Shown here piece after piece: positions 1 through 33,471 of a DNA stretch of 33,471 nucleotides. Position numbers and translations under genes: made by a program. The stretch lies in the IMG/VR virus record IMGVR_UViG_3300025109_000038, positions 1 to 33,471 of that record; one strand, written 5' to 3'. The notes beneath the pieces are model-generated. The model saw only the letters and a list, made by a program, of their open reading frames with translations. It was not told the origin of the DNA and did not search any database. The DNA is from a virus. Numbering within the stretch: position 1 is the stretch's first letter; every line of letters begins with the position of its first letter.

Positions 1-3
1 CCT

Positions 4-303
4 TCACTTGGCACCTCCTGCCTTGGTTACTGCCTCATGGGCTTCCGCCCAGGCGGCTGCCGAATCGTGTGGGCACTGTGGGTCTTGGAGTAGACCGACC
101 AGCGCAGCCAGCAGGTCACGCTCCAGGCTCGTAGGTCCAGCCGGGCGGACGAGGATCGCTTGCTCGTCTACTGTTGCCTCGTCGCCGTCACCGTACTCGG
201 TGGCCTCTGCTGCTGCCTGCTCGCCCAACTCGATGGCAAGGTCAAGCAGCACGCTGGGGTCGCAGTCGGTTGTGATGGGGATCTGAATGATGAGGTCGGT
301 CAT
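4..303 (-). CDS. Small acidic protein, unknown function
   Basis: Encodes 99 aa beginning MTDLIIQIPITT. A longer upstream reading is possible, but this start is preceded by CAACAGGAG, the ribosome-binding linker found before most leftward genes here, and the longer form would run back through the promoter at 326..354. The protein is acidic and rich in Ala and Glu, with a predicted beta N-terminus and helices after it. I see no membrane segment, signal peptide or recognised motif. It is the most distal gene of the leftward cluster in this window; its stop is 4 bases from the window edge. It has its own strong promoter, so it may be expressed independently of its upstream neighbours. Confidence 0.75.
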   Translation of the reverse strand: MTDLIIQIPITTDCDPSVLLDLAIELGEQAAAEATEYGDGDEATVDEQAILVRPAGPTSLERDLLAALVGLLQDPQCPHDSAAAWAEAHEAVTKAGGAK

Positions 304-325
304 GTTGTTCTCCTGTTGCCCTAAG

Positions 326-354
326 ATTATAGGGACGGGTAGAGTGATGGTCAA
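326..354 (-). promoter_or_regulatory. Sigma70-type promoter for the 4..303 gene
   Basis: On the minus strand the -35 box TTGACC (349..354) is separated by exactly 17 bases from a consensus -10 box TATAAT (326..331). Transcription should start near 319 and read leftward into the gene beginning at 303. The surrounding sequence (GCCTGACTTGACCATC, then CTACCCGT) is shared with the promoter at 5175..5203, so the two look like copies of one element. The box match and spacing make this the best promoter in the window. Confidence 0.8.
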
Positions 355-376
355 GTCAGGCAACAAAGATTGTTTG

Positions 377-796
377 TTATCCTGAGTGGAAAGCACCAAG
401 CCTTCCCTTGAGGGTGAAGGGTTCATCCAAGGCAACGAAGCCGTGCTCCCGCAGGGCCGCGTTGCTGTGGAACGGTCGGACCTCTGAGCCGGAAGTCGCC
501 ACGGTGATGTGAGGCACAGCGTTGGCGACCTCGATCCCGGCCTCGCTCAAGCGGGCGTCAGGCTCAACCACGAAGACCTGGATGTCCTCGGTCTCAAGCT
601 TGCCGATGACCTTGAGGTTGACCTCGTGGCCCTCGTTGGCAAGCACAGTATCAGCCGCTCCAGGGGCAGGGCGGAACTCAATGGTCATGTGATCGAGGAA
701 TCGATCAGGCATGGCCCATTCAAAGTGTCCAAGGAGGCCGTCCTTTTCCTCTGCTGTGAGGTCAAGGAAGACGGCAGTGAAGATGATGCTGCTCAT
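377..796 (-). CDS. 2H phosphoesterase-like protein (possible cyclic-nucleotide or RNA-end hydrolase)
   Basis: Encodes 139 aa. Two H-x-T motifs are visible, H36-M-T38 in DHMTIEF and H96-I-T98 in PHITVAT, each flanked by hydrophobic beta-strand-like sequence. This is the signature of the 2H phosphoesterase superfamily, whose members cleave 2',3'-cyclic or 2'-5' phosphodiesters. The size suits single-domain 2H proteins. Known members include tRNA-ligase phosphodiesterase domains and the phage anti-CBASS enzyme Acb1. Which substrate this one uses is inference only; its place beside an antirestriction gene fits a counter-defence role but does not prove it. The start follows an AACAACAACAGGAGCAAC leader. 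A G/C hairpin (823..847) separates it from the upstream ardC-like gene. Confidence 0.65.
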   Translation of the reverse strand: MSSIIFTAVFLDLTAEEKDGLLGHFEWAMPDRFLDHMTIEFRPAPGAADTVLANEGHEVNLKVIGKLETEDIQVFVVEPDARLSEAGIEVANAVPHITVATSGSEVRPFHSNAALREHGFVALDEPFTLKGRLGAFHSG

Positions 797-822
797 GTTG
801 CTCCTGTTGTTGTTGGGTGGTG

Positions 823-847
823 AGGTAGGGGGCTTGGCCCCCCACCT
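823..847 (-). other. Intergenic G/C hairpin between the ardC-like and 2H genes
   Basis: Arms AGGT plus GGGGGC (823..833) pair with GCCCCC plus ACCT (837..847), with one A/C mismatch and a 3-base loop. On the leftward transcript it lies just after the stop of the ardC-like gene and about 25 bases before the next ribosome-binding site. No T tract follows, so it is unlikely to be an intrinsic terminator. An RNA-processing, stability or translational-spacer role is possible. Confidence 0.55.
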
Positions 848-852
848 ATGCT

Positions 853-1821
853 TTACTTGGCTGCCATGGCGGCGTCCTGCTCCTCGGCCTCGCTGCTCAC
901 CCCGGCGTTCTCAAGGATGAGCTTGGCCGCCTTCTCCGCCTGCGATGCGGCGGTGATGATGGCCTTCTTGTCGCCCTTGAGTACCTTGAGCCACGAGGCC
1001 AGGTAGCTGGCGTGGTCGGGCCGGGGCTCGGTGGGCTGGCTGATGCCGAAGTCAGCGCCGAGAAAGGCAGCCGTCAACTCAGCCACAAGCTCCTCGAAGG
1101 CGTAAGCCTCCTCGCCAAACCGCTTGCCGAACTTCCGGTCAAGGCGGTCCTCGTGCCCGGTGCTGTGCCCACACTCATGGGCATCGACCGAGATGAAGGC
1201 AGCCTCATCCTCGAACTGCTCGAAGCACGGAAGCTGGATGCGGTCGTCGCTTGGCGAGTAGTAGGCGCGGTTGCCACCATACGTGACGGGCACCACCTCG
1301 TGCCATGCGTCGAGTACCCGCTTGGCCTCGGCGTAGTTGTCGCCAAGCTGTGAGCCGTCGTGGTCCTCGACCGTGGGGGCAGGACCAGGCGCGTGCTCGC
1401 TGCCCTCCTCCCATTCAATCTGGCAGGCGTTCCAGGCTGGGGTCAGCTTGGGGTATCCGATCTTCTTAGGCTCACCGTCCTTGCCAATGACCACGTTGCC
1501 GCTGGCATCTTTCTTGGGGAACCACAGCCACTTGACGATGCGGACGGATGCCTTCTGACCCTTGCGAACCTGCCCACCCTTGCCCTTGGCTCCCTTGTAG
1601 GTGTGCCACACGTTGGACCAGTACCCGTTCTCCATGGCCGCGAGCCAGCAGAGCAGGACGTTGATGCCGTTGTAGGGGTTGCCGCTGCCACCGCTGATGG
1701 GCCGCAGGCCGGAGCCACCCAGGCCCTTCCACTGAGCACGCCAGGGCGGAGTACCGGCTTCCAGCGCGTCGATGATGGAGTCGGTGATCACTTGGTAGGG
1801 GTCGAACTTCTTCTTGGCCAT
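853..1821 (-). CDS. ardC: ArdC-like antirestriction protein (ssDNA-binding plus zincin domain)
   Basis: Encodes 322 aa. The N-terminal half (about residues 5 to 140) looks like the ArdC N-terminal ssDNA-binding domain: it begins with a YQVITDSIIDALEAG helix and has a PWRAQW segment, the NPYNGIN motif and a GGQVRKGQK segment. The C-terminal half has a zincin active site, H215-E-C-G-H219 with H223, followed by an FEELVAELTAAFLG helix that can supply the third ligand. ArdC proteins are plasmid and phage early proteins that protect incoming DNA from restriction. The start at MAKKKFDPY is chosen over a longer reading because CAACAGGACAAC lies directly upstream. Length and both domains look complete. 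Family assignment is firm; the exact restriction system countered is unknown. Confidence 0.85.
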   Translation of the reverse strand: MAKKKFDPYQVITDSIIDALEAGTPPWRAQWKGLGGSGLRPISGGSGNPYNGINVLLCWLAAMENGYWSNVWHTYKGAKGKGGQVRKGQKASVRIVKWLWFPKKDASGNVVIGKDGEPKKIGYPKLTPAWNACQIEWEEGSEHAPGPAPTVEDHDGSQLGDNYAEAKRVLDAWHEVVPVTYGGNRAYYSPSDDRIQLPCFEQFEDEAAFISVDAHECGHSTGHEDRLDRKFGKRFGEEAYAFEELVAELTAAFLGADFGISQPTEPRPDHASYLASWLKVLKGDKKAIITAASQAEKAAKLILENAGVSSEAEEQDAAMAAK

Positions 1822-1898
1822 GATGTTGTCCTGTTGTTGGTTGCCACACTTATGTAAGTACGGCATGAGGTTAGGCAAGTGGGGGAGTGAAGATTCTT

Positions 1899-2261
1899 TC
1901 AGCCTGTGTATACAATCTCAGCGTTGGCGACGGCTTCGACGGTCCCGCCCTTGATCAGGTTGGCGGACTCACGGCCCCACACGTAGTGAAGCCAGCGACC
2001 ATCGAAGGGGAAGTAGGTCAGGCTGGACCTGACCCGTTCATAGTTGCAGCAAACAGTCCAGGCTGGCGCGTACTCGTCCTGATCGAGAATGTCGCGGTCG
2101 GAGTCTCCCCAGGAGTCGCGGTACCACGGCCCGTAGTGGGCGCGTGCTTCTTGGCTGTCGTACTCGACGCAGCAAGCATCAGCGGGCAGGCCCGCCGCTT
2201 GGGCGTTGGCTCGCCACGCTTCGGCTACTTGCTGGACGGCTTCGGGTATCGGGGTGGTCAT
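1899..2261 (-). CDS. Aromatic-rich acidic protein, unknown function
   Basis: Encodes 120 aa starting MTTPIPEAVQQVAEAW, after the linker CAACAGGACAACGAC. An N-terminal helix is followed by a Trp/Tyr-rich, Asp-rich central part (YGPWYRDSW, DILDQDEYAPAW) with a Cys pair in TVCCNYERV. No membrane segment or known motif is recognised. The composition suggests a small soluble alpha/beta protein that could bind a partner protein. It sits between the zinc-finger/OB gene upstream and the ardC-like gene downstream, in the same leftward run. The aspartate-rich centre could mimic nucleic acid, but that is speculation. Confidence 0.7.
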   Translation of the reverse strand: MTTPIPEAVQQVAEAWRANAQAAGLPADACCVEYDSQEARAHYGPWYRDSWGDSDRDILDQDEYAPAWTVCCNYERVRSSLTYFPFDGRWLHYVWGRESANLIKGGTVEAVANAEIVYTG

Positions 2262-2285
2262 GTCGTTGTCCTGTTGAAGGTGGGT

Positions 2286-2303
2286 GGCCCCCCGAAGGGG
2301 GCC
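2286..2303 (-). other. Hairpin with canonical C(UUCG)G loop upstream of a linker
   Basis: On the leftward transcript, GGCCCCC pairs with GGGGGCC around a UUCG loop closed by C-G, an exceptionally stable RNA tetraloop. It lies between the stop at 2311 and the CAACAGGA linker of the gene starting at 2261. There is no T tract, so it is probably not a terminator. Confidence 0.6.
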
Positions 2304-2310
2304 GGTGAAG

Positions 2311-3714
2311 TCACTGCGCCGGAGTCAGGACGCAGCGGTTCACCTTGGTTTCAGTCACGCCACGGTACTCGCCGTGGCCCTTGATGGTGGCGACCAGGGT
2401 GTAGGTACTACCCACCGTCACCCGCTCGCCGTCGTCGGAGTTGGCCCGCCCGGAGGCGAACCACTTGAGCACGTTGCCATCGGCGTCGGTCATCGAGACC
2501 AACTCGCTGGTGCCATACTCACCATCGAACAGGCGGGTGTCGCTGACCGTGACGGTCAGTGCAGCGTGGGCCTCGGCACCCTTGCGCTTGTCCGCAGCGG
2601 ATAGCTTCCGGCCAATCTTATCACCGGCCCTGCCGATGGCGGCGCTCACCTTAGCGGCAACCTCACGCTCGCGGCGCAGCCGCTCACCCTTGACGTGCCG
2701 CTCGTAGGCAGCGACCGCACTGCACACGATGCCAAGTTCCCGGTAGGCGATGCCACCCAGGGAGCAGGCCACCTTGAGGTTCCAGAGGTAGTCGCTGTCG
2801 GTGTCGTCAGCGATGGCCTCGGTCCACTCGATGATGGTGTCGGCTTGCTCGCGCTCGGCGTCACCCCAGGGGGGCACGAAGCTCAGGCCCTCTTGGTCCC
2901 AAGCTCGACGCTGTTCCTCGTCCTTCGTCTCGGTCAGGGTGCCAAGCACGTGGTCGGCAGTGGCGTGGTAGCCGTACTCACGGGCGTTGCCCCGGCTGGT
3001 CCAGCCGCGAAGCTCTACCGATGCGAGGGTGATGGCGAGCACAGTCCGCACGTCCCAAGCCTTGGCACCACCGGAGCCAGTGCCCCAGTCGTCGTCGATG
3101 AAGTCGCCAAGCTCACGCTCATACTGAGCAGAGCGGAGAATCTCAGCGCCCGTGGCCTCACCCACGTAGTCCTTGAGGCACTGCCGACCGACTTGCTTGC
3201 GCGAGCCGTCGTCGTGCTGGATGACGTAGGTGTCGTTCCGCTTGCGCGCTGTGTTGCAGTGCTCGCATACCGGGCGCGATGTGCGGATGATGGGGTCGAC
3301 CGCAGTACCCTCGAAGCGGGGCGAGGTGCGGACCACGTTGCGGTAGCCGTCCTCGGTGGCGATGTGCTGGATGGCAGCGACGAAGGCCCAGCCATTGAAG
3401 TGGACGGGCTTGGCGACCAGGGTGTACAGCCCGAAGCGGTGCCACTCGATGATGTCGGCCTCGTTGCGCTTGGGCACGGAGAGGTCCGCCACCTTGGTGA
3501 GCACCGGAGGCTCGAAGCCCAGACGGTTGGCCTTGCGGACCAGCTTGTCGAACCGCTCGCGCAGTCGGCCAGCGTTGGCGACGGGCACTCGGATGGCGGT
3601 CTGCTCGGTGCCATCAGCAGCGATGGCGATGTACTCGACGATGCCCAGGCGTGGGACACGGCGCTCGATGGTGCCGGTGTAGTCGCGGGCGGTGATGATC
3701 TTGGTGGTGGTCAT
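2311..3714 (-). CDS. Zinc-finger protein with C-terminal OB-like region, phage/plasmid hypothetical
   Basis: Encodes 467 aa starting MTTTKIITARDYTG. The visible zinc site is C150-x2-C153 (CEHCNTARKRNDTY) followed by GRQCLKDY with C179, a treble-clef-like pattern seen in hypothetical proteins of large phages and plasmids. The middle (about 190 to 380) is helical and charged, with RRAWDQEG, WTEAIADD and a basic segment with KRKGAEAH. The last 80 or so residues look like an OB fold: alternating strands around LFDGEYGTS, GNVLKWFASG and YTLVATIKGHGEYRG, ending in KVNRCVL. Nucleic-acid binding is a reasonable inference; the precise role is not known. Start chosen by the CAACAGGACAACGAC linker. It is the largest gene of the leftward cluster. 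Confidence 0.75.
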   Translation of the reverse strand: MTTTKIITARDYTGTIERRVPRLGIVEYIAIAADGTEQTAIRVPVANAGRLRERFDKLVRKANRLGFEPPVLTKVADLSVPKRNEADIIEWHRFGLYTLVAKPVHFNGWAFVAAIQHIATEDGYRNVVRTSPRFEGTAVDPIIRTSRPVCEHCNTARKRNDTYVIQHDDGSRKQVGRQCLKDYVGEATGAEILRSAQYERELGDFIDDDWGTGSGGAKAWDVRTVLAITLASVELRGWTSRGNAREYGYHATADHVLGTLTETKDEEQRRAWDQEGLSFVPPWGDAEREQADTIIEWTEAIADDTDSDYLWNLKVACSLGGIAYRELGIVCSAVAAYERHVKGERLRREREVAAKVSAAIGRAGDKIGRKLSAADKRKGAEAHAALTVTVSDTRLFDGEYGTSELVSMTDADGNVLKWFASGRANSDDGERVTVGSTYTLVATIKGHGEYRGVTETKVNRCVLTPAQ

Positions 3715-3736
3715 GTCGTTGTCCTGTTGGTGGGGG

Positions 3737-4036
3737 TTACACACACTCGACCGTAACGGTCGATTGAGTCCAGTCGTAGGTCACACTGAAGACCCAGCCG
3801 CCGCCGTCTTGAACCTCGACGGTGGACCACTGCGGGGCCTCGTATGTTCCAGTCCACACAGGGCTGGAGAACTCAAGGCGCGGGCGAATGCTGACGAACA
3901 GGTCGTCCGGCTCTACCTCTGAGAGGCCGGGAGTCTCTGAGTCATCGGCGATAAGCTTGCCGACCCGTCGCACGGCATCGTCTCCAAGCTGTCGCTTGAG
4001 TCGGTCGTAATCGTTGTGTGTTTTGGGTATGGTCAT
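3737..4036 (-). CDS. Small protein, unknown function
   Basis: Encodes 99 aa starting MTIPKTHNDYDRLKRQLG after the linker CCAACAACAGGACAACAAC. The N-terminal third is a charged helix. The acidic middle contains SEVEPDDLFVSIRP, and the C-terminus is beta-rich with Trp, Thr and Val (WVFSVTYDW, TVTVECV). No known motif. It ends 22 bases before the linker-start of the zinc-finger gene, consistent with cotranscription. Confidence 0.7.
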   Translation of the reverse strand: MTIPKTHNDYDRLKRQLGDDAVRRVGKLIADDSETPGLSEVEPDDLFVSIRPRLEFSSPVWTGTYEAPQWSTVEVQDGGGWVFSVTYDWTQSTVTVECV

Positions 4037-4082
4037 GTTGTTGTCCTGTTGTTGGTTGGTTGGGGTTGGTCTTCTGGTGGTT

Positions 4083-4099
4083 GGGGGGAGCCGCCCCCC
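4083..4099 (-). other. G6/C6 hairpin downstream of the empty gene slot
   Basis: GGGGGG (4083..4088) and CCCCCC (4094..4099) are separated by 5 bases. With the hairpin at 4143..4158 it brackets the ATG-stop element at 4115..4120. Confidence 0.5.
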
Positions 4100-4114
4100 G
4101 GCGGTTGGTGTCGT

Positions 4115-4120
4115 TCACAT
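4115..4120 (-). other. Linker followed by ATG-TGA (empty cassette or start-stop mini-ORF)
   Basis: On the minus strand the leader CACCTCAACAGGAGACTGAC is followed by ATG and immediately by TGA. The same 20-base leader occurs before the real gene starting at 4587. A full ribosome-binding linker with nothing to translate looks like the scar of a deleted gene. Alternatively it is a start-stop element that stalls ribosomes and regulates the downstream gene at 4036. Confidence 0.6.
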
Positions 4121-4142
4121 GTCAGTCTCCTGTTGAGGTGGG

Positions 4143-4158
4143 GGGGGCTTGCGCCCCC
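4143..4158 (-). other. Hairpin with GCAA (GNRA) tetraloop
   Basis: On the leftward transcript, GGGGGC pairs with GCCCCC around a GCAA loop, a stable GNRA tetraloop. It lies between the gene ending at 4174 and the linker of the empty slot at 4115..4120, the same position as the hairpins at 823..847 and 2286..2303. Confidence 0.55.
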
Positions 4159-4173
4159 GGTGTGGGTGGTTTG

Positions 4174-4587
4174 CTATCGAATCGTTGAGGTGTCTACGCC
4201 GAACACAATCTTCACCTCTTCGGTGTTGCGCTTGATGCACGCCTCTGCCTGCTCAATGTAGAACTCACCCTTGCACCACCGCTTCCTTTCAGCCGCGTTT
4301 TCGGACCCATCGTAGCGCGACCAGGAGAATGCCCGCATCTCGCCTGGACCGTCGTGCCATACCTCAAGTTGGTCGAACCCCTCAAGGTGATACACGCTCG
4401 ACACCTTAGGAGAACCGAAGGATACGGCGAGCCGTTCGATCTTCCGTAGTACAGCGGCGTGTTCGTTAGGGTTGAGGTTGCTGCAGTCGAACTCTTCTGC
4501 AAGTCGTCGAAGTTTTGCAATCCGTTTCGGCGTGATGCCGCCGTTGATCTCAACGATTATGTCAACGCCAGTGTATGTGATTGTCAT
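4174..4587 (-). CDS. Small mixed alpha/beta protein, unknown function
   Basis: Encodes 137 aa starting MTITYTGVDIIVEING. After a short beta N-terminus comes a helix with RIAKLRRLAEEFDCSN and a second helix AAVLRKIERLAVSFG, then a beta segment (SSVYHLEGFDQLEVWHDG) and a charged C-terminal helix containing EFYIEQAEACIKRN. No recognised motif or membrane segment. Its start lies 2 bases beyond the stop of the upstream gene (4589), and its linker is inside that gene, so the two are probably translationally coupled. Confidence 0.7.
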   Translation of the reverse strand: MTITYTGVDIIVEINGGITPKRIAKLRRLAEEFDCSNLNPNEHAAVLRKIERLAVSFGSPKVSSVYHLEGFDQLEVWHDGPGEMRAFSWSRYDGSENAAERKRWCKGEFYIEQAEACIKRNTEEVKIVFGVDTSTIR

Positions 4588-4588
4588 G

Positions 4589-4966
4589 TCAGTCTCCTGT
4601 TGAGGTGGGGGGAAGGTAGACGTCGTTCAGTCGGCGTGCCTCGCTTTCGCTTTGCATGGCACGGTCAGCGAGCGTGTAGAGTCGAAGGGTGTGGGGCTCG
4701 CCCAGTGCAGCGAGGATGACGCCGTCCTGGTTGGCGATGGTGTCGACGTGGCGCACCTCGAAGTCGGTGACGTAGTCGGACCAGGCAGCCAGCCATCGGC
4801 GGTTCCGCTTGCACCTGACGAGCACGCGGCCCCTGGTGTGCTCGAACTCAGCGTACCGCCACCCGGCAGCACTCAGGTCGGTGCTCAGGGTATCGTCGTC
4901 GAGGTAGAAGGCGGGCAGTAGTGAGGCCATCACGCCGCCTTCTCGCTTGTTGGTGAGGTAGTACAT
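4589..4966 (-). CDS. Small acidic protein, unknown function
   Basis: Encodes 125 aa starting MYYLTNKREGG. An internal Met at residue 13 is possible, but the upstream ATG has the expected CAACAGGAGCTTC leader. The sequence is beta-rich with several Trp and Arg residues (RGRVLVRCKRNRRWLAAW) and an alternating DFEVRHVDTI segment, then a helix near LADRAMQSESEARRLNDV. No family recognised. Its last codons contain the ribosome-binding linker of the next gene, which starts 2 bases away. Confidence 0.7.
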   Translation of the reverse strand: MYYLTNKREGGVMASLLPAFYLDDDTLSTDLSAAGWRYAEFEHTRGRVLVRCKRNRRWLAAWSDYVTDFEVRHVDTIANQDGVILAALGEPHTLRLYTLADRAMQSESEARRLNDVYLPPTSTGD

Positions 4967-4980
4967 GAAGCTCCTGTTGT

Positions 4981-5145
4981 TTATTGGGAGAGGGGTTCAG
5001 GGCAGAAGTCGCAGGTCACATCGTCGTCGCAGTCGTGCGCCGTCAGGTACTCGTCGACGGGAAGCATCTGCTCGCCGTGCTTCTCGCAGGTGGTGACCGT
5101 GTCAGTCTCACCCGTCCGCTTGCAGGTCATTATCCAGTAGGTCAT
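4981..5145 (-). CDS. 54-aa Cys/His-rich protein, possible zinc ribbon
   Basis: Encodes 54 aa beginning MTYWIMTCKRTG and ending PLSQ. It carries possible metal ligands: C8, C20 with H23 (CEKH), H37 with C39, and C45-x2-C48 (CDFC). This spacing suggests one small zinc-binding fold; that is inference. The start has AACAACAGGAGCCTGACACC upstream, matching the linker family, and the promoter at 5175..5203 lies directly before it. It is the promoter-proximal gene of the first leftward array, so it would be transcribed first. The rightward reading of the same bases has no such signals. Confidence 0.7.
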   Translation of the reverse strand: MTYWIMTCKRTGETDTVTTCEKHGEQMLPVDEYLTAHDCDDDVTCDFCPEPLSQ

Positions 5146-5174
5146 GGTGTCAGGCTCCTGTTGTTGCTACCCTA

Positions 5175-5203
5175 CATTTAGTCACGGGTAGGTGGATGGT
5201 CAA
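5175..5203 (-). promoter_or_regulatory. Sigma70-type promoter driving the first leftward array
   Basis: On the minus strand, TTGACC (5198..5203) and TAAATG (5175..5180) are 17 bases apart. Flanks match the promoter at 326..354 (CCTGACTTGACCATC, CTACCCGT). The -10 box is weaker than TATAAT. It lies about 30 bases upstream of the gene starting at 5145, at the head of the leftward run from 5145 down to 377. Confidence 0.65.
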
Positions 5204-5560
5204 GTCAGGCACAAGGCCAAAGGCGGTCATAATGTGTCTGCTTCGGCATGAAAGTGGCCCCCAGTCCCTTGACTTGCCAAGGTTTAGGTCATGCCGAAGG
5301 GCTGGTAAAGATGCCCCGTTGAACCTGGGTATTCAAGCTTAGGACTATCAGTCCCTACCTACTCTTTGAAAGTAGAAGGGGGAGTAATAGAGGAGAAGGG
5401 GGTACAGAAGACCCCCAGGTGGGGACAAGAATGTTTCCTGAGACAAGGGGGACAGGTAGGGACACCCAGGATATTGCCGGTTGGCCCTGGGCTATTCAGT
5501 GGCCCACAGGTAGGGACACCCCCCTGCTTTGTCCCTTCACGTGTCAAGGGTTGGGCTCAC
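5204..5560. other. Gene-free control region between leftward arrays A and B
   Basis: I find no convincing gene in this stretch. It contains an inverted repeat of 11 bases, CTTCGGCATGA (5241..5251) and TCATGCCGAAG (5289..5299), enclosing a smaller CCTTG/CAAGG stem (5267..5282). The 16-base direct repeat ACAGGTAGGGACACCC occurs at 5452..5467 and 5506..5521. An inverted copy of its core, GTCCCTACCT, lies at about 5350..5359, and a relaxed copy near 5416. Such spaced direct and inverted copies suggest protein-binding sites (operator or iteron-like). Confidence 0.5.
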
Positions 5561-5569
5561 TTAGTACAT
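5561..5569 (-). other. Linker B followed by ATG-TAC-TAA (empty cassette)
   Basis: After the TAA of the gene ending at 5589, the minus strand reads ACCCTCACCCCTGGGCCATC, then ATG TAC TAA. This is the family B linker with a weakened ribosome-binding core (GGG in place of GGAG) followed by a two-codon ORF. It sits at the downstream end of array B and resembles the ATG-TGA slot in array A. Confidence 0.55.
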
Positions 5570-5588
5570 GATGGCCCAGGGGTGAGGG

Positions 5589-5813
5589 TTATCGGCTGAT
5601 GAGGACGAACACGGGAACGGTGAGGCCCATCACGCGAACCTGACGCTCGCATACTGTGGGCTTCTCCCCCCGTACTGCCATCTCGATTACAGTTGATGCC
5701 AGGTCGTCGAGGTCCAGTGACATCATCACGAAGCCGCTCCGCTGGCCGCTGATCTCGACATGGCTGGCAACGGTGCAGACGGTGCAGACGGGGGTGGGTT
5801 GGGTGGTGGACAT
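5589..5813 (-). CDS. Small protein with CxxC, unknown function
   Basis: Encodes 74 aa starting MSTTQPTPVCTVCTVASH. The CTVC pair is encoded over a short tandem nucleotide repeat (cggtgcagac). C-terminal half: an acidic segment (SLDLDDLASTVIEMAV) and a hydrophobic end (VMGLTVPVFVLISR). It could bind metal or form a disulfide, but only one CxxC and one nearby His are visible. Start fixed by the CCTGGAGCCCATC linker. Last full gene of array B. Confidence 0.65.
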   Translation of the reverse strand: MSTTQPTPVCTVCTVASHVEISGQRSGFVMMSLDLDDLASTVIEMAVRGEKPTVCERQVRVMGLTVPVFVLISR

Positions 5814-5834
5814 GATGGGCTCCAGGGTCAGGGT

Positions 5835-6077
5835 TCAGTAGTCGTAGCCGTCAATCGGCCCGTCTTCGTATGAGTCAAGGTCGGAGAGTGAGAGGTCCGA
5901 GACCGCCTCGACTATCTCAGCCTTGCCTGCGCGGCGCTCCACAGTCTCGTGTGCCTTCTCGACACGCGCCGCCGTCCGAGCCCAGCGACCCGACCGACCA
6001 CCGCCGTGACGACGACCCTCATACTTCTTGCCGTTCGCGTTGCCGCCTCTGCGGTGGGTGCCTTTGGCTCTGTTCAT
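5835..6077 (-). CDS. Small bipolar (basic then acidic) protein
   Basis: Encodes 80 aa starting MNRAKGTHRRGGNANGKK. The first half is strongly basic (Arg, Lys, Gly, with GGGRSGRWARTAARVEKAH), the second acidic (SDLSLSDLDSYEDGPIDGYDY). The basic half could bind nucleic acid; the acidic tail resembles protein-binding tails. No family recognised. Linker B precedes the ATG. Confidence 0.65.
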   Translation of the reverse strand: MNRAKGTHRRGGNANGKKYEGRRHGGGRSGRWARTAARVEKAHETVERRAGKAEIVEAVSDLSLSDLDSYEDGPIDGYDY

Positions 6078-6097
6078 GATGGGCTCCAGGGTCAGGG

Positions 6098-6196
6098 TTA
6101 CTGTCGCTCGATGCTGTGGAAGACCATCGGCGCGATGAGAAACGCGAGGGGAATGTAGCAGGCGAGCGGGGCAAGGTTGGTGATGAGGTCAATCAC
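6098..6196 (-). CDS. 32-aa single-span membrane peptide, GTG start
   Basis: Reads MIDLITNLAPLACYIPLAFL followed by IAPMVFHSIERQ. Residues about 8 to 26 form one hydrophobic span with no charge. The start is GTG, supported by the linker CACCCCTGGAGCCATC directly before it, at the same spacing as the other array B genes. The stop is followed at once by the next linker. Very small phage membrane peptides often act on host membranes or on other phages, but the role here is unknown. Confidence 0.6.
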   Translation of the reverse strand: MIDLITNLAPLACYIPLAFLIAPMVFHSIERQ

Positions 6197-6217
6197 GATG
6201 GCTCCAGGGGTGAGGGT

Positions 6218-6442
6218 TCAGAGGAGGTTCTGCCAGTTGTTCGTTCGGGTCATGAATGACTCAAGCTGTTGCAGTAGTCCATTCGCGTGCATCAGCTTGG
6301 CGTCGAGCAGGCGATTCTCTTTCTCCAGTTGGCGCACTTTGGCCAAAAGCTCATCGCGTTCTTTCCGAAACGTTGCGGATGCTGCCCTGTGGTAGTCGTT
6401 CCATAAGGCGAGGCGTTGGTGCAGATTTTCGATGGTGGGCAT
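6218..6442 (-). CDS. Small coiled-coil protein
   Basis: Encodes 74 aa starting MPTIENLHQRLALWNDYH. A long helix with leucine heptads runs from about residue 20 to 65 (RKERDELLAKVRQLEKENR, then LLDAKLMHANGLLQQLESF), a clear coiled coil. Start chosen by the CCTGGAGCCCATC linker rather than a reading 47 codons longer, which would overlap the upstream gene. Likely dimeric; possibly a regulator or an inhibitor of a host complex, but nothing shows which. Confidence 0.7.
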   Translation of the reverse strand: MPTIENLHQRLALWNDYHRAASATFRKERDELLAKVRQLEKENRLLDAKLMHANGLLQQLESFMTRTNNWQNLL

Positions 6443-6464
6443 GATGGGCTCCAGGGTGATGGGT

Positions 6465-6644
6465 TCAGCGGGACCAGGCGATACGCCCGAACCGCGAGAG
6501 GATGTGGGCACGGCTCCAGACTGACCAGACCTTGCGGTCGAGGCCAGACACCTCGTCCAGCCAGACCCAGAGGTCATCCTCAAGGGTGCCGCCTTGGGCG
6601 ACCTTGCCGGTGCGGGTGTTCACGACGTAGAGGCGGTACTTCAT
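6465..6644 (-). CDS. 59-aa Trp-rich protein, unknown function
   Basis: Encodes 59 aa starting MKYRLYVVNTRTGKV and ending FGRIAWSR. It has a beta N-terminus, an acidic Trp-rich middle (LEDDLWVWLDEVSG) and a basic Trp-rich end (DRKVWSVWSRAHIL). The N-terminal pattern (MKYRLYVVNT) resembles those of the small genes at 7302 (MKYTFVIFTD) and 7615 (MNTYIVFWTY), so the three may be diverged relatives. Linker B precedes its ATG and its stop merges with the next linker. Confidence 0.65.
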   Translation of the reverse strand: MKYRLYVVNTRTGKVAQGGTLEDDLWVWLDEVSGLDRKVWSVWSRAHILSRFGRIAWSR

Positions 6645-6667
6645 GATGGGCTCCAGGGTGTGAGGGT

Positions 6668-6904
6668 TTAGGCGAGGGTGTATTCCCCAGCAGTACCAGT
6701 GAGAAGGAAGGAAGCGGCTGTGTCAGCATCCTGTAGGGATGCCGGTGAGCCGTCGCTGTTGACCAGCAGGTAGACTCGGCGGGTGTCCCGCCAGCCGGGG
6801 ACGTTCACCGCATCGACTGCAAGGTAGGTCTGCTGGGGGTCGAGGACGATGCCTGTACCGAGTAGCTTGAAGGCTTGGGTTGGCTTGACTTTGAAGGGGG
6901 ACAT
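6668..6904 (-). CDS. Small beta-rich protein, unknown function
   Basis: Encodes 78 aa starting MSPFKVKPTQAFKLLGTG. Beta-rich with TYLAVDAVNVPGW and RRVYLLVNSDGS, and a Ser/Thr/Ala-rich end. No motif recognised. The start is set by a diverged linker (CCGGAGCCCACT) and avoids a longer reading through the palindromic region upstream. First gene of array B, immediately below a possible operator at 6924..6942. Confidence 0.65.
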   Translation of the reverse strand: MSPFKVKPTQAFKLLGTGIVLDPQQTYLAVDAVNVPGWRDTRRVYLLVNSDGSPASLQDADTAASFLLTGTAGEYTLA

Positions 6905-6923
6905 AGTGGGCTCCGGGGTGGAC

Positions 6924-6942
6924 TGTATGGCGTAGCCATACA
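6924..6942. promoter_or_regulatory. Palindrome, candidate operator at the head of array B
   Basis: TGTATGGC (6924..6931) and GCCATACA (6935..6942) are perfect 8-base inverted arms around GTA. A second stem, ACAATC/GATTGT (6940..6945, 6953..6958), overlaps it. On the minus strand a TTTACA-like box (about 6955..6960) with poor -10 spacing lies here, so a repressor-controlled promoter is possible but unproven. Confidence 0.4.
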
Positions 6943-7206
6943 ATCGGTGAGGGATTGTAAAGAGGTAAGCGGGGAGACGCCCGCCGCACCTCGCTCGCCC
7001 CGTTCCCACAGGGTGACGCATCCGGCGATATGCCAGGGGCAAGGCGGGATATGGGCGGCTGAGTCGGTGAGGTTTAGGGCTGCCTGTGGGTCATCGGCTG
7101 GGCCGAATCGGGCGGTGCCTGACCACTGCGGGGCTGCCTTTGCCCCACCCGCTGGCCGATATCCCAGGGGGGAGCGGCACAACGGGGGAGCGGTGAGGGT
7201 TGGACG
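6943..7206. other. Gene-free stretch with degenerate linker-like repeats
   Basis: No convincing gene. CGGTGAGG occurs at 6945..6952, 7065..7072 and 7191..7198, about 120 bases apart. Read leftward, CCTCACCG resembles the first part of linker B. Related CCTGGgATATCGgCC and CCTGGcATATCGcCG segments follow the two upstream copies. These could be decayed cassettes. Minus-strand readings across it lack ribosome-binding sites. Confidence 0.35.
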
Positions 7207-7302
7207 TTAGCTACGTGGCAGCCGGGTGGTGCGTTCGCGGGGGACGGACCCGGAGCGGACCCGCCCGTCGTAGTCGGTGAAGATGACGAAGGTGTACTTC
7301 AT
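7207..7302 (-). CDS. 31-aa basic peptide, possible truncated relative of neighbours
   Basis: Reads MKYTFVIFTDYDGRVRSGS followed by VPRERTTRLPRS. The leader CAACAGCAGGATTCAAC is a diverged family A linker. The N-terminal strand resembles those of the 7430..7615 and 6465..6644 products, but the protein stops early, so it may be a truncated copy or a genuine micropeptide. The coding potential is small; the call rests mainly on the leader and the similarity of its start. Confidence 0.45.
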   Translation of the reverse strand: MKYTFVIFTDYDGRVRSGSVPRERTTRLPRS

Positions 7303-7344
7303 GTTGAATCCTGCTGTTGGGGTTGACGTGTAAAGGGTTCGCCT

Positions 7345-7371
7345 CAACAGCGGGGCTCACCCCTCCTGTTG
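7345..7371 (-). other. Hairpin burying a linker-like ribosome-binding site
   Basis: CAACAG (7345..7350) and CTGTTG (7366..7371) pair, with an inner GGGG/CCCC stem around a 4-base loop. On the leftward strand the hairpin contains CAACAGGAGGGG, a family A linker core, which the stem would hide. It lies between the genes at 7430 and 7302. Confidence 0.4.
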
Positions 7372-7429
7372 CACAGGGGGAGCCCGGCTGGAGGCTATGT
7401 GCGGCGGGGGATACGCTCCCCCGTGGCGG

Positions 7430-7615
7430 TTAGTCGGCGCGCTCGCCGTTGTGGACGAGCCCCCCCCCTACCTCGAAGACGAGGAAGCGAACGCCTGGCC
7501 GGGAGTGGAACGGGAAGGCCTTTCGGATGGCGTCCTGTGGGTCGGCGGCCTTGACCGTGCGCGGGTCGTCGGCGGAGTTGGCGCTGTAGGTCCAGAAGAC
7601 GATGTATGTGTTCAT
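7430..7615 (-). CDS. 61-aa small alpha/beta protein
   Basis: Encodes 61 aa: MNTYIVFWTYSANSADDP, then RTVKAADPQDAIRKAF, then RPGVRFLVFEVGG. The strand-loop-helix-strand order and the A-x2-A-x2-AI helix resemble small phage proteins of unknown role. The ATG overlaps the TGA of the upstream gene (ATGA at 7612..7615), with GAGGTGGCAGC as ribosome-binding site inside that gene, so the pair is translationally coupled. Confidence 0.7.
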   Translation of the reverse strand: MNTYIVFWTYSANSADDPRTVKAADPQDAIRKAFPFHSRPGVRFLVFEVGGGLVHNGERAD

Positions 7616-7875
7616 GCTGCCACCTCGGTCCACTGGCGGATGGCTTCGAGTGCGCCCCAGGTTTGGCCCAGCGGGGTGACCTCGACACGGATGTAGTCGG
7701 CTGTGTCGATCTCCAGGGTCGGGATGGCTGCGAGCAGGATGGGCTTGCCGTGTGGGATGTAGCCCTGCGATGCCAGTCGAGAGGCGACCTTGAGGGCAGC
7801 GTGCTGGGGGGATACGGCATCGGCGGTGGATTCGATTGCGAAGGGGATGGAGCCGGTGTAGACGGTGTAGTTCAT
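7612..7875 (-). CDS. Small protein, unknown function
   Basis: Encodes 87 aa starting MNYTVYTGSIPFAIES. A helix (PQHAALKVASRLASQG) lies between strands (KPILLAAIPTLEID, YIRVEVTPLG), a plausible alpha/beta fold. The leader CCAACAGGACCCAAC belongs to linker family A, though this gene is upstream of array B. It is the first leftward gene after the structured 7.9 to 8.9 kb gap. No promoter box could be pinned down for it. Confidence 0.7.
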   Translation of the reverse strand: MNYTVYTGSIPFAIESTADAVSPQHAALKVASRLASQGYIPHGKPILLAAIPTLEIDTADYIRVEVTPLGQTWGALEAIRQWTEVAA

Positions 7876-8880
7876 GTTGGGTCCTGTTGGTTGGTTTCGG
7901 CCCTGCTGGGCCATCATCAGGGGGCGAGCATCACGCCCCGACCATTCGTCCCCCCGCCTACCTGCACTGGCGGCGGGGGCCGCTTATCTCACCTCACCGG
8001 GCCATGGCCTCGGTGTGGGGTCGCTTCCGCTACGCGGTAAGGCTGCGACTTGCCTGCCTCTCAGTCTATTACTGTCCGCCTGAGAACTGCGGACCACAGG
8101 TGACTCAATCCATCGGAGAGCCGGGCCGTTCCTCTGGCGCGGGGGGCGAACCCCCCACCCTGTTTGCCAGAGCAGTGAGACCGGCGCGGCTTGCGCGTTG
8201 CCGGGTGTTTCCACTGGACGGGCCTCTCTTTCGCTCAGGTGCGGTCTACCGGATCGCCCCGTTCACTTGCTCACCTTCGAGCCCCACCATGGTGGGCCAC
8301 TCTCGAAGGGCGTTTCGGATATCGGGGGTCCCCCCCCGCGGTACCGTCGCGCTGTTATTGCGGTCGAACTTGATTGTTCCGGTGGCTCGGCTCGCCCCTA
8401 TATATAGGGGGTCATCGCTTCGCTGTTTGCACCCTGCTACTCAGGTTGCCGTCCATCTCTTCATCCGCTGCCATCGTTTCGGCTGTCGTCGGGGTCGACT
8501 CAGTGTCACCATGCTTTGCTGCATCTCCCCCTCTTTGGCGGGGCAGGGGCTGGAGTGGCCTATCTCCGGGGGCGGGGCTCCCGACGACCTCTTCAGCCTG
8601 CTGGCAGTAGTCTTGTCTCTTCACTGAGTCTCACGACTCCGGGGGTATCCCCCGATGGGTGAGCGGTTCGCAAACGCGGTGTCAAGGAGCGGGGTGTCAG
8701 TGGCTCAGTGCCGCCGACAACCAGAAGTGAATCACCGATTGCCCGGCGGCAACCACTCATTTTTATCAGACCCCAAAATAGCACCCCCCAATCTGGGGAT
8801 TGTCACCGTTGAACCTTGTTTTTCGTCGACCAAAAAAAAATCACCATCAGTGGTCAGGCATGCGGTCAGGCAAAGAAGGG
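7876..8880. other. Structured gene-free region of about 1 kb
   Basis: No reading frame here has a ribosome-binding site or protein-like composition. Inverted repeats are dense: GGGGCG/CGCCCC (7921..7939), CCCCCGCC/GGCGGGGG (7951..7979), a CACCGGGCC stem (7995..8015), GTCCGC/GCGGAC (8074..8094), CCGGC/GCCGG (8181..8204) and G6-CGAA-C6 (8141..8156). There is also CCTTCGAG/CTCGAAGG enclosing a CCCACCATGGTGGG palindrome (8274..8309), the palindrome CCCCTATATATAGGGG (8395..8410) and CGGGGG/CCCCCG (8640..8654). A T9 run on the minus strand lies at about 8827..8836. It may encode a large structured RNA or be a replication/packaging site. Confidence 0.45.
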
Positions 8881-8909
8881 TTGACCCCCCCTTCCCTCGT
8901 GTCTACTGT
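8881..8909 (+). promoter_or_regulatory. Promoter producing a leaderless mRNA for the 8916 gene
   Basis: TTGACC (8881..8886), 17 bases, TACTGT (8904..8909), then 6 bases and ATG. Transcription would begin at or within a base or two of the A of the start codon. No Shine-Dalgarno sequence precedes the ATG. The same geometry occurs at 17564..17592. Confidence 0.6.
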
Positions 8910-8915
8910 CTTGGC

Positions 8916-9317
8916 ATGGAAGCAGTCCTCGCCTTCTCGAACCTCTCCGCAGCCGCCCCCCGGCAGCGGGCCCGGTGTGTCCGCACCGGTCGGTTCGTCG
9001 CATGGTCGCGGGCTGCCGCCCTTCGTTCCCCTGCCGCCCCTGCGGTGGTGGTCCTGGCCCCCGCCCCTGCGGTGGTGGTCGAGACCCCCGCCCCCGTGGT
9101 GGTGGTCCCCGTGGTGGGCACCGCCCCCGTGGTGGGCACCGCGTCTCCTCTCCGCGCCATCGCCCGCGTGGCCTCCACCGTGGCCCGCGTGGCCAGCCGG
9201 GTGGGTGGCTGGGTGGCCAGCCTGGCCCGCCGGGTCGTGGCGGTCATCGCCCCCCCCGTGGGTGGTCGGGATCAGGAAGAACGCGCGAGCACCCCGACCA
9301 GGGGGTGGACCGTGTGA
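8916..9317 (+). CDS. Ala/Val/Pro-rich low-complexity protein, leaderless
   Basis: Encodes 133 aa starting MEAVLAFSNLSAAAPRQ. After a basic segment (RARCVRTGRFVAWSRAAALR) comes a Pro-Ala-Val repeat region (residues about 45 to 80, with AVVVLAPAPAVVVETPAP) and then helices rich in Ala, Val and Arg (ARVASTVARVASRVGGWVAS, LARRVVAVIAPPVGG). It could be amphipathic or membrane-associated. The leftward frame over the same bases gives a His/Gly-rich string that looks artefactual. The start is chosen because a TTGACC-N17-TACTGT promoter ends 6 bases upstream. Function unknown; it is the only gene between the two structured regions. Confidence 0.5.
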   Translation: MEAVLAFSNLSAAAPRQRARCVRTGRFVAWSRAAALRSPAAPAVVVLAPAPAVVVETPAPVVVVPVVGTAPVVGTASPLRAIARVASTVARVASRVGGWVASLARRVVAVIAPPVGGRDQEERASTPTRGWTV

Positions 9318-9619
9318 CGCCCACCGCCAGCGGTCCACCGGACCACCGAGCCACCCTCAGTCCCCCCTGGGGACTGGGAGGAAGGCCCCCCCCTCTGCTC
9401 TGACGGCGGCGGGATGGGGGTGCTGGGGCTGGCCGGAGCCCCAGGGGCTCCGGGGGGCGCTGCGGCAAGCCGCAGCGCGGCGCAGCGCGGCGACACCCCC
9501 CCCTGTTCTAAAAGATATATAGATATATATAGATATATATATGTGTGTGTGGTGAATATAGATGTTGCGCAATACCGTAAAGATTGTTCGTTGAAAGTGG
9601 CTCTTTTGGTGTTGGGGGC
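9318..9619. other. Palindromes plus AT-rich microsatellite, origin-like region
   Basis: No gene seen. Strong inverted repeats: GGTCC/GGACC (9332..9344), CAGTCCCC/GGGGACTG (9358..9376), CCGGAGCCCC/GGGGCTCCGG with one central base (9433..9453), and a 10-base-arm repeat centred on AA with core GCTGCGGC/GCCGCAGC (9457..9478). GCAGCGCGGC is tandemly repeated at 9472..9491. An AT microsatellite of GATATATA units, ending in GTGTGTGT, follows at 9511..9552. Strong stems beside an easily melted tract are typical of origins; no T tracts mark the stems as terminators. Confidence 0.45.
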
Positions 9620-9648
9620 TTGAACCTTTGCTGCTTGGGGTATAGGAT
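9620..9648 (+). promoter_or_regulatory. Candidate promoter for the 9670 gene
   Basis: TTGAAC (9620..9625), 17 bases, TAGGAT (9643..9648). The boxes match four or five of six positions each. The start GTG at 9670 would be about 15 bases from the predicted transcript start. Confidence 0.45.
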
Positions 9649-9669
9649 GTCGGTCTTGGGGGTTACAGC

Positions 9670-10641
9670 GTGAGGGAGTTGGCAGACAACATCTGTTTGG
9701 GGCGGTTCTACCCAAGAGAGGGTGTTCCGGGTGTTTTATCGGTCCCAGTGGAAGATGAAGATGTAATTGCGAAGTACAGGGCCGTAGCGTCGATAGGTCC
9801 ACGTGATAGTGTGAGCTTCTTTCGGTTGACGGTGGTTCCAGACAAAGCGGGTAGCTGGCTGTTGTCTGGTGATGTTGTTTGCGTCTACGGGGAATTGGAT
9901 GAGGTGTTGCTGGATGTGATTCGGCCAAACGCGACATCTACGTACATCTGGAACAATAAGTGGTCGAGGGTAGATGAGGTCGATCTTGAGCGTACTCGTG
10001 GTGAGTCGATTGAGTACCATAAGTGGTCTTTTTCCCGTACAGACACTCAGTTGACGATGGTTGACCCATATGGTCGCGCTGCTGTCATACGCGTGCAGCC
10101 CAAGCGGCTTACTCGTCTATTCAAGAGCTTTTCGTCCATTGTTCCACGCACCGGGCATGAGATTCAGCGCCATTTACGACTAAGCCCTGAAGTTCAGCGT
10201 GCTGGTGAGTTTGTACTGCGTTTATTCCATGGGCAGATGCTAAAAGCAGGGCCAAGTGTGGATGGCTCGCTGTACACCAAGTTTCGCAGCATGGCTCAGT
10301 CTATGTACGACCAGAGTTATCGATGTGCGCATCTGTTGCCTGATGCTGATTGTCTGCGCATCCATTTCAGCAACTACAGCCATAAGCGAAAGCCTTGTTG
10401 GGACTTCATTGACTTATGCAAGTCGATCTATGCTCAGGATCAGAAAGTGCTACCAAGGCCGCTTCGTTTGATGGCAGCGAAGCACTACCACATCAAATGG
10501 GTGCGTTTGACGCCTAAGGAGTGGGAGGATTGCCTTGTTTTCTGGTTTGAGCGTCATGACGGTCCTTGGAATGAGCCATTTGGCATGTCCATGATTGATT
10601 TGTCTGATGTTGGCTACAAACGCTGGGCGTACAAGAACTAA
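9670..10641 (+). CDS. 323-aa protein, unknown function (first gene of the rightward region)
   Basis: Encodes 323 aa with a GTG start (MRELADNICLGRFYPREG), the ribosome-binding site being only a weak GGGGG. The N-terminal half is beta-rich and acidic (VPVEDEDVIAKYRAVASIG, SWLLSGDVVCVYGELDEV). The C-terminal half is helical and basic, rich in His, Trp and Cys (SYRCAHLLPDADCLRIHF, HKRKPCWDFIDLCKSIYAQ). No family recognised. It ends in a TAATG overlap with the next gene. Being grouped with a RusA-like resolvase makes a replication or recombination role plausible, but unproven. Codons often end in T, unlike the leftward genes. Confidence 0.65.
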   Translation: MRELADNICLGRFYPREGVPGVLSVPVEDEDVIAKYRAVASIGPRDSVSFFRLTVVPDKAGSWLLSGDVVCVYGELDEVLLDVIRPNATSTYIWNNKWSRVDEVDLERTRGESIEYHKWSFSRTDTQLTMVDPYGRAAVIRVQPKRLTRLFKSFSSIVPRTGHEIQRHLRLSPEVQRAGEFVLRLFHGQMLKAGPSVDGSLYTKFRSMAQSMYDQSYRCAHLLPDADCLRIHFSNYSHKRKPCWDFIDLCKSIYAQDQKVLPRPLRLMAAKHYHIKWVRLTPKEWEDCLVFWFERHDGPWNEPFGMSMIDLSDVGYKRWAYKN

Positions 10642-10961
10642 TGGAAGTTTTAGCTCGTCGTGCTCAGCATCAGCTACGGATGGTGTTGGGCGAGTGGTAT
10701 TCGTGGCTATCGAGCCATTCCTTGCGTGAAATGGACTGGATGCAGGTTCCTTGGTGGGCAAAGCAGCTTCCTGGCCGACTTGACATACCTTGGGCTCTAC
10801 ACGACCTGAATGTTTACTACGACAACCAGTTCATGGTTAAAAGGCTGTACATCATCGTAGATGAAGCCTACCTGAACGCAAAAGACCTTGATGGTGTGCC
10901 CGACATGACTAAGTTGCATGAGACAGTCACAGCGCTATACGAAGCGAGCCAAAATGCCTAA
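10641..10961 (+). CDS. 106-aa protein, unknown function
   Basis: Encodes 106 aa starting MEVLARRAQHQLRMVLGEW. Helical with many Trp, Tyr and Leu residues (WYSWLSSHSLREMDWMQVPW). Its second half has LNVYYDNQFMVKRLYIIVDEAYL and an acidic helix. Starts in a TAATG overlap with the gene before and ends overlapping the RusA-like start by 8 bases, so translation of the three is coupled. No motif recognised. Confidence 0.65.
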   Translation: MEVLARRAQHQLRMVLGEWYSWLSSHSLREMDWMQVPWWAKQLPGRLDIPWALHDLNVYYDNQFMVKRLYIIVDEAYLNAKDLDGVPDMTKLHETVTALYEASQNA

Positions 10962-11475
10962 TTTCCCATTCTTTGCAGTGATTCCTGGTGCTCCGATAGG
11001 AAAGGGGCGTGGGCGGGCTGCTGTTGTTGGTGGGCATGCGCGTATCTACACGCCGAAGCGTACAGCGGAGTGGGAGCGTGGAACGGCGTTTGTTTTACGT
11101 TCGCTTTGGAAGAGCACGCCGTTTGACGGGCCTGTAGAGGTTCGATTGCTTGCAGCAGCGCCAAGACCGAAGCGATTGATGCGTAAGAAGGATCCTGGTG
11201 GGCTTATCTGGAAGCCTAAGACTCCAGATGCAGACAACATAGAGAAATGTACATGGGATGCGATTGTGATGGCAGGAATCATCAGGGATGACTGCTTGGT
11301 AGTTAAGAGCGAATGTCAGGACTGCTATGCAGAGAAAGACGGCATTCCTCGCATTGAGATTATGATTAGACCGATAAACTGTGAGCCGAAGTCCTTCATT
11401 CCGAAGGGCCAGGCATTAAGAGGGGTGAATAGTGATTTGGATGATGATGGTGATTGGGATGTCTCATGCTTTTAG
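10954..11475 (+). CDS. rusA: RusA-like Holliday junction resolvase
   Basis: Encodes 173 aa starting MPNFPFFAVIPGAPIGKGRG. The RusA signature is clear: KPDxDN-type motif KTPDADNIEK with D92, D94, N95 and K98, then a WDAIVMAGIIRDDCLVV segment with D102, D112 and D113, and K119. RusA enzymes are small Mg-dependent dimers that cut four-way DNA junctions; in phages they resolve branched DNA before packaging. A basic region (about 69 to 79, APRPKRLMRKK) should contact DNA. The C-terminal extension after residue 145 ends acidic (NSDLDDDGDWDV). The longer upstream reading was rejected because it lies inside the previous gene without a ribosome-binding site. Confidence 0.85.
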   Translation: MPNFPFFAVIPGAPIGKGRGRAAVVGGHARIYTPKRTAEWERGTAFVLRSLWKSTPFDGPVEVRLLAAAPRPKRLMRKKDPGGLIWKPKTPDADNIEKCTWDAIVMAGIIRDDCLVVKSECQDCYAEKDGIPRIEIMIRPINCEPKSFIPKGQALRGVNSDLDDDGDWDVSCF

Positions 11476-11914
11476 CATCGAGCAGATTAACTACAGATGG
11501 CTAAGCCAGGCCAAGCAGAAGTCGATTGAGGCTGGTTGTGACCCGTTTTATGTAGACGAACTGTACAGGGGCGCTTCTCGTTCTCATTTTGAGGTCGATT
11601 GTCGTTGGTCAGACAAGCGGGCGTACATTTGGTGTCGTTCTGGTGCTGGCGATGACTTTGGCATCGAGTGCGGGTATTTGACGCGCTACCACGAGGCTGG
11701 GATGATGGACTTTGGTTTTGAGCGTGAGTTGCGCTACGAGGCGGCTGGCCGCAAGTGCTTGGTGCGCGATCTTGTTGAGGACTCGCATGGCGTGCATGAT
11801 CTTAGCGATTGGGCGGTTTACCGCTTCCGCTGTGCTGAAGACAGGTCTGCACGTGAGCGCTACGCACGTTGTTGGGTTGCCAGGGGTCGTCTTCACTGCG
11901 AGTTCTTGCAATAG
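11459..11914 (+). CDS. Cys-rich protein, unknown function
   Basis: Encodes 151 aa starting MSHAFSIEQINYRWLSQ, overlapping the end of the RusA-like gene by 17 bases. An alternative start 9 codons upstream gives a Met-rich, unlikely N-terminus. Contains seven cysteines, mostly beside aromatic or charged residues (FEVDCRWSDKRAYIWCRSG, GIECGYLTRYH, RYARCWVARGRLHCEFLQ), so metal binding is possible, but no standard CxxC finger is seen. It is the last gene before the terminator at 11974. Confidence 0.6.
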   Translation: MSHAFSIEQINYRWLSQAKQKSIEAGCDPFYVDELYRGASRSHFEVDCRWSDKRAYIWCRSGAGDDFGIECGYLTRYHEAGMMDFGFERELRYEAAGRKCLVRDLVEDSHGVHDLSDWAVYRFRCAEDRSARERYARCWVARGRLHCEFLQ

Positions 11915-11973
11915 CAGTCGTTCGCGACTATGTTTGTTGTGAGGCGTCATGTCCTCGTTTATTGTTGCTTAGG

Positions 11974-12008
11974 CCCGTCAGCTTCCTGTTGCTGGCGGGT
12001 CTTTTGTT
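11974..12008 (+). terminator. Rho-independent terminator ending the RusA operon
   Basis: CCCGTCAGC (11974..11982) pairs with GCTGGCGGG (11991..11999) over 9 positions, including one G-U, around an 8-base loop, then TCTTTTGTTT. A small TTCG hairpin (11916..11929) lies upstream, right after the last stop codon. Confidence 0.8.
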
Positions 12009-12013
12009 TGGAT

Positions 12014-12042
12014 TTGACCGGCCATGCATACAAGAGTAGTGT
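12014..12042 (+). promoter_or_regulatory. Promoter of a putative small RNA
   Basis: TTGACC (12014..12019), 17 bases, TAGTGT (12037..12042). It lies directly after one terminator and about 83 bases before another, with no gene between, so its transcript would be short. It belongs to the same TTGACC-N17-TAnnnT set as the other promoters in this window. Confidence 0.6.
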
Positions 12043-12048
12043 GACTTT

Positions 12049-12156
12049 GTCTGTAGGTGAGTTTTGCAGTCCCCGTGTAAGTGTTTCATCTATAGGCGAG
12101 TCAAGTTGTTGACTACATACTTAGCCACTGGGGGCATTTTGCCCTCAGTGGTTTTT
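12049..12156 (+). ncRNA. Putative phage small RNA of about 108 nt
   Basis: Bounded by the promoter at 12014..12042 and the terminator at 12125..12156. It contains two copies of CTRTAGGYGAGT (about 12050..12062 and 12089..12101), a GTCAA/TTGAC stem with GTTG loop (12100..12113), and the terminal hairpin. No ORF with a ribosome-binding site is present. It could act in trans as an sRNA or be a prematurely terminated leader of the structural operon. Ends are predicted to within a few bases. Confidence 0.5.
12125..12156 (+). terminator. Strong rho-independent terminator
   Basis: CCACTGGGGGC (12125..12135) pairs with GCCCTCAGTGG (12141..12151) over 11 positions, including one G-U, around ATTTT, followed by TTTTT. 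This is the best intrinsic terminator in the window and separates the short RNA from the structural operon. Confidence 0.85.
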
Positions 12157-12165
12157 GCTTGCGCC

Positions 12166-12194
12166 TTTTCAGGTCGGCTCTGATGGAGTAGAGT
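12166..12194 (+). promoter_or_regulatory. Candidate promoter for the structural operon
   Basis: TTTTCA (12166..12171), 17 bases, TAGAGT (12189..12194), each four of six matches. It lies between a strong terminator and the first structural gene (12225), where a promoter is required. The leader ends in a strong AGGGGGAG ribosome-binding site. Confidence 0.4.
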
Positions 12195-12224
12195 ATTTGA
12201 GCAGAATCCTTTTAGGGGGAGCAC

Positions 12225-12599
12225 ATGGCGCTATCGATTGCGAGCAGTTCGAGTTTTGAGGGAAAGATTGCGTATGATACCGATCTTGAGGCTGACGCGA
12301 AGGTCAACATCTTTGGTGGTCCAGTGGTGGTCAAGTTCATCGACATTGACAATGCTGCCAATGCGGGAACTGTGGTGTACGTGAAGCTGTATGATTCGTC
12401 CACGACCGTGACTTCTGGCACGACGGTTCCTGATCATCAGATAGCGGTAGCTGGTGGTGCTCGGAGGGCGCTTGTATACACAGGTGGGGTAGGGTTCACG
12501 AGTGGTTTGTCCATGAACTGTAGTACCACTGCTGGCACTGGTGGTGACGCCACCACTGACCCGTCTGGTGCCGTGATTGTCAGCGTTGTTGCAACTTAG
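12225..12599 (+). CDS. Putative small virion protein, copy 1 of a tandem pair
   Basis: Encodes 124 aa starting MALSIASSSSFEGKIAY, after a strong AGGGGGAG site. Beta-rich, low in charge, rich in Thr, Ser, Gly and Val (VVVKFIDIDNAANAGTVVYV). It aligns with the next gene: YVKLYDSSTTVTSGTTVPDH against YLKLYQGSGSAPTVGQTAPDH, then a pro/gly-rich VxYxGGxxxTxGL segment. This composition is typical of phage surface or decoration proteins with an immunoglobulin- or jelly-roll-like fold. The structural role is inference from composition and position. Confidence 0.6.
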   Translation: MALSIASSSSFEGKIAYDTDLEADAKVNIFGGPVVVKFIDIDNAANAGTVVYVKLYDSSTTVTSGTTVPDHQIAVAGGARRALVYTGGVGFTSGLSMNCSTTAGTGGDATTDPSGAVIVSVVAT

Positions 12600-12607
12600 G
12601 AGTTTAA

Positions 12608-12982
12608 ATGTCTTTATTGAAGTCACTGGTCTCATCACCGCTTGGCACGACCGAGGCGGTTGAGACGAGCGGAAATGCAAGCACGGTGAACCAGATTGAT
12701 GACTCTTCTGGCACGATTTACTCGGTAGAGAGTACAAACTCTGGTGCTACGGATTGTTATCTAAAGTTGTACCAGGGTTCTGGGAGTGCTCCGACTGTTG
12801 GCCAGACGGCACCGGACCATATTTTTCGAATCCCTGCTGGCGACACGTTTGGCGTTTCATATCCGGGTGGTTTGCCGTATACGACTGGTTTGTTTGCGGC
12901 TGTGGTGCGGGGTATTGGTGGCACAGAGGGCAGTGACGATCCTGAGTCGGCGGTCACGTACAAGATTCGCTTTACGACATGA
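12608..12982 (+). CDS. Putative small virion protein, copy 2 of a tandem pair
   Basis: Encodes 124 aa, the same length as its upstream relative. It starts MSLLKSLVSSPLGTTEAVE after TAGGAGTTTAA. Shared with copy 1: the LKLY strand, the TxPDH motif (TAPDHIFRIPAGDTFGVS) and a GGLPYTTGLFAAVV segment. The N-terminus and the C-terminal strand differ. The pair probably arose by duplication and diverged, perhaps to make two subunits of one surface structure. Confidence 0.6.
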   Translation: MSLLKSLVSSPLGTTEAVETSGNASTVNQIDDSSGTIYSVESTNSGATDCYLKLYQGSGSAPTVGQTAPDHIFRIPAGDTFGVSYPGGLPYTTGLFAAVVRGIGGTEGSDDPESAVTYKIRFTT

Positions 12983-12990
12983 GGTGAGTG

Positions 12991-14052
12991 ATGGCTGGTG
13001 AAGACGCAACACTTTTGGGCGCAACAACGACGACGAGCGATTCTGATTTACAGCGGCAGCTTGCTGATGCGCTTGCGCGATACGATGCGCTTCCTGTAGA
13101 CAGGAAGGAACTGATTCAGCGTTATGATCAGCTTGAGGGCGAGATTGACGCTCTTTCTGGTCAGCTTGGCGTTGCAGATCCGCTGGCGGGTTCGTCAGGG
13201 GCACCGCAAGACATCCCAGGCGAACTGGATGTGACGGACTACCCAGCGCCATTTGAGCGGCGACCATTTGCGCCATTTGAGCGGCGACCACGTTCAACGC
13301 AGTTCAGTCCTGAAGCCGTGAGGGAGCACTTCGAGCGACCATTCAGGGATGTTGAATACTTTGCAAAGACCATGAGGGAGGGTGCCTTCGAGCGACCACG
13401 CAGGCCGATTGAACACTTTGCAAAGACCTTAAAGTCTGTGTACGACATGGATTCCGGTGAGCGCAGACAGCTTTTGGGCATTTTGCTTAGCGATGCTCAG
13501 CCGGTTCCTGCCGCTGGCGAGGCGGAGGATACTGGCGACCCGTTGGTTGATGCGATGAGCATAGAGCCGAGCGAAGCAGACCTAACGACAAGAGATGGCG
13601 CTGATTATCTTGCAGCGGCAAGGAATAGCAGCGTGTATAAGAGAGCCTTCAGCCGGGCCTATGATGATCCTAAGGCAGCGATGCTGAATGTAGGCCGGGA
13701 AATGGGTTTGGGGGGCCGCGGGCCAAGATACTTCAAGGTCGAAGGCCCCAAAGATGAGCCTCCATACGAAACCAACTACAGCAAAGTTGCAGAGCAGTTG
13801 CGGCAGGAGCTAATCCGCCGAGACCTTAGCCCCAGGGGTGCCCAGGGACATGGCAGTGGAAAGCTGGTAGGCCACGGGATTGTTGGAGACCTCATCAAAG
13901 ACCTTGCTCTTGTGGAAGCTTTGGAATCGCATGAGCAGCAGGGCAAACGGTTTATCCGGGCGCACAGACCCGTAGTCGAGACTGGTTTTCCGAAATCTAC
14001 TCGATCTCAGGGAGAGCCTGTTGAAGAGCCTCTTTTCGAAGAGAGGGAATGA
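12991..14052 (+). CDS. Protein with FERRP repeats, unknown, possible virion component
   Basis: Encodes 353 aa; ATG at 12991 follows GAGGTGAGTG and is preferred over the in-frame GTG one codon before. An N-terminal helix (DLQRQLADALARYDALPVDR) is followed by repeats at about residues 85 to 150: APFERRP twice in tandem (encoded by a 21-base exact repeat at 13246..13266 and 13270..13290), then two longer units with FERPFRDVEYFAKTM and FERPRRPIEHFAKTL. The rest is helical and charged, with Gly/Pro-rich stretches. No family recognised. Its position among operon-leading genes suggests an internal or accessory virion protein. Confidence 0.6.
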   Translation: MAGEDATLLGATTTTSDSDLQRQLADALARYDALPVDRKELIQRYDQLEGEIDALSGQLGVADPLAGSSGAPQDIPGELDVTDYPAPFERRPFAPFERRPRSTQFSPEAVREHFERPFRDVEYFAKTMREGAFERPRRPIEHFAKTLKSVYDMDSGERRQLLGILLSDAQPVPAAGEAEDTGDPLVDAMSIEPSEADLTTRDGADYLAAARNSSVYKRAFSRAYDDPKAAMLNVGREMGLGGRGPRYFKVEGPKDEPPYETNYSKVAEQLRQELIRRDLSPRGAQGHGSGKLVGHGIVGDLIKDLALVEALESHEQQGKRFIRAHRPVVETGFPKSTRSQGEPVEEPLFEERE

Positions 14053-14057
14053 GGTAG

Positions 14058-14360
14058 ATGGCCAAGGCCCCTGACAAATCACCTGCGATTGACCCTGAGG
14101 GGGAGTTTGCGCGCGAGTTCCGCCAGAGCGGGACCGTTGACGTGGATGCGCTGATGGGGCGTGCTGAGGACCGTCTGGGTGGCCATGACATGGGCGGTGA
14201 GGGCATGAGCGGCGAGTTGTTGACCGAGATGGCTACAGAGTTGGCTTATATGCGGTATGGGTGGGCGCTGGACGACTACTCACCGGAGCAGTATCGTAAG
14301 ATTGTAGCTGACGAGCGGTCTCGGGTAGTTTCGATTTTGCGTTCTCGCGGGGAGATGTGA
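14058..14360 (+). CDS. 100-aa acidic protein, unknown function
   Basis: Encodes 100 aa starting MAKAPDKSPAIDPEGEF after TGAGGTAG. The first half is disordered-looking and acidic; the second is helical (LLTEMATELAYMRYGWALDD, then SPEQYRKIVADERSRVVSIL). Ends ATG-TGA, where the TGA overlaps the next ATG (TGATG). No motif recognised. Cotranscribed and translationally coupled with the 14360 gene. Confidence 0.6.
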   Translation: MAKAPDKSPAIDPEGEFAREFRQSGTVDVDALMGRAEDRLGGHDMGGEGMSGELLTEMATELAYMRYGWALDDYSPEQYRKIVADERSRVVSILRSRGEM

Positions 14361-15178
14361 TGGCTGGAGATGAACAGCGCGCTCGGTTTGAGCAGTCCGA
14401 GGAAGATCGGATTTTGGCTGCTGGTTACCAGATGGGCAGGGCGGCTACGTTGGGTGTATTGGGCATGGACGTTGCGGTGAGCGGTGGGCGCGGTGTTGGC
14501 ACACAGCCATACGATCCTTCTTGGCGGTCTATAGCTGGCCAGGCCGGTGGTGAAGCTGCGAAACTTCGTGGAATGTCTGAGAGACATCAGTTGGCGGGGG
14601 CTCCACGGGTATATTCATCTGTTCCGGGTACCCCTCGATTTACATATGCAACTCCGAATCCTCAGAACGTATCGTGGGCAGCGAGGGATATTGCTCAGCA
14701 GGCTGCTACGCGCGACTACCCATTTTATCGTGGTGAGTATGGTACTGGCTCTCCCGAGATGCGTGTTCAAGCGCGGCGTGTAGCGAATGCTCGCGCAATG
14801 GCAGTGCAAGCAGCCGAAAGGGTTCCAGTTGCTGCTGCTGGTGAAAGTGCTTTGCTTGCGGGTGGGCTGGCTTTGCCTTTAGTTGCTGGTCCAGGGCAGT
14901 TCTTATTTGGCGAGGGCCCTGGCAGTTATGCGGAGACGCAGCAGTTTGAGCCTCAGATAGCTTCATTGGCTCGTTACAAGGATGCCCCGTTGGAGATGAG
15001 GGATTTGAACCCAGAGACTATTCAGACGATTGCGTCTGACCCTGGGGTGTTGTCTCGGTTGTATGAGGCTGGATATTTGTCTGATGCTGCTGCGGCTGAG
15101 ATTTCGAGAATCCGATCTGCTGATCTTGAGGGCGTTGAACTTGAGCGTCTTCGGGCTTTAGGTGGGGTGAGCGAATGA
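14360..15178 (+). CDS. 272-aa protein with a hydrophobic segment, unknown
   Basis: Encodes 272 aa starting MAGDEQRARFEQSEEDR; the ATG overlaps the previous TGA and GGGGAG precedes it. Residues about 155 to 185 contain an Ala/Leu/Gly-rich stretch (ALLAGGLALPLVAGPGQFLF) that could insert in a membrane. The rest is Arg/Ala-rich helix and a helical C-terminus (RLYEAGYLSDAAAAEISRI). Proteins of this type can be internal virion or ejection proteins, but no recognised family supports that. Confidence 0.6.
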   Translation: MAGDEQRARFEQSEEDRILAAGYQMGRAATLGVLGMDVAVSGGRGVGTQPYDPSWRSIAGQAGGEAAKLRGMSERHQLAGAPRVYSSVPGTPRFTYATPNPQNVSWAARDIAQQAATRDYPFYRGEYGTGSPEMRVQARRVANARAMAVQAAERVPVAAAGESALLAGGLALPLVAGPGQFLFGEGPGSYAETQQFEPQIASLARYKDAPLEMRDLNPETIQTIASDPGVLSRLYEAGYLSDAAAAEISRIRSADLEGVELERLRALGGVSE

Positions 15179-15215
15179 CCTGTTTATCCGAACCCCAAAG
15201 GCCCTGAGGTAACTA

Positions 15216-15977
15216 ATGGCGAAAACACCAATGACAACACTACCGACACCTGGTGCTCGCGCACAGCTTGCAAAAACGGTTGGCACGCCAGCGCCGCTAC
15301 CGGCATCGGCCTTTACACCTTCCCCTGCTGCTCCAGCCACAGCACCGGCACGCAACATCCCTCCGCCCAGCCTGACCCCAGGAGAGCGTGCTGCGATTGG
15401 CGCTACGCCAAGACAGGGTGGTCAGACCGTACTTACACCGCAACTGCCTGTTGGTGATGCCATATTGATGGCCAACATGCGGATGCCGCCTGGAGGTCAG
15501 GGCGTGTTTCCGCCACCTGGCGCTCGCACACAGGTTGCGCAGGCTGCTGGTACGCCTATGGGTCTTCCCCCAACGCAGGCACCACCGGGCTATGTTTCGA
15601 CACCGCTGACTTCTGCGCAGCAGCAACAGATAGCGACGCAGGGGGCAACTCTGACTCCCAGCGAGATTGCAGCCCGCACCGAGGTGTTGATGGCTCAGAA
15701 GCAAGAGGCATTGGAATTTGCCCGCCTTCGAAATGAGCGGGTGCGCCTTGGCATAGAGTCTGATCCCATGCACCGCGAGCAGCGCATGCTTCAGCAGAGG
15801 CAATTGGAAGAAGCGGCACTTGCGCAGCAGGAAAACCAGGCCCGCAATGCGGTAATCAACGAATTGGGTATCCCCGCAGAGCAGGCAGCCGCGATGACTA
15901 CTTCACAGCTTCTACAAGCGCGCCAGCAGGCGATGGAACTGCGGCAACTCCACCGACCCCTGTATGGGGGCTACTAA
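15216..15977 (+). CDS. Pro/Ala-rich then coiled-coil protein, unknown
   Basis: Encodes 253 aa starting MAKTPMTTLPTPGARAQ after GAGGTAACTA. Residues 1 to about 130 are low-complexity Pro/Ala/Thr/Gln sequence with related PTPGARAQLAKTVGTPAPLP and PPPGARTQVAQAAGTPMGLP segments, an internal duplication. Residues about 145 to 250 form charged helices (LMAQKQEALEFARLRNERVR, LQQRQLEEAALAQQENQARN), probably coiled coil. The organisation fits a flexible structural or scaffold-like protein. Ends in a TAATG overlap with the next gene. Confidence 0.6.
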   Translation: MAKTPMTTLPTPGARAQLAKTVGTPAPLPASAFTPSPAAPATAPARNIPPPSLTPGERAAIGATPRQGGQTVLTPQLPVGDAILMANMRMPPGGQGVFPPPGARTQVAQAAGTPMGLPPTQAPPGYVSTPLTSAQQQQIATQGATLTPSEIAARTEVLMAQKQEALEFARLRNERVRLGIESDPMHREQRMLQQRQLEEAALAQQENQARNAVINELGIPAEQAAAMTTSQLLQARQQAMELRQLHRPLYGGY

Positions 15978-16165
15978 TGAGTGAGATTATCGAGCAAGTA
16001 AAGAGGGCCGTCCTGAGCAACCCTGAGCGCCCCAACGCTGCTGGTCTTGAGGTGATTGACGCCGAGATTGCACGGGAGCGAGGCAAGGCCGTGAGCCGAC
16101 GCCGGGAGATGGCTGAGTTGGTTCAGCCCAAGGCACAAGATGTGGTGTCAGCGAATGGCACTTGA
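15977..16165 (+). CDS. 62-aa charged helical protein, unknown
   Basis: Encodes 62 aa starting MSEIIEQVKRAVLSNPE. Two amphipathic helices separated by ERPNAAGLEV, with a basic middle (RERGKAVSRRREM). Starts in a TAATG overlap and its end overlaps the next gene by 11 bases. No motif recognised. Confidence 0.6.
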   Translation: MSEIIEQVKRAVLSNPERPNAAGLEVIDAEIARERGKAVSRRREMAELVQPKAQDVVSANGT

Positions 16166-16580
16166 ATCCCTGGACATGGAACTGATGGAGTCGTTTGTTG
16201 CCCCTGAGCCTGACGGCTTTGAGGTTGCAACTGGCCCTGCTGTTACGCTTGTGGAGCCTCTGGAGCCCATTGGTTCGTTCCGTGGCGACATTGAAGAGCG
16301 AGAGGGCCAGACGTTGGACCGGGAGCACGGGGATGCTGAGGCCGAGATGGACCGGTTAGTGAGTATTGCTGCTCGAATCGAGGAAGAGTTTTTTGAGTTT
16401 CCAACGTCAGTTCGGCTTTCTGGCAAAAGTGAACGGGTTGCTTCATTAGAGAAACAGTGGTTGTCCGTAACTGATAAGATGGGTAAACAGCGAGAAGCGA
16501 TTCGTGAACTTGCAGATCAACGCCAGCGTACTGGTCGTGATTTAATCGAGCATGCGCGAATGGAGGCGGAGGAAGTCTGA
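16155..16580 (+). CDS. 141-aa acidic coiled-coil protein, unknown
   Basis: Encodes 141 aa starting MALESLDMELMESFVAPEP. The ATG at 16155 lies inside the end of the previous gene; an ATG 15 bases earlier gives a less likely MWCQR start. The first 60 residues are acidic and extended; the rest is helical with EREGQTLDREHGDAEAEMDR and ASLEKQWLSVTDKMGKQREA, a probable coiled coil. Overlaps the next gene by one base (TGATG). Confidence 0.55.
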   Translation: MALESLDMELMESFVAPEPDGFEVATGPAVTLVEPLEPIGSFRGDIEEREGQTLDREHGDAEAEMDRLVSIAARIEEEFFEFPTSVRLSGKSERVASLEKQWLSVTDKMGKQREAIRELADQRQRTGRDLIEHARMEAEEV

Positions 16581-16771
16581 TGGCTGGAAACAAGAGAATC
16601 ACCCCCAAGCAAGCATTGCGTGGTGGGAAATACATTCTCCGAAAGAAGAAAGACCAGAAAGGTGTGCCTGACGATGAGAAGAGAACCGGAAAAGAGTTGA
16701 TTGCAGATGGTCACGGCTTGGCTAAGGGTGGCAAGCTGAACAGCAAGGGTGATTTGTACAAATACGCATGA
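16580..16771 (+). CDS. 63-aa Lys-rich basic protein, unknown
   Basis: Encodes 63 aa starting MAGNKRITPKQALRGGK. Strongly basic, with KYILRKKKDQKG and GGKLNSKGDLYKYA segments. Possibly DNA-binding. The start codon overlaps the previous stop. With the 16780 gene it forms a pair of small basic proteins immediately upstream of ssb. Confidence 0.6.
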   Translation: MAGNKRITPKQALRGGKYILRKKKDQKGVPDDEKRTGKELIADGHGLAKGGKLNSKGDLYKYA

Positions 16772-16779
16772 GATGAATG

Positions 16780-16944
16780 ATGAGTACGAAAAGAGGTGAG
16801 CAGCTTTCATCTGCTCGACAACTGAAGTTGGCTCGCAAGTTGCGGGTCTACGAAAAGAAAAATCCGGGTGCGCTTAAAGACAAGAAGCATCACGCCCGAA
16901 AGATCGCCATTTTCATTAGTGAGATGACGCGAGGGAGTAAATAG
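16780..16944 (+). CDS. 54-aa highly basic protein
   Basis: Reads MSTKRGEQLSSARQLKLARK followed by LRVYEKKNPGALKDKKHHAR and a short C-terminal helix. An adjacent in-frame ATG at 16777 is an equally possible start; GAGATGA lies just upstream. Lys, Arg and His make up well over a third of the protein, so nucleic-acid binding is likely. The stop is 2 bases before the ssb start, in the same rightward run. Codon usage and packing match its neighbours. Confidence 0.6.
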   Translation: MSTKRGEQLSSARQLKLARKLRVYEKKNPGALKDKKHHARKIAIFISEMTRGSK

Positions 16945-16946
16945 AC

Positions 16947-17363
16947 ATGAGTGTAAACAAGGTGATTTTGGTTGGTCGTTTGGGTACAGACCCTGAGCTT
17001 CGGCAAACGAAGAGCGGCTTTTCTGTTGTCAATGTTCGTGTTGCGACGAACGAGCGCAGAAAGGACGGAGACCAGTGGGTAGACCACACTGAATGGCACA
17101 CAGTGACGATGTGGGGCAAGGTGGCTGAGAACGTGAACAAGTATTGTTCAAAGGGCAAGCAGCTTTACATTGAGGGCCGCATTCAGACCCGAGACTTTAC
17201 AGACAAGAACGGTATTGAGCGCAAGGCCACCGAGGTGGTTGCGGATCAGGTGAAGTTCCTTGGTGATCGATCCGATTCCCAGGCTCGGCCCTCAGTGCCC
17301 ACAAATGGTCAGTCGCGACCGAGCGGTAGTCAGGGGGGCTTTGAGACAAATGTCCCGTTTTAG
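16947..17363 (+). CDS. ssb: Single-stranded DNA-binding protein
   Basis: Encodes 138 aa. The N-terminal 108 residues are a classic bacterial-type SSB OB fold: MSVNKVILVGRLGTDPELRQ, then VVNVRVATNERRKDG, TEWHTVTMWGKVAENVNKY, GKQLYIEGRIQTRDF and ATEVVADQVKFLG. A short Ser/Pro/Gln-rich linker leads to the end GFETNVPF, retaining the terminal Pro-Phe but less acidic than the usual DDDIPF tip, so interaction with host SSB partners may be weakened. Ribosome-binding site GAGGG precedes the ATG. It protects and organises ssDNA during phage replication and recombination. The last 4 bases overlap the convergent leftward gene. Confidence 0.95.
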   Translation: MSVNKVILVGRLGTDPELRQTKSGFSVVNVRVATNERRKDGDQWVDHTEWHTVTMWGKVAENVNKYCSKGKQLYIEGRIQTRDFTDKNGIERKATEVVADQVKFLGDRSDSQARPSVPTNGQSRPSGSQGGFETNVPF

Positions 17364-17557
17364 CGGTAGCCTGATTCTTTCCACTTCTTGTGGAACAGGT
17401 CGCTCATCTTAGCAATGTACTTGGCTTTGTCTTCGTCGGAGCCAAGTTCAACGCTGGGGTTTAGCTTCTCACCCTTCTTGTTCATTTGGTCAACAATGGT
17501 GCTATGGGGGATCCATTGATTCTCAGTACGTCTGGTATCATCGTTCTTCATAGACAT
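17360..17557 (-). CDS. Isolated leftward 65-aa protein, leaderless
   Basis: Encodes 65 aa starting MSMKNDDTRRTENQWIP and ending with a basic helix (MSDLFHKKWKESGYR). It is the only leftward gene in the right half and converges on ssb. A TTGACT-N17-TACCAT promoter on its strand ends 6 bases before the ATG, and no Shine-Dalgarno sequence is present, so it is predicted to be leaderless. The isolated, independently promoted placement is typical of a moron or regulator, but no DNA-binding motif is obvious. Confidence 0.6.
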   Translation of the reverse strand: MSMKNDDTRRTENQWIPHSTIVDQMNKKGEKLNPSVELGSDEDKAKYIAKMSDLFHKKWKESGYR

Positions 17558-17563
17558 ATAATC

Positions 17564-17592
17564 ATGGTAAAGATATCTGGGGCTTCAGTCAA
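17564..17592 (-). promoter_or_regulatory. Promoter for the leftward leaderless gene
   Basis: On the minus strand TTGACT (17587..17592) and TACCAT (17564..17569) are 17 bases apart, followed by 6 bases and the ATG at 17557. The transcript should begin at the start codon. It lies in the 47-base gap before the rightward terminase operon, so polymerase traffic would be opposed. Confidence 0.6.
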
Positions 17593-17604
17593 ATCGAGGG
17601 TGCT

Positions 17605-18171
17605 ATGAGCGACGAATCTGATACCAAAGATGAGAAGTGGAAAGCGAAGTGGACCAGTCCACCTGAGATAAAGCAGTCAGAGGATGGGCATGTTCTCCAT
17701 CCAGGCGTTGATAGGTGGCTGGTGTCAGATGGCACGAAGTTTCGCCCAACAAAGAATCAGGATCGTTTCAAAAGGTTGGCCATTCGCTTAGCCAAGCGGG
17801 GCAAGTGTTTTCGTGGTGAGTGGTTTCGGGAGTCACACAACCCGAAGTGGACTGGTGCTCCGGTCACGGAAGATGTTTGGCAGACTTGGGTGGAGCTTGG
17901 TGAGCCATTCATGAAGTGGTTCTTTGTAGGCTTTCCTGGCATGACCGAGATTGGGGACGTTGAGTTCCAGATGATGGATTATCAGTTTTGGACCGGGATT
18001 CGTGACGGTATGAGTGAGGGCGAAGAGTGGGCGTATCGCCAGTATTCGAAGGTTCGTATTGAGCCGAATACCAAGCAGAAAGAAGACAACGAACCTCAGA
18101 TGCGCGAGATTCGAAGCTACCTTGGCTTGAGTGGTGGCAATGCTTGGCGTGCTGAGACCGGTGAGGCGTAG
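17605..18171 (+). CDS. Candidate small terminase subunit
   Basis: Encodes 188 aa starting MSDESDTKDEKWKAKW after GAGGGTGCT. Charged N-terminus, basic segment FKRLAIRLAKRGKCFRGEWF, then aromatic-rich helices (EPFMKWFFVGFPGM, MMDYQFWTGIRDGM), and a charged end. No helix-turn-helix is confidently seen, so the call rests on position: it immediately precedes the large terminase, whose GTG overlaps its TAG. A small terminase would recognise the packaging site on phage DNA. Could instead be an unrelated accessory gene. Confidence 0.5.
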   Translation: MSDESDTKDEKWKAKWTSPPEIKQSEDGHVLHPGVDRWLVSDGTKFRPTKNQDRFKRLAIRLAKRGKCFRGEWFRESHNPKWTGAPVTEDVWQTWVELGEPFMKWFFVGFPGMTEIGDVEFQMMDYQFWTGIRDGMSEGEEWAYRQYSKVRIEPNTKQKEDNEPQMREIRSYLGLSGGNAWRAETGEA

Positions 18172-19760
18172 TGAAGTTTGCTGGATTGCATGGTGCTTCT
18201 CCTGAGAGCAAAAAGCTCAAAGAGTTGGCTATGCATCCAGAAGAGTTCATTGGCCGTCTAAAAATCATCGATGAGAAGGGGCAGGAAAGGTATTTCGACA
18301 CACCTTTCTCTGAGCAGGTATTGGCATTGCAGGACTTCATGTCTCCTGCCGAGACGGTGATTCACTACAAGCCTCGTCAGATTGGCGACACCACTGTTGC
18401 CACTGCTTACAACTTCAACTATCTCTACTGGTGTCCGGACCCGGTACGCTGTCTTGTTGTTGCTGATTCTTATGAGTCGACTGATGCGATATTTGGCCGG
18501 GTTCGGCATTACTACCGTTCGTTGCCGGAGTTCATGAAGCGCAAGGTTGGCAAGTCCAACAAGCGCGAGTTGGTCTACGAAGACACCATGGCCGGTTTCC
18601 GATGCATGACTGCGGGTGGTAAGAGTGAGGCCCGTGGTTGGACGTACCAGCGGCTGCATGCAGATGAGTTGGCGTTCTGGCCGAACGCTGAAGAGGTGTG
18701 GGCCTCAATCACTTCTACGATGCATGAGGGGCCTCACCGTAAGACCATCATCATTTCGACTGCGGATGGCCCCGGAAACTTGTACCACCAGAAGGTACTG
18801 GCTGCGATTGAGGCCGAGCGGAACGGCGACCCGAATGTCCGGTTTCGCTTCTTTAAGTGGTCCGACCACCTTTCGTACCAGCTTGAGCCCGCCAACGGTT
18901 GGGAGCCTGATGAGGAGGAGTGGCAGCTTGCGCAGCATCATGGGCTAACGATGCCGCAGCTTTACTGGCGTCACGAGAAGATTCACGGTGTCAATGGTAT
19001 TGGGATTTCACGGTTTCGTCGTGAGTATCCTCTGACGATTGAAGATGGTTTTGCTGTATTTGATGGGTCATGGTTTGATGCTGATTATTTGAACCAGTTG
19101 ATTTCGACTGTAAAGCCTGTTGAGGGGAATGTTCGCATCTATGAGCGGCCCATTCCAGGTGAAACGTATTCAATGGGTGTTGACCCATCCTGGTGCAACC
19201 GTGGTGACTATGCAGTTGCCCAGGTCTTGAGTTCGGATGGGAGGCAGGTTGCTGTTTTGTCGATGAATGAGGGTGGTGAGATTTTGTTTGCTACCAAGGC
19301 CATCGAGCTTGCGGCGCACTACAACAAGGCCAGGGCGTTGGTTGAGAGCAATCCTGGTGGCGCAGGCAAGGTGGTTATTCGAGAGTTTCAGAAGTCCGGG
19401 CTTCCGTTGTGGAGCAAGTCCACGACAGAGGGCGGTGGGTTGAGTAGGACTCCGAAGTATTGGACAACATCAAGGGGTAGCAAGGAGAACGGGTATGCCC
19501 ACTTACGCCAGATGGTGAATGGTGATGCTCTTGAGTTGAACGACTTGGCGACCATTCAAGAGCTAATGCACATTCGAGAGTCTAACGGTCGGATTGAAGG
19601 TCAAGATGGCTACCACGATGACCACGCAGATGCTTTAATGTTGGCTGAGTGGAATCGCCGCTCTCTGCCCACAGCGAACATTGCGCCGCATTTACGCCCA
19701 AAGCGTTATTATGCCAGACGGAATCCTTTTAATGCTGCTCGTCGATTTGGTGAAGGCTAA
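18171..19760 (+). CDS. terL: Terminase large subunit
   Basis: Encodes 529 aa with a GTG start overlapping the upstream stop. ATPase domain: adenine-binding region near FSEQVLALQDF, Walker A-like KPRQIGDTT (K67 to T75), Walker B LHADE (D165, E166), coupling motif STADG (196 to 200). Nuclease domain: RNase H-like acidic residues D338 (MGVDPSW), E392 (ALVESNPGG) and the HDDHADA cluster (483 to 487). The protein powers DNA translocation into the capsid and cuts genome ends. Walker A lacks the usual GK[ST]: Asp stands where Lys is normal, and the conserved Lys is the upstream K67, as in some deviant terminases. Length is normal. Confidence 0.92.
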   Translation: MKFAGLHGASPESKKLKELAMHPEEFIGRLKIIDEKGQERYFDTPFSEQVLALQDFMSPAETVIHYKPRQIGDTTVATAYNFNYLYWCPDPVRCLVVADSYESTDAIFGRVRHYYRSLPEFMKRKVGKSNKRELVYEDTMAGFRCMTAGGKSEARGWTYQRLHADELAFWPNAEEVWASITSTMHEGPHRKTIIISTADGPGNLYHQKVLAAIEAERNGDPNVRFRFFKWSDHLSYQLEPANGWEPDEEEWQLAQHHGLTMPQLYWRHEKIHGVNGIGISRFRREYPLTIEDGFAVFDGSWFDADYLNQLISTVKPVEGNVRIYERPIPGETYSMGVDPSWCNRGDYAVAQVLSSDGRQVAVLSMNEGGEILFATKAIELAAHYNKARALVESNPGGAGKVVIREFQKSGLPLWSKSTTEGGGLSRTPKYWTTSRGSKENGYAHLRQMVNGDALELNDLATIQELMHIRESNGRIEGQDGYHDDHADALMLAEWNRRSLPTANIAPHLRPKRYYARRNPFNAARRFGEG

Positions 19761-22204
19761 TGGCTGAAACAGACAACACGACCGACCAACTTCCGCACTC
19801 AGTAGTTCACGAGCACTTGCGCGCCCATGACCGGAACATGCGCAAGAATCGTCACCATTGGGCGCTATACAAGTCGACATACCTGACTCGCTATTGGGAT
19901 TTTGTACAAAACAAGGGTGGCACGTCTGGTTCCTCTAAGCGGGGGACCGATGTTGAGGTTGAGGTCAACCGGATGTGGGGCGTGCTTTCGACCTACTTGT
20001 CGGCATTGTACCCGCGTGCAAGTCGGGCTGTGATGGGCCCTGACCCTGCCGGGAAGGGTGACCCAATCAAGTCATCGCTTGCAGTGAACCGGTGGTTGGC
20101 GTCTCGGAAGATTCATCAGCGTGTGATGTCTGGCCTAAAGCAAGCCCTACTTTATCCAGGGTGTGGTGCCAAGATTGGGTACACCCCTGGTACTGGAAAT
20201 GCGCTTGACCGTGTATGGCTTCGAGTCATCCCTTGGTGGGAGATTGTGCTGGACAATGATGTTAGCGATGCCGAGGACGAGCGGTTCCGGGGTCACGTCT
20301 ACTATCGCCCAAAGAGTGAAGTCGAACGGGAATACGGCTTGGAAGACTTGGCTGGGACTCGCCGTGTTGATTTTCTTTCTGAGTCGGGGACAACGAGTAG
20401 AAAGTCGTCTGTTCGGAAGGCAAACAAAGCCAACAGTGATGAGGCGGCGTTTGTTCGTGTGCTTGAGCTTTGCAATCTAAAGGACACCATCAAGGATGAA
20501 GACAATCCAGATGTCGCCTATCAAGGACGCCTTGAGATATATGTACTTGGCCAGGGCGCTCTATCGAAGACGCCTGTGTACACGGGTCCGCTGCCATTTG
20601 CTAACCCTGATGGTACGGCTACGTCACACATCGTCCCGCTCATCTTCAACTCAGAGCCAGAGTTCCCGCTGAGAGGTGTTGCGCAGACATCTCGGCTCAT
20701 GCCACAGATTCGAGAGTTGAACGCCTATCGGTCGTTCATGGCCATGGCTACCCGCAAGGATACGCGCCAGTACGTCACCCGAAAGGGCACGCTCAGCGGT
20801 GAAGAGATGACGAATCTCACCGAAGGGCACGATGGTTTGATTCTTCAGGTAGACCAGAACTTTGACCGGCCATTGACCGATGCCATCATTCCTGTTCAGA
20901 ACTCTCCGATTTCAGCAAATATCGACCGGTATCTTAGTGAGGTCGAGCGTGATTTGGAGCGCGTGATTGGAACAAGTCCGCAGGCGCGGGGTCAGGTCAC
21001 CAAGGCAACAGCATTTGAGGTTCAGACGGTACAGATGTACACCGAGTCTGAGTTTGGAATGCATGCAGCCATCAAAGATGAGTGGCTTGCTACGGTTGTG
21101 AAGCTCCTGCTGCGCGCTTTGATTGCCGCTATGACGGATGCGGGTGATTCTCGCGGGGCCTACGAGGACCAGGATATCCGGGTCGCTGAAGTGGGCGCTA
21201 TTCCTGACGAGGGCACAGAAGAGAAGCCCCCAGAGCCTAAAGAAGAGCCTTGGACCGCTGACCGTATTCGTTCGATTGCGGAGAAGGGCGGCATCGATAT
21301 TAAGAGCGACGATTTCAAGGCGCTGATCAAGAAGATTGCCGGCAAGGATGATCTTGGTGACATGTCGCCAGAGGAACTTCAGGTTCTGGGTTCATCGCTG
21401 GGTGGTGAAGAGCCAAAGGGTGAGCTTACGGAAGAGGAAGAGTCGCAAGCGAAACAGGCACTGGTCGATAATATCTCAGCGTCCCAAGAGCCTTACGTTG
21501 ACGATGAGCTTGCCCGACCACTTGGCGTGGCCCAAGAGGGCGAGAAGTCTATCTCAATCCAACAAGAAGTCTTGATGCTGCAAGAGCGTGGCGAGCCTGT
21601 GATGGTCGCGGTTCATGACCTGGACGCCAGCTTCGACATCTCGTTTGTTGAGGGTGGTCGGACCCCGCTTAATGACGCCGCTATGCAGCAAAACCTTGTG
21701 GCCCTGCTTCAGCCCTATATGGCGCTCTGGCAAGCATCACAGCAACCGGGTCCAGAGGGTGTGTTTGCTAAGGCATACATGAAGGTGATTGCGGAGCGGT
21801 TTGATTTGCCAAAGGATCTGCATCCTGACGAGCTTCTTTCTCAAACAGAAGAGGTTGCCGCTGAGCAAGAACAAGATCCCAAGCAGCCTGCCGCTCCCCC
21901 AACAAACGGCGCGGGTGCTCCTGGTGCTCCTGGTGCTCCTGGTGCTCCTGGTGCTCCTGGTGCTCCTGGTGCTCCTGGTGCTCCGGGTGCTCCGGGTGCT
22001 CCGCCGTCAGAAGAGGCGCAGCTACAAGCGATCATCGCTGAGATTTCTCAGCTTCCACCAGATCAAGCAATCGGTGAGCTAAAGAAGCTGTTTGCTTCTG
22101 ACCCGAAGATGGTTCAGATGCTTTCTGAAATGGAAACAATGCCGCCTGCCGAGCAGCAGCAGATGTTGTCCCAGATTCTTGGAGTAGCCAATGCCCCTGT
22201 ATAG
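19760..22204 (+). CDS. Portal protein with C-terminal Gly-Ala-Pro repeats
   Basis: Encodes 814 aa starting in a TAATG overlap with terL. The N-terminal 450 residues look like a portal core: early helices ([20 protein letters not shown]), a clip-like region with [20 protein letters not shown], and a long helix ([20 protein letters not shown]) followed by [15 protein letters not shown]. Residues about 480 to 715 are an acidic extension. Residues 719 to 748 are ten exact Gly-Ala-Pro triplets encoded by a 9-base tandem repeat, followed by a helical tail ([20 protein letters not shown]). The portal forms the dodecameric DNA channel and head-tail joint. Position after terL supports the call; the repeat tail is unusual. 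Confidence 0.8.
21914..22003 (+). repeat. 9-base tandem repeat encoding (Gly-Ala-Pro)10
   Basis: Ten units: seven GGTGCTCCT then three GGTGCTCCG, in frame in the portal gene. The near-identical units indicate recent slippage expansion. The region encodes a collagen-like Gly-x-y tract. Confidence 0.95.
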
Positions 22205-22784
22205 TTACTCGTGCGGCTTGTGTGGCTCGGAGCATGATGAAATCTTTCGATTCAGCAATCGTCCTGACCTGGTTGACTGTCGAGTGTGTGATGGTGACGC
22301 AAAGTATGTGATTCGCATGTCGATGGCTCAGGCGAACGATGCTGGAAATGAGAAGTTTTACAACTCTGAGGGGAATGGGTTGGTGATGCACGACTTTAAG
22401 TGCAGGGCTTGTGAGTTTATTTTTGATGAACTCATTGACCGCACGGAAGGCCAGTCACACAACAGCCCACAGAAGTGTCCAAAGTGTGGTGATTCTGACT
22501 CTGTATGGATACCTACTGCAAAAATCGATAGATGGAGTGAGCGGTTTCCATACTATGATCGCGGGCTTGGGGTTATGCTTGAAAGCAAAGCGCACAGACG
22601 AGAGGTTTGTAAGCAGCGAGGATTGACGCCAATTGATGGTGATTGGGATCTTGATTCTGAATACAGAAAGATGGATGATATAAACGAGAAGGAAGACCGC
22701 GAGTACGTGGACTACTGCGACAAGTTTGATAACTCTCCCGAGTTTCGAGAAGTTCGGAAGCTTCGGGACCAAGGAAGACTTTAA
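22191..22784 (+). CDS. Double zinc-ribbon protein (FmdB-like N-terminus)
   Basis: Encodes 197 aa starting [17 protein letters not shown], typical of FmdB-family zinc ribbons. Ligands C8, C11, C30 and C33 form the first ribbon, and C71, C74, C96 and C99 the second (FKCRACEFIFDE, QKCPKCGDSD). The C-terminal half is acidic and helical. The start is 13 bases inside the end of the portal gene, with TTGGAG ahead of it. Role unknown; placement between portal and scaffold suggests an assembly or regulatory protein, and zinc ribbons are common in phage head operons. Confidence 0.75.
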   Translation: MPLYSYSCGLCGSEHDEIFRFSNRPDLVDCRVCDGDAKYVIRMSMAQANDAGNEKFYNSEGNGLVMHDFKCRACEFIFDELIDRTEGQSHNSPQKCPKCGDSDSVWIPTAKIDRWSERFPYYDRGLGVMLESKAHRREVCKQRGLTPIDGDWDLDSEYRKMDDINEKEDREYVDYCDKFDNSPEFREVRKLRDQGRL

Positions 22785-22793
22785 GGAGCCAAC

Positions 22794-23408
22794 ATGCCAG
22801 TCGATCCCGCAACCGGAGCCCCGCTGCCCTACCCTGGAGAGCCCGGCTATGATCCAGCGATGGCCGCCCCACCTCAGGGCATGCCGCCCCAGGGCATGCC
22901 GCCCCAGGGCATGCCGCCTGAGGGCATGCCCCCGGCTGGGCCACCTGAAGTAGACATGGCTCAAATCGCAGCGGCTGCCCCACAGCCCGAGAAGCCGTTC
23001 AGCGTCAAGGCTCTTGAGACCCTGGTTAAGCAGTTCAATGACACCATCAGCAAGCTTACTGATGGTCAGCTTCCCGCTGTTGAAGTTGATTTCTCTGGTG
23101 TTGAGAAGAACAAATGGAACGAGCCGCTTCCGCCGCAGATTTTTGTGCCGCTGGTTGCAATCAATGAGGCGTTGGGCGTTTTGGAAGATGGGAAGTATGC
23201 TGAAAAGTACGGCTTTGACCCCATGGAACTGACATCAGATGTTGAGGTCCGAAAGGCTACTGCACAGCTAAAGCGCATGAGTAAAGACAAGAAGCTTGCT
23301 GAGGCACTTATGGCTCCAGTGGGCGGTGAAGAAGAAACGCCGCAAGAGGCCCCAGCACCTGGGTCTTTTCCAGAGGAAGATCAAATGCTTGCTGAGGGAC
23401 TTGCTTAG
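22794..23408 (+). CDS. Protein with QGMPP repeats, head-assembly candidate
   Basis: Encodes 204 aa starting MPVDPATGAPLPYPGEP after AAGGAGCCAAC. Residues 28 to 47 are four QGMPP/EGMPP repeats, encoded by a 15-base tandem nucleotide repeat with core cagggcatgccgccc. After this comes a folded-looking domain (FSVKALETLVKQFNDTISKL, then PPQIFVPLVAINEALGVLED) and an acidic Pro-rich end. It resembles small acidic chaperone-like head proteins found between portal and scaffold. No family is recognised. Confidence 0.6.
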   Translation: MPVDPATGAPLPYPGEPGYDPAMAAPPQGMPPQGMPPQGMPPEGMPPAGPPEVDMAQIAAAAPQPEKPFSVKALETLVKQFNDTISKLTDGQLPAVEVDFSGVEKNKWNEPLPPQIFVPLVAINEALGVLEDGKYAEKYGFDPMELTSDVEVRKATAQLKRMSKDKKLAEALMAPVGGEEETPQEAPAPGSFPEEDQMLAEGLA

Positions 23409-23431
23409 TTTGCATTAAGTGCTTGTATAAT
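23401..23431 (+). promoter_or_regulatory. Candidate promoter for scaffold and capsid genes
   Basis: A perfect TATAAT (23426..23431) lies 35 bases before the scaffold start. A TTGCTT box (23401..23406) is 19 bases upstream, longer than ideal. A capsid gene needs high expression, so an internal promoter here makes sense. Confidence 0.4.
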
Positions 23432-23465
23432 GGTACATTTCTGAACGACTAATAATGGAGTTATT

Positions 23466-24479
23466 GTGAGTATGGAGTTAACAACACAGACTGCTGAAGA
23501 AGCACAGCCGGTGTCGGGGGACACGTCGGTTGCTACTGCTGATTTAGCCAATCTCGTAGATGTGCAGCCTGCCGATGCGGAACGGGTTGCTGCACATCAG
23601 GTTGAGGCAGCGCCTGCGTCCATTGGGGTTCAGCCGGAAGCCCAGCCAGGAAACACGGAACCTCTGGCAGTGTCAGTCGAGGCCAACGAAGAGGTTTTTA
23701 ATCCTCTGACGGCTGCTCTCGGTGACATTGAAGAGCTTCAAACAGACAAGTTCTATGACAACATTTCCGAAGATGACATTAAGGAGCTTCCTACTACTGC
23801 TCGCCGGATGCTTCACAACTTTCGGATTTCATATGAACTTGAAAAGCAGAAGCTTGGGCATGGCGCTAAGCAATCAGAGACTCGATTTGCCGAACGTGAG
23901 TTGGAACTTCAGAAGATGGAGCGGGACTTTGCTCGCCGCCAGGCTGAGTTTTCAGCACTTGCAAATGATCCAGCGGTTCAAGAGGTTTTGAACACCCCGG
24001 AGGGTGAGCTTCCTGACATCTTGAGTGAAGAAGGAATGCGGGCTCGCATTCAAAAGGGTGTCGCTGACGGTCTGCGAACGGTTTTGTCTCCGATGCAGCA
24101 GGCGTCTGCTCGTCATCATCGGGAATCTGCATATCTTGAGTTCATGGATAGTCATCCTGAGCTTAAAGAGCCTTCGTTTAAGAAAGATGTCGCGTCTATG
24201 GTTCAGGGCCGTAAAGGCTCTGCTGCGCCAATCTCAACCCAAGACGCATATCAGATTGTAAAAGCACGTCGTGTTTTGGCTGAGCAAAACGCAAGAATCG
24301 AATCTGAGCGACGTGCTCGTGCTCAATCTGCTCGACGTGTTAGTAGAACAGCCATGAGCAGCGCTCCTGGCGTTGAGGATATTCCTGTCGATATCAAGAA
24401 GCGTGGTGCTCATGCTATTGCTACTTGGTTACAATCAAACCCCGAAGCCGCAAAAAGAATTGCGGGTGAAGTTCGCTAA
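23466..24479 (+). CDS. Scaffolding protein
   Basis: Encodes 337 aa with a GTG start, ATGGAG lying 5 bases upstream. The acidic disordered N-terminus (1 to about 110) is followed by a long coiled coil (about 115 to 165, with ELEKQKLGHGAKQSETRF and RELELQKMERDFARRQAEF), a mixed middle, and a strongly basic C-terminal helix (KARRVLAEQNARIESERRAR). Acidic/coiled/basic organisation directly before the capsid gene is characteristic of internal scaffolds, whose basic tail binds capsid subunits. No protease motif is seen. Confidence 0.75.
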   Translation: MSMELTTQTAEEAQPVSGDTSVATADLANLVDVQPADAERVAAHQVEAAPASIGVQPEAQPGNTEPLAVSVEANEEVFNPLTAALGDIEELQTDKFYDNISEDDIKELPTTARRMLHNFRISYELEKQKLGHGAKQSETRFAERELELQKMERDFARRQAEFSALANDPAVQEVLNTPEGELPDILSEEGMRARIQKGVADGLRTVLSPMQQASARHHRESAYLEFMDSHPELKEPSFKKDVASMVQGRKGSAAPISTQDAYQIVKARRVLAEQNARIESERRARAQSARRVSRTAMSSAPGVEDIPVDIKKRGAHAIATWLQSNPEAAKRIAGEVR

Positions 24480-24496
24480 ACCCATAGGAGCATGAA

Positions 24497-25555
24497 ATGC
24501 CCACCACCGCACTGACCATTGGCAATGAACTGTTGTCGACCACGATGCACATTCTGATGAAGGAATGGCGCGATAACGTTCATGAGTCGACCGCATTTCT
24601 GGATGCGAGCGAGCGCGTCCATGGCGCTGGTCAGCCCTCCCAGGCTGGTGGCACACGGATCGTGATTCCGCTTGGATTCGAGGACCACTCGTCCACTACG
24701 CGACTGAGAACTGGTTACGAGCGCATCGACCTGAGCGTCGAGGACGTGTTCAAGCCTGCTGTGTATTCGTGGGCACACGTTGTTCGTCCGGTGGCGATTT
24801 CTTCTGAGGAAGAGATGATCAACCAGGGTGACGCTGCGGTTCTCTCCATTCTGGAGAACCGGGTCACGATGACTGCAAACGCGCTCAAGCGTGAGTTCGT
24901 CAAGCAGATCGTCCAGGGCGGTGTTGCTGGTTGGGAAGACTGGGGCACGCTCAACGGTGTTGATGCTGCGGCCACTGGCTCCGCCGATGGGTTCCTTGAG
25001 GAAAACGCCGTTGGCGCGCAAGGCAACACTGTTGGAGGCGTTAGCAAGTCCACCTATAGCTCCAAGACTGGTTGGCAGAACCAGCGCTTTGATGGTGCAG
25101 GCTCGTTCAACGCGAACGGTCTTGCTGGCTTGTATGACCTGAAGGTCGAGATTGCTTCCGTGTCTCCGAACGGTGACCCGAACGTGATCTTGGCTTCTCG
25201 GGCCGGGTTCAAGAACCTGAAGCGTTCGCTCCAGGCTCACGAGCGGTACGTCGACCAGGGCAAGATCGATGGCGGTCGTCTGGTTGAGTATTGGGATGGT
25301 GTGCAGATTAACGTCGAGCGCAACATGCCGGATGCTGGTGCCACCACTGGTGCGGGTGACCCAATCAGCTTCTACATGCTGAACATGAACGACATCCACT
25401 GCCTGTGGGATCCGAAGGGCTACTTCGACCTGTCCGACTTCGAGACGGTGTCTGGTGAGTACGATGTTCGCGCCGCGAAGATTCGCGTCCGTGGTCAGCT
25501 TATCGCCAAGCACCTTGGTTCGAGCGGCATCGGGTTCGACCTGGAAACCTTCTAA
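24497..25555 (+). CDS. Major capsid protein
   Basis: Encodes 352 aa starting MPTTALTIGNELLSTTMH after GGAGCATGAA. Features consistent with an HK97-fold shell protein: N-arm, beta-rich E-loop region near GGTRIVIPLGFEDHSSTTRL, a long spine-like helix (SSEEEMINQGDAAVLSILEN then RVTMTANALKREFVKQIVQ), and a P-domain-like C-terminus ending FDLETF. Codons here are much more C-ending than in neighbouring genes, as expected for the most highly expressed virion gene. Position after scaffold supports the call; sequence family not recognised from memory. Confidence 0.82.
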   Translation: MPTTALTIGNELLSTTMHILMKEWRDNVHESTAFLDASERVHGAGQPSQAGGTRIVIPLGFEDHSSTTRLRTGYERIDLSVEDVFKPAVYSWAHVVRPVAISSEEEMINQGDAAVLSILENRVTMTANALKREFVKQIVQGGVAGWEDWGTLNGVDAAATGSADGFLEENAVGAQGNTVGGVSKSTYSSKTGWQNQRFDGAGSFNANGLAGLYDLKVEIASVSPNGDPNVILASRAGFKNLKRSLQAHERYVDQGKIDGGRLVEYWDGVQINVERNMPDAGATTGAGDPISFYMLNMNDIHCLWDPKGYFDLSDFETVSGEYDVRAAKIRVRGQLIAKHLGSSGIGFDLETF

Positions 25556-25568
25556 GTCTTCTTAGATT

Positions 25569-25595
25569 GGGTGGGGGTCATGTCGGCCTCCACCC
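25569..25595 (+). other. Stem-loop after the major capsid gene
   Basis: GGGTGGGGG (25569..25577) pairs with CCTCCACCC (25587..25595), 9 positions with one G-U, around a 9-base loop. No T tract follows, so it is more likely an mRNA-stabilising or attenuating stem than a full terminator. Confidence 0.5.
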
Positions 25596-25632
25596 TACTT
25601 CATAGCCATAGAATCAAAAGAGGGAGGATATC

Positions 25633-26082
25633 ATGGCAATTCATAAGATTGATGGTGTTGATGGCACTAATCATTTTCCGAAGAAGTTTGTGACGCTGTA
25701 TGCGTCGGCTGCATGCACCAAAGGGTTTTTCGTATCGATTACCGGTGATACCACCAATGGCCTTGGCGCTTCATGCGCTAATGCAGAGGTTGGCGCTTCG
25801 AGTACGACAGCGAACTGTTTGACGTTTGGCGTTGCGACTGAAACCGTTGCTGCTGGCGCAACCGTGGTCGTCCAGACCGCTGGCAAGTACGAGAACGCAT
25901 ACGTCAATGCATCGTGCGATGAGGGCCTTCCCCTCACTGGCCCACTTAGCGGTGGAACGGTTGGGATGGCAAGCATGTTGGCCGAAACCACTTTCGGTGC
26001 AGTTTGTGCTGTTGGCCTTGAGGCCGACTCTGCTGTAACTAACTACGCCGATGTCATGATCATCGACCAGGGTTTCTTCTAA
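25633..26082 (+). CDS. Capsid decoration (cement) protein candidate
   Basis: Encodes 149 aa starting MAIHKIDGVDGTNHFPK after GAGGGAGGATATC. Low charge, Ala/Thr/Gly/Val-rich and beta-dominated, with NCLTFGVATETVAAGATVVV then QTAGKYENAYV, resembling small head-decoration or cement proteins that sit on the shell after expansion. Several Cys residues. Directly downstream of the major capsid gene and closed by a terminator, consistent with a high-copy virion protein. Name is inferred from position and composition. Confidence 0.65.
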   Translation: MAIHKIDGVDGTNHFPKKFVTLYASAACTKGFFVSITGDTTNGLGASCANAEVGASSTTANCLTFGVATETVAAGATVVVQTAGKYENAYVNASCDEGLPLTGPLSGGTVGMASMLAETTFGAVCAVGLEADSAVTNYADVMIIDQGFF

Positions 26083-26113
26083 GCCATTTTCGCTACCGGG
26101 CCTCGCGCCCATC

Positions 26114-26156
26114 ACCGGCAGGCGGGGTACAATACCTTGTCTGCCGGTTTTCTTTT
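26114..26156 (+). terminator. Rho-independent terminator after capsid/decoration genes
   Basis: ACCGGCAG (26114..26121) pairs with CTGCCGGT (26141..26148), followed by TTTTCTTTT. The 19-base loop holds a small GGTA/TACC stem. It separates highly expressed shell genes from the tail genes; partial read-through is likely because no clear promoter is seen before 26168. Confidence 0.8.
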
Positions 26157-26167
26157 AGGGGTGTGCC

Positions 26168-27937
26168 ATGAATCTGCTTGAACTGCGCGAAGAAATCAAC
26201 GCTGCTTTGGACTACAACCCGGACCTTAAACAGTACCGGGACATGACCGCGCGGATTATCAATCGGCACTACCTACAGCTTTCGACGCAGTATCCGTGGC
26301 TCTTTCTGCACAAGACCTACAGGATGACTCTGCGTGCGGATATCGAAGGAGATTCGGACACTACCATTATTATTGGTGATACGGCTGAAGCGTATGCCAA
26401 CACTAAGGTGTTCCCCACTGGAATCAACCAATGGTTCCAGACGCCAGAGATGATGGGCAACTACCTGGTGCTTAAAGAGACGGGTGCGACCCAAAGGTCT
26501 GGTGCCAAGGGTCATGGCGGGTTTCATTCCGAGTATTTAATTACTGGTTTGTATTATTCGGAATCATACGCTGCTGGTGCAACCACCGCCCCGCCCATTG
26601 ACTCGGGTGAAGGTAGTGGTAGCTATGTCAATCGATACAATGTCCCAGACGTGGTTCAGCCTGGGTCGTCTGGGCACTACATTGTTGTTGATCGTCCGAT
26701 TCTTGACCCGTCTACAGTGACTCCGGGTGACGGCAATGACCAACCGACCATCGAAAAAGTCAGTGTTGATGAATACACTATTGAGTTCCGTAAGTATTGG
26801 TTGCCGCCAGATTGTGTTGAGGTGCTTGGGGTCATCGACCGTGGCTTTACTGGCCCAGTACATACGGAAACGGACGGAACAGTATCAACATCCACCACAA
26901 CAGCCCCAGATCATGGCAGGTTGACCTTTATTGATCGACGCAAAGAGGAAATGGCCTATCTGGACCGAGACAACTCGGGCAATCCAGTGGTGGTTATTGA
27001 GGATGAGCCGATGTTCATCTATCCACCGCCCGGCCCAATGATAGCTGAAGAGGCTGACGCGCACACCATGACCGGTGCGCCAAATTCTGGCGTTGTGTCC
27101 TTGCTGATGAATGCCACTTATGAGTATTGCTACACATTTTTGTATTGTGGCATTGAGTCACCGCCATCTCCTGTGACCTCACTAAAGTATGCGGGCGCTT
27201 CCGGTATTCGATTGAGGGGCATGATTGATACTCGGGGCGTGTATCCAGACTTCGATTGGCAAGACGCCACTGGTGCTGTGGTCCCATCCGCACAGCCGTC
27301 TGGTATGTACAAGCGTATTTACCGTCGCAAGGTTGATGGAGCAATTTCTACACGGCACCATGGGTTCCAGCGGTGGCATCATGTTGCTGATGTTGCTGAA
27401 GAGGCAGGCTCAAGTGGTGACACTGCGCTTTTTGACACTGGGCGAAAGGTGATCGGTAGTGAGTCGTTGCCTGCTCCGGGCCACTTGGTGGAGCCAACGT
27501 ACCTTGGGTGGCCGGGGAGTGATCGAACAGCCAATGGTCGGTGGACTTACCACGATGGTCAGATGCATAAGCTTTTGGTCTTAGATGAATCTGGGCCACG
27601 GCAGTGTTTCCGGGTGTATCGTAGGCCATCCAGCGATATGGATATCGAGGTTCGGTATTTGAGCCGACCACGCCGCCTGGTGGCAGACGCAGACACTCCT
27701 GAGTGGCCTCCACAGTTCCATCATCTACTGGTCTACAAGGCGTTACAAGACATCGCCATGCAGCACGGCATGACGACTCATTCGCAGCTTTATGAAAAGC
27801 GTTCTGATGAGTTGCTTGACCGGATGCGCCAGAAATACCTCTCCCGTCCTGATAGAATGTATGTACGGGCCGGGTTTGATCGGTCGGTTTATGCTGGTGA
27901 GCGGTGGGGAGCCCCCGCCAAGGTAGAGCCTTCCTGA
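26168..27937 (+). CDS. Head-tail adaptor-like protein, putative
   Basis: Encodes 589 aa starting MNLLELREEINAALDY after GGGGTGTGCC. The N-terminal helices (YRDMTARIINRHYLQLSTQY, then PWLFLHKTYRM) and C-terminal helices (HHLLVYKALQDIAMQHGMTT, SQLYEKRSDELLDRMRQKYL) flank a large beta-rich insertion. This layout, a helical bundle split by a beta domain, fits adaptor or tail-tubular-A-type proteins of short-tailed phages, but is larger than the T7 form. Stop and next start overlap (TGATG). Confidence 0.55.
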   Translation: MNLLELREEINAALDYNPDLKQYRDMTARIINRHYLQLSTQYPWLFLHKTYRMTLRADIEGDSDTTIIIGDTAEAYANTKVFPTGINQWFQTPEMMGNYLVLKETGATQRSGAKGHGGFHSEYLITGLYYSESYAAGATTAPPIDSGEGSGSYVNRYNVPDVVQPGSSGHYIVVDRPILDPSTVTPGDGNDQPTIEKVSVDEYTIEFRKYWLPPDCVEVLGVIDRGFTGPVHTETDGTVSTSTTTAPDHGRLTFIDRRKEEMAYLDRDNSGNPVVVIEDEPMFIYPPPGPMIAEEADAHTMTGAPNSGVVSLLMNATYEYCYTFLYCGIESPPSPVTSLKYAGASGIRLRGMIDTRGVYPDFDWQDATGAVVPSAQPSGMYKRIYRRKVDGAISTRHHGFQRWHHVADVAEEAGSSGDTALFDTGRKVIGSESLPAPGHLVEPTYLGWPGSDRTANGRWTYHDGQMHKLLVLDESGPRQCFRVYRRPSSDMDIEVRYLSRPRRLVADADTPEWPPQFHHLLVYKALQDIAMQHGMTTHSQLYEKRSDELLDRMRQKYLSRPDRMYVRAGFDRSVYAGERWGAPAKVEPS

Positions 27938-30093
27938 TGAAAACCCAGTCGTTCGTATTGTCTCGACTCCGTGGGGTTGACCTTCGGTATCAAGTGACAC
28001 CTGATTCTGCGGCTGACATTCAAGACATGACGTGGACATTGAATGATTCGTGGTCAGCTTGTGGTGGTTATCGACCGGTCACCACAGCCTCACTGAAATA
28101 TGCCCCGTGGGGCGATGCTGGAATAGACTCGCTTCATTGGTTTTCTCAGCACAACGGCGCTCGTCAGTGGCTTATTTGGGAAGACGACAAGGGGCGGCTT
28201 CGTAAGTTCTGGTCGAAGTATCCAGACACCCCGTATTTGACTCTTAACGACCGGGATGGCAATAAATGGGATGGTGAGAAGCGGGCAAGACATGTTCAGC
28301 AGACTCCGTCTGCTGGTACACAAGGTATGGTTTGGGGTGGTCGACTTTACCTCATCAATGGTCACGACGAGCCAATCGTGTTCGATGGGAGGGTTACTGG
28401 TCGCGCTGGGTACATTCGGGCCCCTGGTGCGCCGGGTGGTGGTGTTGTCTTTCGTGGGTTTAATACGTCGAGCACGTCATATTGGCTTGGCACTCGTATA
28501 CGGAATCAGGGTCTTGGTTCGAGCTACCCATTTGAAAGAGAAGACGAGTCGGCTGGTGATGCCAAGTTGTGTGCATACAAGTACCGCGTGACATTTGTTA
28601 ATCGTCGCGGACAAGAAAGCCCTATGTCTGAGCCAAGCGATTTGGTTCAATTTGAGTGTGGAGATTCAGGTAAAAAGCGCTTCACTTATTTGTTGCTTCC
28701 AGTTGGTGACTCTGAGACCGTTGCTCGCAGGATATATAGGACCCGTGATGTCTTTGATGAGTTTGGTCATCCATCAGACCGGAACTATGGGAACAACTAC
28801 TACTTCCTAAGGGAAGTCCAAGACAACGTGTCTGAATACATCGAGGATGGAATCACTGACGCCAATCTTGGTGCATTAGTTGACCCGGAAGATTTTGGGC
28901 CGTGGCCTGCACAGGCCAAGTTCATTGTGAGCTTTAAGAACACCTTGTTTCTGGCCGGCATGCCAAACAATCAGATTCGTTTTAGCGCACCAAGCATGCC
29001 CGAAGTGTTTCCTGAGTTGAATGTTTTCGATATCAGCGACGGGGAGGGCGGTGACATCACCGGCATGTATCCGACAAAGAATGCGGTTGTTGTGTTTAAG
29101 CGTCGTGGGATCTATCTAATCAAGGGTGACTCCGATAGAGGGTTTTATGTTCAGACATTAACCAAAGATATCGGTTGTATTGCTGGAGACAGTGTTGCGG
29201 AAGTCCCTGGTGTTGGGCTTGTGTTTTTGTCTGAGTCTGGCATCTACGTTTTGGAGGGAGCCTTAGAAAACACTGGATCTATGACTGGTGTTACAGAAAT
29301 CAGTGTTCCGATTCGACGTTGGTTTAATGATCTATCTGATGCTGCTCTGGCCGGCGCTGTTGGGATTGTGTACCATCAGGATCGAGAGTTTTGGTTGTGT
29401 GTTCCGGCGCTTGGTGACGTGTTCAACACCATGGTCTTTGTGTTTCATTATTCTATTGGCGCATGGAGTAGGCGGTTTGATTTCCCTGTTAAGTGTGCGG
29501 TTGAAACCAAAGACCACCGGGGGCACCTATTCTTTGGTAGTGGTGACTCCACCAACCGCCCCGGTGTTCATGTTTACACACACTCGGAAATTAGGCGTGG
29601 GGATGAGTGGGGAACTCGTGTAACAAAAGATAACGTGGCCTCTATCAAGACCATTTCTCCGCTATACAAGACCGCACCTCTTAACTTTGGGGGTGTTTAC
29701 GCAGGTGTTCATCCGGCGTATGTAAATGTGTATGCTGTAGCACTTGGGTCCAATGGCCTCTCCTTAGACGTTAGCGTTAATAGAGACCTTGGCCGCTCCT
29801 TCGACGAGCCTAAAACCAGGAAGCAGCAAAAGCTGATAGACCCATTGGATTCGTATGGTGACAACCTCTACTATGATTCTGACACTGAGTGGGGATATTA
29901 TAGGCCAACACCGTTTAGGTATGATGTGAGCTTAATGCACGAAAGTTTAACTACCGAGCTTCAGCTTACATTTACACCATCAAATCCAGAGAATCCCCAT
30001 ATTGAGATTATTGGGTTTGACGTTGAGGCCAAGGTTGGGGCGCAGCGGGACATTAGGGTCCTTACCGATGTTTTGACTGCCGATAGGAGGTAG
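27937..30093 (+). CDS. Tail nozzle/hub-like beta-propeller protein, putative
   Basis: Encodes 718 aa starting MKTQSFVLSRLRGVDLRYQ. The long reading (11 codons more) overlaps the previous gene and was rejected. Beta-rich repeating segments such as GMVWGGRLYLINGHDEPIVF, FKNTLFLAGMPNNQIRFS, TKNAVVVFKRRGIYLIKG and GLVFLSESGIYVLEG look like blades of a propeller, as in tail-nozzle (tubular B) proteins of short-tailed phages. Follows the adaptor in an overlapping pair, the usual order. Identification is structural inference. Confidence 0.55.
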   Translation: MKTQSFVLSRLRGVDLRYQVTPDSAADIQDMTWTLNDSWSACGGYRPVTTASLKYAPWGDAGIDSLHWFSQHNGARQWLIWEDDKGRLRKFWSKYPDTPYLTLNDRDGNKWDGEKRARHVQQTPSAGTQGMVWGGRLYLINGHDEPIVFDGRVTGRAGYIRAPGAPGGGVVFRGFNTSSTSYWLGTRIRNQGLGSSYPFEREDESAGDAKLCAYKYRVTFVNRRGQESPMSEPSDLVQFECGDSGKKRFTYLLLPVGDSETVARRIYRTRDVFDEFGHPSDRNYGNNYYFLREVQDNVSEYIEDGITDANLGALVDPEDFGPWPAQAKFIVSFKNTLFLAGMPNNQIRFSAPSMPEVFPELNVFDISDGEGGDITGMYPTKNAVVVFKRRGIYLIKGDSDRGFYVQTLTKDIGCIAGDSVAEVPGVGLVFLSESGIYVLEGALENTGSMTGVTEISVPIRRWFNDLSDAALAGAVGIVYHQDREFWLCVPALGDVFNTMVFVFHYSIGAWSRRFDFPVKCAVETKDHRGHLFFGSGDSTNRPGVHVYTHSEIRRGDEWGTRVTKDNVASIKTISPLYKTAPLNFGGVYAGVHPAYVNVYAVALGSNGLSLDVSVNRDLGRSFDEPKTRKQQKLIDPLDSYGDNLYYDSDTEWGYYRPTPFRYDVSLMHESLTTELQLTFTPSNPENPHIEIIGFDVEAKVGAQRDIRVLTDVLTADRR

Positions 30094-30094
30094 C

Positions 30095-31159
30095 GTGGCC
30101 TGGAGATTCCCAAAAGTGCTTCCCGTTTCTGGGGATGTGCTGCATCCAGACCACTGGAACAGCAACATTGATGCCTATTCAAGCGAAATGAATGGATTCT
30201 TAGACAGGGACAACATTGGCAGAAAGGTGATCAATGGGTCCATGATTGCTAAGAATTCCCTTGTGCAGGTGTTCTCTGATTTTGTGGATGATACGACCGT
30301 CCTTGGGCGCAACGAGATGGAGAATGCATTCAGCGCGAACACTCAGACAACGGCTTGGCACAGTGCCAGTCTGAATGTAGACGCGGACGGCAACGAGTAT
30401 GTTCTCCCGAATGTGACTATCAACGCAGATACAGATGGGTGGGTTGTTTGTGATTTCAATGCTGCTTACAAGTGGCTATCTCCCTCTGATCCGTATGGCG
30501 GATGCACTGCGTTTTTCAATGAAACCAATACCAACAAAGTCTTTTTTAGAATTGATACACCGTTTACGGAACATGGAATTCCCTACTATAGAATGCCGAG
30601 TGCCGCGCCCTGGGGCGACAGAGACTTGCCTGCAACGGTCGATTCGGGGAGGAGTGAGTGGGTTGATGTTTATTGCAGTAATGGTGACACCTACGGTTGG
30701 AAGAACGGTGCCACCGACCCCTCTTGGATTTTCTCTCCGACCTTTGGGTCGTATCTGGCCTGCTCTGCCCCTAGTCATAATGGGTATGTAGAAGGCAAAT
30801 ATGTGGCGTCTGGTGTGACCTTAGTACCGCGTGACCGCGACAGTGTTTCGTTTCGAGTTCTTGTTGATGGAATCACTGTTGCGGAGACTGGTTGGTTGTC
30901 CATTGGGTTGTTTATGAACGGTATTTACCTAACTGGAGTAGCGCCTATTTCTGCCGGGATTCACAGGGTTACAACACAAATCCGTGTAGCACACGTCAGG
31001 CAAATGGAGCCTACACAGACAGCGCTTGGTGATTCTGGCTCCTGGTACAAGCTTACCAAAGTAAAGGCAATATCACATGACGCACCAAGAAGTCCCGGTG
31101 TTGAGGCTAAGGTTAATGTTAGGGCAAGGAACCTTAATGTTATTTTCAGGAAGCGATAA
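30095..31159 (+). CDS. Virion protein with shared N-terminal module, probable fibre/spike 1
   Basis: Encodes 354 aa with a GTG start; AGGAGG is 4 bases upstream. Residues 11 to 45 carry a module, VSGDVLHPDHWNSNIDAY then EMNGFLDRDNIG, that lines up residue for residue with the start of the protein at 32259. The rest is beta-rich with many Gly, Asn, Ser and Asp (SSEMNGF, NTNKVFFRIDTPF, GIYLTGVAPISAGIH). The shared N-terminus probably binds the tail, with variable C-termini on the outside. Receptor-binding role is inferred from position and composition. Confidence 0.5.
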   Translation: MAWRFPKVLPVSGDVLHPDHWNSNIDAYSSEMNGFLDRDNIGRKVINGSMIAKNSLVQVFSDFVDDTTVLGRNEMENAFSANTQTTAWHSASLNVDADGNEYVLPNVTINADTDGWVVCDFNAAYKWLSPSDPYGGCTAFFNETNTNKVFFRIDTPFTEHGIPYYRMPSAAPWGDRDLPATVDSGRSEWVDVYCSNGDTYGWKNGATDPSWIFSPTFGSYLACSAPSHNGYVEGKYVASGVTLVPRDRDSVSFRVLVDGITVAETGWLSIGLFMNGIYLTGVAPISAGIHRVTTQIRVAHVRQMEPTQTALGDSGSWYKLTKVKAISHDAPRSPGVEAKVNVRARNLNVIFRKR

Positions 31160-32259
31160 TGGGACGAGTTAGGCCGGCAAAGGCTATTTCAGGCAAAAGA
31201 GTTTCGGATGGTGGCGAAATCAACGATACCATTAGTAATTTCCAAGGGGAGTCATCAAGTGTAGATGGTCTCAATGTTCGTGACGAGGCGGTTGGGTATT
31301 CCGAGCTAAACAACGATACGTTTGTTCGTAACTATTCTCGCTTTTCGGGCTTTCAACAATGTATTGGATTGAGCCCCGTTTCCTACCAGCCGCTTATGTT
31401 TCCGCACTGGATGGAGGATGACTACTATAGCGTGGGCGGTTCTTCTGCTTTTGAGTCCGCAAATGCTGGGTCTCCCCATGTTCGTGCAGTAAACGACCCT
31501 GAAAAAAAAGATGTAACTATTGTCCGCGTATCATGTGACATCTTTGTAAGAGACTATGGGTTTCAAACCTACCTAAGAAAGCAATACAAGCGGCATCATG
31601 GTCATCGAATAAGGCTTAGTCTTGGCCTCAACACAGACATCAACTCTGACTCAAGCATTAGTGGGTTTACTGAGCTTAGCAGGACTATTCACCACCACCA
31701 GCTACCGTGGAGTGGTGCTAAGTGGAAGCAACCAGATAGGGGTATGGGTCCGGCTGCCACACAGGGGGAGCCTGTGACGCTTGTGGGTGCGCCTCTTTAC
31801 TCGTCTGCTGGGAATCTTGGACGGGGAGACTTTTTTGAGTTTAACTATGGTGGTGAGAAGTACCTTCAGTGGCCATACCCGAAGAGTATTGAGGCTGGTA
31901 CTAGTGATGACACTGATTCGGCAATGTCATTTCATTATGTATTTAATTATCAAACAACCTTTGCATGGACGCCTGAGGGTCCGGGTGTGATGCCTGATGG
32001 AAGTCACAATGGCGTGTTTGCTTTGTTGGCCAAGATTGAGGGTAGCTCTGGCGACCTTGGTCCAGATTGGGAAGAGGACCTGAAAGTGCTCCCCACTCAC
32101 CGCGATTATTCGTGGGCAGTCACCGGCACCACAGGCACGACATTGTTTGCAGATAGGGCCAATGGCGTTTTGGGGCTTTGTCGGCAGGGATGCCGCTTTC
32201 CTGGCCTGTTTCTGCGAAACCTCGAAATGAATTCAATTACATATACTAAGGCAAGATAA
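31159..32259 (+). CDS. Virion protein with shared N-terminal module, probable fibre/spike 2
   Basis: Encodes 366 aa starting MGRVRPAKAISGKRVSDGGE. The start codon overlaps the previous stop. Residues 10 to 45 match the common module loosely (ISGKRVSDGGEINDTISNF, then SVDGLNVRDEA). The C-terminal three quarters are rich in Trp, His, Tyr, Gly and Asp (RTIHHHQLPWSGAKWKQPDR), typical of beta-rich surface proteins. Probably a second tail-attached protein in the same set. Confidence 0.5.
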   Translation: MGRVRPAKAISGKRVSDGGEINDTISNFQGESSSVDGLNVRDEAVGYSELNNDTFVRNYSRFSGFQQCIGLSPVSYQPLMFPHWMEDDYYSVGGSSAFESANAGSPHVRAVNDPEKKDVTIVRVSCDIFVRDYGFQTYLRKQYKRHHGHRIRLSLGLNTDINSDSSISGFTELSRTIHHHQLPWSGAKWKQPDRGMGPAATQGEPVTLVGAPLYSSAGNLGRGDFFEFNYGGEKYLQWPYPKSIEAGTSDDTDSAMSFHYVFNYQTTFAWTPEGPGVMPDGSHNGVFALLAKIEGSSGDLGPDWEEDLKVLPTHRDYSWAVTGTTGTTLFADRANGVLGLCRQGCRFPGLFLRNLEMNSITYTKAR

Positions 32260-33068
32260 TGGCGCTCGGACCAGATTGGACCCCATTTGTTGCTGGTGAG
32301 AAATTCAATCACCGTGACATTACCCGTCGATTCCGTGAGATGGAATACTGGATGAATGGCCGCATTTCAGCGTCAGACCTTAGCGCTGAGCCTTGGGTGG
32401 AATCACGACATATCTATAAACCCGAGTTTTATGGGTCTCCCGCGCCACGCATAGAGGCGGAATCAGGAGACACCCACTATCGTCACAGACAATTTAATAT
32501 GGAGTCTCGTTACTATCGCCATGAGCCTGGTGGTTGGTATAAGGAAGATTTGCTTGGTTCTGACCCAAGCCTTCGCCTCCTTGATGACTCGGTTGAAAAC
32601 CCTGATGGGCTGTTTACCCCGGTAGAGGGTTTGTCCGCATCGATTCATCTGGACCAGCCCTCGTTGGTCCTAATTAACGCTCATTGGTATGCGTGGGAGT
32701 CTGGCGGTGACACTGGATATAGCAAGCAGGGGCACAAGAACCATGCGCTGGATGACCGTGTTGCTCTGTTTAGGCTGTATCGCAAGGGCGTTAATGAGCA
32801 CGTTGGGTCCGGCTCAACCACAAGGGCCCTGTATGGCCGGTCTGATACTGGATACTTTTTTAGACGCCAATCCTTCAGCACAACGTGGCTGAGGGAGCTT
32901 GATGCTGGGGTGTGGGACTTCTACATCGGGTGTATGTACATCATGAAAGATGTCGATGGGGATGGAAAGTACACCGACCTTGGCGGCGATAAGACGGGCC
33001 ACCGTCACAAGCATGTGTACATCGATGGTCGGAACTTTGTCGTAGATGCAATGAGGCTTTACAAGTAG
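32259..33068 (+). CDS. Virion protein with shared N-terminal module, probable fibre/spike 3
   Basis: Encodes 269 aa; the ATG overlaps the previous TAA (TAATG). The N-terminal module VAGEKFNHRDITRRFREMEY then WMNGRISASDL matches the protein at 30095 (VxG[DE], H-x-D, MNG at the same residue numbers). The rest is Tyr/Trp/Arg/Asp-rich and beta-like, with an Asp-rich DVDGDGKYTDLGG segment that could bind calcium, and the end VYIDGRNFVVDAMRLYK. Confidence 0.5.
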   Translation: MALGPDWTPFVAGEKFNHRDITRRFREMEYWMNGRISASDLSAEPWVESRHIYKPEFYGSPAPRIEAESGDTHYRHRQFNMESRYYRHEPGGWYKEDLLGSDPSLRLLDDSVENPDGLFTPVEGLSASIHLDQPSLVLINAHWYAWESGGDTGYSKQGHKNHALDDRVALFRLYRKGVNEHVGSGSTTRALYGRSDTGYFFRRQSFSTTWLRELDAGVWDFYIGCMYIMKDVDGDGKYTDLGGDKTGHRHKHVYIDGRNFVVDAMRLYK

Positions 33069-33110
33069 TTGGGCTCTATAAAGTGTTAAACTTGGTTTGA
33101 GGATTTTCCT

Positions 33111-33471
33111 GTGGCAGAACTAAGCGCATACGAAAGACGCCAAGTCCGCTCCTACTCGCGAGCCCGTGGTCAAGAAGAGGGTGCCGCGAAGGCTGGGATG
33201 TGGGGCGGCATTGGCGGTGGTGGTGGCGCGGCCACTGGTGCCGCTATTGGCGCTGGCGCGATGTCGTGGACTGGTCCAGGGGCGTTGGTTGCGGCGGGCG
33301 TCGGTGCCGCTATTGGCGCTGGCGTTGGCATGTTGGCCGGCGGCCTTGGTGGTTGGTTCGGCGGCAAAAAGAAAGGCGAGAAAACCGCAAAAAAAGAAGC
33401 CAGGGCTGACCTGCGCTACCAAAAGAAAATGGAAAAGCAGCAAGAGCGAGAAGCAGGGAATCTCCAATATC
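33111..33471 (+). CDS. Glycine-zipper protein, truncated by the window edge
   Basis: GTG start (MAELSAYERRQVRSYSRARG), with GAGGA about 10 bases upstream; the frame stays open to the end of the window (120 codons). A central hydrophobic Gly/Ala region (about residues 28 to 88) contains small-x3-small repeats (GAAIGAGAMSW, GAAIGAGVGMLAGG), typical of glycine zippers in membrane-inserting or ejection proteins, followed by a Lys/Glu-rich helix. A 22-base exact repeat lies at 33237..33258 and 33303..33324. Possibly an internal virion or ejection protein. Confidence 0.6.
   Translation, partial: MAELSAYERRQVRSYSRARGQEEGAAKAGMWGGIGGGGGAATGAAIGAGAMSWTGPGALVAAGVGAAIGAGVGMLAGGLGGWFGGKKKGEKTAKKEARADLRYQKKMEKQQEREAGNLQY

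Follow-up and report, generated by a model that had tools for sequence, protein, structure and literature searches.

The repeat described here is best read as the translation-initiation leader of an operon of early accessory genes and, at the same time, as a place where such genes are gained and lost, a reading to which we give a probability of roughly 70%. It lies in an IMG/VR virus record of 33.5 kb, the whole of which (33,471 nt) is hereafter called the window. Six consecutive minus-strand ORFs at 5589-6904 (78, 59, 74, 32, 80 and 74 aa) are each found behind a CCTGGAGCCCATCATG-type leader. The features of this array and its flanks are given below, identities being those with the related contig G003:

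6976..7226, minus strand, conserved noncoding flank on the upstream side of the array (identity with G003 87%)
6924..6942, minus strand, 19-nt palindrome TGTATGGCTACGCCATACA just upstream of the array's first gene, from the sequence and the hairpin scan; possible operator or hairpin
6905..6917, minus strand, leader copy 1, diverged: CCCGGAGCCCACT-ATG
6668..6904, minus strand, ORF of 78 aa without known family
6645..6667, minus strand, leader copy 2: stop codon TAA, then ACCCTCACACCCTGGAGCCCATC-ATG
6465..6644, minus strand, ORF of 59 aa without known family
6443..6464, minus strand, leader copy 3: stop codon TGA, then ACCCATCACCCTGGAGCCCATC-ATG
6218..6442, minus strand, ORF of 74 aa, coiled-coil-like by eye, without significant family
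6197..6217, minus strand, leader copy 4: stop codon TGA, then ACCCTCACCCCTGGAGCCATC-GTG
6098..6196, minus strand, ORF of 32 aa, hydrophobic
6078..6097, minus strand, leader copy 5: stop codon TAA, then CCCTGACCCTGGAGCCCATC-ATG
5835..6077, minus strand, ORF of 80 aa, N-terminal part basic; its last 20 aa are common to a different gene in contig G026
5814..5834, minus strand, leader copy 6: stop codon TGA, then ACCCTGACCCTGGAGCCCATC-ATG
5589..5813, minus strand, ORF of 74 aa without known family
5570..5588, minus strand, orphan leader CCCTCACCCCTGG-GCCATC
5561..5569, minus strand, ATG TAC TAA, a start without a gene behind it
5155..5519, minus strand, conserved noncoding flank on the downstream side of the array (identity with G003 83%); holds the likely promoter of the next operon
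5175..5203, minus strand, likely promoter of the neighbouring operon, TTGACC-17-TAAATG, picked by eye and absent from the promoter-scan list; conserved in G003

Before the six ORFs stand four exact leader copies, one copy with 3 mismatches and one with a gap, CCCTGGAGCCATC-GTG; the gapped copy precedes the 32-aa ORF at 6196 and brings the leader to 6/6 ORFs, as the preliminary description had claimed. Matches to the 16-mer at ≤3 mismatches number 5 (the ungapped copies) and lie at 5811-6917, all of them on the minus strand, compared with a mean of 0.51 and a maximum of 3 in 100 dinucleotide shuffles. That description had stop codons running into the leader in most genes; in fact, the stop codon is joined directly to the leader at all five internal junctions and again after the last gene. 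Stop-to-start gaps within the array are 23, 22, 21, 20 and 21 nt, with 19 nt to the orphan copy at 5570-5588, a seventh, gene-less leader that copies the leader at 6196, minus one base of the core, and is followed by ATG TAC TAA.

In each leader a Shine-Dalgarno core, GGAG, is separated from the start codon by a spacer of 6 nt (5 nt in one variant); ahead of the core stand a few conserved bases, the first of them at the preceding stop. The four exact copies agree completely from -15 to the ATG and fall to background level right after the start codon, which identifies the repeat as a leader and not as the edge of a repeated gene. Since every gene starts from a leader copy, the unit is leader plus ORF plus stop, with no other DNA. 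The six ORFs are probably translated, with one start per leader. Local RNA folding predicts a partly paired GGAG core and, given that folding does not leave the Shine-Dalgarno core open, accessibility is not used as an argument here. A promoter scan of the array returned no promoter-like site, and a hairpin scan found no stem-loop or inverted repeat at array leaders 2-6, only the 19-nt palindrome ahead of the first gene.

The six encoded proteins (32-80 aa) share no mutual similarity by blastp, none of them matches a Pfam or PHROGs family with a meaningful score, and full-length relatives of them are absent from the other fetched records. The preliminary description had also placed two arrays with two different leaders side by side, and the neighbouring (first) array does carry a different leader, CAACAGGAnnnnnnATG, of which at least 8 well-matched copies are found in the window and its continuation. 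A full copy of that leader also stands without a gene at 4115-4136 (4120), followed by ATG TGA and with GC hairpins nearby. Within the neighbouring array, positions 853-1821 hold an ArdC-type anti-restriction gene (ArdcN and zincin peptidase domains) that is conserved across the group, its leader differing among the window, G003 and G010. The protein encoded at 377-796 has two HxT-type motifs and a weak tRNA-ligase phosphodiesterase match and may be a 2H phosphoesterase; some anti-CBASS proteins have this fold. A near-consensus sigma-70 promoter (TTGACC-17-TATAAT) lies at 325-360, ahead of the gene at 303, and the 33-nt stretch that holds it is 85% identical to the promoter region at 5179-5211.

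Structural genes occupy the plus strand in the right-hand part of the window (terminase 18171-19760, capsid 24497-25555) and the short early genes occupy the minus strand below ~7.9 kb. GC content is 59-66% in positions 1-10000 and 48-58% in 10001-33471, a contrast between the early left and the right part that suggests different origins or codon pressures. A capsid protein search returned 32 related contigs, several of them 72-75 kb long, and the array-bearing virus belongs to an uncultured tailed phage group with genomes of roughly 73 kb. Relatives are IMG/VR contigs throughout, with genes called by a simple gene caller. Contig G001 overlaps the window at 99.95% identity over 4069 bases and continues the same genome; it encodes RecT and a YqaJ-type exonuclease, and a RusA resolvase is encoded in the window itself. 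The closest relatives having the array locus are G002 and G003, near-identical and effectively one lineage, whose capsid protein is 95% identical to that of the window; for G015 the figure is 80%. A near-identity search of a phage collection gave no match to the window, and the capsid protein found no relative among bacterial genomes in a search for the host.

Two further regions of this genome stand out. Contig L082, which continues it, contains an ORF of 3751 codons at 1863-13118. Window positions 7880-9200 are GC-rich and without convincing genes, with blocks 78-95% conserved in G003 and G010; an Rfam scan of the early region, this stretch included, returned no family, and it is possibly a structured RNA or an origin region.

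Comparison with relatives shows what is kept at the array locus. In G002 and G003 the leader is retained between the same conserved noncoding flanks, with two different genes in place of the six of the window. The G003 leaders at this locus are CCTGGAGTCCACC-ATG and TAA-CCCTGGAGCCCACC-ATG, the TAA of the first gene being fused to the second leader, and leader-type sites in this lineage read CCTGGAGCCCACCATG, CCTGGAGTCCACCATG and ACAGGAGCCCATCATG (two copies). At least 8 early genes of G015 have related, CYGGAGCAA-type leaders, several of them fused to TAA, TGA or TAG. The near-same form at the same locus is confined to G002/G003 and the related form occurs elsewhere. Leader and place are thus conserved while genes change. 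Leader bases outside GGAG drift between close relatives (CCCATC, CCCACC, CAATC, CAAAC) and are nearly uniform within each genome.

In IMG/VR the exact 16-mer occurs in 24 contigs, in a single copy per stretch and mostly as in-frame coding sequence for LEPIM, and the pattern read backwards gives 0 matches; accordingly, no repeated linker was found outside the group. A longer pattern, ACCCTSACCCTGGAGCC, gave 15 single hits, and a search with the conserved-flank pattern retrieved only G002/G003 and two unrelated contigs. With 24 single-copy, mostly coding matches, the exact 16-mer is not a mobile linker of wide occurrence.

Shared DNA gives way to unrelated DNA at a start or stop codon next to a leader in several genome pairs. 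G003 and G015 have in common a 31-aa gene (MGTLQDRYDNYVRCMIDLGQPYVDFDTWLNR, 90% identity), with different leaders and different downstream genes. A 34-nt hairpin-plus-leader precedes a 56-aa gene in G027 and an unrelated 27-aa gene in G026, where the ortholog of the 56-aa gene is preceded by another leader. Between the window and G003, the shared segment around gene g3714 runs from that gene's start codon to just past the start codon of the next gene, and the next genes are unrelated; g3714 and the ArdC gene stand in opposite order in the two. At the neighbouring operon, promoter and leader are near-identical between the window and G003 as far as the Shine-Dalgarno bases; the first genes that follow are unrelated.

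Of the 205 alignment ends counted over all pairs, 106 are in gene junctions, where local random positions would put 27. This enrichment was judged by the local control and not by a uniform background, which overstated the effect because it included gene-poor stretches. Phage breakpoints at gene boundaries are common, since only such recombinants survive, and part of the excess is thus expected from the survival of clean junctions alone and from fast intergenic divergence. The excess speaks for exchange at leaders but does not show them to be its cause. The leader thus marks the site of early-gene exchange.

Leader repetition was compared among phages. With one gene caller used for every genome, leader pairs alike at 13/16 bases make up 7.6% in the early region of the window, 1.4% in the SAS phage Anaya (see below), 0.6% in T7 and 0% in lambda, a Streptomyces phage, the early region of a Roseobacter phage and the window's own structural genes. 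Neighbouring genes share leaders in 30 pairs against 9.8 expected by shuffled order, a number reached in 0 of 2000 shuffles, and this neighbour effect persists without consensus-like GGAGGTG leaders. Leader identity is also higher within genomes than between them. Such patterns fit local copying or homogenisation of leaders.

Other shared leader forms were seen in the group. In the neighbouring array and in relatives, the leader of many early genes is directly preceded by a GC hairpin whose tetraloop is UUCG or GCAA (GGGGCTTCGGCCCC, GGGGGCGCAAGCCCCC). Hairpin and leader together look like a composite unit, one that is common to genomes in front of unrelated genes. A further shared form, GGAGGTGCCAAGTG (often GGCAGGAGGTGCCAAGTG), recurs ahead of several genes in G003, G010 and the genome of the window; it reaches into the end of the upstream gene, whose last residues in the window (KAGGAK-stop) it encodes. 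The sites are:

Window 2261-2310 and 4121-4165; L131 (G015) 7735-7765, 8100-8133 and 8735-8766; arrays of L095 (G026) and L097 (G027): hairpin-leader sites
Window 1-25; early genes of L119; L087 1387-1698; L085 13979-14270: GGAGGTGCCAAGTG leader sites

Start-Associated Sequences (SAS) of Cluster K mycobacteriophages (Pope et al. 2011, PMC3203893) resemble the array leader as short, conserved, asymmetric repeats at the ribosome-binding position, directly upstream of start codons, confined to the non-structural half and placed before genes whose families differ from relative to relative; GGAGCCC occurs in both. Here, 6/6 array copies end at a start codon, all leader matches fall at 5.8-6.9 kb with none among the structural genes, and G003 and G015 have the leader or its related form before unrelated genes. 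The 13-bp SAS consensus GGGATAGGAGCCC has no match in the window at ≤2 mismatches, and at 3 mismatches it has 5 matches, none of them at the leaders and fewer than the 9.9 expected by chance. Membership in SAS by consensus was rejected on these 0 matches at ≤2 mismatches. Unlike SAS, the array leader starts at the preceding stop, and several leader classes coexist in blocks; the ESAS, an imperfect paired 17-bp inverted repeat upstream of SAS, has no such hairpin counterpart at array leaders 2-6. A 2025 study states that SAS function still needs experimental verification (PMC12699233).

Cluster EF Microbacterium phages have a SAS-like motif, GGGAAAGGACCCC (PMC7302621), which is likewise an unusually conserved ribosome-binding-site motif before several genes per genome with a sequence private to its group. 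It differs in sequence and in its link to a weakly conserved upstream ESAS element, and the passages of PMC7302621 drawn on here do not describe gene turnover behind the motif. For regulatory repeats tied to gene shuffling, the nearest precedent is the PeSL promoter/stem-loop cassettes of T4-like phages (Arbiol 2010, Comeau 2014; cited in PMC4503421), which share with the array leader a repeated regulatory element between small accessory genes that is linked to gene shuffling between relatives. PeSL join an early promoter to a stem-loop, whereas array leaders 2-6 are ribosome-binding sites without promoter or stem-loop; in the neighbouring array and in relatives a tetraloop hairpin often precedes the leader, and no joined promoter was seen. 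Because the SAS consensus is unmatched and the PeSL promoter and stem-loop are absent, we regard the array leader as a variant of a motif known from other phages.

The main rival to the translation-leader account is that the leader is the binding site of a phage-encoded translational regulator or small RNA controlling the whole operon, the regulator being what keeps the extra identity. RegA controls many early T4 messages in this manner, and the identity of the leader does reach beyond Shine-Dalgarno needs, with operons of one genome differing in leader class (CCTGGAGCCCATC, CAACAGGAnnnnnn, GGAGGTGAGTG); for SAS, too, binding by a product of host or phage has been proposed as a possibility (PMC3203893). 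Copying nevertheless fits mildly better with the drift of non-core bases between relatives and their near uniformity within genomes, and no candidate regulator was identified, which leaves this explanation rather unlikely in our estimation. A plain convergence of ribosome-binding sites on a host preference, with no shared history, would draw on a core that is standard Shine-Dalgarno and on the part of the group's leaders (GGAGGTGAGTG) that comes near the full consensus. We hold it very unlikely: the structural genes of the same genome and lambda lack such likeness and T7 has very little, the identity covers non-Shine-Dalgarno bases and bases beside the stop codon, and the likeness is concentrated between neighbours even without consensus-like leaders.

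Leader-plus-ORF units, a locus whose genes differ between genomes and two leaders without a gene (5570 and 4120) are what one would also see if the leader were a recombination site for an integrase-like enzyme, as attC is in the site-specific gene cassettes of integrons. The array leaders, however, have no inverted repeat save the palindrome ahead of the first gene, and among the 20 larger proteins tested there is no tyrosine or serine recombinase, RecT and YqaJ being found instead; site-specific cassettes are highly improbable on these grounds. The tandem arrangement and the identical leaders could also stem from tandem gene duplication, if old copies had diverged in their coding parts and retained the leader. 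This is scarcely credible for six proteins that differ in length and composition and retain no residual similarity, with leader identity that ends exactly at the start codon and relatives that have other genes behind the leader; duplication was rejected on the blastp result for the six proteins.

The preliminary description had itself named homologous duplicates and a linker absent from relatives as outcomes that would count against it, and neither was found: the genes are unrelated, the leader is present at the same locus in G003 with other genes, and gene content changes between strains at the leaders. Its "two separately amplified cassette families" was not borne out in that wording, the leader being what is repeated, not the genes, and being first of all a ribosome-binding site. 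Host-takeover or counter-defence, which it suggested as the role of the genes, would be a conjecture for this array: its six proteins belong to no known family, and the ArdC anti-restriction gene lies in the neighbouring one.

Early regions of phages are full of tiny genes that come and go among strains, and it is an old question how an incoming gene is accommodated with the operon left intact. Under the translation-leader reading, the early operon would be transcribed leftward and consist of short accessory genes that each start from their own copy of the same leader. Extending from the previous stop to the next start, this leader makes the boundary clean on both sides, which would let genes be gained and lost with their neighbours undisturbed. 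It would supply a newcomer gene with ready-made translation, and gain or loss at this place would presumably be harmless, tolerated or even favoured. New leader copies may arise by local copying, as suggested by the likeness of neighbours and by copies that are more alike within genomes than between them. The least certain step is that RecT/YqaJ of the phage would use the short leader repeats as homologous stretches in annealing-type recombination. We consider it doubtful, and put it forward tentatively, that besides their ribosome-binding role the leaders are short homologies by which this annealing system inserts and removes early genes. If this were true, each early operon would be an open, self-renewing cassette array, with its leader class homogenised within a genome and drifting between genomes.

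Short early genes are often missed, and the leader offers a means of locating them by sequence; the unrelated genes behind the same leader make leader-guided exchange testable. SAS-like elements are hereby described in a phage group outside the actinobacteriophage clusters for which descriptions of them were found. In this group, the leader locus looks like a plug-in point for swapping early genes.
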